The notes beneath the pieces were generated by a model. That model was not told where the DNA came from. It worked only from the letters and a program-made list of their open reading frames with translations, and made no database searches. 64,000 nucleotides of DNA from assembly GCF_025965415.1 (NCBI RefSeq), contig NZ_JAOPWY010000142.1, positions 1-64,000 of the forward strand. Direction: 5' to 3'. The stretch comes from Nocardioides sp. GTDB lineage: Bacteria; Actinomycetota; Actinomycetes; Propionibacteriales; Nocardioidaceae. Below are positions 1 to 64,000 of this stretch, in pieces. Numbering within the stretch: the first letter of the stretch is position 1; every line of letters starts with the position of its first letter. The position numbers were made by a program, and so were the translations under genes.

Positions 1-2
1 GC

Positions 3-80
3 GCTGCCCTGACGGGGATCGTCCAGGCCCGGCGCAGGACCCTGCACGGGGGCCGTCCCAGCGCGTCACCGAATTCCTGA
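3..80 (+). CDS. possible 3' end of an upstream gene (partial)
   Basis: An open frame enters from the left edge and stops at a TGA at 78-80, four bases before the recF start. Only about 25 residues are visible, rich in Arg and Ser, and I do not recognise them. In actinobacterial origin regions dnaN or a 6-phosphogluconate dehydrogenase gene often precedes recF, so an upstream gene end is expected here, but this frame cannot be assigned to either. Confidence 0.2.
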   Translation, partial: AALTGIVQARRRTLHGGRPSASPNS

Positions 81-83
81 GCC

Positions 84-1400
84 GTGTACGTCCGGCACCT
101 GCAGGTGGGTCAGTTCCGCAGCTGGGAGTCCGCCGACCTGGCCCTGACGCCGGGCCCGACCGTGCTGGTCGGGCGCAACGGCCAGGGGAAGACCAACCTG
201 GTCGAGGCGGTGGGCTACCTGGCCACGCTGGGCAGCCACCGCGTCTCGGCCGATGCCCCGCTCGTCCGGCACGGCGCCGACCAGGCGGTGGTGCGGGCCG
301 CGCTGCGCCGCGGGGACCGGGAGCTCCTGGTCGAGGCGATCGACTACCTCTCCCGGCTCTCCTCGCACCGGGTCGCCAGCGACGCGCCGCTGGTCAAGGC
401 CGGCGCCGACCAGGCCGTCGTCCGCGCCTCGGTCGTGAAGGAGGGGCGTACGGCGATGCTGGAGGTCGAGCTCAACCCCGGACGTGCCAACCGCGCCCGC
501 ATCAACCGGTCGCCGCTGCCGCGCCCGCGCGAGATCATCGGCCTCGTGCGGACGGTGGTCTTCGCCCCCGACGACCTCACCCTGGTCAAGGGTGATCCCT
601 CGGACCGCCGCAAGTTCCTCGACGACCTGCTGGTGCTGCGCGCGCCGCGCCTGGCCGGCGTGCGGTCGGACTACGACCGGATCCTGCGCCAGCGCAACAG
701 CCTGCTCAAGACGGCCGGCGTCGCGCGCGGGTCCTCGCGCGACGCGGCCATGTCCACCCTCGAGATCTGGGACGACAACCTCGCCCGCGTCGGCGCCGAG
801 CTCCTCGGCGCGCGGCTGCAGCTGGTCGAGGACCTGCGCCCCTACGTCGGCAAGGCCTACGAGGCGGTCGCGCGCGGGGCCAGCCGCGACGATGCCGACC
901 TCGACTACAAGGCGAGCATCGACCTCGGGGACGACCTCGGTCCGCCGCTGGTCGAGCAGGGCGAGGGACGAGCCCGTGTCGAGACCAAGGCACCGCTCGA
1001 GGCCGCACTGCTCGGCGCGATCGCCGACAGGCGCAAGGACGAGCTCGACCGCGGCATCTCGCTCGTCGGGCCGCACCGCGACGAGCTGCTCCTCACGCTC
1101 GGCGACGGCGAGCTCCGGCTGCCGGTCAAGGGCTACGCCTCCCACGGGGAGTCGTGGTCGTTCGCGCTCGCGCTGCGCCTGGCGTCGTACGACCTGCTGC
1201 GCGCGGACGGCGACGACCCGATCCTCGTGCTCGACGACGTCTTCGCCGAGCTCGACGCCGAGCGGCGCGGCCAGCTGGCCGAGCTGGTGGCCGGCGCGGA
1301 GCAGGTGCTGGTGACGGCGGCCGTCGCCGCCGACGTGCCGACCTCGCTGCAGGGCGTGCGGTTCATCGTGGCGGACGGGCAGGTCACGCGTGACGACTGA
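84..1400 (+). CDS. recF: DNA replication and repair protein RecF (with internal duplication)
   Basis: RecF is an SMC/ABC-type ATPase that helps load RecA at single-stranded gaps. Visible motifs are the Walker A GRNGQGKT (residues 30-37), the conserved block [20 protein letters not shown] with [15 protein letters not shown] just after it, the late LVGPHRDE motif, and the Walker B/D-loop [12 protein letters not shown]. The start is GTG at 84; the DUF721 gene overlaps its 3' end by 11 bases. At 438 residues it is longer than most family members (about 360-400). The excess comes from a 43-residue tandem duplication right after Walker A (residues 40-82 and 83-125). The first copy looks like RecF of Streptomyces type, the second like RecF of Nocardioides type. 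Identity is certain; whether the enlarged protein works is not. Confidence 0.95.
201..458 (+). repeat. diverged in-frame tandem duplication inside recF (2 x 129 bp)
   Basis: Bases 201-329 and 330-458 encode two versions of the same 43-residue segment. Each has the order VEA..YL, SHRV, DAPLV and GADQAVVRA. By hand alignment about 25 of 43 residues match, so the copies are clearly related but well diverged. That divergence argues against a simple recent slippage and for an unequal exchange between two recF alleles, or an old duplication. Confidence 0.85.
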
Positions 1401-1977
1401 CGACCGGCCCGGTGACCGCGCGGACGACCACACCAGCGACCACACGGGCGACGAGGTGACGCCCGAGGCCGCGGCGGCTCCCGATCACCAGGCCGACGGC
1501 CTGGACCTCGCGCGCTCGGCGGCCCGCGCCGCCGCGGCGACGCCGGGCGCACCGGTGCGGAAGCGTCCGACGTTCAGGCGGCGCACCTTCACGAAGTCCT
1601 CGGGCGCGCGGCCCGACGACCGCGACCCGCAGATGCTCGACCAGGCGATGGGCCGGCTCATCGCCAGCCACGGCTGGGAGCTCGACCTCAAGGTCCAGGG
1701 CGTCTTCGGCCGGTGGGCGGAGCTGGTGGGGTCCGAGATCGGCGACCACTGCACGCCCGAGTCGTTCGCCGACGGACGCCTGGTCGTGCGCACCGACTCC
1801 ACCGCGTGGGCCACCCAGCTCAAGCTCCTCACGCCCACCGTCGTACGCCGCCTCAACGAGGAGCTCGGCGACGGCACGGTCACCGTGATCGAGGTGCTGG
1901 GCCCGCACCTGCCGCACTGGACCAAGGGCAGGTTGTCGAGCCGCGACGGGCGGGGTCCGCGCGACACCTACGGATGA
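1390..1977 (+). CDS. DUF721 (DciA-like) family protein
   Basis: This gene lies between recF and gyrB, its usual place in actinobacteria. The protein is 195 residues. The first 75 or so are charged, low-complexity and probably disordered. The conserved DUF721 core follows from about residue 80 ([20 protein letters not shown], then [13 protein letters not shown]). DUF721 proteins include DciA, a loader of the replicative helicase, and a helicase-loading role here would be inference. The GTG start at 1390 overlaps recF, suggesting translational coupling. No catalytic motif is visible. Confidence 0.85.
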
Positions 1978-2159
1978 CCGGGCCGACTCTCACCGGAGCC
2001 CGGATCTGGCGATCTGACGGCCCCGCGACGGTAGGGGGCCCCACCGACCCCCCTGAACGGGGCTGTGAACCGGCCTCATGTGGCCCCTGAGGGCACCGTT
2101 TTCCACTGAACACCCCATCGCCGGGGGCGATCCTTCGTTTGACGGCTCCTGACCGGTAG

Positions 2160-4445
<2,286 letters not shown>

Positions 4446-4505
4446 GTCGCTAGCCGTATCTACGACCAGCCCTAGACATCGATAGAACGCAGGAGAGAGA
4501 CCCAG

Positions 4506-7223
<2,718 letters not shown>

Positions 7224-7226
7224 TCC

Positions 7227-7772
7227 ATGTCGGACCGCACCGCGACTCCCCGTCGTACGCCCGGGGGTGAGCCTCCCCGCAGGTCGCTGGCCGAGCGGCT
7301 GCAGGACACCATGTCCAACGCCGCCGAGGAGCACCGCGCCAACGCGGCGACGTCCTCCTCGCGCGGTCGCCGGTCCCGCCCGGCCGGCCGCGGCGCCCCG
7401 CGTCGGGCTCGGCTGCGGCTGACCCGGATCGACCCCTGGTCGGTCATGAAGACGGCGTTCCTGCTGTCGGTCGCCTTCGGCGTCGTCACCTTCGTCGCCA
7501 TCTTCATGGTGTGGTCGGTGCTCGGCGCGGCCGGTGTCTGGGACTCGATCAACTCCGCGGTGGCGAGCATCGTCGAGGGCGACAGTGGCAACTCGACCTT
7601 CGACGTGACCGACTACGTCGGCATGTCGCGGGTGCTCGGCTTCACGCTGCTGGTGTCGGTGCTCGACGTGGTCCTGCTGACCGCGATCGCCACCCTGACG
7701 GCCTTCCTCTACAACCTCGCGGCCGCCCTGCTCGGCGGCATCGAGGTCACCCTCGCCGAGGACGAGAAGTGA
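7227..7772 (+). CDS. DUF3566 domain membrane protein
   Basis: This 181-residue protein sits directly after gyrA, the standard actinobacterial position for the DUF3566 family. Residues 1-65 are Arg/Pro-rich and cytoplasmic in character. A first membrane segment follows LTRIDPWSVMKTAFLLSVAF (about residues 72-95), and a second lies near residues 132-165. RIDPWSVMK is the recognisable family motif. The function of the family is not well established; its constant link to gyrA and the near-origin tRNAs is the main clue. Confidence 0.88.
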   Translation: MSDRTATPRRTPGGEPPRRSLAERLQDTMSNAAEEHRANAATSSSRGRRSRPAGRGAPRRARLRLTRIDPWSVMKTAFLLSVAFGVVTFVAIFMVWSVLGAAGVWDSINSAVASIVEGDSGNSTFDVTDYVGMSRVLGFTLLVSVLDVVLLTAIATLTAFLYNLAAALLGGIEVTLAEDEK

Positions 7773-7794
7773 GCCGACCCCTCGATTGGCACCG

Positions 7795-7810
7795 CCTGAC
7801 CACGGTCAGG
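7795..7810 (+). promoter_or_regulatory. perfect 7-bp inverted repeat upstream of tRNA-Ile
   Basis: CCTGACCACGGTCAGG is a perfect palindrome with a 2-base centre, 35 bases before the tRNA. It is flanked by a TTGGCA-like hexamer (7786-7791) and a TAATCT hexamer (7811-7816) spaced 19 bp apart. This could be the tRNA-Ile promoter with an overlapping operator, or the short terminator of the gyrA transcript. No U-run follows it. Confidence 0.3.
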
Positions 7811-7844
7811 TAATCTTCGGCGTCGCCGCTGATGCGGCGGTTGC

Positions 7845-7918
7845 GGGCCTATAGCTCAGACGGTTAGAGCGCTTCCCTGATAAGGAAGAGGTCGGAGGTT
7901 CAAGTCCTCCTAGGCCCA
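7845..7918 (+). tRNA. tRNA-Ile (GAT)
   Basis: This is a complete 74-nt cloverleaf. The acceptor GGGCCTA pairs with TAGGCCC. The D arm is AGCTCAGACGGTTAGAGCG, the anticodon stem CTTCC/GGAAG encloses anticodon GAT at 7879-7881, and the T arm carries GGTTCAAGTCC. The 3' CCA is not encoded, unlike in the nearby tRNA-Ala. Position after gyrA is conserved in actinobacteria. Confidence 0.97.
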
Positions 7919-7963
7919 CTCCATCTGCCCGGTCCCCGGGCATCGCGACCCGAGGAGAGTCCC

Positions 7964-8089
7964 GTGAAGAAGCTTCTGCTGGTCCTGCTCGCCGCCGCCG
8001 GCGCCGCGTTCGCGAAGAAGAAGATGGACGAGGGCAAGAACGAGCAGGCCCTCTGGGCCGAGGCCACCGACACGGTCGGCAAGTCCTGA
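7964..8089 (+). CDS. DLW-39 family small protein
   Basis: This 41-residue ORF starts with GTG at 7964 behind a strong GAGGAGAG ribosome binding site (7952-7959). A hydrophobic N-terminus ([16 protein letters not shown]) is followed by a charged stretch [19 protein letters not shown]. This matches the small actinobacterial DLW-39 family known from exactly this position between the two tRNAs; the family motif reads ALW here. It is probably membrane-anchored. Function is unknown. Confidence 0.8.
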
Positions 8090-8140
8090 CGCTCGCACCA
8101 CTTCGAGGCGGCGCTCCGCGCGTCACCTGCTCCACCATCC

Positions 8141-8216
8141 GGGGCCTTGGCGCAATTGGTAGCGCACCTGCTTTGCAAGCAGGGGGTTGCGAGTTCGAGT
8201 CTCGTAGGCTCCACCA
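8141..8216 (+). tRNA. tRNA-Ala (TGC), with encoded CCA
   Basis: The acceptor GGGGCCT pairs with AGGCTCC (8206-8212). Discriminator A is at 8213, followed by encoded CCA at 8214-8216. The anticodon TGC at 8174-8176 lies in CTGCTTTGCAAGCAG. The T arm is GAGTTCGAGTCTC. The conserved block ends here and the variable region begins, which makes this tRNA a candidate integration boundary. Confidence 0.97.
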
Positions 8217-8778
8217 GAGAAACTGCAGGTCATCCTGCGGTTTCTGTCATTTCGAGGTGGCTGGCGGTGAGGCTCAGCGGGGGGCTATGCCAGATATATG
8301 CCAGATTGACGCCGGACTTGTCGCGCAGACGGTTGCCACGGCGCGCATGCGGCGCGAGCCGCGCGGTCGCAGATCATCCGAGCCGGCTCGCACCACATCC
8401 CCTCAGCCGAATCAGCGTGGACGAGTTCGCCCAACAGCTGAAGTGGGCTTCGGCGTAGGTCACGGCGTCGTCCGCCGCGGAGGCGATCGACCTGATCCGG
8501 TCCGCGGTCGAGCTGCTGCGTGTATTTCAACAGTCTCAGAGCCGCTCGCAGACGACCCACTTCGGTTTGCCCGGCGAGCTGCAGGATGCCGCGGTGGACT
8601 ATTTGGTCTTGGGTGACATGTCCGGTGCCGGCTGGACCTTCCAAGGCCATCACCAGGGCCGGACCTTCTGGAGCAGGTGACCTCGGCGGCCTTCGCTTTT
8701 GCTCGAAGGCCGCCGTAGCGATTTCAGGACCTGCTCGATCAGTCGACCGATCGTCCCGGATGGCTCGTTCGCGCTAAG
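8217..8778. other. gene-free stretch after tRNA-Ala, possibly decayed
   Basis: No convincing gene is seen. Near 8288 the sequence contains GCCAGATATATGCCAGA, a direct repeat of GCCAGAT with an AT-rich centre, unusual for this GC-rich chromosome. A plus-strand frame from 8459 to 8680 has no stop for 73 codons and an amphipathic look (EAIDLIRSAVELLRVF), but no start codon or ribosome binding site precedes it. It may be the relic of a gene lost when the polysaccharide locus arrived or was rearranged. Confidence 0.4.
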
Positions 8779-9897
8779 TCAACGGTGGTTCGACCCGCCG
8801 CACAGGCCGGTGAAGTCCGTGCGATGTTGGACTAGGGACAGGATCTGCCTAGCGCGGGCTTCCCAGGACCACTGTTCGGCGTCGTAGGTCCTATGACCCG
8901 CATTCAGTGCATCGCGAAGTGCGAGTGCGCAGGACTCCACGTTGCCCACCTCGTATAGGAAGACCTCTGCCCCGAGAGGAGAGTTCGAGACTCCGTCCAC
9001 GTCCGATCCGACGATGGAGAGACCCGCAGCGGCGTACTCGTACAGCTTGAGGGGAGACCTGCCCATAGCCGCCCTACCCATGGGGATGACGCCCACGACT
9101 GCCGATTGCACGTACTGCTGCGAAACGCTCGATGGGAGCCATCCGGTGAACCGGACGATGTCGGCCAAGCCATGGTCGCTCGCGACGCGTCGCAACTCGA
9201 GCGCTCCATTCCCGTCGCCGACCACATCCAGGGTCGCGGCGACGCCGTGGACCGAGCGGAGTCGCTCGACTGCCATGAGCAGTGTCGCAAGGTCGTACCA
9301 AGGGGTCAGCGCCCCGCTGTAGACGATCTTCAGGGGGTCACGCGACCCTTGGACGTTGACAACATCCGAGCCATTCGGGACTGGGTGACACCTTGCGCTG
9401 GGTTGGCGCCTAAGCACGTACTCGACGAGCCCGGGGCTCACCGCAATCGTTACGTCCGCGCACTTGATCTGCCAACGGAAGAGACGGTCGACCAGCCGGG
9501 CAAGAGCCGGTGAACCGAAGTTGGCAGCGACTTCTTCGCGAACCGGACCATTGACCTCGAGGACGACCACTTTGGCGATCCGCCTCGCGAGGAAAGTCCC
9601 TACGCCGAAGAGGGAGTGTCGCGACATCCACACGTCAACCCGGGTCCCCGAGATGAGCCACCACACCATCAGGGCGATTCGCGAGACCTCATAGGTCAAG
9701 TGTCGGGTCGCCCGGTCGCCGGGGGAGGGCAAGCGGGTCTGGCGAGAGACGCCGGCAGGAACGTTTACGGCTGTGCTCGAGGGAAGCAGGACGCGAGTGT
9801 CCACTCCGAGATCCGCGAGCGCCGCCGCTATTCCTTCGAAATGTCGTGGGCCGCCTCCAACGCCAGGAAACAACGGTGCTTCGTAAACCAGTTTCAC
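8779..9897 (-). CDS. glycosyltransferase, GT4-like
   Basis: This 372-residue protein is predicted to transfer a sugar to a lipid-linked glycan at the inner membrane face. The N-terminal acceptor domain begins MKLVYEAPLFPGVGGGPRHF with the glycine-rich loop expected of GT-B enzymes. The C-terminal donor domain starts near LKIVYSGALTPWYDLATLL and contains SPLKLYEYAAAGLSIVGSD, the E-x7-E-like region of GT4 enzymes. It is the last gene of the minus-strand polysaccharide operon, 17 bases after the flippase gene. Base composition is visibly lower in GC than in the flanking conserved genes. Sugar specificity cannot be read from sequence. Confidence 0.8.
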   Translation of the reverse strand: MKLVYEAPLFPGVGGGPRHFEGIAAALADLGVDTRVLLPSSTAVNVPAGVSRQTRLPSPGDRATRHLTYEVSRIALMVWWLISGTRVDVWMSRHSLFGVGTFLARRIAKVVVLEVNGPVREEVAANFGSPALARLVDRLFRWQIKCADVTIAVSPGLVEYVLRRQPSARCHPVPNGSDVVNVQGSRDPLKIVYSGALTPWYDLATLLMAVERLRSVHGVAATLDVVGDGNGALELRRVASDHGLADIVRFTGWLPSSVSQQYVQSAVVGVIPMGRAAMGRSPLKLYEYAAAGLSIVGSDVDGVSNSPLGAEVFLYEVGNVESCALALRDALNAGHRTYDAEQWSWEARARQILSLVQHRTDFTGLCGGSNHR

Positions 9898-9914
9898 AGT
9901 AAGCCTCCGTCAAC

Positions 9915-11348
9915 TCACGGCACACGCACACGGCGCGACCTTCTGCTTGTTTCGAACAGATCGATTACCGCGAGGATCACCACGGCCGCGACCCACACCA
10001 GATAAACGCGGACGCCGAGGAACGGACCCCCAAGCAGGACCGAGCTCGCCAACACGCCTACGAGCGCCGCCTGCAGGTACAAGCGACGCCGCGGCACAGA
10101 CATCCACACGCGTGCACTCAGCTCAGTCCTCACAACAAAAAGGGTTCCGTAGGCGGCCATCATCGAGAGCAAGGCGCCTCTAGCCCCGAGGGCGGCAGCA
10201 AGCGGCACGACGGTGATCACCCCGACAGCAGCAGCCGCTGAGGATGCCAAGGCCAACAAGGAGGTTCGCTTGCGTATCTGGATGCCGACCGCTGTCACCT
10301 CTGACACCGCATACCAGAGGGCAGGAGCCATTGCGGCGGGGATCATGTACTCGACACTCGCGTACTGGCTTGGCAGCAACCAGTGCACAGCCCATGACCC
10401 GCTTCCGAGAACCAAGAAGAGCCACACAGCGCCGGCCGAGACCATCCTCTGTACTTTCGGTAACTGCTCCCGCGCCTCAATGTCGTTCCAACGAAATACG
10501 ATGGGAGTCCAGACGCTCGCCAGCACCACCTGCAGGAGTGACGCGGGCAAGGCAAAGCTCAGCGCGAGTGCGTAGAGCGCAACCTCTTGAATTGAGGCAA
10601 GCGCTCGAAGACCGACCGCCCCCGTTGAGGCCGCCACCCAGAAGGCGAGAGCGGAGGCGGTAAGAGGGACGCCGTAACGAAGCATCTGCCGTGTATCGGC
10701 CTCTCCCGTTCGTTCGGCATGGAGCACCGCGCGCGAGAACAGGCGTGACGACCAAACCGCGAGGGCGGCGGCTAGTCCGGCGGCGTAGACCCAGACGATG
10801 ATTTCGAAATGGACCCCCGCGCCAAGCACGGAAGCAAGGAGGACGGCACATATGAGGATGACCTTCGGTACGACCTGATTGACCAGAAGCGCACCTGGGG
10901 ACTCCGCCATCCGAATCTCAACTGCCGCGAATCGATAGATGACGTTTAGTACTATTGCGGCTGCCAGCCCGACGCCTACCGATGCGGCCCGCAGGTCGAA
11001 GGCTTGTTCGGCGAACCAACTAGGAGCGACCAGAATTGCCCCGGCGAAAATGCCGGACACGGTAACGGGTAACAGCATTGCAGCAGTAAGCAACCGTCCT
11101 CGTCTGCGAGCGTCGTGGTGAAAGCGGATGTAGGCCTGGTCCAAACCTAGGCACGAGACGACAACGCCGAGCCCGACGTAGACCATCAGCAGGTTGAACC
11201 GGCCGACGTCCTCCGCGGTGGCGGTCCAGGCGAGTACCGGGGTCGTCGCCGCACCAACGACGGCCGAGGCCACCGCGGCCATTCCCATGCGTCCCGCGGG
11301 TGTCGATGCTCGCGCGGCGACCTGCGCCAACATCCGTCGAACTGCCAC
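9915..11348 (-). CDS. polysaccharide flippase (Wzx/MATE-like, MOP superfamily)
   Basis: This is a 477-residue integral membrane protein with about 12-14 hydrophobic segments, including the charged-membrane pattern typical of Wzx-type exporters (LDQAYIRFHHDARRRGRLLT near residues 70-90). Such proteins flip undecaprenyl-pyrophosphate-linked repeat units across the membrane. The start follows the upstream glycosyltransferase by 8 bases. Its place between glycosyltransferases and near a Wzy-like protein supports a Wzx/Wzy export mechanism, with the Wzz/BY-kinase at 21693-23075 as the third element. Confidence 0.82.
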   Translation of the reverse strand: MAVRRMLAQVAARASTPAGRMGMAAVASAVVGAATTPVLAWTATAEDVGRFNLLMVYVGLGVVVSCLGLDQAYIRFHHDARRRGRLLTAAMLLPVTVSGIFAGAILVAPSWFAEQAFDLRAASVGVGLAAAIVLNVIYRFAAVEIRMAESPGALLVNQVVPKVILICAVLLASVLGAGVHFEIIVWVYAAGLAAALAVWSSRLFSRAVLHAERTGEADTRQMLRYGVPLTASALAFWVAASTGAVGLRALASIQEVALYALALSFALPASLLQVVLASVWTPIVFRWNDIEAREQLPKVQRMVSAGAVWLFLVLGSGSWAVHWLLPSQYASVEYMIPAAMAPALWYAVSEVTAVGIQIRKRTSLLALASSAAAAVGVITVVPLAAALGARGALLSMMAAYGTLFVVRTELSARVWMSVPRRRLYLQAALVGVLASSVLLGGPFLGVRVYLVWVAAVVILAVIDLFETSRRSRRVRVP

Positions 11349-11356
11349 GGCGAGTT

Positions 11357-12325
11357 CTACGCCATCTCTCTCAGCACATTGGCGAGCCGAGCGAACCGAG
11401 TCTCGGGGTCGAACTCTTGCCTTGCCCAGTTGCTCGCGTTCACGTTCGGGTAGAGCTCTCCCTTGCTGTGTGCCCGATGAAGGTCATCCAGCGCAGCAAG
11501 GACCGAAGTCAGCTCGCGGTCGACAAGCTTGGCGTATGGGAGCGATTCGGTGTAGAGCAGCGGGCGGCCGTACAGCAGAGCTTCAGCCGCGGTCGCGCCG
11601 ACCGAGTCATGTTCAGGGAGGCGAAGCACACAGCTCGAATGCGAGTAGAGGGGGGCGGGGTCGCTCACCCAGCCGACGAACTGGACGTTTGTGGGCGCGT
11701 CACCCGCCCACGTGCCGTCGCCACCCATCACCACGAAGTCGATGTCAGGACGCGCGCGGGCGAGCTCGAGGATCACGTCACCGCCGTAGAACCGGCTCCG
11801 GAAGTCCGGGATATACGTGAGGGCGGTGAAACGGGACGGCATGTCGGGCAATCGGCCGACGGGCATTGACACGAAGGACGGGAAGTCAACCAGCCTGGCG
11901 TCCACGCCGACCGCCGCAAGCTCGGACTTGAGGCGCGACGACCCGGCCAAGTGCCAATGAGTACGCCTCATCGCGCGGGTCCGCTGCGAAGCGGCACCGC
12001 CTTCGACCTCGGCAACGAGCCGTTGGACATCGGTGCCGATCCAGTACATGACGCGCAGGCTCCCCCTCGACAGGACTCCCAGCAAGGCATCGAACAGGCG
12101 CCCACGGGTGGTCTTGGCGCCGGGGCGGAACCCCACTCTGATGACGACATCGGAACCCATCAACGAACGCAATGAGGTCAGCCGCAGGAGGTTCCAAGGA
12201 GGCTCGGCGGATACCACGTGGGCGTCCAATCCTTGGGCGACCGTACCGTTCGCCAACTGCTGCGCCCAGCGTGCTTGGCCGACGAAAGCCAAGCGGACGC
12301 GCTCACCTTTCAGACGGCGGCTCAT
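11357..12325 (-). CDS. glycosyltransferase, GT4-like
   Basis: This 322-residue protein has a short N-terminal half and a recognisable GT-B C-terminal half: FTALTYIPDFRSRFYGGDVI, IDFVVMGGDGTWAGDAPTNV, then LPEHDSVGATAAEALLYGRP in the position of the E-x7-E motif. It overlaps the Wzy-like gene by 4 bases (ATGA), so it is translationally coupled. Homology of the first 100 residues to known families is not evident to me. A role in assembling the same repeat unit as its neighbours is inferred from the operon. Confidence 0.7.
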   Translation of the reverse strand: MSRRLKGERVRLAFVGQARWAQQLANGTVAQGLDAHVVSAEPPWNLLRLTSLRSLMGSDVVIRVGFRPGAKTTRGRLFDALLGVLSRGSLRVMYWIGTDVQRLVAEVEGGAASQRTRAMRRTHWHLAGSSRLKSELAAVGVDARLVDFPSFVSMPVGRLPDMPSRFTALTYIPDFRSRFYGGDVILELARARPDIDFVVMGGDGTWAGDAPTNVQFVGWVSDPAPLYSHSSCVLRLPEHDSVGATAAEALLYGRPLLYTESLPYAKLVDRELTSVLAALDDLHRAHSKGELYPNVNASNWARQEFDPETRFARLANVLREMA

Positions 12326-13644
12326 GTGGGGCCAACCTTGTTGTGCGACACCTCAGAGACTTCTGACCGCACCGCCTCGGGGTTGCCTGTCCGGACCTTG
12401 AGGGCGTCGATCACAAGTGCGCACCAGACCAATCCCATAGCAGCCAGGTTCTCGAACGCTGTGGCTGTGAACGACATGGTCGCTACGGCCAGCGCGAATG
12501 CGACGAACGGTCGGCGACGGTGCTTCGGGAGCACAATGAGAGGAGAGATAAGCAGAAGCAGGTACGCCAGCAGGAGCGGCAGCGAACCCTGCAAGAACAT
12601 CGCGAGATATTGACTGTCGATGGAGCGTCCAAGCGTCACCTGCGGCGGGCCCCACGTTCCCATCCAATAGTCCGCGGAGAGCGTGCTAGCAAAGTTCCAT
12701 GCCTCGACCCTCCCGGCCAAGTTTTCGTCCACACCTCGTCCAGTAACTGCGAGCCAACCGCTGCGCATCCTCTCCAAAGCGTTCACGGCGACGAACGATT
12801 GCAGCACTCCGAACCAACTCAGCACGGCCAGAGGCACCGCGGCGGCGATGATTAGTGCCACCATTCTGAAGATGGCGTCCAACCCCTTACCGGTGACGGC
12901 CACGGCGATGACTGACGCGATGAGCGCCACCATGGCGGTGCGGGACTCACTCGCGTAGACCCCTGCCAGAGCCAGGGCGATCGAGAACGCGCGGATGCGC
13001 CCTTTGAGATAGAAGACGCTGAATACGACGGCGAGCACTGACCACAAGCCAAAGCTATTGGGGTTGATCAGCATCCCGGTGCTCCGCTGACTGACGATGT
13101 ACGACTCTGCGTACGCTGCTTGGCTGCTCAGATCCCACGCAGTGATCCACTCCGAAATCGCATCCGGGAGCAGTGACAGCCGTCCGAGTAGTTGTACCGC
13201 CCCGTAGGAGCCGTGGATCCAGATGGACACCGTCACACCTCGGGCCCACGTCCGAGGATCTCCGGCCACTCGTCCGACCATGAAGATTGACCACGGGACC
13301 GCAACCATTGCGATCGAGTAGAGGCTTCGGACGCCGTGTGTGCCGGCAGTGACACCCATGATCGGGAGGAGCAGCAGCAGGAGAAACAACGGCCCTGCCG
13401 ATGCCCAATACATCCGAGCGGGGACAATCTTCCCTCTACCGGTGGGCGTGCAACACCAAATGGCCACACCCAAGAGAATCAGTGTCGGTTCAAGGATTGC
13501 GAGCGTCCCTCTCCCGCCCGTGGACAAGGACACAGTGACTCGCGCGCCGAACACCAGCCACGTGGTCAATAGAGCGATGGCCAACGTCCGTACGACGACC
13601 GAATCCCCTCTCCGCCGTGACAAGACTGCTGAGTCGGTGTTCAT
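12322..13644 (-). CDS. O-antigen polymerase/ligase-like membrane protein (Wzy/WaaL type)
   Basis: This is a 440-residue polytopic protein with about 10-12 hydrophobic segments and a large extracytoplasmic loop (about residues 150-200 and again 290-335), the pattern of Wzy polymerases and WaaL/ligases. NSFGLWSVLAVVF and ASESRTAMVALIASV match the short conserved patches of this fold. I chose ATG at 13644 (MNTDSAVL) over the ATG 21 bases upstream because it forms an exact ATGA overlap with the preceding glycosyltransferase stop. Whether it polymerises repeat units or attaches finished chains to a carrier cannot be told from sequence. Confidence 0.78.
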   Translation of the reverse strand: MNTDSAVLSRRRGDSVVVRTLAIALLTTWLVFGARVTVSLSTGGRGTLAILEPTLILLGVAIWCCTPTGRGKIVPARMYWASAGPLFLLLLLLPIMGVTAGTHGVRSLYSIAMVAVPWSIFMVGRVAGDPRTWARGVTVSIWIHGSYGAVQLLGRLSLLPDAISEWITAWDLSSQAAYAESYIVSQRSTGMLINPNSFGLWSVLAVVFSVFYLKGRIRAFSIALALAGVYASESRTAMVALIASVIAVAVTGKGLDAIFRMVALIIAAAVPLAVLSWFGVLQSFVAVNALERMRSGWLAVTGRGVDENLAGRVEAWNFASTLSADYWMGTWGPPQVTLGRSIDSQYLAMFLQGSLPLLLAYLLLLISPLIVLPKHRRRPFVAFALAVATMSFTATAFENLAAMGLVWCALVIDALKVRTGNPEAVRSEVSEVSHNKVGPT

Positions 13645-14792
13645 CGCGTTCGCTCCAACCCACACAGGTCCACGGCGAAGTCGACCAGTCGCAAGCAGAC
13701 GACTGACTGCTCGAAGGCCGCCTCCACGCGCTTGCGGCCCGATTCCCCCATCGTCGTGCGGAGTTCTGGGCTAAGAAGAAGCCGCTCCAGTGCATCCGCG
13801 AGTGCGTAGGAATCGCGTGGAGGAACTAGAAGTCCGGTGACACCATCGACTACCGAGTCAATGGCGCCGGTTGCTGTTGTCGTGACGACGGGACGACCTG
13901 CCGCGCCCGCCTCGAGTACTACGTTGGGAAATCCTTCACGCCACGAGGGAAGACACAGTACGTCCAGGTCCATCATGACCTCGGGCATATCGGACGCAAA
14001 GCTCATGTAGGAAGTGCGCGGAGTGACAGCGATTCGGGGAGCCAAGTCTGGCTCCTCAATCTTTCCGAAAATCCTTGCTTCGAAAGCGCATCCCCGTTGA
14101 GTGAGGAGCTCCAGTGCCTCGAGTAGCTCTATGACGCCCTTGTCCCGCCGAACTCTTCCGACGAAGCCGATAACAGGTCGCACCCGAGGTTTCGGGGGCT
14201 CGTATCGGAACCTGCTCAGATCAACGCCATGAGAACTGCCCTCTCCCAGCACCGTCACCGAAGCGCGTCGCCGGATAGACCTCTTTATGGCGACCGACAG
14301 ACTCTCGCTGTTCGCCAACGTTGCATCTGCAAAGGCGACAGTCGCCGCCTCAAGGCCCTCCAGCAGTTGCTTCAGCGGGAACCTGAGCGCTTCTGAACGA
14401 CGGCCCCATGCGAGGTGCAAAATCTTCGCATTGGTTCCTGCAATCCTGCCCGACAAGACTCCCACTAGGCCTGCAGCCGGAGTCGCCGAGATGACAAGGT
14501 CAGGCCCCAGTCGCCTCACAAGCCTCGTCGCGTTGACCAGAGCTCTAAGCATCGCAACTGGAGCGAATCCTCGATGAAGAGGGATTGCATGCGAAGCCGC
14601 GCCGATCTCTCGAGCCGTACCGTCAAGCTCATCGCCCGGAGCGCTCACGATGTCGACCGACCAACCGCACGCCAGAAAGGCGCCGGCTATCGGCCTCACG
14701 AAGTGCGCGACGGTCGTCGGACTGGTGACGAAGATCATCACCCGCGGGCCTGGCGATCTGCCGCGCGTCGACGCTGAGCACCGCGACTTCAC
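13641..14792 (-). CDS. glycosyltransferase family 4
   Basis: This is a 383-residue GT-B enzyme. MIFVTSPTTVAHFVRPIAGA opens the acceptor domain after a short basic extension. The donor domain has PVIGFVGRVRRDKGVIELLE followed by REGFPNVVLEAGAAGRPVVT, the E-x7-E motif of retaining GT4 enzymes. This pattern is close to PglA-type transferases that add the next sugar to a bacillosamine-primed lipid, which fits the neighbouring PglD/C/E/F-like genes; that specificity is inference. The GTG start overlaps the acetyltransferase stop by 4 bases. Confidence 0.86.
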   Translation of the reverse strand: MKSRCSASTRGRSPGPRVMIFVTSPTTVAHFVRPIAGAFLACGWSVDIVSAPGDELDGTAREIGAASHAIPLHRGFAPVAMLRALVNATRLVRRLGPDLVISATPAAGLVGVLSGRIAGTNAKILHLAWGRRSEALRFPLKQLLEGLEAATVAFADATLANSESLSVAIKRSIRRRASVTVLGEGSSHGVDLSRFRYEPPKPRVRPVIGFVGRVRRDKGVIELLEALELLTQRGCAFEARIFGKIEEPDLAPRIAVTPRTSYMSFASDMPEVMMDLDVLCLPSWREGFPNVVLEAGAAGRPVVTTTATGAIDSVVDGVTGLLVPPRDSYALADALERLLLSPELRTTMGESGRKRVEAAFEQSVVCLRLVDFAVDLCGLERTR

Positions 14793-15433
14793 TTTGCGGG
14801 AACACCCTTTACAGTCGAGCCAGCTAGCACATTCCGCACCACGCAGGCCGCTGCGCCCACAAGTGCCCCTCGCCCGACAACGAGCTGATTCAGCACGACG
14901 GCGCCGACGTCAACAAGGACCTCGTCTTCGATCACGCAGTCGCCCGAAATGGACGACGCTGGATTCATGCTGACAAAGTCGCCCAGCGTGGTGTCGTGGC
15001 CTATGGTCACATTGGGATTGAGGTGCACGTGCCTGCCCAGTTGGATGTTAGTGGTCACCCGAGCGCCGGCGCAGACTACGGATCCAGATCCGATGGTCAC
15101 TAGGGAGCCGATGGTCGCCTGCGGGTGAATGAGCGTCGCCGCTGCAAAGCCCGCGGCGTCGAGGCGTTCGGCAATACGTCGTCGCACCGTGGGTGATCCG
15201 ATGCCCACGACGTAGCGCGGGCGGACGTCGAGCTTGATCAGATCATCGAGTGAACCGAGGTACTGGAGGCTCTGTGCCTGCACGCGAGAGGCGCTTGCAG
15301 GAGAGAGCGAGTCGTCGACAACGCCGAGAAGTCGCCATAACGGCGAGGCGGCAGTGACGTTGATGGCCTCCACAACGTCAGCAGTCTCACGTCCGAAGCC
15401 ACCGGCGCCGACGATCACGAGGTCTTCAGGCAC
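14789..15433 (-). CDS. sugar O/N-acyltransferase, PglD/NeuD-like (left-handed beta-helix)
   Basis: This 214-residue protein has an N-terminal Rossmann-like half ([16 protein letters not shown]) and C-terminal hexapeptide repeats ([20 protein letters not shown] and following) forming a left-handed beta-helix. The catalytic His is likely in [14 protein letters not shown]. In the PglFED route PglD acetylates UDP-4-amino-4,6-dideoxy-GlcNAc to UDP-N,N'-diacetylbacillosamine. The same gene set is present here in one operon. It overlaps the phosphoglycosyl transferase by 8 bases. Confidence 0.85.
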
Positions 15434-16037
15434 GGCGCGATCCCGAGAACTCTGACATCGTGACCTCGCCTGCGGCCGAGATGCCGTCCCGCCGGATCAC
15501 CTGCACCAGCGTCCACCAGACGATCTTCAGGTCGAGCATCAGGCTGCGGAGGTCGACGTACTCGACGTCCTTCGCGAACTTCTCGTCCCACGTGATGGCG
15601 TTGCGGCCACTCACCTGCGCGAGCCCAGTCACACCAGGACGAACCTCGTGGCGGCGCGCCTGCTCGGGCGTGTACCGATCGAGGTATCGCACCAGCAGCG
15701 GCCGCGGTCCGACCAGACTCATGTCGCCGCGCACTACGTTCCACAGCGTCGGCAGTTCGTCGAGGCTGGTCGAGCGTAGGAAGGCACCGAAGGGCGTCAT
15801 CCGCTGCTCGTCCGTGACGAGCCCGCGGGACTCGTCCGGCTCGAGCATCGTGCGGAACTTGGCCAGCTCGAAGATCTCACCGTCCTTTCCGGGTCGCAGC
15901 TGATGGAAGAGGACCGGCGAGCCGAGCTTGCGCCGCACGAGGACGGCGAGTGCGAGTTGCAGCGGGGCAGACAGGACCAGCGCCGCCGATCCCACCACCA
16001 CGTCGAGGCCACGCTTGAAGGGGTCGTAGGGCTTCAC
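15426..16037 (-). CDS. monotopic phosphoglycosyl transferase, PglC-like
   Basis: This 203-residue protein is of the small, single-domain PglC type rather than the long WbaP type. It has an N-terminal re-entrant membrane helix ([20 protein letters not shown]), KFRTM, the catalytic Asp-Glu pair in [13 protein letters not shown], and [12 protein letters not shown] and [14 protein letters not shown]. These enzymes transfer phospho-sugar from a UDP-sugar to undecaprenyl phosphate and so prime repeat-unit synthesis. With PglF/E/D-like genes adjacent, UDP-diNAc-bacillosamine is the likely donor. It overlaps the aminotransferase gene by 4 bases. Confidence 0.9.
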
Positions 16038-17179
16038 GCCGCCGTCACCCCGAGGATCGCCCGCTCGATGCGCTCAAACTCGCTGTCCGTCAGCACGGAG
16101 CCGGCCGGAAGTGTCAGACCGCGCTCGAAGATGCGCTCGGAGGTCCCGTCGAGCACGCCTCGCAGCCCCTTGGACACCGGCTGGAGGTGCATCGGCTTCC
16201 AGACCGGACGGGTCTCGACGTTTGCGCGTCCGAGAGCACCGCTCAGGTCAGCAGCCGTCCACGAGGACACGTCAGGGTCGACGACGATCGGGGTCAGCCA
16301 GCAGTTGTCACCCGCGTCATCGGTGCCGCCGAGGATCGAGACACCCGGCTGGTCGGCGAAGAGCGCGCGATAGCGCTCGCGCCACTCGCGACGGCGCGCG
16401 ACCATGTCGTCGAGGCGGACGAGCTGCGCCCTACCCATTGCAGCCAGGATGTTGGAGAGTCGGTAGTTGAAGCCGACCTCGGTGTGCTCGTAGTGCGGGA
16501 CCGGTTCGCGCGCCTGCGTGGAGAGCTTGCGGACGTGGTCGGCGAGGGTTCTGTCGTGCGTCAGCAGCATGCCGCCGCCCGAGGTCGTCATGATCTTGTT
16601 GCCGTTGAACGACAGGACCGCCGCGTCGCCGAAGGAGCCTGCGGGGCTACCTTGGTGCGTCGCGCCCAGTGCCTCAGCCGCGTCAGAGAGCACCTTGGCG
16701 CCGGCGGCGGCAGCGATGGGCACCAGGGCGGAGTAGTCCGCGGCCTTGCCGAAGAGGTCGACCGGGACCACTGCGGGGGCATTGCGGTCGTCCGCGCGCA
16801 ACGAGGTGAGCGCCTGCTTCAGCAGCTCGGGACTCATGTTGCCGGTCTCGTCGCAGTCGACGAAGAACGGCTCGGCGCCGACGTAGCGGATCGCATTGAC
16901 CGTCGCGGCGAAGGTGAAGGTCGAGACGGGGACGACGTCGCCGGGGCCGACGCCCCACGACACCAGGGCGAGGTGGAGGGCGGCCGTGCCGGACGCGAGC
17001 CCCACCGCGTGCGCGACGCCGACTCGTTCCGCGACCTCCGCCTCGAAGGCGTCCAGGTCCGGACCGGCAGGCGCCACCCACCCCGACCGCATGGCCCGCA
17101 TGACGTAGTCCTGCTCCAGGACACCCACGTCGGGCGGGGACAGCAGGATGCGCGGCTGGGTCTCGATGTCGACGGTCAT
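16034..17179 (-). CDS. DegT/DnrJ/EryC1 sugar aminotransferase, PglE-like
   Basis: This is a 381-residue PLP enzyme. VGLASGTAALHLAL is the cofactor phosphate-binding region, SDAAEALGATHQG carries the Asp that contacts the pyridine nitrogen, and SFNGNKIMTTSGGG carries the Schiff-base lysine. Family members convert UDP-4-keto-6-deoxy sugars to 4-amino sugars with glutamate as donor. The adjacent PglF-like dehydratase would supply the keto-sugar and the PglD-like protein would acetylate the product. The ATG at 17179 overlaps the dehydratase stop by 4 bases. Confidence 0.9.
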   Translation of the reverse strand: MTVDIETQPRILLSPPDVGVLEQDYVMRAMRSGWVAPAGPDLDAFEAEVAERVGVAHAVGLASGTAALHLALVSWGVGPGDVVPVSTFTFAATVNAIRYVGAEPFFVDCDETGNMSPELLKQALTSLRADDRNAPAVVPVDLFGKAADYSALVPIAAAAGAKVLSDAAEALGATHQGSPAGSFGDAAVLSFNGNKIMTTSGGGMLLTHDRTLADHVRKLSTQAREPVPHYEHTEVGFNYRLSNILAAMGRAQLVRLDDMVARRREWRERYRALFADQPGVSILGGTDDAGDNCWLTPIVVDPDVSSWTAADLSGALGRANVETRPVWKPMHLQPVSKGLRGVLDGTSERIFERGLTLPAGSVLTDSEFERIERAILGVTAA

Positions 17180-19038
17180 GTTGCCTCTCCATGCTCACGG
17201 CCGTATCCGTGGGCTCCCAACAGTTCCGACTCGGACCCGTGCACCCAGTCCTCGAAGGCCTGGAGCAGCCCGAGGTGGTGGGAGCCGAGATCGAAGGAGC
17301 GGACGACGTCGACCGACAGCGGCTCCACGTGCGCGTGGGAGACGAGGGGGTGCTTGGACCGCTCGTCGCTCTCCGCGGCACCGAAGAGCTCCTCGTGCAG
17401 CTTCTCGCCGTCACGGAGTCCGGTGTAGACGATCTCGATGCTCTTGCCCGACATCGCGATGAGCTGCTGGGCCATGTCGACGATCCTCACTGGCTGGCCC
17501 ATGTCGAGGATCATCACCTCGCCGGCCTCGCCGATGGCGCCGGCCTGGATGACGAGCTGCACCGCCTCCTCCACCGTCATGAAGTAGCGCGTGACCTCCG
17601 GGTGGACCACGGTCACCGGGCCACCGGCCTCGATCTGGGCGGTGAAGGTGTGCAACACGGAGCCGCGCGACCCGAGGACGTTGCCGAACCGCACGCTGAG
17701 GTACGCGCCCTCGGCACGGCGGGCCATGTTGGCGGTCAGGCGCTCGGCGGCGCGCTTGGAGTAGCCCAGGACGCTGGTCGGGTCGGCCGCCTTGTCGGTG
17801 GAGATGTTGACGAAGGTGGTCACGCCGACCGCGGCCGCAGCCTCGAGGACGTTGGCCGTGCCGAGCACGTTGGTCTTCATCGCCTCGTGTGGATACTGCT
17901 CGAGCATCGGCAGGTGCTTGAGCGCGGCGGCGTGGAAGACCACCTCTGGGCGGCGGTCCTCGAAGACGCGGCGCAGGGCGACCTCGTCGCGGATGTCGTT
18001 GAGCACCACGTCGGGGCTGTCGAGGAGGGCGCGGCCGTGGATCGAGAGCTGCACGCCGTGCAGCGCCGACTCGTCACGGTCGAGCATGATCAGCTCGGCG
18101 GGACTGAAGCGGTGCAGCTGGCGGCACAGCTCGGAGCCGATGGACCCGCCGGCGCCGGTGACCAGCACCCGCTTGCCCGTGACGTAGCCGGCGATCGAGT
18201 CGAGGTCGGTCTGGATGGCGGCGCGGCCGAGCAGGTCGCGCATGTCGACGTCGCGCACGTCGCGGACGTCGGCCTTGCTGGCGAAGGTCTCGGCGAAGAA
18301 CGGCAGCACCTTGGCGGTGATGTCGAGCTCGGTGCAGCAGTCAACGACGGCCTTGATCAGCTCCTTGCTGGCGCTGGGGATCGCCACGACCACCGTGGTC
18401 GCACCCGTGGCACGCACGACGCGCTCGAGGTCGGCGACCGCGCCCAGCACCGGGACGCCGAAGTGGCGTCGCTTGCGCATCCACGGGTCGTCGTCGAGGA
18501 AGCCGACCGGCACCAGGCCGGAGTCGGGGTGGCTGCGCATCGAGTGCACGAGCCGGGCACCGCTGGCGCCGGCACCGACGACCAGGGTGCGCTGGCCGGC
18601 ACCGGCCGTCAGCGGCGCCAGCCGCAAGGTGAGCCGTCGCCACAGCGCTCGCGTGGTCAGCATCAGGAAGAAGCCGAGGAAGGTGGCGGTCAGCGGGAGG
18701 CTGCGAGCGATCCAGAGGGGGTCGGTCAACGCGTTGGCGCCGAAGACGACCAGGCCGGCCGCTGCCGTCGCGGTTCCCAGCAGGAGGGTCTCCTCGTTGG
18801 TGGCGACCCCGACGCGACCCCGGTAGAGGCGTCCGACGAGGCCGATGACCCACTGGAGCGCAACAGCCCCGGCGACCACGAGCGCGGCATGGCGCCAGGG
18901 AACTGGAGAAATCCCGTCGTAGCGCACCACGACGGCGAACAAGTAGGCGGCAACGAGCGCCAGCGCGTCGAGCGCCATCAGCATCGCCGTCCTGCGTCCG
19001 CGCACAGCAGACTCAAGCCCGAGCACAGTCATCGACAT
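17176..19038 (-). CDS. UDP-N-acetylglucosamine 4,6-dehydratase, PglF/CapD-like membrane form
   Basis: This is a 620-residue protein with four N-terminal membrane segments (about residues 20-125), a CoA-binding-like Rossmann domain (TLVVGAGASGARLVHSM, about 150-270), then the SDR dehydratase domain with VTGAGGSIGSELCRQL near residue 290 and STDKAADPTSVLGYSKR. Members remove water from UDP-GlcNAc to give the 4-keto-6-deoxy sugar, the first step to bacillosamine. The position corresponding to the catalytic methionine in PglF (VMG) is leucine here (VLG). It is the first gene of the operon that runs down to 8779. Confidence 0.9.
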   Translation of the reverse strand: MSMTVLGLESAVRGRRTAMLMALDALALVAAYLFAVVVRYDGISPVPWRHAALVVAGAVALQWVIGLVGRLYRGRVGVATNEETLLLGTATAAAGLVVFGANALTDPLWIARSLPLTATFLGFFLMLTTRALWRRLTLRLAPLTAGAGQRTLVVGAGASGARLVHSMRSHPDSGLVPVGFLDDDPWMRKRRHFGVPVLGAVADLERVVRATGATTVVVAIPSASKELIKAVVDCCTELDITAKVLPFFAETFASKADVRDVRDVDMRDLLGRAAIQTDLDSIAGYVTGKRVLVTGAGGSIGSELCRQLHRFSPAELIMLDRDESALHGVQLSIHGRALLDSPDVVLNDIRDEVALRRVFEDRRPEVVFHAAALKHLPMLEQYPHEAMKTNVLGTANVLEAAAAVGVTTFVNISTDKAADPTSVLGYSKRAAERLTANMARRAEGAYLSVRFGNVLGSRGSVLHTFTAQIEAGGPVTVVHPEVTRYFMTVEEAVQLVIQAGAIGEAGEVMILDMGQPVRIVDMAQQLIAMSGKSIEIVYTGLRDGEKLHEELFGAAESDERSKHPLVSHAHVEPLSVDVVRSFDLGSHHLGLLQAFEDWVHGSESELLGAHGYGREHGEAT

Positions 19039-19198
19039 GTCCCCACACGTGTGAAACGCCTCGTAGAGGCAGCAAGACCCAGTTCCCCAAGAACGGTCGC
19101 TGCCGACCCTAGGTCAGGCCCGCCTTGACGTGTCACCGTCTCGTGGCACAGACGTGGCAAACCACCCCTGAGGGCCAACGTTTGGGGGGTGGTCTCCA

Positions 19199-20992
19199 TC
19201 ACTCCTGCCCTCCGGCACACGGCGCGGGGACGAACTGCTTGCCACCGCCACGCTGCACGCCGGGCGTGCTGATCAGCTCGACGCCCCCGGAGTGGCCTGC
19301 GCCCGAGGTCGCGCGCCACGTCAGGGTGACCACGTCGCCCGGCTCGAGGAGGATCGGCACCGACACGATGGGTCGGCCCTCGAAGGTCCGATTGGTGCCG
19401 GTCGACTTCACGCCGTTGACCACGACGTCGGTGATCTCTCCGCCAGTGGGCGCCACGAGGTCGAAGACGTTGAGGTGGTCGCCCCGCGCCACGCCGTACG
19501 TCCCCGGCCCGGTGACCGTGGACGGCAGCGACGCGGCGTCGGCCGGCGCGGTGGAGTGGATCCGGAGCGAGCCGCTGAAGCCGATCACGCCGGCCGCGCA
19601 CGAGACGCTGCTGATGCGGGCGCCGTAGTCGAGGAAGTAGCCCATCTTGGACCCGGTGGCGTCGTTGACGTAGACGCCCGCCTGGGCCGCTCCCCCCGAC
19701 CCGGTCGGGAAGGCGCCGGCGACGCGGGTGCCGTCGAGCAGGTCCTGCTCCGCACTACTCGCTGAGTGGACGAGCAGGCGCCCCTCGGTGGCGCCGCGCG
19801 AGAGCGCGGTGACCAGCGCGGAAGGGCTGGTGCGCGGGTCGAGGAGCCGGTCGAACGTCGTGGTGAGCACCTCGGCGAAGAACGCGTCCTCGGCCGCGGG
19901 GTCGTCCTGGTAGCGCAGGTAGGGCTCGTGGAGGATCTCGTCGACGAAGGTGTTGCTGGTCAACCGGCGACCGTCGACCGTGATGGGACCCGTGGCCTGG
20001 AGCAGGTAGGACAGGGCGACCGGGTCGACAGAGATGACCCCGTCGACCTCCTGCCCGGTCTCGACCTTCCACCGGGCGGCCATCAGCTCGCTCGCCCGCT
20101 CGAAGTCGGGGATGAAGACGGCGTCCTGGAAGTAGGTCCCGGGCTGGTCGAACCAGATGCGCCGCTCCTGCTCGGTGAGCGGCAGCACCGGCTTGTCGAG
20201 CTCGCCGAACTCGCTGGCCGCGACCGTGCCACCGAGGGTGATCGTGCCTCGCTCGGCGCGCAGGGGTGCCATCAGGCCGGGCATGCCGCCGAGCGACCGG
20301 GGCTCGGCGTTGTTCTGGAAGACGAGGAGGTAGTCGCGAGGTCCGTCGCCCCCGAGCATCGCCGGCAGCAGCTCCGCGGCCCGGGTCGCGCCGTCGAGCG
20401 TGCTGACGCCCTCGTCGACCTCGCGGATCAGCGCCTCGAGCTGCGGTCGCAGCTCGCGGACCAGCCCCTCGAGCCGGATGTCGTCGAGCTCGGCCTGCGC
20501 CTCGACGAAGCCGTCGCGCGCCTCGGCGAGCGGCGCGGCGGCGCGAGCGACGCGGTCGACCGGGAGCCGCCCGTCGCGCGGCGCGAACGTCGCGGCGCTC
20601 AGCCCGCTCCCGACGAGCGGACCCGCTCCGTCACGCGCCACGATGTCGACGGCGCGGGAGACACGGGCCGTGGCGTCGAAGTCGTCGCCCAGCGCCGGCA
20701 GCGCGCTGAGCACCTGCCACGTGGGACCCGACGTACGGTCGGCGGCGGCACCGGCGTGCGACTGGAGGGCGTCGACGACCGTGGCGGCGTCGTCGCCGTC
20801 GCCCGCCAAGGCGCCGGGCAGGGCGACCGCCTGGGCCCTGGCAGCCGTCAGGTCACGCTGGACCTGCCAGACCGTCCAGCCTGCCCAGAGGCCACCGGCC
20901 ACCAGCACGGCGAGAGCCGTCGCAAGTGGCCAGCGCCACCGGCGCCAGGTCGGGCGCTCCGCGCGCTCGCGTGTGGTCTTCGCCACAGTCAA
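19199..20992 (-). CDS. DUF4012 domain protein
   Basis: This 597-residue protein has one N-terminal membrane segment (about residues 20-45) after an Arg/Thr-rich cytoplasmic tail, and a large extracellular part. A coiled region (about 45-190) precedes the DUF4012 domain, recognisable by PRDYLLVFQNNAEPRSLGGM, VDGVISVDPVALSYLLQATG and GAQAGVYVNDATGSKMGYFL-like segments. DUF4012 proteins are common beside actinobacterial surface-polysaccharide genes; their activity is not established. It lies 160 bases upstream of the pgl-like operon on the same strand and could be co-regulated. Confidence 0.8.
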   Translation of the reverse strand: MTVAKTTRERAERPTWRRWRWPLATALAVLVAGGLWAGWTVWQVQRDLTAARAQAVALPGALAGDGDDAATVVDALQSHAGAAADRTSGPTWQVLSALPALGDDFDATARVSRAVDIVARDGAGPLVGSGLSAATFAPRDGRLPVDRVARAAAPLAEARDGFVEAQAELDDIRLEGLVRELRPQLEALIREVDEGVSTLDGATRAAELLPAMLGGDGPRDYLLVFQNNAEPRSLGGMPGLMAPLRAERGTITLGGTVAASEFGELDKPVLPLTEQERRIWFDQPGTYFQDAVFIPDFERASELMAARWKVETGQEVDGVISVDPVALSYLLQATGPITVDGRRLTSNTFVDEILHEPYLRYQDDPAAEDAFFAEVLTTTFDRLLDPRTSPSALVTALSRGATEGRLLVHSASSAEQDLLDGTRVAGAFPTGSGGAAQAGVYVNDATGSKMGYFLDYGARISSVSCAAGVIGFSGSLRIHSTAPADAASLPSTVTGPGTYGVARGDHLNVFDLVAPTGGEITDVVVNGVKSTGTNRTFEGRPIVSVPILLEPGDVVTLTWRATSGAGHSGGVELISTPGVQRGGGKQFVPAPCAGGQE

Positions 20993-21065
20993 TTACCCCG
21001 TCATGACTGCTGCCCACCGGCTTCGCCTGGTGGGCAGCAGATCGTTGGAACGTGTGGAGCCTGGA

Positions 21066-21476
21066 TCAGAAGCGGTTGCGCACCTTGATCTTGGACGTCG
21101 AGGCCTCGCAGTTGCGGAACACCGACGTGCGCTTGGTCGCCGTCTCGAAGTCGACGTAGTAGTTGCCGTTGCGAGCGAACCGGAAGAACTTCACGCTCGA
21201 CTGCTTCTTGGCGCCGCTCCAGAAGAAGCCGGACTCGACCGCGCCGCCGCCCTTGCGGGTCACGGTGTAGGTGACGCGGCTCTGGGGCGTGATGTTGCCG
21301 TCTGCGGTCCACTTGAACGTGACCTTGACGCGGTCCCCGGGGCCGACCTTGGAGTCAGCGGCGACGGCGACGCACGCGGTGTCGATGGAGCGCGGGTAGG
21401 GGGCCGCCTGGGCGGAGGGAGCGATCAGCATGGTGCTGAGCGCGACGAACGTGGTGGCGATGGCCGTCTTCTTCAT
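21066..21476 (-). CDS. small secreted protein of unknown function
   Basis: This 136-residue protein starts at 21476 with a clear Sec signal peptide (MKKTAIATTFVALSTML, then APSAQA as the cleavage region). The mature part of about 110 residues is beta-rich with three cysteines and a regular T/V alternation (VKVTFKWTADGN, SRVTYTVTRKGG), suggesting an Ig-like or beta-sandwich fold. I do not recognise a family. It sits between the DUF4012 gene and the divergent Wzz/BY-kinase gene. Confidence 0.65.
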   Translation of the reverse strand: MKKTAIATTFVALSTMLIAPSAQAAPYPRSIDTACVAVAADSKVGPGDRVKVTFKWTADGNITPQSRVTYTVTRKGGGAVESGFFWSGAKKQSSVKFFRFARNGNYYVDFETATKRTSVFRNCEASTSKIKVRNRF

Positions 21477-21600
21477 GCTGAAGAACCTTCCGATGGCTGT
21501 GTGGGATCGTCCCCTATTTGTTTTCGATCCGAGCCGACCCGGCGGCAAGGTGTCCTTGGCTGGGTCGGCGGGGGAAACCGTAGCCCAAAAGTACACAGGA

Positions 21601-21619
21601 CGGTAAATGAACGGTAAAT
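21601..21619 (+). repeat. two direct repeats CGGTAAAT, 11-bp period
   Basis: CGGTAAAT occurs at 21601-21608 and 21612-21619, one helical turn apart, in the divergent interval between the secreted-protein gene (start 21476) and the BY-kinase gene (start 21693). Its position fits a regulator binding site for one or both. The rest of the interval shows no gene. Confidence 0.35.
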
Positions 21620-21692
21620 CCGGTCAAGTTGCCCGGGCCGCCGCTCGTGGCTGACACTTGCCCCTCATCTGACTCTGGGGGAACACCACATC

Positions 21693-23075
21693 GTGGAACT
21701 GTCCGACTACCTGCGCATCCTGCGCCGCCGCTGGCGACTCGTGGTGGCAACCCTCCTGCTGGTGGTCGTCGCGGCGGCGCTGATCACGTGGCGGACGACC
21801 CCGCAGTACCAGTCCACGACCCAGCTCTTCATCTCCACAAGCGCCTCCTCCTCCGCCGAGGCCTACCAGGGCAATCTCTTCAGCAGCCAGCGCCTGTCGT
21901 CGTACGCCGACCTGGCCACCGGCACCGAGCTGGCCACCCGCGTCGTCGCGGCGACCAGCAGCGACCTCACGCCGGCGGAGCTGGCCGACAAGGTGACGGC
22001 GCAGGCCTCCCCCGAGACCGTCCTGCTCAACCTCTCGGTCACCGACCCCGACCCGGTCGTGGCCCAGCAGCTCACCCAGACCTACGGCGAGGAGCTGATG
22101 GCGCTCGTCGCCGAGCTGGAGACGCCGCCCGGGCGCAACCAGCCGGTCCTCAAGGCCACCATCGTCGACGCCGCCACCCTGCCCAGCGGCGCCATCTCCC
22201 CCAACCCCGTACGCAACCTGGGCCTCGCCTTCGTGCTCGGCCTGCTCCTGGGCGTCGGGCTCGCGGTGGTGCGCGAGCTGCTCGACACCAGCACCAAGTC
22301 GGCCGACGACGTGACCACGTCCCTGGAGGCGCCGATTCTTGGCACCTTTGCCTTCGACAGCGAGGTCGGCAAGCGTCCGCTGCTCACCCAGCTGACCTCG
22401 CACGAGCCGCGCTCCGAGGCCTTCCGGGTGCTGCGCACCAACCTGTCCTTCGTCGACATCGACGCGACGTCCAAGGCGTTCGTGGTCACCAGCGCGCTGC
22501 CCGGCGAGGGCAAGTCGACCACCGCGGTCAACACCGCCCTCGCGCTCCAGCAGGCCGGCGAGCGCACGCTGCTCGTAGACGGCGACCTCCGCCGGCCGCA
22601 GGCCGCGGAGCTGCTCGGCCTCGACGGCACGATCGGCCTCACCACGGCGCTGGTCGGCAAGGTCACCGCGACCGACGTGGTCCTCACGCACGGCTCCGGG
22701 CTGCACGTGCTGGCCTCCGGCGCGATCCCGCCCAACCCCTCCGAGCTGCTCCAGTCGCAGGCGATGGCCTCGCTGCTGCTCGAGCTGCGCGCGGACTACG
22801 ACGTGATCATCATCGACGCGCCGCCGCTGCTGCCCGTCACCGACGCGGCGCTCATCGCCTCCCAGGTCGACGGCGCCGTGGTGGTCGTACGCCACGGACG
22901 CACCACCCGCGAGCAGCTCGGTGAAGCGCGCCAGCGCCTCGACGCGGTCGGCGCGAACACCCTCGGCGCCGTGTTCAACATGGTGCCCAGAAAGGGTCGC
23001 GGCGACTACGGCTCCGGCTACGGGTACGGCTATGGCTACGGCTCTGCCCCCGACGAGGCACCTGCCGGGACCTGA
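21693..23075 (+). CDS. Wzz-type chain-length determinant fused to BY-kinase
   Basis: This 460-residue protein regulates polysaccharide chain length. It has the Wzz domain with TM1 near residues 15-35 and TM2 near 170-195, followed by a cytoplasmic P-loop tyrosine kinase. Walker A is ALPGEGKSTTA near residue 268, Walker A' is LLVDGDLRRP near 291, and Walker B is VIIIDAPPLLPVTD near 371. The C-terminal tail is a Tyr/Gly cluster (GDYGSGYGYGYGYGS), the autophosphorylation cluster of BY-kinases. The fused arrangement is usual in actinobacteria and Gram-negatives, while Firmicutes split the two. It very likely serves the glycan made by the minus-strand operon. Confidence 0.92.
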   Translation: MELSDYLRILRRRWRLVVATLLLVVVAAALITWRTTPQYQSTTQLFISTSASSSAEAYQGNLFSSQRLSSYADLATGTELATRVVAATSSDLTPAELADKVTAQASPETVLLNLSVTDPDPVVAQQLTQTYGEELMALVAELETPPGRNQPVLKATIVDAATLPSGAISPNPVRNLGLAFVLGLLLGVGLAVVRELLDTSTKSADDVTTSLEAPILGTFAFDSEVGKRPLLTQLTSHEPRSEAFRVLRTNLSFVDIDATSKAFVVTSALPGEGKSTTAVNTALALQQAGERTLLVDGDLRRPQAAELLGLDGTIGLTTALVGKVTATDVVLTHGSGLHVLASGAIPPNPSELLQSQAMASLLLELRADYDVIIIDAPPLLPVTDAALIASQVDGAVVVVRHGRTTREQLGEARQRLDAVGANTLGAVFNMVPRKGRGDYGSGYGYGYGYGSAPDEAPAGT

Positions 23076-23847
23076 TCGGCAGCGGCATCTGACCCATCCG
23101 TGGGACTTTGCCGGAAATCGTCACCGCGTTGTCAAGTCGTGCCTCTCAGTCGAGCTCGATGAGGAGCACGCCGCCGGCGAACATCCGGATGGCTGCCGCG
23201 AGTCGCGCGGTCATGCCGCTGGCGCAGATGCGCGCCAGCGCGTGACCCGACGCTTGGTCAGTTGGCGTCGAGCAGCTGGTGATGCAGGAGAACGCGAGAT
23301 GGTCGGACCTACAGACCCCAAATCACGGATCCATGCCGGCCCACGCACGCCTTCTGCTGCCGCGGTGCAGCTTATGTCAAATCGGCCTCATCAGGTTGTC
23401 TAGGTCCTCGCGGAGCATCGCGAGCTCGCGCAGTCGCTGGTCGGGGGTCACGGCAAGATCATCCCAGCATTCCCCGGACGGCGACCCTGTTCGGCGTCGA
23501 ATCCAACACGAGCGGTGCGCGAAGGTAGCCAGACTATTCGCGTGTTCGTTTCACCGAGTTTCGGTCGCGGCGGCGGCCAAGCGCAAGCGCCTTATCTGGG
23601 GATCGGCGACAGCGTGGAACCTCGAACTGGCGACATCGTCGTGACCCGCTCTTCCGGTCGCTCCCTCGGCATCACCCAACGCACGGGACGAGCCGAGGCC
23701 GTCCCGGCTTCGCGTAGGTGCCCGACAGCCGGGCGGCGACCAGGACGAGTACGACGAGATCGCACCTGTGGCGACGTGCGACGCCGCCGTGCCCCGTCGG
23801 ACGATGCTCGATTCGAGACAACTTGACCACGCGGCAATCAGCGGGAT
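23076..23847. other. intergenic stretch, no convincing gene
   Basis: About 770 bp separate the polysaccharide locus from the catabolic island. No frame here has protein-like composition over its length. On the minus strand 23377-23451 encodes a 24-residue peptide (GTG start, MTPDQRLRELAMLREDLDNL) that is helical and may be the remnant 5' end of a lost gene. The region probably marks an insertion or deletion junction. Confidence 0.35.
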
Positions 23848-23863
23848 AATGGTTAGGCCATTA
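23848..23863 (+). promoter_or_regulatory. GntR operator 1 (AATGGTTAGGCCATTA)
   Basis: This near-palindrome follows the island consensus AATGGTNNNACCATTA with one arm mismatch. It ends 21 bases before the ferredoxin start, a place where binding would block transcription or early elongation of the oxygenase operon. It is assigned to the FCD-type GntR protein at 38029-38766 by motif type and recurrence. Confidence 0.65.
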
Positions 23864-23884
23864 GTCACGCGGTCAGGAGGATAG

Positions 23885-24208
23885 GTGCCGAAGGTCGTAT
23901 ATGTGGACACCGCGGGGGCCGAACGAGCAATCGAAGCGGACAGCGGCGAGACGGTCATGAGTGCCGCGCTCCGAACGGGTGTCCCGGGGATCCTCGGAGA
24001 GTGCGGCGGCAACAGCTCCTGCGCGACCTGTCATGTGTGGGTCCGCGACGAGTTCCGCGATGCGGTCGGCGTGCCGGGAGACCTCGAGGAGGACCTCTTG
24101 GAGCTCGGGGTCACCGAGCGCCGAGAAGGCAGTCGGCTCGGCTGCCAGATCGAGATCGACCACACCCTGAACGGCTTGGTCGTCGACGTGCCGCCCACCC
24201 AGCCCTGA
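23885..24208 (+). CDS. [2Fe-2S] ferredoxin, adrenodoxin type
   Basis: This 107-residue electron carrier has cluster ligands C40, C46 and C49 (CGGNSSCATCHVW) and C87 (GCQIEI), the spacing of adrenodoxin/putidaredoxin ferredoxins rather than Rieske ferredoxins. It starts with GTG behind AGGAGG at 23876. It is the first gene of the oxygenase operon and presumably passes electrons from the reductase at 36681-37916 to the Rieske oxygenase. GntR operator 1 lies just upstream. Confidence 0.92.
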   Translation: MPKVVYVDTAGAERAIEADSGETVMSAALRTGVPGILGECGGNSSCATCHVWVRDEFRDAVGVPGDLEEDLLELGVTERREGSRLGCQIEIDHTLNGLVVDVPPTQP

Positions 24209-24240
24209 CACCACCACGATCGATCCGAAGAGGAACCACG

Positions 24241-25521
24241 ATGCTGCGTCCTGATATCAACGATCTACTCAGCCAGACCGGCCCCGGCACCCCGATGGGC
24301 GATCTGTTCAGACGCTACTGGCAGCCCGTGCTCCTGGCCGAAGAACTGCCATCCGACGATTGCCCGCCGGTGCGCGTGAAGATCCTCTCGGAGCGGCTCA
24401 TCGCCTTCCGCGACTCTGATGGCCGATACGGCCTCATGGATGAGTTCTGCGCGCACCGCGGAGTGTCGCTGTGGTTCGCACGGAACGAGCAGGGTGGCCT
24501 GCGGTGCCCCTACCACGGCTGGAAGTACGACGTCACGGGTCAGGCCATCGAGGTGCCCAGCGAGCCCGAGACGAGCAGCTTCTGCGCGAACGTCAAACTC
24601 AAGTCCTATCCGATCGTGAAGCTGGGCGACCTGCTCTTCGCCTACCTGGGAGATCCCGAAAGGCAACCGCCGTTGCCGGAATGGGAGCCCTACACCGTCC
24701 CCGAAGGTCAGGCGTTCACCTCCAAGCGGCTGCAGGAGTGCAACTGGCTCCAGGCGCTCGAGGGCGGCATCGACTCGAGCCATGTCTCCTTCCTGCACTC
24801 GGGCAACCTCGAGAGCGACCCGCTCTTCAAGGGAGCGAAGGGCAACCAGTACAACAGGGGCGACCTCATGCCGTCGTTCGAAGTCGTCGACTACGAAGGC
24901 GGGCTGCTGGTCGCCGCCCGGCGCAACGCCGAGCAGGGCCACTACTACTGGCGCGTCACGCCGTGGGTGCTACCCAACTTCACGATGGTGCCTCCACGAG
25001 GCGACCACCCCGTGCACGGTCACTTCTGGGTCCCGATCGACGACGAGAACTGCTGGGCCTACAGCTTCGACTACCACCCCACGCGCCAGCTCACTGAGCA
25101 GGAGGTCACGGCCATGCGGGCCGGCATGGGCGTGCACAGCGAGAACGACGACGCATACCGTCCACTCGCCAACAAGGACAACGACTACCTCATGGATCGA
25201 GACGCCCAGCGTCGCGGTGTCACCTATTCAGGGATCAAGGGCATCGCTCTCCAGGACTCGTCTCTGCAGGAGTCGATGGGGCCGGTCGTCGACCGGACCA
25301 AGGAGCGCCTGGTCGCCACGGACGCAGGCATCATCAAGGCGCGTCAGAAACTGCGCAAGGCAGCCATGGCTCTCCAAGAGGGCGTCGAGCCCGTCGGAAA
25401 CCGCGCCAAGGACCAGAGGGTGCGGTCGGTGGCGATCGTCCTGCCTGCGGACCAGTCCTTCGTCGAGGGCATCGGCGACGCGATGATCGCCCGCCCCGGC
25501 GTCCCCCAGACCACGGTCTGA
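24241..25521 (+). CDS. Rieske non-heme iron oxygenase, phthalate 4,5-dioxygenase type
   Basis: This is the 426-residue oxygenase component. The Rieske cluster ligands are C70, H72, C89 and H92 (CAHRG and CPYHGWKY). The mononuclear iron site is D178, H181 and H186 in GIDSSHVSFLH. The opening TGPGTPMGDLFRRYWQPVLL, along with VPSEP, is characteristic of the phthalate 4,5-dioxygenase group of single-subunit oxygenases, which act on aromatic acids or demethylate aryl ethers. ATG at 24241 follows AAGAGGAA. Phthalate or a related aromatic diacid is the inferred substrate because a dihydroxyphthalate-decarboxylase-like gene lies 2 kb downstream; a different substrate cannot be excluded. Confidence 0.88.
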   Translation: MLRPDINDLLSQTGPGTPMGDLFRRYWQPVLLAEELPSDDCPPVRVKILSERLIAFRDSDGRYGLMDEFCAHRGVSLWFARNEQGGLRCPYHGWKYDVTGQAIEVPSEPETSSFCANVKLKSYPIVKLGDLLFAYLGDPERQPPLPEWEPYTVPEGQAFTSKRLQECNWLQALEGGIDSSHVSFLHSGNLESDPLFKGAKGNQYNRGDLMPSFEVVDYEGGLLVAARRNAEQGHYYWRVTPWVLPNFTMVPPRGDHPVHGHFWVPIDDENCWAYSFDYHPTRQLTEQEVTAMRAGMGVHSENDDAYRPLANKDNDYLMDRDAQRRGVTYSGIKGIALQDSSLQESMGPVVDRTKERLVATDAGIIKARQKLRKAAMALQEGVEPVGNRAKDQRVRSVAIVLPADQSFVEGIGDAMIARPGVPQTTV

Positions 25522-25532
25522 GGTGGATCCGC

Positions 25533-26024
25533 ATGGCTGAGCGACTCTCGATACCCGCAGGTCCGAGCGCCTGCGCGCAGGCTGCCTCCTCGAAGGAGGC
25601 GGCGTACCGCATCGACTACACGCTGGCAGCGGCCCGCAACACCAGGGTGGTCGCACTGGATGACAGCGCCGAGCAGATCGTGCGTGACGCTGCCGCCCAG
25701 TCCTGGGGACAGGCGAGGTTCTACACCGCGACGGACCCCGGACACGAGCTCCTCTCGATGGAGGGTCAGCCCGTGCTGCTCGCCGACGAGCTGGAGGACA
25801 GCAACACGGTCATCCTCGTCTCGGTGACAGGCGAGAACGCCAAGGCCGTCACGACCATCGGCGCCACCTGCAAGGAGCGCGGCATCATGACGGCCGCGCT
25901 CGTCGTGACGCCCGAAGCCCTCACGAGCGCGGCCTTGTTCAACCTCCGCTCCCACGCACGCGTCCTGCTGCTACCCGCCGACGCCGACGACCTGGTGGAG
26001 TTGCTTAAGGCCACTCGCGCATGA
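25533..26024 (+). CDS. unrecognised 163-residue protein in the oxygenase operon
   Basis: I do not recognise this protein. The N-terminus is Ala-rich. The C-terminal half alternates strands and helices (NTVILVSVTGENAKAVTTIG, GIMTAALVVTPEALTSAALF, ARVLLLPADADDLVELL), suggesting a small Rossmann-like alpha/beta domain. Cysteines are few and no metal or nucleotide motif is obvious. It starts 11 bases after the oxygenase stop and overlaps the PanB-like gene by 4 bases (ATGA), so it is made together with both. A role as an accessory or regulatory subunit of one of them is possible. Confidence 0.6.
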   Translation: MAERLSIPAGPSACAQAASSKEAAYRIDYTLAAARNTRVVALDDSAEQIVRDAAAQSWGQARFYTATDPGHELLSMEGQPVLLADELEDSNTVILVSVTGENAKAVTTIGATCKERGIMTAALVVTPEALTSAALFNLRSHARVLLLPADADDLVELLKATRA

Positions 26025-26827
26025 GCCGGATGACGCTCCCACGGCTGCAAGCCATGAAGGAGGCCGGAGAGAAGAGTGTCTGCATCGTCGCCTGGGACAC
26101 GCAGATGGCCCGGATCGCCGATCGTGCCGGCGCAGACATCATCTCGGTCGGGGACTCCGTCGGTGTCAACCTGTGGGGACATGCGCACCCCTTGGAGGTC
26201 ACGTTCGAGGAGATCCTCGTCGTCGCCAAGGCGGTGCGGCGAGGTGTCTCCTCGGCCATGGTCAGCTGTGACTTCCCCTTCGGCCCCGTGCAGACCGGAG
26301 ACGGCGTCGCAGCCGCCGTACGCCTGGCGAAGGAGGTCGGAGTCGACCTGGTCAAGCTCGACGGGGCAGGACAGTTCCCTGAGGTGGTCGAGGCGGTCAC
26401 CCGAGCCGGGGTTCCCGTCTTCGCCCAGTTCGGCATCACCCCCCAGACGGCTCTGAAGTACGGCATCGCGTATTCGGCCGCCGAAACCGCGCAGGTTCCC
26501 GACGACATGCTCGATGAGCTCGTCTCCGAGGCGAAGCGGCTGGAATCGGCCGGCGCCGTTGCCCTGAACTTCACCAACTCCGGCCCCGTGGTCGGCCCCG
26601 CGGTGGTCGACGCCGTCGCCATCCCCGTGCTGGGTGGCTTCGGCGGTGGGCCGTGGCTGGATGGGCGGATCCGCATGTCGAGCGCCGCGATCGGCTACAA
26701 CTCCGCGTGGATCGACGAGGAGCCCGACACGTACGCGAACGTCGGGCGGATCGCGTTCGAGGCCATCGCCGAGTGCGTCGCCGACATCCGGTCCGGACGT
26801 CAGATTCGCGGCGGAATCAACAGCTAG
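26021..26827 (+). CDS. PanB-like (ketopantoate hydroxymethyltransferase) superfamily enzyme
   Basis: This 268-residue protein has the PEP-mutase/PanB TIM-barrel fold. The PanB signature is clear: VGDSVGVNLWGH, RRGVSSAMVSCDFPF, VKLDGAGQFPEVV and FGITPQ. The metal aspartates of PanB (D45 and D84 in E. coli) are kept, but the glutamate of KIEGG is aspartate here (KLDGA). The family adds a hydroxymethyl group to a 2-oxo acid or, in other branches, cleaves C-C bonds. The catabolic operon context argues against pantothenate synthesis and for a 2-oxo-acid lyase or transferase step in the pathway. Confidence 0.8.
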   Translation: MSRMTLPRLQAMKEAGEKSVCIVAWDTQMARIADRAGADIISVGDSVGVNLWGHAHPLEVTFEEILVVAKAVRRGVSSAMVSCDFPFGPVQTGDGVAAAVRLAKEVGVDLVKLDGAGQFPEVVEAVTRAGVPVFAQFGITPQTALKYGIAYSAAETAQVPDDMLDELVSEAKRLESAGAVALNFTNSGPVVGPAVVDAVAIPVLGGFGGGPWLDGRIRMSSAAIGYNSAWIDEEPDTYANVGRIAFEAIAECVADIRSGRQIRGGINS

Positions 26828-26842
26828 CAGGAGGCGAATTCC

Positions 26843-27691
26843 ATGCCCATCGTAGACCTCGACGGCATCTCGACCCGGTACGAGACCGTGGGCGACGGTC
26901 CGCCTGTGCTCATGTTCAGCCCCGGCGGCTTCGACTCCAGCCTGGAGAACTGGACCTCTTTCGGTCGCTACCGCCAACTCGGCTTCGTCGACGCGCTGTC
27001 CGCGTCCTACACGTGCATCGTGTTCGACCGCCGCGAGTCCGGTCACTCCGGCGGACGGTTGGATCGGCTGTCCTGGCAGCACTACGTCGACCAGGCGGTT
27101 CGACTCCTGGACCACCTCGAGATCGAGTCGACACACGCCATGGGTGGCTGTGTGGGCTGCTCGACCGTCGCGTTGCTCGCCGTCAAGAATCCCGCTCGCG
27201 TGCGGTCGATGGTGCTCTTCTCGCCCGCCGGGGGCGTGCCGTATCGCGCCAAGCAGCTCGAACGCTTCGCTCAGCACCTCGGATTCGCGTTGGAGCACGG
27301 CCTCGCCGCCGTCGTCGACCTGGCCCGGACGAGTGGCAGTGGCTTCAGCAACGACCCCCGGGTCGGTCCCTGGGCGGCTGCCCTTCGCAACGACGATGCC
27401 TTCGCCGCTCACTACGTCGCCTTCGAGCTGTCTCGCTACTCGACCTTGGTGAGCGGGACCGCCCGACTGCTCTTCGACCGTGACACGGTCCCGGGGCCCG
27501 AGCCCGAGGACCTGCAGCTGTTGGACGTGCCCGCACTCATCGTCCCGGGTGATGACTCCTCCCACACGCCCTCGGCGGCCCGCTACCTGCAGGAGTGTCT
27601 CCCGCTCAACGAGTTCTGGGACGTCCCGGTCGTCGAGCAGACTCCCGCAGCCTCGACCGCCAGGGTCATGCAGTTCCTCGCGAAGCACTAG
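26843..27691 (+). CDS. alpha/beta hydrolase with cysteine at the nucleophile elbow
   Basis: This is a 282-residue alpha/beta-hydrolase fold protein with an oxyanion-region motif FSPGGFDSS, DRRESGHSGGR, and a nucleophile elbow GGCVGC where Cys replaces the usual Ser (near residue 98). An acid is plausible in VPGDDSSHTPSAA. I see no His at the usual C-terminal position, only the His of DSSHT. Cys nucleophiles occur in dienelactone hydrolases, so ring-opened or lactone substrates are conceivable. ATG at 26843 follows AGGAGG. It is the last gene of the ferredoxin-led operon. Confidence 0.78.
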   Translation: MPIVDLDGISTRYETVGDGPPVLMFSPGGFDSSLENWTSFGRYRQLGFVDALSASYTCIVFDRRESGHSGGRLDRLSWQHYVDQAVRLLDHLEIESTHAMGGCVGCSTVALLAVKNPARVRSMVLFSPAGGVPYRAKQLERFAQHLGFALEHGLAAVVDLARTSGSGFSNDPRVGPWAAALRNDDAFAAHYVAFELSRYSTLVSGTARLLFDRDTVPGPEPEDLQLLDVPALIVPGDDSSHTPSAARYLQECLPLNEFWDVPVVEQTPAASTARVMQFLAKH

Positions 27692-27745
27692 TGCACCGTC
27701 CGCATGCGTGCCGCGGCCGGTGGAGGGCGTCGGGTCGCCCGGCCC

Positions 27746-28663
27746 TCAGGACACGGGCACGAACACCCGACCCAGCGTCACCGGGGCGGCGAGGATGTGC
27801 TGGCGTGCGGCCTGGTCGAGAAGCTCCTCGATCACGTCCCGGTTCGGCGCCAGGCCGTAGGGCAGGGGATCGGCTCCGGTGACGTCCATGACGCGTCGGA
27901 GCAGGCGATCCTGCTCGGTCTCTTCCAGGCCGGCGGCCAGGTCCGCCACGTAGCGGCGCTTCGCCTCGGCGAACGCCTCGTAGACGGCGACGGCAACGTC
28001 CGGGTCCTCACGAAGAAGCTGATCGCGCAGCACCACGACGTGATTGATCGGGAAGATGCCCCGATCGCGCAGCATCTGCATCCCGGCGGCTTCCGGATCG
28101 GCGATGAGCGGCACGACATCGGGATGGTCGATGCCGGCACCGACGACCGCGTCGAGCTCGCCTGCCATCAGCATCTCCTCCAGCGAGCGCTCACCGCCCG
28201 CCGGAACGACATTCGACGGTGGGGCGTAGGCGGCGACGTGCTCGTCGCCGGACAGCACCCACGTCACGGAGTCCAGGTCGAGGCCGGCGTCGGCGAGAGC
28301 CGCTCGCCCCCACACGCCCGTGGTCACGGTGTATCCCCGGTTGACACCCACGCGTCCGCCGCTGAGATCAGCCGGCTCGTGGATGCGTCCCTCGCGCAGC
28401 ACCTGGGTAGCGCCGTGGTGAAAGCCCCGCACCAAGAAGATGGGCAGGGCCGTGAAGGCCACGCCATGTTCCTTGGCGGTCAGGTAGGTGGTGAGCGCCA
28501 TCTCCGCGACGTCGTACTCCAGCCCGCGGACCATCCTGCGAAATCCTTTGACCAGGACGGGTTCCTCCGCCACGCGGAGCTGGTAACCCGCGGGACGCAC
28601 GCTGCCGTCGATCAGGGGGCTGGTAGCGCCTTGGCGCCGGGTCAGAGTCGAGAGGTCACGCAT
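27746..28663 (-). CDS. 4,5-dihydroxyphthalate decarboxylase-like protein
   Basis: This 305-residue protein has a periplasmic-binding-protein-like fold (NMT1/THI5 type) but no signal peptide, as expected for the cytoplasmic 4,5-dihydroxyphthalate decarboxylase (Pht5) family. Matching segments are LEYDVAEMALTTYLTAK, GGRVGVNRGYTVTTGVWGR, LMAGELDAVVGAGI and FPINHVVVLRDQLL. In phthalate breakdown this step gives protocatechuate. I chose ATG at 28663 (MRDLSTLTRR); the open frame continues upstream but only over the divergent promoter. It is transcribed away from the dehydrogenase gene, with GntR operator 2 in between. A true ABC binding protein is a less likely alternative. Confidence 0.72.
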   Translation of the reverse strand: MRDLSTLTRRQGATSPLIDGSVRPAGYQLRVAEEPVLVKGFRRMVRGLEYDVAEMALTTYLTAKEHGVAFTALPIFLVRGFHHGATQVLREGRIHEPADLSGGRVGVNRGYTVTTGVWGRAALADAGLDLDSVTWVLSGDEHVAAYAPPSNVVPAGGERSLEEMLMAGELDAVVGAGIDHPDVVPLIADPEAAGMQMLRDRGIFPINHVVVLRDQLLREDPDVAVAVYEAFAEAKRRYVADLAAGLEETEQDRLLRRVMDVTGADPLPYGLAPNRDVIEELLDQAARQHILAAPVTLGRVFVPVS

Positions 28664-28719
28664 GTCGCTCCTGTTCCACAGGTCGCCGCCGACGGTCGAC
28701 GGCGGATATAGATGGTACC

Positions 28720-28735
28720 TTTGGTCAGACCATTG
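28720..28735 (+). promoter_or_regulatory. GntR operator 2 (TTTGGTCAGACCATTG)
   Basis: TGGTCAGACCA is a perfect match to the TGGTNNNACCA core. It lies in the 97-bp divergent interval between the decarboxylase-like gene (start 28663) and the zinc dehydrogenase gene (start 28761), so it could control both directions. Confidence 0.68.
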
Positions 28736-28760
28736 AGCCAACCTGGATGCAGGAGCAGGG

Positions 28761-29912
28761 ATGACTGAGAAGGTGCGCGCGGCCGTCCGGACCGCGCCGG
28801 AAACCACCGAGCTGCGCGAGCTGGACCTGCCGCGCATCGACGCCGAGTCCGCGCTGCTCAAGATCGAAGTGGCAGGCATCTGCGGGACGGACGTGAAGCT
28901 CTACAGCAACCCGCCGACGACCCCGGCGACGCGCGGCCCGGTCATCATGGGCCACGAGAATGTCGGTGTCATCGCCGAGGCGGGGAAGAAGTTCACGGCA
29001 CGGCACGGGCTGCGGGAGGGAGACCGCGTCTTCGTCGAGCACTACGTCGCGTGCTTCAACTGCGAGTGGTGTCGCATCGGCGAGTACCGGCACTGCGAGG
29101 CCACCGACTGGCGCACCAACCCGGATGCCCGTCGGTTCGGCTACACGTCCGCCGACAACCCCGGAACCCTGTGGGGCGGCTTCTCCGAATACATGTTCCT
29201 GCCCTGGAACGCGGTGCTGCACAGGATCCCCGACGGCATCACCCCCGAGCAGGCTGGTCTGGTGATGCCCTTGTCCAACGGCATCGAATGGGCACTCCTC
29301 ACGGCCGGCGTCGGCTACAACGACACCGTCCTGATCCAGGGACCGGGGCAACAGGGGTTGTCCCAGCTCGTGGCTGCCAAGCAGGCCGGAGCGGCTCAGA
29401 TCATCGTCTCCGGCACCACGCGGGACAGGAAGCGATTCGACCTCGCCCTGGAGCTCGGCGCCGATGCCGTCATCGACGTTCTGAAGGAGGATCCCCGCGA
29501 GAAGGTCATGGACCTCACCCACGGACGCGGCGTCGACTACGTCCTCGATTGCACCTCACGCGCCGGCACGGCCCCCGTGCTGCTGGGAGTCTCCGTGCTC
29601 AAGCGGCGCGAAGGAACGCTGCTGATCCAGGGTGAGCTCGCCGCGTTCCCGGACTTCCCTGTCAAGGCCGTCACCGAGAAGGCCATCACCATCAAGTCGG
29701 CGCGCGGGCACTCCTTCAACGCCTGCGAACTCGCCGTGGCGCAGCTGGCGTCCGGTCGCTTCCCCCTCGAGAAGCTTGCTACCCACAGGTACGGCATCGA
29801 CCAGGTCGATCACGCCATCCGAGTCCTCGCCGGTGAGACCGATGAGGACGCGATCCATGTCTCGATGATGCCCGAGCTCATCGGCCAGCCCGGAGGGGCG
29901 GTCACGCGATGA
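28761..29912 (+). CDS. zinc-dependent alcohol dehydrogenase family (MDR)
   Basis: This is a 383-residue medium-chain dehydrogenase. Catalytic zinc ligands fit CGTD and GHEN. The structural zinc loop is CFNCEWCRIGEYRHC (four Cys). The nucleotide-binding fold reads LIQGPGQQGLSQLVAAKQAG. The operon with LigK- and LigJ-like genes suggests a step such as oxidation of a cis-dihydrodiol or of an alcohol/aldehyde intermediate, but MDR enzymes are too diverse to fix the substrate. The stop overlaps the RraA-like start by 4 bases. Confidence 0.85.
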   Translation: MTEKVRAAVRTAPETTELRELDLPRIDAESALLKIEVAGICGTDVKLYSNPPTTPATRGPVIMGHENVGVIAEAGKKFTARHGLREGDRVFVEHYVACFNCEWCRIGEYRHCEATDWRTNPDARRFGYTSADNPGTLWGGFSEYMFLPWNAVLHRIPDGITPEQAGLVMPLSNGIEWALLTAGVGYNDTVLIQGPGQQGLSQLVAAKQAGAAQIIVSGTTRDRKRFDLALELGADAVIDVLKEDPREKVMDLTHGRGVDYVLDCTSRAGTAPVLLGVSVLKRREGTLLIQGELAAFPDFPVKAVTEKAITIKSARGHSFNACELAVAQLASGRFPLEKLATHRYGIDQVDHAIRVLAGETDEDAIHVSMMPELIGQPGGAVTR

Positions 29913-30616
29913 GCGGCCTGGTCGTCACCAATCCGCCGCGAGCAGACATCGGCGTCGCGGCACAGCTCGCCGCCCACGGCGTCGCGACGGTCCACGAGGC
30001 GCAAGGCCGGACGGGGCTCCTGGGATCTCACCTCAACCCCGTGTGGCCCGGCGCCCGCATCGGCGGTCCCGCCGTGACAGTGACCGTCGCTCCCGGAGAC
30101 AACACCACGATCGCCGTGGCTGTCGAGCAGTGCCGCGAAGGTGACGTACTGGTCGTGTCCCCGACGGCACCGTGCGACATGGGCTACTTCGGAGACTTGC
30201 TCGCGACGTCCCTGCAGGCGCGCGGCGTGCTCGGACTGGTCATCGACGCAGGGGTGCGCGACGTCGCGGACCTCGAGGCGATGGGCTTTCCGGTGTGGTC
30301 GAAGTGCGTCTCGGCCGAAGGCACCGTCAAGGGGACGCTCGGCGACGTCAACGTCCCCATGGCGATCGCCGGCCAGATCGTCGCGCCGGGAGACGTGATC
30401 GTTGCCGACGAGGACGGCGTCGTGGTGGTGCCGCGACTCGATGCTGCTCACGTCCTGCAAGCCGCGGAGGCGAGATCGAAGAAGGAGGCAGCCTCCCGCG
30501 AGCGGTATGCGGCCGGGGAGATCTCCCTGGACGTCAACAACATGCGACCCATGATCGAAGCGGCCGGCGTGCGATACGTCGACCACGAGTCGTACCTGAA
30601 GGAGCGCCGGCGTTGA
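29909..30616 (+). CDS. RraA/LigK-like class II aldolase (HMG/CHA aldolase family)
   Basis: This 235-residue protein carries the family core GLVIDAGVRDVADLEAMGFP and GDVNVPMAIAGQIVAPGDVI with the conserved Arg-Asp pair and the aspartate of VADEDGVVVVP. LigK/ProA members split 4-carboxy-4-hydroxy-2-oxoadipate into pyruvate and oxaloacetate, the last step of the protocatechuate 4,5-cleavage route. Position directly before a LigJ-like hydratase, which makes that substrate, favours this over RraA-type RNase E inhibitors, which also lack a partner in this phylum. Confidence 0.84.
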   Translation: MSGLVVTNPPRADIGVAAQLAAHGVATVHEAQGRTGLLGSHLNPVWPGARIGGPAVTVTVAPGDNTTIAVAVEQCREGDVLVVSPTAPCDMGYFGDLLATSLQARGVLGLVIDAGVRDVADLEAMGFPVWSKCVSAEGTVKGTLGDVNVPMAIAGQIVAPGDVIVADEDGVVVVPRLDAAHVLQAAEARSKKEAASRERYAAGEISLDVNNMRPMIEAAGVRYVDHESYLKERRR

Positions 30617-31605
30617 TCATCGACATCCACGGTCATTTCACGACCGCGCCGAAGGCGCTCGACGAGTTCCGTGCCGCGCAGCTGCGCGGTGAGAGGTCTG
30701 GGCTCGCGCCGATCTCGGACGACGAGTTGCGGGAGAGCGTCGCGAACAATCAGTTGCGGGTGATGCAGGAGCGCGGCGGGGACGTCATGCTGTTGTCGCC
30801 CAAGGCGTCCGGGATGGAGCACCACGTCCCCGACCCGGAGATCGCCAACGCCTGGGCGGCCGTGTCCAACTCTCTCGTGCACAGAGTGAGTGAGCTGTAC
30901 CCGAAGAACTTCGCTCCCGTCGCTCAGCTTCCGCAGACCCCAGCGGGAAATGTCGCCGGCGTCCTGGCCGAGATCCGCCGCACCGTCGAGGACCTGGGGT
31001 TCGTCGGCGTCAACCTCAATCCCGACCCGTCGGGCACCTGGGCGGGTCAGCCACTCACCGACCCGGCCTGGTTCGACATCTACGAGCTCCTCGAGGAGCT
31101 CGACGTCCCCGCCATGGTGCATGTCTCCACCGCGTGCAACCCCAACTTCCACACCCTCGGCGCCCACTACCTGAACGCGGACACCAGCGTCTTCATGCAG
31201 CTCCTCCAGTCCGACCTGTTCGAGCGCTTCCCCCGGCTGCGCTTCGTCATCCCCCACGGCGGCGGAGCGGTGCCCTACCACTGGGGCCGCTACCGCGGAC
31301 TGGCGATGCGCTACGGCTGGCCCGATCCCTCGGACCTGCTCTCCCACGTCTACTTCGACACCTGCGTGTACCACCAGGCCGGCATCGACCTGTTGCTCGA
31401 CGTCGTGCCCTCGACGAACATCCTCTTCGCGTCGGAGATGTTGGGTGCCGTTCGCGGCGCCGATCCCGACACCGGAGTGGAGTGGGACGACACGTTGGCC
31501 TATCTACGAGGCGCGTGGCTTCCCGCCCGTGACCGGGAGGCCGTCTTGTGCGAGAACGCGCTCCGGGTCTACCCGCGGCTCGCTGACCGTTTCCCCCGCC
31601 CGTAG
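30613..31605 (+). CDS. 4-oxalomesaconate hydratase-like amidohydrolase (LigJ type)
   Basis: This is a 330-residue TIM-barrel metalloenzyme of the amidohydrolase-2 family. The opening MIIDIHGHFTTAPKAL supplies the H-x-H metal ligands. LYPKNFAPVAQLPQTP, NLNPDPSG, VIPHGGGAVPYHWGR and YFDTCVYH follow the LigJ pattern. LigJ hydrates 4-oxalomesaconate to 4-carboxy-4-hydroxy-2-oxoadipate. The start is TTG at 30613 overlapping the RraA stop; no nearer ATG gives the H-x-H motif. Decarboxylases of the same family (gamma-resorcylate type) are an alternative, but the aldolase neighbour supports LigJ. Confidence 0.82.
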   Translation: MIIDIHGHFTTAPKALDEFRAAQLRGERSGLAPISDDELRESVANNQLRVMQERGGDVMLLSPKASGMEHHVPDPEIANAWAAVSNSLVHRVSELYPKNFAPVAQLPQTPAGNVAGVLAEIRRTVEDLGFVGVNLNPDPSGTWAGQPLTDPAWFDIYELLEELDVPAMVHVSTACNPNFHTLGAHYLNADTSVFMQLLQSDLFERFPRLRFVIPHGGGAVPYHWGRYRGLAMRYGWPDPSDLLSHVYFDTCVYHQAGIDLLLDVVPSTNILFASEMLGAVRGADPDTGVEWDDTLAYLRGAWLPARDREAVLCENALRVYPRLADRFPRP

Positions 31606-31993
31606 GCGCGCGTCAGCGTGCGACGGCATCGACGTACATCCGCTCGCGGGCGGGATCACCCGGGAAGATCTCGATTGAATAACGACTCGAAGAATGGTTT
31701 GACCTTTATACCGATAATGTGAGCCGATAGGCCTGCGGCGTGACGGGCGTCACGGACGATCGTGACTCGTCCGGCCTGGCGCCCGGTCTCCGCGAACGCC
31801 GAACGAATGGGAGTGGCTCTGGTGCTCGAGGCATTCAACAGCAGTCTCACATCCATGCCCCGCCCGCCTCGTCCGCCCGGCTGATACCCGCGATGTCCGG
31901 GCGGCCCGAAGGGGACCGACGTCGATCGCCGTGCCGCTCCGGCCCTACCCACACGAACCTGTCCCAGCGCCCACCAGGAGTTGATCCGCAGTC
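31606..31993. other. 388-bp intergenic region before the norQ-like gene
   Basis: No gene is seen. It holds GntR operator 8 at 31693-31708 and an unusually AT-rich patch for this genome (about 31672-31725), which looks like a promoter region for the norQ/norD/M29 operon. A ribosome binding site AGGAG lies at 31976-31980. Confidence 0.5.
31693..31708 (+). promoter_or_regulatory. GntR operator 8 (AATGGTTTGACCTTTA)
   Basis: This keeps AATGGT and the ACC of the second half (AATGGTNNNACCATTA consensus; CATTA is CTTTA here). It lies about 290 bases upstream of the norQ-like start, inside an AT-rich patch, and links this operon to the oxygenase regulon. Confidence 0.55.
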
Positions 31994-32839
31994 ATGACAA
32001 CCGTGACGGACGGTGTAGTGACCACCGCGTCCGCCGTCCCCTTCTACGTCGCCCAGGCCGACGAGGTGGCCGTCTTCGAAGCTGCCTTCCACAGACGCCT
32101 CCCGATCCTCCTCAAGGGCCCGACCGGATGCGGCAAGACGCGCTTCTTGGAGCACATGGCCGCGCGACTGGTCGGCGTGGACGGCAGCACCGGCCTGAGT
32201 CTGACCACCGTCGCATGCCACGAAGACCTCACGGTGAGCGACCTGGTCGGCCGGCACCTGCTCAACGCCGACGAGACGGTGTGGGTGGATGGACCGCTCA
32301 CCCACGCAGTCCGCTCCGGTGGGCTGTGCTACCTCGACGAGATCGTCGAGGCCCGCAAGGACACCACGGTGGTGATCCACCCCCTGACCGACCACCGTCG
32401 CACCCTGCCTATCGACAAGCTCGCAACCGAGGTGAGAGCGCACGACGACTTCCTGCTCGTCCTGTCCTACAACCCCGGATACCAGTCCTCCCTCAAGGAG
32501 CTCAAGCCGAGCACGCTTCAGCGCTTCGTCGCGATCGAGTTCGGCTACCCGCATGCAGACGTGGAGGTGGAGATCGTACGTGGAGAGACCGAGGCGGACG
32601 CGCACACCGCACGACAGCTGGTCACCCTCGCCAACAACATCCGGAACCTGCAGGACTCCACCGCCATCGAGGGCCCGGGCACTCGACTGCTGGTGCATGC
32701 CGCTGAGCTCATCCTTGCGGGCCTGCCGCCAGCCCGAGCATGCGATGTGGCCATCACCAGCGTCCTGACCAACGACCCGGACACGGTAACCACGCTCACC
32801 GAACTGGTAGAGGCCCAGTTCCGAGCGGCAGAGCGGTGA
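31994..32839 (+). CDS. MoxR-class AAA+ ATPase, CbbQ/NorQ type
   Basis: This 281-residue protein has Walker A GPTGCGKTRFLEHMA near residue 42 and Walker B CYLDEIVEARKDT near 112, followed by VVIHPLTDHRRTLPIDKLAT, LVLSYNPGYQSSLKELKPST and QRFVAIEFGYP. These are the diagnostic segments of CbbQ and NorQ. Together with a VWA partner such ATPases remodel metalloenzymes: they activate Rubisco (CbbQO) or help fit the iron centre of nitric oxide reductase (NorQD). Neither Rubisco nor NO reductase genes are in the window. The stop overlaps the VWA gene start (GTGA). Confidence 0.93.
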   Translation: MTTVTDGVVTTASAVPFYVAQADEVAVFEAAFHRRLPILLKGPTGCGKTRFLEHMAARLVGVDGSTGLSLTTVACHEDLTVSDLVGRHLLNADETVWVDGPLTHAVRSGGLCYLDEIVEARKDTTVVIHPLTDHRRTLPIDKLATEVRAHDDFLLVLSYNPGYQSSLKELKPSTLQRFVAIEFGYPHADVEVEIVRGETEADAHTARQLVTLANNIRNLQDSTAIEGPGTRLLVHAAELILAGLPPARACDVAITSVLTNDPDTVTTLTELVEAQFRAAER

Positions 32840-34941
32840 TCACGAGGACCCGTAGGGATCTCCCCGAAGGCCCGGTCGATTTCGAGCGGCAGTCGCGGGT
32901 CGCCTCACTGTTCTACGAAGCCATCGCGGGTAGGACGGTTGGCTTCCACCTCCTGGACGACGTGTCCGGCGAAACGCCGATCCCGCCGGACACCGACGAC
33001 ACGGTGAGGCTGCCCGGTGTCGTCGACTTCTTCGACAACGGACACGACAACTGGGGCTGGTACCTGGTGGCTCTGGCACACCGGGCATTCACCTACGCCC
33101 CCGGCATCGGCACACTGGGCGAGGTCGGCAACGGCCTGAGCGGGAAGGATCTCGTCAACGACTTCGTATCCCGTTGCCTCCACCCCGCCACAGGCGAGGC
33201 TGCCCTGGGCGTCCTCGAAGGCACCCGGTTAGATGGCGTGCTGCGGCGCCGGCATCCCGGCCTTCGCGAGCACCACGCCCGAGCTCAGCGTCATGCCCTC
33301 GACCGGCTGGGGATCGAGCGCGTGTCCGACCGCGGGCCGCGCAACCAGTTGCTCACGATCCTGGCCGCCAAGTCGCTGGCACATGAGCCGGTCGACGTGC
33401 TCCTCGCCCCCAGCGTGGCGCAGGCACTTCCGCGCTGCGAGGACCTCGTCGACTGGATGACCTCGGAGGTCACCGTTGCCGAGAGCGTGCTGGCTGCGGT
33501 GTGCCTCTACCGCTGGCTCAGCGACACCCCGCCGATGACCACCCAGGATCCTGTGGCCTTCACTCTGCACCCCGCGCAACCAGCCCCGCGGCCCGCCGCG
33601 GCTGCCGACGCGGAAGCGATGCTCGCCGGTCTCGGCGGCGCTCAGCGCAGCAAGCTCGAAGAGGAGGACAGGTACGCACTGGACGTGCCGCTCGTGCTCT
33701 ACCGAGGCGTCCTGGGCAGCCGTTACCTGGGACACCGCGACACGGGCCGCCTCGAGAATCCGGCGATGTTCGCATGGCGCGAGGGGCTTGAGGGCCACGC
33801 GCACCACGACCACGACCACGGGCACGGGCACGGGCACGACGATGGGGACCACGAGGAACGAGGCGGTCCGCCCGAACCGATCCCGCACGAGCACGGTGCC
33901 GTACATCGTTGGGACGTGCCGTGGCTGGCACCCGTGTCCATCGGCAGCTCCAACGTGTTCTTCTATCCGGAGTGGGACTCGGTCCGCTCCACCTACCGAC
34001 CCTCGTGGTGCCGCGTCGTCGAGGAGCCGCTCGCTGCCGCAGGCGGCCCGTCCCCCTACGGGCGCGCAGTCCTGGCTGCTCACCGCAGCACTGTGACGGC
34101 GCTGCAACGCGAATGGAGCCGGCTCCCGACGGAAGGCATGTCGCTTCAGCGCGCACTGGCCGACGGAGACGAGATCGACCTGTCCGCAGCAGTGGACACC
34201 TTGGTCGGACTGCGCGCCGGAAGCGGCTTCAACGGCAACGTCTACACACGCAAGACACCGCTCGGACGAGACGTGGTCTGTGGGGTTCTGATCGATGTGA
34301 GCATGTCGACGGCCGACCACGTCGACACCCGGTCCGAGGGCGGATTCACGATCGACGAGACCGCCCAGCACCTGTATGGAACCCCCTATCGCACCGTCCT
34401 CGACCATGAGCGCGAGACAGCCATGGTGTTGGCCGAGATCATGGAACGCGTCTCGGACCAGTCCATGGTCTATGCCTTCTCCTCCAGTGGGAGGCACTCC
34501 GTGCGGATGCAGCGGGTCAAGTCGGTCCACGAGGGCGTCGGCACGGCCGTGTCGCGCCGGATCGAGTCGCTGCGTCCTCTCGACGCCACGCGCATGGGAG
34601 CCGCCGTACGCCACATGACGGCCCAGCTGCGGCGCACGGAGGCGCGCTCGAAGATGCTCATGGTCATCAGTGACGGACTGCCGTACGACGAGGACTACGG
34701 CGACGACTACGGCGACGGCAAGGACCTGTACGCGCTGCAGGACACCGTCCGAGCCTTCGACGAGGCCGAATCGATGGGCGTTCGCTCGGTGCTGTTCCTC
34801 ACCGGAGACCTCGATCTCGGACGCCTCGACGTCCTGGGTGACCGCGCCGTGTCGGTCCCACATCCGGGAGACCTCGTCCCGGCGGTCATGAACCGCTACC
34901 TACGCACACGCAGCTCCGCGCTCAACCTCGCACGGATCTGA
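32836..34941 (+). CDS. VWA-domain protein, NorD/CbbO-like, with His-rich loop
   Basis: This is a 701-residue partner of the AAA+ ATPase. The C-terminal VWA domain has an intact MIDAS: DVSMS near residue 487, Thr in LDATRMGAA, and Asp in VISDGLPYDEDY. The N-terminal 300 residues are the helical adaptor part. In between lies a striking metal-binding stretch, residues about 321-341 (HAHHDHDHGHGHGH followed by an acidic run). The GTG start at 32836 overlaps the norQ-like stop. By analogy the complex would bind and remodel a target enzyme, most likely a neighbour; the His-rich loop hints at metal handling. Target identity is inference. Confidence 0.85.
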   Translation: MITRTRRDLPEGPVDFERQSRVASLFYEAIAGRTVGFHLLDDVSGETPIPPDTDDTVRLPGVVDFFDNGHDNWGWYLVALAHRAFTYAPGIGTLGEVGNGLSGKDLVNDFVSRCLHPATGEAALGVLEGTRLDGVLRRRHPGLREHHARAQRHALDRLGIERVSDRGPRNQLLTILAAKSLAHEPVDVLLAPSVAQALPRCEDLVDWMTSEVTVAESVLAAVCLYRWLSDTPPMTTQDPVAFTLHPAQPAPRPAAAADAEAMLAGLGGAQRSKLEEEDRYALDVPLVLYRGVLGSRYLGHRDTGRLENPAMFAWREGLEGHAHHDHDHGHGHGHDDGDHEERGGPPEPIPHEHGAVHRWDVPWLAPVSIGSSNVFFYPEWDSVRSTYRPSWCRVVEEPLAAAGGPSPYGRAVLAAHRSTVTALQREWSRLPTEGMSLQRALADGDEIDLSAAVDTLVGLRAGSGFNGNVYTRKTPLGRDVVCGVLIDVSMSTADHVDTRSEGGFTIDETAQHLYGTPYRTVLDHERETAMVLAEIMERVSDQSMVYAFSSSGRHSVRMQRVKSVHEGVGTAVSRRIESLRPLDATRMGAAVRHMTAQLRRTEARSKMLMVISDGLPYDEDYGDDYGDGKDLYALQDTVRAFDEAESMGVRSVLFLTGDLDLGRLDVLGDRAVSVPHPGDLVPAVMNRYLRTRSSALNLARI
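33787..33860 (+). other. sequence encoding His-rich metal-binding loop in the NorD-like protein
   Basis: A run of alternating CAC with GAC or GGC codons encodes about nine histidines within 16 residues, followed by Asp/Glu. Such H-x-H strings are typical of nickel, zinc or cobalt chaperones. I do not recall this as a standard feature of NorD or CbbO. Confidence 0.6.
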
Positions 34942-34968
34942 CGTCTCACCCATCCCGAAAGGAAATCC

Positions 34969-36396
34969 ATGCCCGAGTTCGGCGACTTCGATTATCCGGC
35001 GCCCCGCTACCCGGACTACCTCAACCAGCCTCGCGTGACCGACATCGACGAGCTCATGCCGATCGCGCGTCACCATGTCGGACGACGCTACGGACGTTCG
35101 GCGCTGGGTGGGATCGAGAAGAACGACTCGATCCTGATCATGACCCACTCCGACCAGGACCCGTACGTGTTCGAGGCCGTCAAGCGAGCCATGCTCGAGG
35201 CCGGCGCCAAGTCCGTCGACCACGTGACGCGCCGAGACCTCGGCATGAGCACCGAGTACTACAGCGCAGCCGACGGTTGGCGCGAGGCCGTCGACCGGCA
35301 CCGTGAGATGACCGAGACAGGTGTGGAGTACTCCGTCGAGGCTGCCGCGCTGAAGCGCTACCTCAAGGACCGCCCCGCATACAGCCGCATCCATGCCGGT
35401 GATTCTGGTCGCCCGCACTGGGCCCGCGCGACGGGCGGAAACATCAAGGGCAACTGGCTCTTCAACGACTACGAGACCTTCATCTCCAAGTGCACCGCCT
35501 ATCCCGACGAGCTCTTCCGGTTGCTCGACCTGAAGGTCCTCGAGCAGTTCTCCACTGCCGAGGAGGTGCGGATCACCGACCCGCAGGGCACGGACATCAG
35601 CTGGAAGGTCACCGAGGAGCAGGCGCGGTTGTGGCCCAAGGGCGCCTACCTGAGCGGTCACATCCTCGGCTCGACCATCCAGGCGGTCAGGTTCGGCTAC
35701 GACGTCAAGGAGTTCCTCGAGCAGGCCCGGATCTTCTTCCCCACCGTCAACGGCGTGATTGCCGGCACGAGCAATCACACCGGCTTCTTCCCTCACATCG
35801 AGGTGGAGGTCGAGGGAGGCATGATCAAGGAGATCCGCGGCGGAGGTCGCTATGGAGAGGTGTGGCGCGAGATCGTCGACCGCTACAAGGACGTCGAGTA
35901 CCCGGGCTTCCCCTACAAGGGCTGGGCCTACTTCAACGACTGCTCCATCGGCACGGTGCCCAAGGGACACCGAGGCATCGAGAAGATGTGGCGGAGCACC
36001 GACCCCACCACCAACCTCCCCGAGCGGATGCGCGCCGGCGTCATCCACTTCGGCTTCGGCGCCGAGCACTGGGATGAGACCTTCCTGGCCTACGCCCGGG
36101 AGAACAACCTGCCCACGATGCACTTCCCGCACGTGCACTGCATCTTCCCGACGTTCTCGATCAAGCAGCGTGGCACCGGCGAGTGGATCAACCTCATCGA
36201 CAAGGGCTTCATGCCGATCACGAAGGACCCGGACGTGGTGCGTCTCGCGGAGACGATCGGCGCCACCGATCTTCTCGAGTACGACTGGATCCCTGCCGTC
36301 CCTGGCATCAACTACAAGGGCGACTACTGGAAGGACTATGCCGAGGACTCGGTGGACTGGATCCGTCGTGACCTGGCGGGCGAGTTCGTCCGGTGA
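34969..36396 (+). CDS. M29 aminopeptidase-fold metalloenzyme (AmpS/NicX-like)
   Basis: This is a 475-residue protein, longer than M29 peptidases (about 400) and than NicX (about 350). The N-terminal part (SILIMTHSDQDPYVFEAVKR) has the substrate-binding domain pattern. The C-terminal part shows ERMRAGVIHFGFGAEHWDE and then MHFPHVHCIFP, in the region where M29 proteins place their metal ligands (several His and Glu). NicX, an iron-dependent 2,5-dihydroxypyridine ring-cleaving dioxygenase, belongs to this fold, so a ring-opening role is possible in this aromatic-degradation setting. A peptidase role would have no evident purpose here. It directly follows the NorQ/NorD-like pair in one operon. 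Confidence 0.65.
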   Translation: MPEFGDFDYPAPRYPDYLNQPRVTDIDELMPIARHHVGRRYGRSALGGIEKNDSILIMTHSDQDPYVFEAVKRAMLEAGAKSVDHVTRRDLGMSTEYYSAADGWREAVDRHREMTETGVEYSVEAAALKRYLKDRPAYSRIHAGDSGRPHWARATGGNIKGNWLFNDYETFISKCTAYPDELFRLLDLKVLEQFSTAEEVRITDPQGTDISWKVTEEQARLWPKGAYLSGHILGSTIQAVRFGYDVKEFLEQARIFFPTVNGVIAGTSNHTGFFPHIEVEVEGGMIKEIRGGGRYGEVWREIVDRYKDVEYPGFPYKGWAYFNDCSIGTVPKGHRGIEKMWRSTDPTTNLPERMRAGVIHFGFGAEHWDETFLAYARENNLPTMHFPHVHCIFPTFSIKQRGTGEWINLIDKGFMPITKDPDVVRLAETIGATDLLEYDWIPAVPGINYKGDYWKDYAEDSVDWIRRDLAGEFVR

Positions 36397-36474
36397 ACGG
36401 AGCCGGGACCGCGCCGCCGATCCGCCGGACCTCGGTCTCCACCTGGTCCTAGGTGTCCGGTCAGGACGTCCGTA

Positions 36475-36560
36475 GCGGCGGGCCTGGTTGAACGAGCGAG
36501 AACCTCCGGACGGGATGTGGCTTTGTCCAAGGCCCACTCCGACCCGGAGGTTCTCGTGTC
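36475..36560 (+). mobile_element. probable IS481-family left-end remnant
   Basis: The segment has a perfect 13-bp inverted repeat CGAGAACCTCCGG (36497-36509) and CCGGAGGTTCTCG (36544-36556), followed at once by GTGTCCCACG. Actinobacterial IS481 transposases commonly begin MSH behind such a stem. After the third codon the frame departs from any transposase, so only the end seems to survive. The remaining 36561-36680 holds no gene. Recalled similarity only. As a hairpin it might now also end the upstream operon. Confidence 0.35.
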
Positions 36561-36680
36561 CCACGGGCACGCCAGCGAGGGCGAAGGCGGCGGAAGCCTC
36601 CGCGAGGCAAGGATGTCACTCCCGTCCGCAGTGGTCCGCGCGGACGAGGGGTTGCCCGCCCTGTCTTCCGACGCGCCGTC

Positions 36681-37916
36681 TCAGTCGCGCAAGAAGTCCC
36701 GAAGAGCCACGGTGCCATCGCCAGCGACCTCGACGGGCACGTTCTTGCCGGCATCCAGGATCCGCCGCACGGCCATGTAGTCCAACGGGGAGTTGATGGC
36801 GTCGATGGAAACCAGGGCCTGTCCGCGGTAGTACAGGAGGGAGAACTTCTCCGCGTCAGGATCGCCTCTCAGGACCACACGGTCGTACCCCTTGTTGACG
36901 CCGGCGATCTGAAGCTTCACATCCCCCTGATCGGACCAGAACCAGGGGACCGCGGGAGGGGGAGCCTCGACACCGAGCATCGTTGCTGCCGCCACCCGCG
37001 CCTGGACGATGGCGTTGTCGACTGACTCAAGGCGGATGTGCCCGAGCGAGGGGTGCGTCGAGACGGTGCAGTCTCCAGCAGCGACGACGCTGGGGACGCT
37101 GGTGCGCGCAGCTTCGTCCACGAGTACTCCGCCCTCACAGTGCAAGCCGATGGACTCGGCCAGTCCGGTTCTGGGGAGGAGGCCGATGCCGACGATGACC
37201 ACGTCGGCGGGGAGGGTGTCTCCTGTCGAGATGCCTACCCCGGTGACCCGTCCGTCCGTGCCCGTGAACCCCACGACCGAGGTCTGCACCAGCACGGTGG
37301 TCCCCCTGCGGCGGTGGGCGTCGGCGTAGAAGTCGGAGACGATGCGGTCGACGGCTCGTGACAGGAGGCGATCAGATGCTTCGACGACGGTCACATCCTT
37401 GCCGGCCGCCCTGGCGACCGCAGCGCCCTCCAGCCCCACGAAGCCGCCACCCACGACGACGACATGTGAGGCTTCCGCGAGCTCGACTCGGAGAGCAGCG
37501 GCGTCCGCCACGTCTCGCAGATAGTGGATGCCGCGAAGGTCGTCGCCCGGCACTCGGAGGCGGCGAGGCCTCCCGCCGACGGTGAGGGCGAGGCGCCCGA
37601 AGTGCAGTGAATCGCCACCACGAGTAGTCGCCGTGCCAGCCCCGAGGCGTGGATCGCTCAGCTCCAGGTCCTCGATCCATTCACCGCACCGGAGCTCGAT
37701 CCGGTGTTGTTCGAAGAACTCGGGACCACGCAACAGCAGGCGATCCTCGGCGAGGTCTCCCTTGAGATAGGCCTTTGACAGAGGGGGGCGCTGGTAGGGG
37801 GGATGCGTCTCTCCCCCGAGCAACGTGATGCTTCCGACGTCCCCGAGTTGACGCAGGCTCGTGGCCAACTGCAGGCCCGCTTGACTGGCACCGATGATGA
37901 GCGTGTCTGTATGCAA
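36681..37916 (-). CDS. FAD-dependent ferredoxin reductase of the Rieske system
   Basis: This is a 411-residue pyridine nucleotide-disulfide family reductase of the ferredoxin-NAD(P)H type. The FAD fold is TLIIGASQAGLQLATSLR, then PPYQRPPLSKAYL; the NAD(P)H fold is VVVVGGGFVGLEGAAVAR; the second FAD motif is VVAAGDC; and the C-terminal domain has VPWFWSDQGDVKLQIAG. It most likely reduces the adrenodoxin-type ferredoxin at 23885-24208. The start is TTG at 37916, with AGGAG about 6 bases upstream and GntR operator 3 immediately before. It lies downstream of the regulator gene on the same strand. Confidence 0.9.
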   Translation of the reverse strand: MHTDTLIIGASQAGLQLATSLRQLGDVGSITLLGGETHPPYQRPPLSKAYLKGDLAEDRLLLRGPEFFEQHRIELRCGEWIEDLELSDPRLGAGTATTRGGDSLHFGRLALTVGGRPRRLRVPGDDLRGIHYLRDVADAAALRVELAEASHVVVVGGGFVGLEGAAVARAAGKDVTVVEASDRLLSRAVDRIVSDFYADAHRRRGTTVLVQTSVVGFTGTDGRVTGVGISTGDTLPADVVIVGIGLLPRTGLAESIGLHCEGGVLVDEAARTSVPSVVAAGDCTVSTHPSLGHIRLESVDNAIVQARVAAATMLGVEAPPPAVPWFWSDQGDVKLQIAGVNKGYDRVVLRGDPDAEKFSLLYYRGQALVSIDAINSPLDYMAVRRILDAGKNVPVEVAGDGTVALRDFLRD

Positions 37917-37926
37917 CCTGTCTCCT

Positions 37927-37942
37927 AATGGTTATACCATTA
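37927..37942 (+). promoter_or_regulatory. GntR operator 3 (AATGGTTATACCATTA)
   Basis: This is the best copy in the island: AATGGTNNNACCATT is fully palindromic, except that the outermost pair is A/A. It starts 11 bases upstream of the reductase start codon. Confidence 0.75.
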
Positions 37943-38028
37943 AACCATATCGGAGGTGGGGTACGGACAGAAGCCTCGCGGTCGGCGGATCCCTCGGTCC
38001 GGGGAGGCCTGCGCGTGGGGTCGGCGGA

Positions 38029-38766
38029 TCAGAGGCTGGCGACTCGCGACGCGGTCCGGCTCAGGTGCGCGTTCATGATGCGACCTGCCTCAGCCACGTC
38101 CCGCGACTGGATCGCAATGACGATTGCCCTGTGCTCCTCGTTTCCCTGCGGACCCATCAGAGGCGCGCTCACCTTCGCCTCGCGAAGGGACATGAGCATG
38201 GGGCCGTGGAAGCTGTGGATCAACGCCGTGAGCGCGGGATTGTGCGCGCACTCGGCAAGGCGCACGTGAAAGGCAGCAGACATGGCTACGTCGTACTCGC
38301 CCTTGGTGAGTGCCTTCTGGCCATCGTCGATCAGTTGTAGCAGGTCGGCGATATCGTCGTCGGTGGCGCGATCGACGATGAGGGGCAGGGCACCCGACTC
38401 CACGACCTTTCGAGCCTCCGTCACATCCGAGGCGGTGAGGTGGGACAGGCTCAGCAGATCGGCCAGACCCTCGCCGAGGCGTTCGGTGGTGGGGGTCGTC
38501 ACGAAAGCGCCGCCTCGGGCACCGACCTTGATCGACACCAGGCCGCTGGATTCGAGCACGCGCAGTGCCTCACGGATCGTCACACGGCTGACGCCGAACT
38601 GCTCGCACAGGTCGCGCTCGCTGGGAAGTCGATCGCCCGGCTGCAGAGACCCGTCTCGAAGCAGGAGCTTGACCTGGTCCACGATCACCTGGGAGACCCG
38701 GGACGTGCTGACGCGGCTGAACATGTCGCTCTTGGTCGTTGAGCGCTCGTCGCTAGAGCTGGTCAT
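38029..38766 (-). CDS. GntR-family regulator, FadR subfamily (FCD domain)
   Basis: This 245-residue regulator has an N-terminal winged helix (LPSERDLCEQFGVSRVTIRE near residues 45-65) and a C-terminal all-helical FCD ligand domain with the metal-binding His positions in AAFHVRLAECAHNP and ALIHSFHG. FadR-subfamily members recognise TGGTNNNACCA-type palindromes, the motif repeated across this island. The ligand is probably a pathway substrate or intermediate. ATG at 38766 follows a GGGGGGA run. Operators 4 and 9 lie in the divergent interval to the MFS gene, suggesting autoregulation. Confidence 0.9.
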   Translation of the reverse strand: MTSSSDERSTTKSDMFSRVSTSRVSQVIVDQVKLLLRDGSLQPGDRLPSERDLCEQFGVSRVTIREALRVLESSGLVSIKVGARGGAFVTTPTTERLGEGLADLLSLSHLTASDVTEARKVVESGALPLIVDRATDDDIADLLQLIDDGQKALTKGEYDVAMSAAFHVRLAECAHNPALTALIHSFHGPMLMSLREAKVSAPLMGPQGNEEHRAIVIAIQSRDVAEAGRIMNAHLSRTASRVASL

Positions 38767-38820
38767 ACAGTCCCCCCCGGTGGGTTGAGTGAAGCCTCTT
38801 CGCGGTCAATCTATCAGTCC

Positions 38821-38836
38821 AATGGTCTAACCTGTC
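38821..38836 (+). promoter_or_regulatory. GntR operator 4 (AATGGTCTAACCTGTC)
   Basis: One perfect half (AATGGT) plus ACC of the second half, 54 bases upstream of the regulator start. Likely autoregulatory. Confidence 0.55.
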
Positions 38837-38978
38837 GCCGTCACGGTGGACGGCGAACCCGCACACCCGATGAACGGTGGCGGCTGGATCCGGGGGCGGG
38901 TGGATAGGCGACCTGCGTGGTCCAGGGAGGTTGCCGCCCTGTCCGACGAACCGAAGAAGATTCCACACCTGAAGGACT

Positions 38979-38994
38979 ATTGGTATAACAATCA
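38979..38994 (+). promoter_or_regulatory. GntR operator 9, degenerate (ATTGGTATAACAATCA)
   Basis: ATTGGTNNNACAAT resembles the PdhR-type consensus ATTGGTNNNACCAAT. It lies about 60-77 bases upstream of the MFS start. Confidence 0.4.
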
Positions 38995-39055
38995 TGAGGC
39001 CGGCGTCGACGTGGGCCACGATGTGCGTGAGCCCGAGGGGAGGGGAGTTGCGAGC

Positions 39056-40219
39056 GTGGAAGGTCAGAGGATGCCCGACCTTCACCGTGACACCGTCTCC
39101 GCCGCCAGCGGGGCGATGCTCTTCTCCTTCGGGCTGGGGGTCGCCTCCGTGGCCATGCCCCTCGCGATGCTGGCGGCCGGCTTCAGCAACGCGTCCGTCG
39201 GCCTGCTCACGGCCGCGTCCGCCATCACGCAGATGGGTGCCCGCCTGCTCCTCGTCCCGATCCTGCGGGCGTGCTCCGACTGGCTGCTGGTCATGTCAGC
39301 CGCCGTGGTCCTGGCGGCCTCGTTGGTCGTTGTCTCCCTCTCCCCGACGCTCATCGGTTTCGCCGTGGCACAGTTGCTGCAGGGCGTCGCGCGGGCGTTC
39401 TTCTGGACCGGTAGCCAGGTGCACGTCGTCCGGGGGAAGGGCCCGTCCGTCAGGGCCTTGGCTCACGTCAACTTCCTGTCGAGCATCGGGATGCTGCTGG
39501 GCCCGATCGCTGCCGGTCTCCTCGCCGAACGGTCCCTGAATCACGCCTTGACGGCAGGAGCTGCGGTCACGCTCGCAGCCGTCGTCCCTGCGTGCCTACT
39601 CGACAGACTCCCCACCTTCGAGCGACTCGAGAACAGTCCCCCCGGTTGGTTGTGGCGGCGCCCGGGTGTCCAGGAAGGCTGCTGGGCGGCGGTCACAGCG
39701 GGAGCGTGGCGAGCACTCCTGTCCTCGTACGTACCCGTTGCCTTGGCGCAGGCAGGGCGTTCCTCGTCGACTGTCGGCTTCCTGGTGTCCAGCGCACATG
39801 CCGCATCCCTTGTCGGTGCTCTGGTAGCCGGACGGCTTCGCTGGCGCGGTCTGGCGGCCGCGTTCGGCCTAGGGGTCCTGGCGACCGGGCTGTCGATCGC
39901 GGTCGTCGCCCTGGTGGCTGAGTGGACGCTCGCGGTGGCGGCAGCATTGATCATCTCCGGCCTCGGGGCTGGCTGTCTGCAGACCATGGGGCCCGCGATC
40001 GCCAGTGACGCGGTGCACCCCCAGGAGCGCGGGGAGGCCATCGCTTCGGTAGGGATGTTCCGGGCCGCGTCGTCCTTTGCCGCCCCGCTGGTCGTGGCGG
40101 GCATCGTGACCGCCCTACCGATATCGGCAGGATTGGCCGTCATAGGCCTCGCCATCGCGTTGCCGGCGGTCAGGACGCGCACACTCCGCGATCACCTGTC
40201 GAGCTCGGACAACACGTAG
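39056..40219 (+). CDS. MFS transporter
   Basis: This is a major facilitator protein of about 387 residues with 11-12 hydrophobic segments and two homologous halves. The loop motif between TM2 and TM3 is weak (TQMGARLLLVPILRACSDW). FWTGSQVHVVRGKG and MGPAIASDAVHPQERGEAIA match loops of small-drug or organic-acid MFS carriers. I chose GTG at 39056 because GAGGGGAGGGG lies at a suitable distance; ATG at 39071 is an alternative. Being divergent from the GntR gene, it is probably an importer or exporter for the pathway compound. Confidence 0.8.
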   Translation: MEGQRMPDLHRDTVSAASGAMLFSFGLGVASVAMPLAMLAAGFSNASVGLLTAASAITQMGARLLLVPILRACSDWLLVMSAAVVLAASLVVVSLSPTLIGFAVAQLLQGVARAFFWTGSQVHVVRGKGPSVRALAHVNFLSSIGMLLGPIAAGLLAERSLNHALTAGAAVTLAAVVPACLLDRLPTFERLENSPPGWLWRRPGVQEGCWAAVTAGAWRALLSSYVPVALAQAGRSSSTVGFLVSSAHAASLVGALVAGRLRWRGLAAAFGLGVLATGLSIAVVALVAEWTLAVAAALIISGLGAGCLQTMGPAIASDAVHPQERGEAIASVGMFRAASSFAAPLVVAGIVTALPISAGLAVIGLAIALPAVRTRTLRDHLSSSDNT

Positions 40220-40237
40220 ATCTACACGATTGACCCA

Positions 40238-40253
40238 AATGGTCAGTCCATTA
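40238..40253 (+). promoter_or_regulatory. GntR operator 5 (AATGGTCAGTCCATTA)
   Basis: Near-perfect copy (one base off in the second half, TCC for ACC), 175 bases upstream of the M24-family gene. Confidence 0.65.
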
Positions 40254-40427
40254 TATGTTCGGCTCACCTCGCTTCGTTCGCCTCCGTGGGCGCAGCTGAC
40301 ACGAACCGTGTAGTGCGTACCGCTATGTGTGGCCGACTCGAGAATCGAGCGCAGTCAGATGCCCTTGACACCCCATCGGGACGGGACACCTCCCGGACCG
40401 CGAACGGTCACCACGCGAAGGAAACCA

Positions 40428-41687
40428 ATGCCTAGTCATGATGTCACCGCGCCTGGCGGCGTGCCCTTTACTGAGCGTCTCAGCTACGGGCCCGGTGTGG
40501 TCGATTGGCAGGCGCGTATCGACCCCGCTGAATTGCGCCGGCAGCGGGCCTCTCGTGCCCGCACGGTCATGCGCGAGCATGAGGTCTCTGCGGTGCTGGT
40601 GAGTGGTGCGGCGTACCTGCGCTACCTCACGGGACTGACCGGACCAGAGTTCTGTCCGAGTCTGTGGTACGTCCTGTTCCCGGCCGAGGGCGAACCAGTG
40701 GTTTTCGCGCATGCGGGATACGACCGTACGTTGCGAGTGGAGGCGCCGTGGGTCTCAGAGATTCGGACGGCGCGGTCGTGGCTGCGTGGCATCCCCGGTG
40801 ATGGGGCCTGCAAGGAAGAGGCCCGACTCTTCGCGGCGGAGATCAACACCGAGCGCACGCGTCTGGGCATCGACTCGGAACGCTTGGGCATCGTCGGATT
40901 CGATCGGTATGCCCGTGAGGCTCTGACCGCGGCCGGAGTGGGCCTGATCCCCGGCGAACCCGCACTGATGGCCGCGATGGCGGTCAAGACACCCATTGAG
41001 ATCGATTGTCTGCGCATGGCGGGAGCCATCACGGATCGAATGTGGGCTGCCATGGCGAGTGCCACCCGGGTAGGCATGTCTGACGCTGAAGTCAGCGCGA
41101 TAGGCCGATCGGCGGGTAGCACCGGCGGAGCCGATCAAGCCGTGGCTGGTCTACGGGCGGGGATTCTCACGGTGGATCGTGGGCTGAAGGGCACCAATCA
41201 GTTCCTCAATCCCGGGGACCTCGCGTTTGGCAACCTGTGCGGCACGAGCTACATGGGCTACAAGTCGTGCGTCTATCGCACGTTCGTCGTCGGGCGGGAA
41301 CCCACCGCCGACGAACAGTCCCGAATGAGCGACCTTCAGGGACGAATCTTCGCGACGATCGGGGATTTGCGACCAGGGGGATCGACAGATGTCGCCGCCA
41401 GACACTTCCCGAAGGCCAAGGACCTTGGCTTCGACGACGAAGTCGATCTGCTCACGATCGAAATCGGACATGGGATCGGACTGCATCAGTACGAGTATCC
41501 CGCTGTGAATCGTCAGTGGTCTCTCAACCATCCTCAAGAGATCACCGCAGGCATGGTGATCGCGGTGGAGGGTCACATCGACGTGCCAGGGCGGGGAGGG
41601 CTCCGAATCGAAAGCATGTGCGTCGTCACCGACCGGGGCCCGGAAGTGATCGACCGCTTTCCGACCGACATCCGCTCCGTGGGCTGA
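40428..41687 (+). CDS. M24 (pita-bread fold) enzyme lacking two metal-ligand aspartates
   Basis: This is a 419-residue protein with an N-terminal creatinase-like domain and a C-terminal pita-bread domain. The expected first metal Asp is Asn (GDLAFGN, residue 269) and the second is Cys (GYKSCVYRTF, residue 281). The His of GHGIGLHQYE and the glutamates of AVEGHI and LRIESM remain. Loss of the first two ligands recalls creatinase, a metal-free family member that hydrolyses a C-N bond, so a non-peptidase hydrolase or lyase is likely. ATG at 40428 follows GAAGGA. It belongs to the GntR regulon through operator 5. Confidence 0.8.
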   Translation: MPSHDVTAPGGVPFTERLSYGPGVVDWQARIDPAELRRQRASRARTVMREHEVSAVLVSGAAYLRYLTGLTGPEFCPSLWYVLFPAEGEPVVFAHAGYDRTLRVEAPWVSEIRTARSWLRGIPGDGACKEEARLFAAEINTERTRLGIDSERLGIVGFDRYAREALTAAGVGLIPGEPALMAAMAVKTPIEIDCLRMAGAITDRMWAAMASATRVGMSDAEVSAIGRSAGSTGGADQAVAGLRAGILTVDRGLKGTNQFLNPGDLAFGNLCGTSYMGYKSCVYRTFVVGREPTADEQSRMSDLQGRIFATIGDLRPGGSTDVAARHFPKAKDLGFDDEVDLLTIEIGHGIGLHQYEYPAVNRQWSLNHPQEITAGMVIAVEGHIDVPGRGGLRIESMCVVTDRGPEVIDRFPTDIRSVG

Positions 41688-41881
41688 GCCGATTCCGATC
41701 GCTGGAACGCCGGCTCGGTGAGCCGTGCGGCGCTCGGACATCCGGGCGCGCTCGGCGGGCATCCCGGCGAGGACCGCTTCCAGGCTCCTCGAGGGCGTTC
41801 TCGACGAGTCGGGTGCGCACGTGGTTCGAGTCCGGCGTCGTCCCACCCGGGGCTAGGCGCTCTTGTGGACGCGGGTCTTCC

Positions 41882-41897
41882 AATGGTATGACCATCC
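41882..41897 (+). promoter_or_regulatory. GntR operator 6 (AATGGTATGACCATCC)
   Basis: TGGTATGACCA is a perfect core, 89 bases upstream of the importer start, and 27 bp (start to start) from operator 7. Confidence 0.68.
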
Positions 41898-41908
41898 TCA
41901 CAGTGACT

Positions 41909-41924
41909 AATGGTTCTACCAATC
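41909..41924 (+). promoter_or_regulatory. GntR operator 7 (AATGGTTCTACCAATC)
   Basis: TGGTTCTACCA is a perfect core. The paired arrangement with operator 6 would allow two dimers to bind upstream of the ABC genes. Confidence 0.68.
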
Positions 41925-41985
41925 GGTCCGAACTATCGGGCGGCGCGGTGCCGCACACACACTGAAGCCGAAGGGATCAACACAG

Positions 41986-43068
41986 ATGCAGAAGCTCGCA
42001 GGAGTCCGCCCGGTGCTCGTGGCGATGGTCGTTCTTCTCACGACCGCGTGCGGGGGCGGCGAAGGCGAAGCGGCCGAAAGCCGCTCGGTCGAGGACGTGC
42101 TGGAGGAGGTCGGCGACCTGCCCGTCGATGAGCGACGAGCACGCCTCATCGACCTGGCAGAGAAGGAGGGGAGCTCCATGACGGTCTACACGACGACCGC
42201 TGGCGACATCAACGACGAGGTCTCCGCCGCCTTCACTGAAGACACCGGCGTTCAGTTGCTGAGCTACCGCGCCGACGCGGAGGACGTACGCACTCGAATT
42301 CTGCAGGAGAGCGAGGCGGGCCGACTCACCGCCGACGTCACCTGGATCGGCGACAGCAGGCTGATCCCGGTGCGGGACGCCGGCCTCCTGGCGCCGTACA
42401 CCTCGCCGCATCAGGCAGATCTCGTGGAGGGTTCAGTGTCTGAGTTCTGGACCATCAACCACTACAACATGTACGTGCCGGCCTGGAACACCGATGCCGT
42501 CGCGCCTGACGAGGCCCCGACCAGCTGGGAGGACCTGGCAGACCCGGTGTGGGACAACAGGATGACCCTCGAGGCGTCTGACTTCGACTGGTACTGGTCG
42601 GTGAGCAACTACCTCGCCGAGGACCTCGGACGCAGCGAGGAGGAGATCGACCAGTACTGGGCGGATGTGGTGGACGGCGCCGACTTCAACTCCGGTCACA
42701 CCAGCACCCGCCAGCTCCTGATCGCCGGCGAGTACGACTTGTTCGCCTCCGACTTCAGCAACGGCGTCGAAGCAGGAAAGAGCGATGGGGCACCGGTGGA
42801 GTGGCTGCCGCCCCTGGAGCCGCTGTTCGCGACTCCGGAGGCCGCCGCGATCCTGAACACCTCTGCCAACCCGGCCACATCGGTCCTGTTCATGGATTGG
42901 CTGATCTCGGATGGTCAGGACGTGCTGCGTGAGCTCGCCTACGACGTGACCAGGAAGGATCTGCTGTCCTTCGACGCAGACGCCGACCTGCGTTTCATCG
43001 ACGCGGAACGGTGGTTCGAGGTCGAGGCTGACGTGATCGACGAGTACTCAGCGCTGGCCGCTTCGTGA
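41986..43068 (+). CDS. ABC transporter substrate-binding lipoprotein (iron/thiamine/polyamine-type, family 1)
   Basis: This 360-residue protein is a lipoprotein: basic start, hydrophobic stretch and lipobox LTTAC (Cys near residue 22), then a Gly/Glu-rich linker. The mature part has the type-2 periplasmic fold of the FbpA/AfuA class (TVYTTTAGDINDEVSAAFTE, then VTWIGDSRLIPVRDAGLLAP). This class carries ferric ions, thiamine, 2-aminoethylphosphonate and some organic acids, so the cargo is open. The permease gene overlaps by 4 bases. Placement in the GntR regulon suggests uptake of the pathway substrate, or of iron for its non-heme enzymes. Confidence 0.85.
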   Translation: MQKLAGVRPVLVAMVVLLTTACGGGEGEAAESRSVEDVLEEVGDLPVDERRARLIDLAEKEGSSMTVYTTTAGDINDEVSAAFTEDTGVQLLSYRADAEDVRTRILQESEAGRLTADVTWIGDSRLIPVRDAGLLAPYTSPHQADLVEGSVSEFWTINHYNMYVPAWNTDAVAPDEAPTSWEDLADPVWDNRMTLEASDFDWYWSVSNYLAEDLGRSEEEIDQYWADVVDGADFNSGHTSTRQLLIAGEYDLFASDFSNGVEAGKSDGAPVEWLPPLEPLFATPEAAAILNTSANPATSVLFMDWLISDGQDVLRELAYDVTRKDLLSFDADADLRFIDAERWFEVEADVIDEYSALAAS

Positions 43069-44801
43069 TGCCGAGCCCTGGAGCGCGGGGAGCGGTGGTG
43101 AGACTGCTCAAACCCCCTCGACTGCTGAGTGGGGAGTCGGTCCTGGCCATCTCGTTGACGATGGCGATCGCCTGGCTCGCGGTCGTGCCGCTCGGCTTCT
43201 TGGTCTACACGACGTTCGTCGTCGACGGGTCCCCGAGCCTCAGCAATGTCTCCGCGGCGTTCGGTGCCGACGCGTCGATGCTGTGGACGCTGACCGCCAA
43301 CACCATGACCTACGCCGTCGGAGCGACAGTTCTCGCGCTCATCATCGCGACGCCCATGGCATACCTCGCCGCCCGCACAGATGTGCCGTTCCGACCTCTG
43401 TTGTTCGTCTCGGCACTGGCACCACTGGTGATACCCGGTGTCCTGCACACGATCGCGTGGATCTTTCTTGGTGCGGACAGGTCGGGCTGGCTCAACGAGC
43501 TGACCGAGCTGATGTTCGGGATCAGACCGTTCAACGTGCGGTCCATGGAGGGGATGATCTTCGTCGAGGCGACCAACCAGATACCCCTGCTCTTCTTGCT
43601 CATGTATGCCGCCTTCCGGAGCGCTGATCCATCGCTCGAAGAAGCGGCACTCACGACTGGGGCGCGTCTACCGACCGTGATCAGGCGGGTTTCGCTGCCT
43701 CTTGTGAAGCCCAGCCTCTTCGCGGGCGTGCTGATCATGATCGTGCTCGCCATGGAGTCGTTCGAGGGGCCAAGTCTGCTCGGCCTCCCAGCGGGGATCC
43801 AGGTGTTCACGTCCCGCATCTTCCAACTGTTGCGGACCTATCCCATCGAGTATGGCCAGGCGGGTGCGTTCGCCCTCGTCCTGCTCGCTCTGACCGCCAT
43901 CGGCGTCTTCGCCTACTCCCGCTTGGGGAAGGGAACCGCTGCCTTCGAGACGGTCAGTGGCAAGGCATTCCGGGCGCGCCGGCACCAACTCGGAAAGCTG
44001 CGTGTCCCTATGGGCGCGGCGATCGTGGTGCTGTTCGTCGTCTCGACGGTCCTGCCGGTCGGCGTCCTGGTGCTGATGTCCTTCCAGCCGTACCCGAGCG
44101 TTCCCACCATGGGTTCGTTCACCCTCGACAACTATCGCTACGTCTTCGGCAATCCACGTGTGCTGGACGCCCTGGGGAACTCACTGATGCTGTCGATCGG
44201 AGCGGCGACGATCATCATGTCGATGATGACCGTCGCGGCTTGGCTGGTCCTCAGGTCGCGGCACCCTGGCGCCTGGGCCCTCGACGGCGTGTCGTTCCTG
44301 CCGATCGCGATCCCTGGCGTCGTCATGGGAGCAGCCCTGCTCATCGTCTACCTGCGACTGCCCGTCCCGATCTATGGAACTCTGTGGATCCTCCTGATCG
44401 CCTACTGCACTCGGTATATGCCATACGGAATGCGTTATGCGTCCGCTGGGCTCCGGCAGATCAATGGCGAATTGGAGGAAGCCGCGTTCGCCAGCGGAGC
44501 GTCGCGAATGCGGACGCTGAGAAGTGTCGTCCTCCCGCTCATGGCTCCGAGTTTTGCGGCCGGCTGGATATTCATCGTGATGTCCGCGATCCGAGAATTG
44601 TCCAGTTCGATCCTGCTCTACAGTCCCGGGGGCGAGGTGCTGGGACCGCTCATCTGGGACATGTGGGACACCGGCCTAGCCACGGAGCTGTCTGCTGCCG
44701 GGGTAGTAATGATGGTCCTCCTCGGGATTCTGGCGCTATTCGCCAAATTGGTTGCTGACTATTTCGGCGTAAAGGAGAGTAAGGATAATCATGTCGGTTG
44801 A
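43065..44801 (+). CDS. ABC transporter permease, two-domain (FbpB-type)
   Basis: This 578-residue membrane protein carries two fused permease domains, about residues 20-290 and 310-570, each with six membrane segments. EAA loops are visible twice: LEEAALTTGARLPTVIRRVS and LEEAAFASGASRMRTLRSVV. Such fused permeases work with a single binding protein and an ATPase dimer. ATG at 43065 overlaps the binding-protein stop, and the ATPase gene begins within its last codons. Confidence 0.9.
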   Translation: MMPSPGARGAVVRLLKPPRLLSGESVLAISLTMAIAWLAVVPLGFLVYTTFVVDGSPSLSNVSAAFGADASMLWTLTANTMTYAVGATVLALIIATPMAYLAARTDVPFRPLLFVSALAPLVIPGVLHTIAWIFLGADRSGWLNELTELMFGIRPFNVRSMEGMIFVEATNQIPLLFLLMYAAFRSADPSLEEAALTTGARLPTVIRRVSLPLVKPSLFAGVLIMIVLAMESFEGPSLLGLPAGIQVFTSRIFQLLRTYPIEYGQAGAFALVLLALTAIGVFAYSRLGKGTAAFETVSGKAFRARRHQLGKLRVPMGAAIVVLFVVSTVLPVGVLVLMSFQPYPSVPTMGSFTLDNYRYVFGNPRVLDALGNSLMLSIGAATIIMSMMTVAAWLVLRSRHPGAWALDGVSFLPIAIPGVVMGAALLIVYLRLPVPIYGTLWILLIAYCTRYMPYGMRYASAGLRQINGELEEAAFASGASRMRTLRSVVLPLMAPSFAAGWIFIVMSAIRELSSSILLYSPGGEVLGPLIWDMWDTGLATELSAAGVVMMVLLGILALFAKLVADYFGVKESKDNHVG

Positions 44802-45975
44802 GGCCCCCTTGGAGGGCGCCACGCTCAGTGGCGCCGATGATGTCCCGACGGCGATGCTGGAGATTCGTTCGCTGTGCAAGTCGTTCACGGCGGGCGAGAA
44901 CGAAGCCAGTTCCCGTGTGCTCGCCGTCGATGACCTGTCGCTGACCATCGAGGCCGGCGAGCTGTTCACGCTGCTCGGACCCTCGGGTTGTGGAAAGACC
45001 ACGACGTTGCGCTGCGTGGCGGGGTTGGAGTACCCGGACAGTGGCGCCATCGTCGTGGACGGACAGACCTTCTTCGACAGCGAGACGAGCGTGCGTCTGC
45101 ACGCGAACCGTCGGGGCCTTGGCATGGTGTTCCAGTCCTATGCCATTTGGCCGCACATGAACGTTTTCGAGAACGTCGCGTTTCCGCTTCGGGTGAAGCC
45201 GCGCGCGAGCAGGCCCGGTCGCGCCGAAGTGAGCAGTCGGGTCGAGCGTGCACTGTCAGTTGTGCAACTCGAGCATCTCTCCGGTCGGCAAGCGACCGAT
45301 CTCTCCGGGGGCCAGCAGCAGCGACTGGCGCTGGCTCGCGCGTTGGTGATGGAACCGCCGCTCCTGCTGCTCGACGAACCACTGTCGAACCTGGATGCCA
45401 AGCTGCGCGAGCAGATGCGCTTCGAGCTCAAGCGCCTGCAGCGCGAACTCAACATCACCACCATCTACGTCACGCACGACCAGGTCGAGGCTCTGGCCAT
45501 GTCGGACCGGATCGGGGTGATGAATGGAGGACGGTTCGAGCAGATCGGTCCGCCGCGCGAGGTCTATCAGCGTCCAGCGTCGAAGTTCGTGGCCGATTTC
45601 ATCGGTACGTCCAACCTCATCGATGGACGAGTACTGGGGCGGGATGCGGACGGCTATCTCGTCGAAACCCCTGCCGGCCGACTCCAGGTGAACTCAGATC
45701 TGACGCTGCCGGTCGGCGCAGAGGTCATCGTGGCCGTCAGGCCGGAGCACGTGCGCATCGAGCCAGCCCCTCCCGAGCTGGACGCGGTAGGACGATGGAG
45801 CGGAGTCGTGAGGGCGAGAGCCTTCTTGGGGGAAGCGGTCGACCACGTCGTCGAGGTCGGCTTCGTCCGACTTCGGGTCCGGTCGCACCCTTCCCAATCC
45901 CTCGCGGACGGCACCGAGGTGTCCGTGCGAATCGCGAACGACTGCACGTGGTTGATCTCGGCAGCCTCTGTCTAA
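44791..45975 (+). CDS. ABC transporter ATP-binding protein (FbpC/PotA type)
   Basis: This 394-residue ATPase has Walker A LLGPSGCGKTTTLR, signature DLSGGQQQRLALARAL, Walker B LLLLDEPLSNLD and switch VTHDQVEALAMSDRIGVMN, all intact. A C-terminal TOBE domain starts near residue 290. A lead of about 25 residues precedes the first strand (MLEIRSLCKSF). It completes the importer begun at 41986. Confidence 0.92.
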   Translation: MSVEAPLEGATLSGADDVPTAMLEIRSLCKSFTAGENEASSRVLAVDDLSLTIEAGELFTLLGPSGCGKTTTLRCVAGLEYPDSGAIVVDGQTFFDSETSVRLHANRRGLGMVFQSYAIWPHMNVFENVAFPLRVKPRASRPGRAEVSSRVERALSVVQLEHLSGRQATDLSGGQQQRLALARALVMEPPLLLLDEPLSNLDAKLREQMRFELKRLQRELNITTIYVTHDQVEALAMSDRIGVMNGGRFEQIGPPREVYQRPASKFVADFIGTSNLIDGRVLGRDADGYLVETPAGRLQVNSDLTLPVGAEVIVAVRPEHVRIEPAPPELDAVGRWSGVVRARAFLGEAVDHVVEVGFVRLRVRSHPSQSLADGTEVSVRIANDCTWLISAASV

Positions 45976-46020
45976 GAAGTATCAGGACCGCAGTGGCCCG
46001 CCTGGCCACGCGGCCTTCCC

Positions 46021-47193
46021 GTGACGACGACGTCACTCACCGACCTAGAAAGGGCCGAGCGGGCAGCTATGAACCACGTCTCTGCAGACTCTGAAAGCGG
46101 TCCCACGCCGACCGAGCACCTGTTCCAAGCTGTGAAGCGATTCTCGCTCAAGGGCCTCGATCTCGGGGTCGCCGAGCGGGTGACTGAGCATGTGAGATCC
46201 ACCCCCGGCTCAGACTTCTCCGCCGCGTGGGAACAGGAGGGTCGCCATTGGTGGGAGAGAGCGCAGAATGCTCGGGACCGAGGGCATCTGGTGACCGCTT
46301 CGCGGTGGTTCGTCCAGGCCTACTACGCGTTCCGACTGGTCGTGTTCGCTGAGCCAAACGACTCGCCGCGCGCACGGAATGCGTACGATCGCTTGGACGA
46401 GTCGTTCCAGGCTTGGATCGCTGCCTCGGGAGCTCGAGTCTTCCCCCGAGTGATCGACCCAGAGGGACTGGGCTGCCCCGCCTACCTCGTGCTTCCCGAA
46501 GCCTCAGACAGGCCGGTGCCGGGAGTCGTCTTCGTCTATGGCGCCGATGGCTTGAAAGAAGAGCAGGTGTGGCAGTCGGCACTGCCACTCGCCGAGCGCG
46601 GCGTGGCCGTTCTGGTCGGTGACGGACCCGGACAGGGTGCGACCAGGCGTCGGGGCGGGGTAGCCCTCCGACATGACTTCGAGGTGTACGGCAGTGCGGC
46701 GCACGATCTCCTGGCGGCTGAACCGGCTGTCGACGCGTCTCGGATCGTCATCTACGGATCGAGCTTCGGAGGACACCTCGCCCCTCGCGTCGCCGCTATG
46801 GATGAGCGATTCCGCGCCTGCATCGTCAACAGCACGTGCTTCAACGTGATCGATGGGGTGTGGAACACGTATCCGCCACTGCGTGAGCAGCTGCAATACA
46901 TCATTCGCGCGGAGGACCAAGCTGACGCTCTCGACAGATACCAGCCCTTCGATCTCAGCACGGTCGCTCCCGGTGCGTCGGTCCCGCTCCGCGTGTTCCA
47001 CGGGGAGGCTGACCGCCTTTTCGGCGCCGAGCAGGCACAGCAGCTGCACGACACGTGGGGCTGCGAGGACAAGCAGCTGACGATCTGGCCGGGCGCGAGC
47101 CACAATCTGTTCAGCCATGCGATGGAGGCACATGAATCCATCTGGGACGTGACTGCGGACCTCGCGCACGGGGCGTCCACCTCGTCGCCGTAG
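46021..47193 (+). CDS. alpha/beta hydrolase, FrsA/DHPON-hydrolase-like
   Basis: This 390-residue protein has a helical N-terminal domain of about 130 residues followed by an alpha/beta-hydrolase domain. The nucleophile elbow is YGSSFGGHL, the acid lies in FHGEADRLFG and the catalytic His in GASHNLFSH. The arrangement is shared by FrsA, some esterases and 2,6-dihydroxypseudooxynicotine hydrolase, a C-C bond hydrolase of nicotine breakdown. It begins 45 bases after the ABC ATPase and may belong to that operon. GTG at 46021 is the longest start; ATG at 46069 is possible. Substrate unknown. Confidence 0.75.
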   Translation: MTTTSLTDLERAERAAMNHVSADSESGPTPTEHLFQAVKRFSLKGLDLGVAERVTEHVRSTPGSDFSAAWEQEGRHWWERAQNARDRGHLVTASRWFVQAYYAFRLVVFAEPNDSPRARNAYDRLDESFQAWIAASGARVFPRVIDPEGLGCPAYLVLPEASDRPVPGVVFVYGADGLKEEQVWQSALPLAERGVAVLVGDGPGQGATRRRGGVALRHDFEVYGSAAHDLLAAEPAVDASRIVIYGSSFGGHLAPRVAAMDERFRACIVNSTCFNVIDGVWNTYPPLREQLQYIIRAEDQADALDRYQPFDLSTVAPGASVPLRVFHGEADRLFGAEQAQQLHDTWGCEDKQLTIWPGASHNLFSHAMEAHESIWDVTADLAHGASTSSP

Positions 47194-47412
47194 GCGAGCT
47201 CGCGCCGTCGCTCCCCAGGGGTCACCGCCGCGTCATTTCAGCGCGTGGCGCGATCGTCGGTGGTGCGGCGGGTCCTAGGACGCCGGGGACGAGGCGGCGG
47301 TCGTGAAGTCCTTCGACTTCACGGCCAACGAGATGAGGACGCCACCCGGCACCGCCCAGAACGGGCTGGAGATGTTGATGATCGTCACTCCGCCCATCGC
47401 GATGACCCATGC
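47194..47412. other. degenerate sequence before ISL3 remnant
   Basis: No supported gene. A perfect 8-bp stem GTGAAGTC/GACTTCAC with a 4-nt loop lies at 47303-47322 but no U-run follows. A 41-codon frame begins inside the stem (47303-47428) and runs into the IS end; I see no family for it. Confidence 0.35.
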
Positions 47413-47682
47413 GGCTCTTCACAGTTGAGGGTGTAGGTCGGGTGGGCGCGTCGGTCCCGGGATAGACGTCGAGGTCTCCCGAGGATGAAGGCTCCTACAC
47501 GCTCATCCTGAGAGACCTCGACTTGCCTGACGCTACCGTCGGCGAGCGCGCAGATGCGTTCGTCCGCCCCGATCTGTCCACCTTCTGTCGCCTCGACGAG
47601 CTCGGTCTCGTCGTGACCGGCCAACGCCTCGAGCCCGACCGCGCGGTCCTCGCGTGTCGAGTCCTCGAACCCGACCAGTGGC
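47413..47682 (+). mobile_element. ISL3-family insertion sequence remnant (left end plus 5' transposase)
   Basis: GGCTCTTCACAGTTGAGGG at 47413 resembles the terminal inverted repeat of actinobacterial ISL3 elements. A transposase reading frame starts with TTG at 47523 (MPDATVGERADAF) and keeps the family N-terminus FCRLDELGLVVTGQRLEPDR and CRVLEPDQW until about 47682, just before the zinc-finger cysteines expected next. There it joins hipA-like sequence in another frame. The rest of the element and its right end are gone. Confidence 0.6.
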
Positions 47683-48393
47683 GAGCCAACGCACCCTCAC
47701 CGACCTCGACCATCTCCTCGGCGTTGCAGACCTGACCCGCCGGGGAGCGCTACGCCTCCGGCACGCCTCCGCCTCTGTGCCGAGCGGTCCCTTCATCGAT
47801 CCGGACACAGTTGTTCTCAAGCTGCTCGAGCTGCCCCGCCTCCTGGCCGCAGCGGATGCCGTGGAACGCGACCCTGACGATCAGACGGCCGTCAAGGACT
47901 TGCTCGACGCGGGGTCCGGTTCGCTTGGCGGTGCCCGCCCGAAGGCCTCGGTGCGCGAGGGGGAACGGCTCATGATCGCCAAGTTCCCGCACCGCGACGA
48001 CACCTGGGATGTCATGGCCTGGGAGGCCACCGCACTCGACCTGGCTGAGGAGGCAGGCATCTCCGTACCCGAGCGGCGAATGACTCGAATCAACGGCCGT
48101 GCGGTGCTGATCCTGGACCGCTTCGATCGGACCCCCGACGGGCGTCGTGTGCCCTACATCAGCGCGATGACCCTCCTCGGAGGGTCCGATGGCGACGTCG
48201 CCGACTACACCGACGTCTGCGACTCGATCAGCGACGAAGGCGCCGCGACGGTCCTTGATCTGGAAGCCTTGTGGCGGCGCGTCGCCTTCTCTGTCGCCAT
48301 CCAGCGCTCATGGGGCATGAAGCTGCACCCAGCAGCCCGCGCCATGCGCGGTCCGAGGAACGGTACGCCTACGTGCGGTCCGAGAAGGTGTAG
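47683..48393 (+). pseudogene. hipA-like kinase fragment, truncated at both ends
   Basis: The frame reads LTDLDHLLGVADLTRRGALR, then GSGSLGGARPKASV, LMIAKFPHRDDTWDV and AVLILDRFDR. These match the HipA Ser/Thr kinase toxin fold, including its glycine-rich loop and ATP-binding lysine. After AFSVAI (about 48303) similarity stops, exactly before the catalytic HxxNxD region. The N-terminal third is replaced by ISL3 sequence. No HipB-like antitoxin gene is present. It is a dead relic of a toxin-antitoxin locus. Confidence 0.7.
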
Positions 48394-48532
48394 AAGGCGC
48401 GATTGAAGTCGATCGGTCGCGCTCCTGCACCTGGGCCAGGTGGGGCCCATCCCACGTAACCTCCGGCACCACTGCCTCGTTCTCGGGACATCGACGCGCC
48501 CCCGCACGCGTCCTCACCTCCTGAGGAACCCG

Positions 48533-51500
48533 ATGCCCAGATCTCATCGGCTGGCGACTGTCCCCGTCGCGGTCACCGCCCTGCTCGCCGGGATGCTGAC
48601 GGTCACCGCCGTCGCTACGTCCGGCACGGCCAGCGCCACGAGCGCTCCGGCCTCCGCAGCCGTATCCACCCCCGTCGCCTCCGTCGGCACCGTCGGTGGC
48701 TTGGAGGTGGAGAACTCCTTCGTCTCCGCGGTCGGCTGGGTCAAGCCCGGCGACACCTACCCGTCGCGGATCATCGTGCGCAACACCTCCGGCTCGACCG
48801 TCTCCGGCGCCACCGTCGACGTCGTGGCGCCCGTCGGCAGCACGATCGTGAAGGCCGGCGCTGCCGACGTCGAGGCCGGCTCCTACACCTGGGAGGTGGG
48901 CACGCTGACGGCCGGCGCCAGCCGGACCCTCGTCCTGGAGAGCCGAGCCGCACAGGTGTCCGAGCTCGCCACCGTGGTGTGGCGCGACCTGTCGACCACC
49001 GCGACTGTGCTCGTCGGCGGTGCCAGCAAGGAGTTCACCAGCCACGGCCCGAAGGTGATCCCCCCGGGCGAGGAGTACGACACCGCCCGTTACGGCGACC
49101 GCCCCTTCCCGGTCGTCCCGGTCGCCTACACCGATCGTGACTACGTCGCTCACGACACCACCCTCGACCAGGTCATCAACGACCCGGGCTACGAGGGCTC
49201 GACGTTCAACCTCTTCCAGGAGATGAGCCTGGGCCAGCTCTACCCGGAGGGCACCGTTCCCTCCACCGGGAAGACGACCGCCGACTTCGCCTACGGTCCC
49301 GGCTTCCCCTTCAGCAAGCTCCAGCTGGGCAACACCTGCACCGCCGGGGTGACCGTCGCCGACAGCCCGATCCCCGCCCAGGGCACCCCGCTCTACCCCG
49401 AGCGCATCCAAGATGGCGTCTACCAGCTGCCCGGGAACACCGCCTACTACGGCGCGGACGCCAACGGGTCGGCCCTCGCCGGCGCCGTTGCCGGCGTCGG
49501 CGCGCTGCAGTCCATCGACTCAGGCTGCGGTCCGGCCGGCAAGCTCGTGCTCGACGCAGCTGCCATCGCCGACCCGGAGATCGACTACTCCGACTACGAC
49601 ACCGACAAGGACGGCGTGGTCGACTTCTTCATGGCCGTCTTCGCGGGCTGCGGGGGCAACGGCGCCTCGCAGCTCTCCGTCGCCGGGTGCCCCCAGGAGT
49701 ACGGCGTGCTGCCCTACGACAACGTGTGGCCGCACTCCTCCAGCCTGGAGTTCTACTACAGCGACCCCGTGACCAAGCTGCCCGGCTTCACGACCGATGA
49801 CCAGCTCAAGGACCTCGAGGGGCGTCCGCTCTGGTACACCGACACCACCTACTCCGCGATGACGACGGCCGACAAGGGCGAGGCCCTCAAGGTCTACGTC
49901 CGCGTCGGCCCCTACAACGTGAACCCCGAGACCGCGATCGACGCCGCCAGCGTGATCTCCCACGAGTACGGCCACTCCCTCGGTCTCCCCGACTTCTACT
50001 CCACCGGCGGCCGCGAGACCTACGGCGACTGGAACCTGATGGCGACCGACAAGTCGCACCACATCGACGCGTTCGGGCGCCAGGAGCTCGGATGGGTGGT
50101 GCCGGAGGTGCTCGACTCCTCACGCACCGAGTCCGCCATCCCCGACTCCAAGCAGGACACCGACACCATCACCTGGCAGACCCCGGCCGGCGACCCGTAC
50201 ACCCTCACCGAGGGCCAGAACGGCGTCGGCCGCGTGCAGAACTCGCAGATGTACGTCGCCAAGCTCCCCGGTCGCGTGCTCCTCGACCCGGCCAAGTTCG
50301 ACTCCGGTGACACGGCGACGGCGTCGCACACCTGGTGGTCCCGCTCCGGCAACGACTTCGGTTGCGCCAAGGACCCGGGCAAGGGACACAACATCGACGT
50401 CGCCCTCCCGGAGGTCGCCTCGCTGCCCGTAGGCACCACGCTCAGCGCGGACTTCAAGTCCATGTGGGACATCGAGTGGGACTACGACTACGGCTTCGTG
50501 CTGACCTCCACCGACGGCGGCAAGACCTTCAGCTCCAACCCGTCGGAGAACGGCTACACCACCTCCAACACCGACCCCCTGGCCGGCAACCCCAACCAGA
50601 ACGCGTGCCAGCAGGCGTTCGACAACGGCATCACCGGCACCTCGGGGTCCTACGACGCCGGCTCCGAGGCGCTCGACCGCAAGGTCGGCAACACCCCGGA
50701 GATGGTCTACCTCGCCGACCGCTACGACGTCTCGGAGCTGGTCGGCAAGCCCAGCCCGGTGCTGCGGTTCAGCTACTCCACCGACCCGGGCCTGGCCCGT
50801 CCAGGCTGGTTCATCGACGACCTCACGGTCACCGCGACCCTGCCCGACGGCACCACCAGGGTGATCTACGGGACGGACTTCGAGACCAGTGGGACGCCGG
50901 AGGATCTGCGCATCTTCAACGGTGGGTGCCGCGCCGACGGGCCCGGTGGACAGTGCACGCAGGGATGGCAGTACGTCGCCGCCGGTGCCGAGGGACCTTC
51001 CGACCACGCCTACTACATGGAGATGCGGGACCGCTCCGGCTTCGACCTGGACGGCAACGGACAGATCGATCGCGACGCGATCGCCTTCGCCTCGGGCTTC
51101 TACACCGCCTACACCGACGAGGCCCACGGCTACGGCAACGCCGGGACCGACGACCCGCCGGCCCAGTCGCCTCTGGACAGCCAGCCGGAACCGGGAAGCA
51201 ACACCCCGGACCTGAGCGACGCCGCCTGGACCGCGACCGCGGGCGACTCCCGCTTCTCCGACGGTGGGGAAGGATGGACCGACAACTACGCCGACCCGTC
51301 CAGCCCTTCCGGCAACTGGGAGTTCGACCACGACTGCCTCACCTTCGAGGTGCTCCGGATGACCGGCAACGGTGACGGCACGGTGGCGGGCGAGGGTCCG
51401 CAGCAGGCCGACGGCGACCTGACCGGCGACGTGGCATTCACGCTCGGAGCCGGCTGCGGCACCTTCGACTACGGCTGGGGCGAGGAGTCACCGCCGGCGG

Positions 51501-52300
51501 CGAACACCGCACCCGAGGCGACGGCGACGGCCACGCCCAGCAGTGGCGTCACCGGCACGCGGGTCGTCCTCGACGCCTCGGGGAGCACGGACGCGGAGAC
51601 CCCGGACGCACTCAGCTGGTCCTGGGACTTCGGCAACGGCGGACCCGCCAAGGACGCGGAGGGCGCGGTCGTCGAGCACACCTACGCGAACCCCGGGACG
51701 TACGACGCCACGGTGACCGTGTCGGACGCCGGTGGGCTGACTGACACCGCCACGGTCCGGATCACCATCTCGGACCCCGGAACGACCACCCCGCCCACCG
51801 CCCCGCCCACCACCCCACCCACCACCGACCCCACCCCCGGCACACCGGGGCTCCCGTCGGATCCGCAAGGCCCCGCGGCGGGCTCGGGTGAGCCGACCGT
51901 CACGGTCTCGTCGTCGCAGCCCGCCACCCTCCCCCGCACCCACCCCTGCCAGGGACGTTCGGTCGGCCACCTGGGCAGCTGGCGCGTCGTACGGGGCCGG
52001 GCGCCGGGAGGCTCCTACTGCGACAACGGGGGTACGCGCCGAGGACGTGACGTGCTCCGCCTGGGCTTCCAGGGGGACACGGTCGCCCTGGCCTTCGGTC
52101 GTGCCAGGCGTGGCGGCAAGGCGGTGCTCTTCATCGATGGCGAGCGGGTGGGAGTCGTGTCGTTCGCCGGTAGGAAGGCCCGACCGCGTCTCGACCGTTT
52201 CGCCGTGGTCAGCGGTCTCGGGATCGACCGGCCGCACCGCCTGCGACTGGTCGTGAAGCGCGGCAGCGCCTTCGTCGAAGGGTTCCGCACCGCCCGCTGA
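48533..52300 (+). CDS. secreted M6-family (immune inhibitor A-like) metalloprotease with PKD domain
   Basis: This is a 1255-residue exported protease. The Sec signal peptide covers about residues 1-36. An M6 catalytic domain carries HEYGHSLGLPDFYS near residue 477 (HExxH plus downstream zinc ligands). A beta-sandwich region around 700-800 follows, then a PKD domain at about 995-1085 (VLDASGSTDAETPDALSWSW). A Thr/Pro linker leads to a C-terminal domain of about 110 residues with two cysteines. I chose ATG at 48533, which has GAGGA and opens the signal peptide; the open frame extends upstream without one. A hairpin follows the stop. Confidence 0.9.
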   Translation: MPRSHRLATVPVAVTALLAGMLTVTAVATSGTASATSAPASAAVSTPVASVGTVGGLEVENSFVSAVGWVKPGDTYPSRIIVRNTSGSTVSGATVDVVAPVGSTIVKAGAADVEAGSYTWEVGTLTAGASRTLVLESRAAQVSELATVVWRDLSTTATVLVGGASKEFTSHGPKVIPPGEEYDTARYGDRPFPVVPVAYTDRDYVAHDTTLDQVINDPGYEGSTFNLFQEMSLGQLYPEGTVPSTGKTTADFAYGPGFPFSKLQLGNTCTAGVTVADSPIPAQGTPLYPERIQDGVYQLPGNTAYYGADANGSALAGAVAGVGALQSIDSGCGPAGKLVLDAAAIADPEIDYSDYDTDKDGVVDFFMAVFAGCGGNGASQLSVAGCPQEYGVLPYDNVWPHSSSLEFYYSDPVTKLPGFTTDDQLKDLEGRPLWYTDTTYSAMTTADKGEALKVYVRVGPYNVNPETAIDAASVISHEYGHSLGLPDFYSTGGRETYGDWNLMATDKSHHIDAFGRQELGWVVPEVLDSSRTESAIPDSKQDTDTITWQTPAGDPYTLTEGQNGVGRVQNSQMYVAKLPGRVLLDPAKFDSGDTATASHTWWSRSGNDFGCAKDPGKGHNIDVALPEVASLPVGTTLSADFKSMWDIEWDYDYGFVLTSTDGGKTFSSNPSENGYTTSNTDPLAGNPNQNACQQAFDNGITGTSGSYDAGSEALDRKVGNTPEMVYLADRYDVSELVGKPSPVLRFSYSTDPGLARPGWFIDDLTVTATLPDGTTRVIYGTDFETSGTPEDLRIFNGGCRADGPGGQCTQGWQYVAAGAEGPSDHAYYMEMRDRSGFDLDGNGQIDRDAIAFASGFYTAYTDEAHGYGNAGTDDPPAQSPLDSQPEPGSNTPDLSDAAWTATAGDSRFSDGGEGWTDNYADPSSPSGNWEFDHDCLTFEVLRMTGNGDGTVAGEGPQQADGDLTGDVAFTLGAGCGTFDYGWGEESPPAANTAPEATATATPSSGVTGTRVVLDASGSTDAETPDALSWSWDFGNGGPAKDAEGAVVEHTYANPGTYDATVTVSDAGGLTDTATVRITISDPGTTTPPTAPPTTPPTTDPTPGTPGLPSDPQGPAAGSGEPTVTVSSSQPATLPRTHPCQGRSVGHLGSWRVVRGRAPGGSYCDNGGTRRGRDVLRLGFQGDTVALAFGRARRGGKAVLFIDGERVGVVSFAGRKARPRLDRFAVVSGLGIDRPHRLRLVVKRGSAFVEGFRTAR

Positions 52301-52310
52301 TCACCGGCCC

Positions 52311-52348
52311 CGGCCCCGCAGCCCCACCCCCCGGGAGCTGCGGGGCCG
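52311..52348 (+). terminator. hairpin between converging genes
   Basis: CGGCCCCGCAGC (52311-52322) pairs perfectly with GCTGCGGGGCCG (52337-52348). It lies between the protease stop and the end of the minus-strand ATPase gene, so it can serve both directions. U-tracts are absent, as is common in actinobacteria. Confidence 0.7.
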
Positions 52349-52354
52349 TGGGTC

Positions 52355-52999
52355 TCATGGCAGCGGTGACAGCCGTCCACCCTCGACGCGGAGCACCCGG
52401 TCGGCCACCGCGGCCGCCTCCGCGAGATCCTCGGTGGCGAAGAGGGTGGTGGCGGGGTAGGCGTGCCGTGCCGCCACCAGCCGCTCACGCAGCTCGGTCC
52501 GGACGCCCGGCTCGAGGTTGGCGAGCGGCTCGTCCATGAGCAGCACGCCGGGGCGCCTGACCAGTGAACGCGCCAGCGCGACCCGCATCCGCTCGCTGGT
52601 CGAGAGGGACGACGCCGTCCGCCTCACCAGCTCTCCCAGGCCGAGCAGACCGACCACGTCGTCGACGTCGGCCGCCACCTGCTCGGTCGTGACCCTGCCG
52701 CGCAGCGACGTGGCGATGTTGTCCCGGACACTGAGGTGGGGATACATCGCGTAGTTCTGGAACAGCAGCACGACCTCGACCCCGTCGCGCGGTCCTGGTC
52801 GGCCGTCGAGCAGGACCCGGCCGTGGTCGGGCGCCTCGAGCCCGGCGGCCAACCTCAGCAAGGTGGTCTTCCCGGCGCCGGGCGGGCCGACCAGCGCCAC
52901 CGCCTCGCCATCGGCGACGTCGAGGTCTACGGACGCGACCGCGGGCTCGGCGGCTCCCGAGAAGTGGCGGGTCACGTCCTCGAAACAGATCCGGGTCAT
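52355..52999 (-). CDS. orphan ABC ATPase with degenerate signature and switch residues
   Basis: This 214-residue protein has Walker A GPPGAGKTTLLRLAA, a Q-loop (LLFQNYAMYPHLSV) and Walker B VLLMDEPLANLE. The signature LSGGQ is replaced by LSTSE and the switch His of VTHD is Glu (FATEDLAEA). No TOBE domain and no permease or binding protein are adjacent. ATG at 52999 was chosen (MTRICFEDV) with GGGAG upstream; the longer open frame lacks a good site. It resembles sugar-importer ATPases of the MsmK/UgpC type but may be a pseudo-enzyme. Confidence 0.75.
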   Translation of the reverse strand: MTRICFEDVTRHFSGAAEPAVASVDLDVADGEAVALVGPPGAGKTTLLRLAAGLEAPDHGRVLLDGRPGPRDGVEVVLLFQNYAMYPHLSVRDNIATSLRGRVTTEQVAADVDDVVGLLGLGELVRRTASSLSTSERMRVALARSLVRRPGVLLMDEPLANLEPGVRTELRERLVAARHAYPATTLFATEDLAEAAAVADRVLRVEGGRLSPLP

Positions 53000-53209
53000 C
53001 TCCCACCCCCCCTGGCCGCGGGTCCTCTGCCCCGTGTCAGCCACCGTGATCATGGCACCGCCGGGCTCCGGGTGACAGGTGGCTGAGCGGAACCGCCGGC
53101 TCTTGGATCGTTACAAGTTGGACATCTGAGCGTAAGGAGGCCGTCGCACGGCGTCGCTACGGTCGTCGCCTCGGGGCCCGCCATCCCCACTGTCCGGGAG
53201 GACAGCACC

Positions 53210-54964
53210 ATGGACCACCACGACCTGCTGCAGCTCGACCCGCACATCCCGAGCACGCGCCGCGCGGCCTCGGCCCAGCACTACTCACCCGTGCTGATCG
53301 TCCTCACCCTGCTGGCAACGGCGGGGGTGCTGCTCTATGCGACCTTCCTGCTCGACCCGAGCAACCGCGGCGACCTGGTGCCGTGGCTGGTCGTGGTCCT
53401 CGCCGAGGGGGTGCTCGTGGTGCACACCCTGCTGGCCATGTGGACGGTGCTGTCGGGGGCCAAGGACCCGCGTACCTACGCCTACTGGGCGGCGAAGGAC
53501 GACCTGCTCGTCCGCGACGGCGCCGAGGACCCGTCTCGCTGGGGGTTGCTGCTCGATGGTCGGCGCCCCCGTGTCGAGGTGTTCGTGACCGCGTACGGCG
53601 AACCGGTGGCGACCATCCGCCGCACCGCCCTCGCGGCGATGGCCATCCGGGGTGAGCACCGCACGTGGATCCTGGACGACGGCCGGTCCGACGAGGTCAG
53701 GGCCCTCGCCGACGAGATCGGCTGCCACTACCTCCGCCGGCTCAGCAACACCGGCGCCAAGGCGGGCAACGTCAACCACGCACTGGCGATCGCCAAGGGT
53801 GACTTCTTCTGCATCTTCGACGCCGACTTCGTGCCGCACCCGGACTTCATCGAGCACACGCTGCCGTTCTTCACCGACGCGACCGTCGCCTTCGTCCAGA
53901 CGCCGCAGACCTACGGCAACCTCGTCAACCTGATCTCCCGCGGCGCGGGCTACATGCAGACCATGTTCTATCGCTTCGTGCAGCCGGGCCGGAACCACTT
54001 CAACGCGGCCTTCTGCGTCGGCACCAACGTGATGTTCCGCCGCAGTGCCGTGCACGAGATCGGCGGCATCTGCGTCGACTCCAAGTCCGAGGACGTCTGG
54101 ACCTCCTTGCTGCTGCACGAGCGAGGCTGGCGCAGCATCTACCTGGCCAAGTCGCTGGCCGTCGGCGACGCCCCCGAGACCATCGAGGCCTACAGCAAGC
54201 AGCAGCTGCGCTGGGCCACGGGCGGCTTCGAGATCTGGTTCCGGGCCAACCCCTTCTCGCCGAGGCGCCGGCTCACGCCCGATCAGCGGATCATGTACGG
54301 GATCACGGCGACCCACTACCTCACGGGCATCGCCCCGGGAGCCCTGCTCTTCGTCCCCCCGATGGAGATCTTCTTCGACCTGCACCCGGTCAACCTCTCC
54401 GTCGGCGTGGGCCAGTGGCTCCTGGTGTACGCCGGCTTCTACGTCCTCCAGGTGCTGCTCGCCTTCTTCAGCGTGGGCAGCTTCCGCTGGGAGGTGCTGA
54501 TGCTGGCTGCGGTCTCCTACCCGATCTACGTGAAGGCGTTCGTGAACGCGCTGGTCGGGCGCGAGCAGCAGTGGCACGTGACGGGGGGCACGACCCGCAG
54601 CGCGTCGCCGTTCAACTTCATGGTGCCGCAGGTGCTGACCTTCGCCTTCCTGGCCATGACGGGCGCCGTCGGTGTCTGGCAGAACCTGGTGACCGGCCGC
54701 TTCACGCTCGGAACCGCCTGGTGCGTGACCAACGCGGTGGTGCTGGGCGCCTTCCTCGTCGTCGCCCTGGGCGAGTCGCGTCGCAGCCGCCGGCCCGCCC
54801 GGTCCGCGCGTCATGCGCGGCTCGATCCCCTGCCGGGGGCCCTGCCACCGCGTGACCTCCTGCCATCGCCGCGTCGGCCCGAGCCCGCCCTCGTGGCCCG
54901 GCACGCACCGCCGGCACCCGCCGACCCCGTGCTGCACCGGGCGCTCGACCAGGAACCGGCATGA
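53210..54964 (+). CDS. processive family-2 glycosyltransferase (cellulose/curdlan synthase-like)
   Basis: This 584-residue membrane synthase has two N-terminal membrane segments, the cytoplasmic GT2 domain, then four or more C-terminal segments. The motifs of processive beta-glycan synthases are present: WILDDGRSD, FCIFDADFVPHPDF, SEDVWTSLLLHERGW and QQLRWATGG (QxxRW). No PilZ domain is visible in the C-terminal tail, which is Arg/Pro-rich. The linked GH81 beta-1,3-glucanase suggests a curdlan-like beta-1,3-glucan product, although cellulose or a mixed-linkage glucan is possible. The HlyD-like gene overlaps by 4 bases. Confidence 0.85.
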   Translation: MDHHDLLQLDPHIPSTRRAASAQHYSPVLIVLTLLATAGVLLYATFLLDPSNRGDLVPWLVVVLAEGVLVVHTLLAMWTVLSGAKDPRTYAYWAAKDDLLVRDGAEDPSRWGLLLDGRRPRVEVFVTAYGEPVATIRRTALAAMAIRGEHRTWILDDGRSDEVRALADEIGCHYLRRLSNTGAKAGNVNHALAIAKGDFFCIFDADFVPHPDFIEHTLPFFTDATVAFVQTPQTYGNLVNLISRGAGYMQTMFYRFVQPGRNHFNAAFCVGTNVMFRRSAVHEIGGICVDSKSEDVWTSLLLHERGWRSIYLAKSLAVGDAPETIEAYSKQQLRWATGGFEIWFRANPFSPRRRLTPDQRIMYGITATHYLTGIAPGALLFVPPMEIFFDLHPVNLSVGVGQWLLVYAGFYVLQVLLAFFSVGSFRWEVLMLAAVSYPIYVKAFVNALVGREQQWHVTGGTTRSASPFNFMVPQVLTFAFLAMTGAVGVWQNLVTGRFTLGTAWCVTNAVVLGAFLVVALGESRRSRRPARSARHARLDPLPGALPPRDLLPSPRRPEPALVARHAPPAPADPVLHRALDQEPA

Positions 54965-55695
54965 CGTGGCGCAACCGGCTCCGGCTCTGGGGCGGGCTGG
55001 TCGTGCTGGTCGTCGTGGTGGCCGCGCTGACCCTGGTCGTGAACCAACGGTCCCGGCAGGCCTTCAGCAGCAACGCACAGGTGGCGGCCTCCCGGTCCAC
55101 GGTCGGATCGGAGTACGGCGGGGTGGTGGTGCGCCAGCTCGCGGAGGAGGGCGACGAGGTCGCCCTGGGCCAGGAGCTCTTCACGATCTCGTCCATCGAC
55201 CTGCAGCGCGACCTCGCCAACGGCCTCCAACCAGTCTCCACGCAGTCCTACCGGATCGACGGGGCGCGCGGGCGGGTCACCTTCGTGGCGCCGATGGCCG
55301 GGACCCTGACCGAGCTCGAGGCCGAGCAGGACACCTTCCTGGCCGCGGGGGACATGGCGACGGTCACCGCCGGCGGCACGCAGTACGTCACCGCGGAGTT
55401 CCGGCTCACGCCCGACCAGTACGGCCGGATCCGGGTCGGCGGCGACGCACGCGTCGAGCTGCCGAGCAGGAGCCGGATGTCGGCGACGGTCTCCCACGTC
55501 TCGGTGCAGACCTCCGAGGGCATCGCGGTGACCACTGTCGAGCTCTCCGTGCCGCACCTGGCGTCGGAGAGCCTGACCTCGCTCAACCAGCCGGGCAGTC
55601 CTGTGTCGGTGACGTTGACCCTGGCCGACTCGGGTGTCCTCGCCGGACCGACCGACAGCTTCATGGACTTCCTCCACCGGGTGGGTGTGCGGTGA
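54961..55695 (+). CDS. HlyD-like membrane fusion/accessory protein
   Basis: This 244-residue protein has one N-terminal membrane segment (about 8-28) and an extracellular part with a barrel-sandwich (biotinyl-lipoyl-like) domain: SEYGGVVVRQLAEEGDEVAL, then GRVTFVAPMAGTLTELEAEQ, followed by a beta-barrel. The coiled hairpin of full HlyD proteins is nearly absent. Similar accessory proteins accompany alginate- and glucan-type synthases and may form the export path. It overlaps both neighbours by 4 bases, so the three genes form one coupled operon. Confidence 0.75.
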   Translation: MTWRNRLRLWGGLVVLVVVVAALTLVVNQRSRQAFSSNAQVAASRSTVGSEYGGVVVRQLAEEGDEVALGQELFTISSIDLQRDLANGLQPVSTQSYRIDGARGRVTFVAPMAGTLTELEAEQDTFLAAGDMATVTAGGTQYVTAEFRLTPDQYGRIRVGGDARVELPSRSRMSATVSHVSVQTSEGIAVTTVELSVPHLASESLTSLNQPGSPVSVTLTLADSGVLAGPTDSFMDFLHRVGVR

Positions 55696-57692
55696 AGCGC
55701 ACCGGGACGGTCGGCGTCGCCCTCGGCGTTCTCCTCTGCCTCGTGAGTGGGTGCCGCGGCGACTCGCCGATGTCGGCTCCCGACGGCGTCGCCCGGCGGC
55801 CGGAGGCGGCACTCCCCACGGACGTGGTGGTGCCGCTCGTCGAGGCACTGCCCCGTCGCACCCTCGCCCCGCTGCCGGCGAACCGGCTCGCCGACGGGCT
55901 CACGCCCCCCACCAACCGCTGGTTCTCCGGGTTGGTCTTCGGGGACGAGCCCCAGCCGGTCTTCCCGCTGCCGCTCGCCTTCACCCTCGGCCCCCAGGGC
56001 TTCGGGGTCGGGCTGCCGCAGGTGGTCACGTCCGCGGCCGCTGTGGTGGGCAGCCACCAGGAGGACGTCACCGTCACGGTCGCCGGCGTCGCCGAGCAGG
56101 TCGTCGCGGCCTATGACGATGCCTCGTTCACGGTGAGCAGCCGCGACGAGGAGGACGAGGAGCTCGGCCGCACGGTGGTGGCCGAGGGCTCCCCCTTCGT
56201 CAGCCACGTCGCCACGCAGGCCGAGCGGATGACGACCTCGGTGGGGTGGACCCCCACCGGGGACGACCTGTGGACCGCCACGACACCCACGGGCAGCTAC
56301 GGACTGAGCGTCCGCGACGGCGCCGTCGACGGAGACGCCATCGACCTCGACGCGGGCGGGAGTGCCGTCTTCTTCCCGGTGCCGGCCGGCCACGACCCCG
56401 CCGAGCTGGCCGCGTTCGCCGCGCCCGTCACCGGCACCACGACGGCGTACGACGTCGGCGACGGCGAGGTGACGACCTCCCTGACCTACGGCGGTCAGGA
56501 GGCCGCCTTCGTCGTCATGCCGGTCCAGGCGGCGGGCCTGTCCGACGAGGTGACGTGCGACCTGGGGTCGTTCGCCAGTGTGTACGGCGAGCTCCCGGTC
56601 TGCCGCGGACCCGCACTGACCTGGACGGTGCCGCGGCACCGGGCGAGCGCGGGTCTGGACCTGTCCGGTCTGGGCACGACCCAGCGGTCGGAGCTGGCCC
56701 ACCAGGTGGCCGCCGACGTCGCCGGGTCGAGTGCGCCACCCGAGGACACCTACTTCGGCGGGAAGTGGCTCTACCGTCAGGCGCAGCTGCTCGACCTCGC
56801 GTCGCAGGTGGGTGCGACGGAGGCGGAGGACGCAGCGCGCACCTCACTCACGACCACACTCGAGCGGTGGACCGACCCGGCCGGGTGCGAGGAGCGCGCG
56901 ACGCAGTGCTTCCTCCACGATCCCGAGTGGCGGGGGATCGTCGGCCAGACACCCGCGTTCGGTTCCGAGGAGTTCAACGACCACCACTTCCACTACGGCT
57001 ACTTCCTCTACGCCGCCGGCGTCCTGGCCGCCCACGACCCGACGGTGGTCGACCGCCTGCGGCCGGTGATGGACCTGCTCGCCGCGGACATCGCGGGTGG
57101 ATCGGACACGGGCGTGACGCCCCGCCTGCGGGTGTACGACGTGTACGCCGGGCACTCGTGGGCGTCCGGCACCTCCCCCTTCGCCGACGGCAACAACCAG
57201 GAGTCGAGCTCCGAGGCCGTCACGGCGTGGGCCGGGCTGGCGCTGTGGGCGCAGGCGACCGAGGACGCCGACCTCGCCGCCGAGGCCGCGTGGTTGCTGT
57301 CGTCGGAGGCCGCGGCGGCCCGGACGTACTGGACCCAGCCCGACCTTCCCACGGGCTTCGCGCACCAGGTCTTCGGGATCAGCTGGGGCGGCAAGCGCGA
57401 CCACGCCACGTGGTTCTCGTCCGAGGCGTCGGCCGTGCTGGGCATCCAGCTGATCCCGATGAGCCCGTCCGCCGACTACCTCGTCGGCGACCCGGCGCGC
57501 ATCCGCGCAGCGGTGGCGGAGGTCGACGGCTTCCGTGGTCCGCTGGCGGACTACGTGCTGCTCTACTCGGCGCTCGCGGGCGGGACCGAGGCGACGGCCG
57601 CCGTGGCCGACGCGCGCACCCGGCCCGAGGAGTCGATCGACGACGCCGTCAGCCGCAGCTACCTGATGGCCTTCGCGATGACCCGCGAGTGA
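55692..57692 (+). CDS. GH81 endo-beta-1,3-glucanase lipoprotein
   Basis: This 666-residue enzyme starts with GTG at 55692, overlapping the preceding stop, and has a lipoprotein signal with lipobox LVSGC (Cys near residue 20). The GH81 pattern is clear: LTPPTNRWFSGLVFG, FNDHHFHYGYFLYAAGVLAA, SGTSPFADGNNQESSSEAVT (which carries the catalytic glutamate region) and the neighbouring WAGLALWA. GH81 enzymes hydrolyse internal beta-1,3-glucan bonds. Being tethered beside a synthase, it probably trims or releases the nascent glucan, as cellulases do in cellulose operons. The open frame extends far upstream but only as antisense-like composition. Confidence 0.9.
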   Translation: MKRTGTVGVALGVLLCLVSGCRGDSPMSAPDGVARRPEAALPTDVVVPLVEALPRRTLAPLPANRLADGLTPPTNRWFSGLVFGDEPQPVFPLPLAFTLGPQGFGVGLPQVVTSAAAVVGSHQEDVTVTVAGVAEQVVAAYDDASFTVSSRDEEDEELGRTVVAEGSPFVSHVATQAERMTTSVGWTPTGDDLWTATTPTGSYGLSVRDGAVDGDAIDLDAGGSAVFFPVPAGHDPAELAAFAAPVTGTTTAYDVGDGEVTTSLTYGGQEAAFVVMPVQAAGLSDEVTCDLGSFASVYGELPVCRGPALTWTVPRHRASAGLDLSGLGTTQRSELAHQVAADVAGSSAPPEDTYFGGKWLYRQAQLLDLASQVGATEAEDAARTSLTTTLERWTDPAGCEERATQCFLHDPEWRGIVGQTPAFGSEEFNDHHFHYGYFLYAAGVLAAHDPTVVDRLRPVMDLLAADIAGGSDTGVTPRLRVYDVYAGHSWASGTSPFADGNNQESSSEAVTAWAGLALWAQATEDADLAAEAAWLLSSEAAAARTYWTQPDLPTGFAHQVFGISWGGKRDHATWFSSEASAVLGIQLIPMSPSADYLVGDPARIRAAVAEVDGFRGPLADYVLLYSALAGGTEATAAVADARTRPEESIDDAVSRSYLMAFAMTRE

Positions 57693-57725
57693 TCGCGCTC
57701 AGGCCCGGCTGGGACAATCGAGCCC

Positions 57726-58454
57726 GTGACCGCCCCCCGCCGCCCCGGCCTGCTGACCGACCTCGGCGCCGCGGCCCTGGCCCTGGTGCTGGTGGGCATC
57801 GCGGGGTGGCTCGGGATGTGGCAGTACGACGCGTGGCAGGCGAGCCGCGAGGCCGAGGCCCGTGACCTGTCCGCGCTGACGCCGGTGCCGCTGACCGACG
57901 TGATGGGCAACGACGACCCGTTCCCCGCACCCGACCTGGGCCGGCCGGTCGAGGTGGATGGCGAGTGGCTCGACGGCGGCTTCTGGGTCGCGGACCGCGC
58001 GCACGAGGGTGAGGCGGGCTACTGGGCCGTCGCCCCGCTCCTGGTCGGCGACGCCGCGGTGCTCGTCGTACGCGGGTGGGCGCCGGAGCCCGACGACGCG
58101 CTGCTCGCCGCGACGGGGACCGCCGACGTGACCGGGTGGCTGCAGGCGCCCGAGGGGAGCCTGGTCACCGACGACGACCCGAGCGACGACGTGTTCCCCG
58201 AGATCCGTGTCGCCGACGCCGTGCAGCGCGTCGACGTCGACCTCTACTCCGCCTACCTCGTCAGCCAGGAGCCCGCGCAGGGCCTGCAGGCGGCCGCGCT
58301 CGACGCGCTGCCCAGCCCGAGCCGCTTCACCGGGGTCCGCAACCTGCTCTACGCCTTCGAGTGGTGGGTCTTCGGGGCCTTCGCGGCCTTCATCTGGTGG
58401 CGCTGGCGCCGGGACGCGACGGCGCCCGAGCTGCCGTCACCGAGCGCCGGATAG
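57726..58454 (+). CDS. SURF1 family protein (cytochrome c oxidase assembly)
   Basis: This 242-residue protein has the SURF1 topology: one N-terminal membrane helix (LLTDLGAAALALVLVGIAGW) and one at the C-terminus (FEWWVFGAFAAFIWWRWRRD). Between them are RPVEVDGEWL, GYWAVAPLL, VLVVRGWAPEP and DLYSAYLVSQEP. SURF1 assists heme insertion into terminal oxidases. GTG start at 57726. The DUF3817 gene follows after 10 bases. Confidence 0.9.
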   Translation: MTAPRRPGLLTDLGAAALALVLVGIAGWLGMWQYDAWQASREAEARDLSALTPVPLTDVMGNDDPFPAPDLGRPVEVDGEWLDGGFWVADRAHEGEAGYWAVAPLLVGDAAVLVVRGWAPEPDDALLAATGTADVTGWLQAPEGSLVTDDDPSDDVFPEIRVADAVQRVDVDLYSAYLVSQEPAQGLQAAALDALPSPSRFTGVRNLLYAFEWWVFGAFAAFIWWRWRRDATAPELPSPSAG

Positions 58455-58464
58455 GTTGGCCGCC

Positions 58465-58845
58465 GTGTCCCGCAACCTCACCGCCTACCGCGTCATGGCC
58501 ACCGTCGTCGGTGTCCTGCTCGTGGTGCTCATCCTGATCGGCGTCCCGCTCGCCAACTTCGACGGCTCCTCGATGTGGGGCATCTTCGACAGCACTCCCG
58601 CCTGGGTCACCGCGGGCTCCGACGTCAACCAGCTCGGCGAGACGATCACGACCTACCTCGGCGTCGCGCACGGCTGGCTCTACATGATCTTCCTGGTGAG
58701 TGCCTTCCTGCTCTCGCGCCGGGCCGGCTGGAGCCTGCCCTTCACGCTGGTGACGCTGGTGTGCGGCACCGTCCCGATCCTGTCCTTCTGGGCCGAGCAC
58801 CGCGCCACCCGGCGGGTGCGCGCCGAGCACCCCGAGCTGGCCTAG
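58465..58845 (+). CDS. DUF3817 domain membrane protein
   Basis: This 126-residue protein has three membrane segments. NLTAYRVMATVVGVLLVVLI opens the first; GVAHGWLYMIFLVSAFLLSR and the closing WAEHRATRRVRAEHPEL are family hallmarks. Members are common next to SURF1 in actinobacteria; function is unknown. It starts with GTG at 58465. Confidence 0.88.
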   Translation: MSRNLTAYRVMATVVGVLLVVLILIGVPLANFDGSSMWGIFDSTPAWVTAGSDVNQLGETITTYLGVAHGWLYMIFLVSAFLLSRRAGWSLPFTLVTLVCGTVPILSFWAEHRATRRVRAEHPELA

Positions 58846-58863
58846 CCCCCTAGGGTCGGGGGC

Positions 58864-59706
58864 ATGGTCACGGCGTTCGTGCTCGGCGGTGGCGGCGTCC
58901 TCGGCGCCGTCGAGGTCGGCATGCTGCGGGCGCTGCTCGAGCGCGGCATCGTCCCCGACCTCGTCCTCGGCACGAGCGTGGGCGCCCTCAACGGCGCGAT
59001 GGTCGCGCGGCAGCCCGAGCTCGCCGTGATCGACCGGCTCACCGAGCTGTGGGCCGCGACCGCGCAGGGCCGCGAGGTCTACGGCGACAAGCCGCTGCGC
59101 ACGGTCCGCCGGGCCGTCTCGTCCGGCACCCACATCTACTCGTCGGCGCCGCTGCGTCGCCGGCTGGAGGAGGAGCTGGGTGACGCCAGGTTCGAGGACC
59201 TCCCGGTGCGCTTCGAGGTGTGTGCGGCGAGCATCGAGCGCGCGGCCGAGCACTGGTTCACCAGCGGCCCGATCGTGCCCGCGATCCTGGCGAGCGCCGC
59301 CGTACCGGGTCTGCTTCCCCCCGCCGAGATCGACGGCGAGCACTTCCTCGACGGCGGCCTGGTCAACTCGATCCCCGTCAGCCGGGCGGTCGAGCTGGGT
59401 GCGAGCCGCATCTTCGTGCTGCAGGTCGGGCGCATCGACCGGCCGCTCAAGGCACCGACGAAGCCGTGGGAGGTGGCGCGGGTGAGCTTCGAGGTGGCGC
59501 GCCGCCACCGCTTCATGCGCGACATGGCGACCATCCCCGACGGGGTCGAGGCCCACGTGCTCCCCGCCGCGGGCACGTCGGCGCGCGACGACTCGCTGCG
59601 CGCCCACCGGGACTTCGGTGGCGTCGAGGCCCGCATCGACGCGACGTACGACGCCTCGCGGGCCTACCTCGACGGCGCCCTCGGCGCCCGGCCGGACCAG
59701 CCGTGA
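58864..59706 (+). CDS. patatin-like phospholipase
   Basis: This 280-residue serine hydrolase has the oxyanion glycine loop (VLGGGGVLGAVEVGML), nucleophile motif GTSVGALNG (Ser near residue 40) and the catalytic Asp in DGGLVNSIP, forming the Ser-Asp dyad of patatins. Patatins cleave acyl chains from lipids. The PlsC-like acyltransferase begins inside its last codons, pointing to coupled lipid remodelling. Confidence 0.92.
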   Translation: MVTAFVLGGGGVLGAVEVGMLRALLERGIVPDLVLGTSVGALNGAMVARQPELAVIDRLTELWAATAQGREVYGDKPLRTVRRAVSSGTHIYSSAPLRRRLEEELGDARFEDLPVRFEVCAASIERAAEHWFTSGPIVPAILASAAVPGLLPPAEIDGEHFLDGGLVNSIPVSRAVELGASRIFVLQVGRIDRPLKAPTKPWEVARVSFEVARRHRFMRDMATIPDGVEAHVLPAAGTSARDDSLRAHRDFGGVEARIDATYDASRAYLDGALGARPDQP

Positions 59707-60722
59707 ACCACCCGCTGGCCTGGGCCCTGCGGCGCCTGGTGGTCGCACCGGCGGTGATCGGCCTGACCGTGGTGCTGTGGGTGACCCTCCCGGTCTGGCT
59801 CCTCGTCGCGGCCGCGCTCGCGCCGGTGCTGCCCGGCCGCTGGCGGGCGCTGCGCCTGCTGTGGGTCGTCATCCTCTACCTGACGTTCGAGTCCCTGCTC
59901 CTGGCCGTGCTGCTGGGCCTCTGGGTCGCGAGCGGCTTCGGGTGGAGGATCCGCTCGCCCTACTTCGCCGGCATCCACTACGACCTTGTGCAGGGCACGC
60001 TGCTCGTGTTCTTCCGCGAGGCCCGGCGGGTGCTCGCGCTGCGGATCCGCACCGACGGACCGCACCCGGCGCGGGTGCCCGAGCGCCCGGTGCTCGTCAT
60101 GTGCCGCCACGCGGGCCCCGGCGACTCGTTCATCCTGATGTACGCCCTGCTGCACTGGTACCACCGCGAGCCGCGCGTGGTCCTCAAGAACACCCTCGCC
60201 TGGGACCCCGCGATCGACGTGATCCTGCGCCGCATCCCGGCGCGCTTCATCTCGCCCAACCCGGAGGCCGGCGAGGACCTCGAGTCGCAGATCGCCGCGC
60301 TCGCCACGGACCTCGACGACAACGACGCCTTCGTGATCTTCCCCGAGGGCGGCAACTTCACCGCGGGCCGGCGCGACAAGGCGATCGCGAGGCTCCGCAA
60401 GCTCGGCCTGGAGCGGATGGCCGTGCGCGCCGAGGAGATGACTCACGTGCTGGCGCCCCGGCCCGGCGGCGTACTGGCCGCGCTCGAGGCCGCGCCGGAC
60501 GCCGACGTGCTCGTGGTCGCCCACACCGGGCTCGACCACCTCGTCACGGTCAGCGACCTGTGGCGCTCGCTGCCGATGGACAAGCAGATCACCATGCGGT
60601 GGTGGGAGGTCTCGCGCGCGGAGATCCCCGAGGACCGCGACGCGCGCATCGACTGGCTCTACGGCTGGTGGGAGCGGGTCGACGACTGGATCGAGGACAA
60701 CCGCGTCACGCCCGTGGAATGA
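59703..60722 (+). CDS. PlsC-like 1-acylglycerol-3-phosphate acyltransferase family
   Basis: This 339-residue protein has two N-terminal membrane segments (about 12-40 and 50-80), then the acyltransferase motifs CRHAGPGDS (H-x4-D) near residue 136 and VIFPEGGNFT near 213. The family moves acyl groups onto glycerolipids. The GTG start at 59703 overlaps the patatin stop by 4 bases. Its pairing with a phospholipase suggests an acyl exchange cycle. Confidence 0.88.
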   Translation: MNHPLAWALRRLVVAPAVIGLTVVLWVTLPVWLLVAAALAPVLPGRWRALRLLWVVILYLTFESLLLAVLLGLWVASGFGWRIRSPYFAGIHYDLVQGTLLVFFREARRVLALRIRTDGPHPARVPERPVLVMCRHAGPGDSFILMYALLHWYHREPRVVLKNTLAWDPAIDVILRRIPARFISPNPEAGEDLESQIAALATDLDDNDAFVIFPEGGNFTAGRRDKAIARLRKLGLERMAVRAEEMTHVLAPRPGGVLAALEAAPDADVLVVAHTGLDHLVTVSDLWRSLPMDKQITMRWWEVSRAEIPEDRDARIDWLYGWWERVDDWIEDNRVTPVE

Positions 60723-60726
60723 CGAC

Positions 60727-60780
60727 GGGCGGTGCCCCACCCACGGTCCCGGCTCGCGGGACGTGGGCGGGACACCGCCC
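60727..60780 (+). terminator. bidirectional hairpin terminator
   Basis: GGGCGGTG and CACCGCCC form the base, with CCCAC/GTGGG and GTCCC/GGGAC pairs inside and a GGCTCGC loop. It sits between the converging acyltransferase and coiled-protein genes. Confidence 0.8.
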
Positions 60781-60799
60781 GGAGCGGTGAGCCGTGGCG

Positions 60800-61552
60800 C
60801 TACTTCTTGTGCGGCACGTCGTCGATGTCGATGACCTCCGCGGGCTCGTCGGGCGTGGTCGCCTCGTGGGCTTCCTCGACCGAGTCGCTGATCGCCTCGC
60901 CGGGAGCGCCGCCACCGATGTCGTCGGAGGCTGGCGGGTCGACGGTCACGACGTCGTCGGCCGAGACGTCCTCGCCCGGCAGCGGGTCGGTGAGCGGGTC
61001 ACCGGTGATCGTCGTGGTCGCCGGTGTGACGGGAGCCGCAGGGGCTGCCGGCGACGGCTTGGGCGGTGCGGGCGGGACGTAGGTCGACTGCCAGTGGGCG
61101 TTGTCGTCCTGCTTGGCGCGCAGCTTGCTGAAGATGACACCACCGATGGCCAGCAGGCCACCGAGGAGCAGGACCTTCTTGAGCTTGCAGCCCCTGGGCT
61201 CGGGCTCGATGCCCCGGAGCTCGGCGACCTTGGCTGCAGCCAGGTCGCGGCTGGCCGACGCCCGCTCGGCCGCGAGGGCTGCGCCCACGGAGGCCTTGTC
61301 GGCGGCGGTGGCCCGGGCCTCGGCGATGAGCGGCGCGGCCTTGTCGCGGGCCTCGGACGCCTTCTCCGCGGCGAGGGCGCGGCCCTCGGCGATCAGGGGG
61401 GTGGCCTTGTCGCGAGCGTCGGCGAGAGCGGGTCCGGCCTTGTCCACCGTCTGCTCCCACGCAGACTCCAGCTGGGGGAGAACGGTCTCCGAGAGCTGCT
61501 CGACATAGTCGTGGGCCCGGTCCATGAGGGACTTCTTGCGGCCGAAGGGCAT
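60800..61552 (-). CDS. Ala/Asp-rich helical protein with one membrane segment
   Basis: This 250-residue protein begins MPFGRKKSLMDRAHDYVEQL, then has Ala-rich 11-residue-type helical repeats (DKATPLIAEGRALAAEKASE, DKAAPLIAEARATAADKASV) over about residues 35-110. A membrane segment follows near 125-145 (KVLLLGGLLAIGGVIFSKL), then an acidic Pro-rich tail. Similar small helical membrane proteins are found beside cyclophilin and rhomboid genes in Nocardioidaceae. I know of no defined function. LEA-like or apolipoprotein-like amphipathic helices are a fair structural description. Confidence 0.7.
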   Translation of the reverse strand: MPFGRKKSLMDRAHDYVEQLSETVLPQLESAWEQTVDKAGPALADARDKATPLIAEGRALAAEKASEARDKAAPLIAEARATAADKASVGAALAAERASASRDLAAAKVAELRGIEPEPRGCKLKKVLLLGGLLAIGGVIFSKLRAKQDDNAHWQSTYVPPAPPKPSPAAPAAPVTPATTTITGDPLTDPLPGEDVSADDVVTVDPPASDDIGGGAPGEAISDSVEEAHEATTPDEPAEVIDIDDVPHKK

Positions 61553-61738
61553 GCGTGACCTCCTCTTTCAGTGTGACTCCATCTCACCATGCCGACCCTG
61601 AGCCGACCAGCCCCGTCCGGGTGAGTCACCGACGGGCGACGTCGTACGCCGTCACGCCGGGCGCCCTGCGTGGGGTCGGGGTGGGTCCGGCGTGGCAGGA
61701 TCGAGGCGCACACGACACAGATCTGAGAGGCACATCCC

Positions 61739-62251
61739 ATGGCCGACCTGAAGGCGACCCTGAAGACCAACCGGGGCGACATCGTCATCAACCTGTTCCC
61801 CCACCACGCACCCGAGACCGTCGAGAACTTCGTCGGGCTCGCGGAGGGCACCAAGGACTACCGCGACGACGCCGGTCGCAGCGGCGAGAAGTACTACGAC
61901 GGCCTCGGCTTCCACCGCGTCATCGACGGCTTCATGATCCAGGGCGGCTGCCCCCTCGGCACCGGCACCGGCGGCCCGGGCTACACGTTCAAGGACGAGA
62001 TCCACCCCGAGCTCGTCTTCGACAAGCCCTACCTGCTCGCGATGGCCAACGCCGGCCCGGGCACCAACGGCTCGCAGTTCTTCATCACCGTCGGCGCCAC
62101 CCCGTGGCTCAACCGCAAGCACACGATCTTCGGTGAGGTCGCCGACCAGGCGGGCCGCGACGTCGTCGACGCGATCGCCACCACCCCGACCGGTGCGGGT
62201 GACCGACCGGTCGAGCCGGTGGTCATCGAGTCCGTCACCATCGAGCGCTGA
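61739..62251 (+). CDS. peptidyl-prolyl cis-trans isomerase, cyclophilin type
   Basis: This is a 170-residue single-domain cyclophilin without signal peptide, so cytoplasmic. FHRVIDGFMIQGG carries the catalytic Arg and Phe; NAGPGTNGSQFFIT and LNRKHTIFGEV complete the active site. The order cyclophilin, rhomboid, crgA is conserved near the origin in actinobacteria. ATG at 61739. Confidence 0.95.
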   Translation: MADLKATLKTNRGDIVINLFPHHAPETVENFVGLAEGTKDYRDDAGRSGEKYYDGLGFHRVIDGFMIQGGCPLGTGTGGPGYTFKDEIHPELVFDKPYLLAMANAGPGTNGSQFFITVGATPWLNRKHTIFGEVADQAGRDVVDAIATTPTGAGDRPVEPVVIESVTIER

Positions 62252-62286
62252 CCGACTCCTGATCCCGACCTGATCGCCATCAGCTG

Positions 62287-63240
62287 ATGACCCAGTCGTC
62301 CGAGGGCCAGGCCGCGACCGGGGTGCCGACGTGCTACCGGCACCCCGATCGCGAGACCTGGATCCGCTGCCAGCGGTGCGAGAAGCCGATCTGCCCCGAC
62401 TGCATGCGCGACGCCGCCGTGGGCTTCCAGTGCCCCGACTGCGTCAAGGCGGCCAACAAGGGCTCACGGCAGAACCGCGCCATGTACGGCGGCGAGCGCA
62501 GCGCCGACCCGCGGCTGACGACGTACGTCCTGATCGGCATCAACGCCGTCGTCTGGCTCGCCATCACGGCGACCGGCGGGCGGCTGTCCCGGGTGGTCGA
62601 CCTGCTGGCCCTCGCGCCGATCGGCCGGTGCGGCTCGACGTCCACGCCCAGCCAGTACTACCCGAGCATCACCGACTCCCGGGTCTGCGAGCAGGCCACC
62701 TCCGGTGACGGCATCTGGCACGCGGGCGTCGCCGACGGCGCCTGGTGGCAGCTCGTCACGAGCGCGTTCACCCACGTGGAGATCTGGCACGTGGCGATGA
62801 ACATGTTCGCCCTCTTCGTCTTCGGCCCCGCGCTCGAGGGCATCGTCGGGCGCGCCCGCTTCCTGGCCATCTACCTCGTCAGCGCCGTCGCCTCGTCCGT
62901 GCTGGTGCTCTACCTCGCCGGCCCCGGCTCCAGCACCGTGGGCGCCTCCGGCGCGCTCTTCGGCCTGCTCGGCGCCCTGCTGGTCACCGCCAAGAAGGCC
63001 CGGCTCAACTCCCAGTGGCTCATGCAGAACCTGGTCATCGGCGTCGTCATCAGCGTCGTCGGCTGGCGCCTCATCTCATGGCAGGGCCACCTCGGTGGCT
63101 TCCTCGGCGGCGTCGTGACGGCCGCGATCATCGCCTACGCGCCGAAGTCCAACCGCTCGGTGATCCAGTGGGGCGGGCTCGGCCTGTTCACAGTCGTCCT
63201 GCTGGCGCTCGCCGTCGTGCGCGCCGGCACGCTCGTCTGA
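62287..63240 (+). CDS. rhomboid family intramembrane serine protease with zinc-finger N-terminus
   Basis: This 317-residue protein has a B-box-like N-terminal zinc motif (CYRHPDRETWIRCQRCEKPI, with four more Cys up to residue 60), then six or seven membrane segments. The catalytic Ser is in VGASGALFGLLGALL and the catalytic His in GHLGGFLGGV. HVAMNMFALFVFGPALE supplies the HN motif. Rhomboids cut transmembrane helices of other proteins. The zinc-bearing N-terminus is usual for the actinobacterial orthologue. Confidence 0.93.
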   Translation: MTQSSEGQAATGVPTCYRHPDRETWIRCQRCEKPICPDCMRDAAVGFQCPDCVKAANKGSRQNRAMYGGERSADPRLTTYVLIGINAVVWLAITATGGRLSRVVDLLALAPIGRCGSTSTPSQYYPSITDSRVCEQATSGDGIWHAGVADGAWWQLVTSAFTHVEIWHVAMNMFALFVFGPALEGIVGRARFLAIYLVSAVASSVLVLYLAGPGSSTVGASGALFGLLGALLVTAKKARLNSQWLMQNLVIGVVISVVGWRLISWQGHLGGFLGGVVTAAIIAYAPKSNRSVIQWGGLGLFTVVLLALAVVRAGTLV

Positions 63241-63318
63241 GCCGCTCGCTCCTCTGGCACACCGCATTCCGCCTGGCCCCCGCCCCGCGTCGTACGACGT
63301 GGTGGCGGGGGCCGACCT

Positions 63319-63395
63319 TTACCCACAGGTGTGTACACACCTGTGGATAACTACATGCGTGTAATTCTCCACAAGCGTTCTCCACAGTGTGGAAA
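63319..63395 (+). promoter_or_regulatory. cluster of DnaA-box-like sites with a 32-bp palindrome
   Basis: Bases 63319-63350 form a palindrome with one mismatch; its arms contain TTACCCACA and, reversed, a perfect DnaA box TTATCCACA. TTCTCCACA follows at 63365-63373 and 63378-63386, and TGTGGAAA (reverse strand) at 63388-63395. Five candidate sites in 77 bp is far above chance. Confidence 0.5.
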
Positions 63396-63409
63396 TCCGC
63401 TCGCCTGCA

Positions 63410-63465
63410 CGAGCGGTGGTCCAGCCACAGTCCTGACGACGGGAATGTGGCTCCACCACCGCTCG
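63410..63465 (+). terminator. large hairpin 1 downstream of rhomboid gene
   Basis: CGAGCGGTGGT pairs with ACCACCGCTCG and AGCCACA with TGTGGCT around a 16-nt loop. Both stems are perfect apart from a 2-base internal bulge on each side. Confidence 0.6.
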
Positions 63466-63495
63466 CGGAGGGGGGCGGGGCGGCCCCGAAATCGA

Positions 63496-63555
63496 CTCGA
63501 GCGGTGAGAGAGACGCCTTCCCTTCCCCAGGAAGGCGCCTCACTCACCGCTCGAG
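63496..63555 (+). terminator. large hairpin 2, bidirectional, before crgA end
   Basis: CTCGAGCGGTGAG (63496-63508) pairs with CTCACCGCTCGAG (63543-63555), and CGCCTTCC with GGAAGGCG inside. It stands between converging rhomboid and crgA genes. Confidence 0.75.
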
Positions 63556-63588
63556 GCGCGGGACCCGATCACCGGGCCGAAGGAGAAC

Positions 63589-64000
63589 CTACTCCCACTT
63601 GGTCGCGAAGCTGAAGCCGACCGCCATGAAAGCGATGCCGACGACGAGGTTCCACTGCCCGAGGTCGTTGAAGATCCACAGCTTGGAGAGGTCGTCGGAG
63701 AAGACGTAGAAGGTGCAGATCCAGAGCAGGCCGACGAGGAAGCAGCCCAGCATGCCGACCACGACGCCTCGGCCGCGGCCGAGCGGGGTCGAGGGGTGGG
63801 CCGAGACCATGAGGCCGAGCATCAGCGCTCCGAAGCCGATCGCGTAGTTCCAGTCGCCGAGGTCGCTGACGGCCTTGGGCGAGCCCTCCACCGGCGGGAA
63901 GGCGAGCGGGTTGCCGCGGGCCTGGGCGTAGTAGAAGACCAGCCACGCGATGCCGGCCACGACGAGGACGAGACTGATCAGGAACCTGACGGTGAAGAGC
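63589..64000 (-). CDS. crgA: cell division protein CrgA (5' end beyond window)
   Basis: This small membrane protein helps organise the septum with FtsZ and penicillin-binding proteins. The visible part ends FNDLGQWNLVVGIAFMAVGF and contains VRFLISLVLVVAGIAWLVFY at its left, both typical of CrgA. It shows four hydrophobic segments, which suggests a duplicated or longer form than the two-helix CrgA of Streptomyces and Mycobacterium. The frame remains open to 64000, so the start lies outside. The position after rhomboid is conserved. Confidence 0.82.
   Translation of the reverse strand, partial: LFTVRFLISLVLVVAGIAWLVFYYAQARGNPLAFPPVEGSPKAVSDLGDWNYAIGFGALMLGLMVSAHPSTPLGRGRGVVVGMLGCFLVGLLWICTFYVFSDDLSKLWIFNDLGQWNLVVGIAFMAVGFSFATKWE

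Follow-up and report, generated by a model that had tools for sequence, protein, structure and literature searches.

According to the passages drawn from PMC13036017 and PMC9976466, the known clients of this class of AAA+ ATPase are NO reductase for NorQ and Rubisco for CbbQ, and CoxD of CO dehydrogenase, mentioned in PMC9976466, offers a precedent of another MoxR protein. In the NorQ/NorD pair, the GRxLL/IxxxxT motif in the helix-2 insert is reported to bind the VWA finger, and the NorD linker to be required for iron insertion (passages of PMC13036017). As for the 2,5-dihydroxypyridine 5,6-dioxygenase NicX (PDB 7cn3/7cup), its iron is held by His265, His318 and Asp320, the exact ligand set being His/Ser/His/Asp with Ser302 as the serine, and no chaperone pair is mentioned in the passages of the NicX paper considered here (PMC7910607). 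Among the best matches in the open-licence PMC literature, no NorQ/MoxR pair linked to NicX or to M29-fold enzymes was found.

The window, i.e. the entire stretch of 64 000 nucleotides analysed from Nocardioides sp. (contig NZ_JAOPWY010000142.1), contains a pair of the NorQ/NorD kind. On the plus strand, a norQ-like AAA+ ATPase gene (31994..32839, 281 aa) is followed by a norD-like gene for a VWA protein (32836..34941, 701 aa, GTG start) and by a gene for a 475-aa protein with a predicted NicX/M29 fold (34969..36396). The domain and chain matches, the overlap of the norQ stop with the norD start codon (GTGA) and the 27 bp between norD and the third gene bear out the original prediction of a NorQ/NorD-like pair and a third gene in one operon, and the three genes look like a single transcription unit with an operator-like site upstream. 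The norQ product matches the Pfam families AAA_5 (1.5e-31, 109.7 bits, cut-off 22) and CbbQ_C (1.6e-24, 86.4 bits, cut-off 20.6), its nearest solved chains are NorQ (1.1e-87) and CbbQ (1.9e-86), and it carries the Walker A motif GPTGCGKT, the Walker B motif LCYLDE and, at residue 86, GRHLLNADET, which fits the helix-2-insert motif. As far as the pair of the cytochrome-c NO reductase is described in the passages of PMC13036017 and PMC9976466, it has in common with the window's pair an AAA_5 plus CbbQ_C ATPase with a GRxLLxxxxT insert motif, a VWA partner with a MIDAS and a YPEWD motif ahead of the VWA domain, and a disordered linker joining the latter to the N-terminal part. With CbbQ/CbbO, the Rubisco activase pair, it shares the ATPase clade and a VWA partner.

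In contrast to the NO reductase system, the partner is a NicX-fold protein, and no NO reductase genes were recognised beside the norQ-norD operon; in contrast to CbbQ/CbbO, the window's genome (95 % complete) gave no match to the Rubisco large subunit. Neither did the genome yield a match to NorB in a search run without a positive control. Of the known targets first supposed to be absent, Rubisco and NorB gave no match in these searches; molybdenum hydroxylase has eight matches in this genome, all on other contigs.

The norD product alone has no Pfam or NCBIfam match, and a PHROGs search with it and the 475-aa protein was without matches. It does match NorD PDB chains (best 4.4e-30, residues 373-659, phmmer), the alignments spanning only residues 373-659 or 311-685, so that a NorD-like N-terminal part is not recognised; in the AlphaFold model (pLDDT 69, pTM 0.49) this part is helical and is followed by a predicted disordered linker, with residues 295-367 below pLDDT 50, and by the C-terminal VWA domain. 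The MIDAS residues (D-x-S-x-S, T and D) are invariant across 19 aligned rows, in agreement with the intact MIDAS noted originally. The linker contains a His-rich run, HAHHDHDHGHGHGHDDGDH (33796..33852, plus strand), which had been credited with about nine His in 16 residues; the count is at most 8 in 16, or 9 in 20. In the 19-row alignment this long run is local to the window's NorD, with a shorter one in one other row (L007), and it was rejected as a general conserved feature, only the motif PxxPxxHxH being conserved. The latter reads PPEPIPHEH in the window (33868..33894, plus strand) and lies just past the long run, within the predicted disordered linker. Both Pro and the first His are kept in 19/19 linked NorD and the second His in 18/19, whereas HxH is absent from all 15 background NorD and all three NO reductase-linked NorD compared, the last of which also lack PxxPxxHxH. 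The comparison supports a His motif that is specific, among the proteins compared, to VWA proteins linked to the 475-aa enzyme.

The M29 fold proposed for the third protein cannot be read from domain profiles, since the 475-aa protein has no Pfam or NCBIfam match; PF02073 matches 0/27 family members, and a direct sequence search gave no NicX or M29 match. What stands is the assignment by structure prediction and by a profile bridge to NicX. The AlphaFold model is of moderate quality (pLDDT 65, pTM 0.67), and all eight Foldseek PDB matches at E≤0.001 are AmpT, PepS, AmpS and NicX chains, the aminopeptidase AmpT ranking first by E-value and NicX reaching 3.9e-9. By VIA, NicX is the best match (Z 17.9, 309 aligned residues, 12 % identity) and the peptidases reach Z 10.9-11.7. 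Compared with an alignment made up largely of canonical M29 proteins, the family profile gives a weak match (13.5 %); it matches the profile of the bridging sequences at 99.5 % (3.7e-22), and the bridge profile in turn finds NicX as its sole PDB match at E≤0.1 (1.1e-27), i.e. no peptidase. Together, model and bridge support a predicted M29-type fold closest to NicX. In VIA-align, CgnE (Z 10.1) and CgnB (Z 9.3) also rank above unrelated rows.

NicX itself lies outside the residue alignment, and its ligands were mapped through the bridge proteins: His265, His318 and Asp320 correspond to Asp324, His388 and His390 of the 475-aa protein (codons at 35938, 36130 and 36136). Asp324 is kept in 27/27 rows and both His in the 26 rows that are not truncated, and the same columns hold E/H/H in 4/4 distant relatives and the NicX-like H/H/D in two bridge proteins; in hhalign, the HVH motif is shifted by three residues relative to the MAFFT register. 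The mapped columns thus hold two His and one carboxylate as in NicX, but with Asp in place of His265, His in place of Asp320 and no counterpart of Ser302, in a protein that is also longer (NicX, around 350 residues) and linked to NorQD. On this alignment, we predict a mononuclear site of two His and one carboxylate, swapped relative to NicX; H270, H360 and H385 are further conserved. An ordinary M29 peptidase reading of the third gene was rejected because Pfam gives no match and the ligand columns differ. The M29 peptidase site is presumably dinuclear, with two Glu, two His and one Asp as ligands; its first Glu is not kept in the 475-aa protein, and its final Asp is replaced by His.

A neighbourhood recurring in other genomes, the lack of which had been named beforehand as refuting the prediction, was indeed found: norQ and/or norD adjoin the 475-aa gene on the same strand at 24 of 25 loci, the 25th ending at a contig boundary. 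These loci come from 19 genomes of two phyla (Actinomycetota and Betaproteobacteria), among them Phytohabitans maris strain ZYX-F-186 (L014) and Oxalobacteraceae bacterium CAVE-383 (L013), and the three genes keep together in two gene orders with varying flanking genes. Conversely, the 475-aa enzyme is absent from 20/20 other NorQ loci examined, and norQ/norD gave no match on the contigs of 4/4 distant relatives, in the stretches of 5/5 bridging relatives or at any of the eight PF02073 loci examined (flanks of around 1.5 kb). No relatives of the enzyme appeared in the viral contig scan or by tblastn against plasmids. In the NorQ tree, the 23 linked NorQ fall on one side of a weakly supported branch (51/48), which does not establish a single origin.

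Evidence for the aromatic setting comes from the genes around the unit. The palindrome ATGGTNNNACCAT, allowing at most one mismatch, occurs at seven places, all between assigned genes, one of them (ATGGTTTGACCTT, one mismatch, 31694..31706) being 288 bp upstream of norQ. The other operator-like sites lie upstream of a Rieske oxygenase gene (site 23849..23861; gene 24001..25521, plus strand, with a LigXa_C domain), of the ADH-ligK-ligJ genes (28721..28733), of a ferredoxin-reductase-type flavoprotein gene (37928..37940, no mismatch; gene 36681..37916, minus strand, Pyr_redox_2 and Reductase_C), of an M24-family (creatinase-like) gene (40239..40251; gene 40329..41687, plus strand, by Pfam) and, as two sites within 41883..41922 (at 41883 without and at 41910 with one mismatch), of the genes for an ABC transporter (41986..45975, plus strand). 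A 153-codon unassigned frame overlaps the palindrome at 23849. The GntR/FadR-type regulator encoded at 38029..38766 (minus strand, family match) presumably reads these operators. The ADH-ligK-ligJ genes, all on the plus strand, encode a zinc-type alcohol dehydrogenase (28761..29912; Pfam, NCBIfam), a LigK-type 4-carboxy-4-hydroxy-2-oxoadipate aldolase (29909..30616; PRK09262 with 323 bits against a cut-off of 179, TIGR02798 with 299.6 bits, slightly below its cut-off of 304.5) and a LigJ-type 4-oxalomesaconate hydratase (30613..31605; PDB 2gwg 2.7e-118 and 6dxq 7.5e-112, over residues 1-323 or 1-324 of 330). The LigJ, LigK, Rieske and reductase genes and the shared operator-like sites support the placement of the 475-aa unit in an aromatic-catabolic regulon; such a regulon and a shared operator were part of the original prediction. 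In further support of the aromatic setting, the unit on one contig (L027 and L066) has the alpha and beta genes of a ring-hydroxylating dioxygenase immediately after it.

Besides the candidate 475-aa enzyme, no gene of this regulon was recognised as one for ring cleavage. A GalA/DesB-type gallate dioxygenase of the LigB family would presumably fill the step ahead of LigJ and LigK, but this type was not recognised there, and the 475-aa protein belongs to a different family, without a Pfam match to PF02900 (LigB). PF02900 has a single match in the genome, a 300-codon frame that lies on another contig among seemingly unrelated genes and that we take to be YgiD/DODA-like.

Since two phyla share this grouping of the three genes, NorQ/NorD may be a dedicated helper of an aromatic-degrading metalloenzyme. 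We consider the chances about even that the 475-aa protein represents a new family of mononuclear oxygenases, probably dependent on Fe(II), which lies towards NicX within the M29 fold, and that NorQ/NorD serve it as a dedicated machine for maturation or reactivation. More tentatively, and at somewhat less than even probability, NorQD with its His-bearing linker would pass iron to the swapped 2-His-1-carboxylate site of a new ring-cleaving NicX-fold family, which would replace the classical gallate-type dioxygenase here. On the first of these readings, NorQ and NorD would load or restore the iron, PxxPxxHxH would keep the metal or pass it on, the NicX-fold enzyme would open the ring of a gallate-like aromatic acid to 4-oxalomesaconate, and LigJ and LigK would turn the latter into pyruvate and oxaloacetate; the metal, the ring cleavage, the client relation and the substrate are what we infer for the 475-aa enzyme. 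Against this reading, LigJ recurs at one other locus only (L014) and LigK at none; 4-oxalomesaconate could arise by another route, for instance through a pyrone hydrolase, and a double-cupin gene (cluster c5, Cupin_2), found at eight loci, could provide the ring cleavage there.

Comparable to CbbQ/CbbO on Rubisco, NorQD might instead act as an activase that clears a tight inhibitor, a product or oxidised iron from the 475-aa client after turnover. The near-equal distance of the norQ product to CbbQ and NorQ fits this, as does a distant relative that lacks NorQD but has a Clp-type AAA+ protein and a EutA-type reactivase as its neighbours; however, the latter is a single locus, the VWA protein matches NorD chains, and the conserved His motif better suits metal handling than inhibitor release, so that we regard an activase as rather unlikely. 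It is likewise unlikely that the 475-aa protein is a metal-dependent M29-fold hydrolase or lyase, i.e. not an oxygenase, matured by NorQD all the same. Although AmpT tops the Foldseek list and H360 shares its column with a His that three short bridging proteins carry in a motif of the GTAH/GAMH type, the two lost peptidase ligands, the missing PF02073 match, a bridge profile that finds NicX and no peptidase, and the VIA ranking of NicX well above the peptidases all argue against it. GTAH/GAMH resembles the GxH motif of the peptidases, although in the alignment the own His of the two peptidases lies two columns off.

That NorQD serves a Rieske oxygenase, a molybdenum hydroxylase or a cupin, with the 475-aa protein as a neighbour or adaptor, appears improbable: parts of molybdenum hydroxylases do lie near the unit at four loci (L018, L019, L030 and L032), besides the eight matches elsewhere in the window's genome and the CoxD precedent, but the 475-aa protein defines the loci and has norQ and/or norD beside it at 24/25, whereas no other gene family was found at more than nine of them, many flanks being truncated where the contigs end. 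Chance, or hitch-hiking of functionally unlinked genes on a mobile catabolic island, would agree with the patchy distribution (2/296 genomes of the phylum and 3/120 of the family, the window's own included in both and one of the three with the distant type only), but it is highly improbable given that the three genes persist in two orders while their flanks vary, and that, of the NorD proteins compared, the linked ones alone carry the linker motif.

Should the preferred reading of an iron oxygenase matured by NorQD be right, aromatic ring cleavage would gain a protein family that no Pfam profile matched here, and this family would account for a catabolic regulon without a recognised classical ring-opening gene. 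Moreover, a soluble, possibly mononuclear client would make the twisting model of metal insertion testable in vitro without membranes, and the linker motif of NorD would offer a target for mutation. The ABC transporter of the regulon, consisting of a solute-binding protein, a double-length permease and an ATPase, was considered as an iron importer, but its solute-binding protein matches generic families; the twin-Tyr motif, which iron-binding proteins of this kind presumably carry, was not noticed in its sequence. Genes related to this transporter recur at some of the other loci.

The three genes follow one another on the + strand, i.e. norQ (31994-32839), with a clear assignment as a NorQ/CbbQ ATPase, norD (32836-34941), whose GTG start overlaps the norQ stop, and, after a gap of 27 bp, the gene encoding the 475-aa enzyme (34969-36396), in keeping with the single operon of the original prediction. 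Judging by their domains, NorQ and NorD are predicted members of the NorQ/NorD family, and the clear assignment of the norD product as a NorD-type VWA protein rests on its C-terminal half. The 475-aa protein matched nothing in Pfam, NCBIfam (up to E 0.1) or PHROG, and a domain search of 26 aligned relatives gave just four chance-level families, M29 being absent.

Scanning genome contigs with the enzyme yielded 25 loci (57-66 % identity in the best segment) in 19 genomes by their titles, with three bins giving three loci each and L021 and L024 sharing one contig. The count of adjoining norQ/norD genes proposed in the original prediction came out at 24 of these 25 loci (norQ and/or norD on the same strand, at most 2.5 kb away); at the remaining one, L031, the contig stops 2 bases past the enzyme match. 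norQ follows the enzyme at 20 of the 24 loci, and norD precedes it, as in the window, at four. Only a single partner was matched at five (L009, L012, L025, L027 and L028), all close to a contig end, and the start of norD is visible in the gene calls of L009. L029 holds a second enzyme copy with the nearest norQ 8 kb off on the same contig, and in the L029 unit a solute-binding-protein-like gene sits between enzyme and norQ. A solute-binding protein gene also stands immediately ahead of enzyme-norQ at L012, L013, L015 and L028 (Oxalobacteraceae and one Betaproteobacteria bin), with no permease gene directly adjoining. By title, the carriers are Actinomycetota or Betaproteobacteria, and most of the betaproteobacterial ones are Oxalobacteraceae. 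The enzyme is rare, being found in 2/296 genomes of the phylum and 3/120 of the family (window genome counted in both), one of these three having the distant type only; L066, from the family set, has the same 3,640-base contig, titled Nocardioidaceae, as L027.

As background we used 20 other CbbQ_C genes from 18 genomes of the same phylum, each with its surroundings in a stretch of 6-12 kb (20 of 28 matches, excluding that of the window, two of genome G046 and five weaker ones). A NorD-like match was present in 19 of the 20 and an enzyme match in none. norQ and norD matches were absent from the four contigs of the distant enzyme subfamily (L062-L065, ~30 % identity), the five stretches with bridging NicX-like proteins (L069-L073) and eight small PF02073 loci. 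In a NorQ tree that also took in 25 background and three NOR-linked sequences, the 23 linked NorQ fell on one side of a branch with weak support (51/48).

The original prediction had assigned the enzyme to an M29-type fold that includes NicX, and the structural model agrees. AlphaFold modelled the enzyme at moderate quality (pLDDT 65, pTM 0.67), and the PDB matches of this model at E<=0.001 number eight, every one a chain of AmpT, PepS, AmpS or NicX; VIA-align scores were highest against NicX (Z 17.9 and 17.8 over 309 and 311 residues), followed by the peptidases (10.9-11.7), CgnE (10.1) and CgnB (9.3), the next row being 6.6. A profile of the family and the distant subfamily joins six bridging proteins (99.5 % probability, E 3.7e-22), whose own profile has one match among solved structures at E<=0.1, i.e. 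NicX (1.1e-27). Excerpts of PMC7910607 give the NicX ligands as His265, Ser302, His318 and Asp320. NicX stands outside the residue alignment, the ligands having been placed on bridge proteins by profile match and carried over by MAFFT. On this basis, the His265 column holds Asp324 in 27/27 family rows, and the His318 and Asp320 columns hold His388 and His390 in 26/26 (L031 is truncated there). In the same columns, 4/4 distant relatives have Glu/His/His, whereas two bridge proteins have His/His/Asp and the two aligned M29 peptidases Glu/His/Asp. Therefore, a predicted 2-His-1-carboxylate set would be kept, with the carboxylate and one His swapped relative to NicX, an assignment that depends on the register, since hhalign places the HVH motif three residues off MAFFT. 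His360 (26/27 family rows), two residues ahead of the Ser302 position, shares its column with a His found in three short bridging proteins; in this alignment the two peptidases have their own His two columns away. By ligand set or profile, the enzyme falls in neither the NicX nor the M29 peptidase family, despite the same predicted fold.

As described in parts of PMC13036017, the NorD linker is required for iron insertion by NorQD. In the window NorD model, residues 295-367 (numbered from base 32833) have pLDDT under 50, and a PxxPxxHxH motif (PPEPIPHEH) falls inside this stretch. Both prolines and His352 are invariant in 19 linked NorD rows, drawn from 27 NorD-type gene calls with rows cut by contig ends mostly excluded, and His354 is kept in 18/19. 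Three NOR-linked NorD proteins compared lack the motif, and among background NorD, H-x-H in the 60 residues ahead of [YF]-x-E-W-D occurred in 0/15, i.e. the stretches giving a VWA ORF with that pattern; the other five of the 20 had no pattern match and were uncounted. In the window NorD, the extended His run, put at about nine in 16 residues in the original prediction, has eight in 16 and is a local feature.

A shared operator, likewise anticipated, is suggested by the palindrome ATGGTNNNACCAT, found with at most one mismatch at 31694, before the operon, and at 23849, 28721, 37928, 40239, 41883 and 41910, all seven sites lying in gaps upstream of catabolic or transport genes as assigned here. 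Allowing two mismatches gives 17 sites, where shuffles average 10.2 +/- 3.1; for the 11-mer core at one mismatch the figures are 31 and 14.4 +/- 3.9. Neither count was reached by any shuffle; the excess is nevertheless moderate, because several of the extra sites fall inside genes or far off. Among the genes carrying such sites are those of a Rieske oxygenase that has a LigXa_C domain, a reductase, an M24 protein (40329-41687) and an ABC transporter, besides the three-gene operon itself and an alcohol dehydrogenase gene followed by those of LigK and LigJ. An M24 creatinase-like gene also directly follows the distant enzyme type at L064 (9224-12052, by Pfam) and L065 (3-2763, by sequence reading), both from one genome. 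Two further genes of the catabolic region have no Pfam match, i.e. 25533-26024 (163 aa), adjoining a PanB-like gene, and 27746-28663 (305 aa), with relatives in L014; a HipA_C-domain protein (47654-48406) lies outside the region, past the transporter end.

LigJ and LigK convert 4-oxalomesaconate to pyruvate and oxaloacetate, and their presence therefore implies that some step should open a ring to 4-oxalomesaconate. The sole PF02900 match of the window genome lies on another contig among seemingly unrelated genes and is, we presume, of the short YgiD/DODA-like type, which makes the 475-aa protein the best ring-opening candidate within this regulon. At other loci, the neighbours vary, i.e. TctA/TctC transporters, double cupins, TPP enzymes, molybdenum hydroxylases, ring-hydroxylating dioxygenase alpha and beta subunits, P450 and isochorismatase-type genes, many of which would suit a role in taking up and oxidising small acids, probably aromatic ones. 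No one pathway is common to the unit loci, LigJ recurring in L014 only, and at eight loci a double cupin could itself cleave the ring, which counts against one fixed role of the enzyme. For the unit as such, we infer that NorQD would act on the NicX-type enzyme by metal insertion or as an activase. This would make it a known machine with a new kind of client from a new enzyme family; among the papers listed in searches of the open-licence PMC literature, none was seen to name the three-gene unit.

L062 (2298-7817) is another ATPase-assisted setting for an enzyme relative, in which a distant 489-aa relative (~30 % identity) without NorQD has genes for a Clp-type AAA+ protein and an EutA-type protein (369 bits) on its flanks and a double cupin at a greater distance. 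At L019 (6385-7296) and L032 (5252-6082), the gene between those for the double cupin and the TPP enzyme encodes a second AAA protein, from a different Pfam family. The window genome has eight molybdenum-hydroxylase matches, on contigs C127 (two), C146, C90, C166, C95, C6 and C29, and none on the window contig. Biotin carboxylase and biotin carrier genes, called by sequence reading, occur near core and distant enzymes at L011 (1103-6551) and L063 (182-6106), respectively; at L064 (4708-6794), the same reading gave biotin gene(s) near the distant enzyme and no carboxylase. L011 also has HMGL-type, CoA-transferase III and amidohydrolase genes by Pfam, with similar genes in L063 and L064 by reading.
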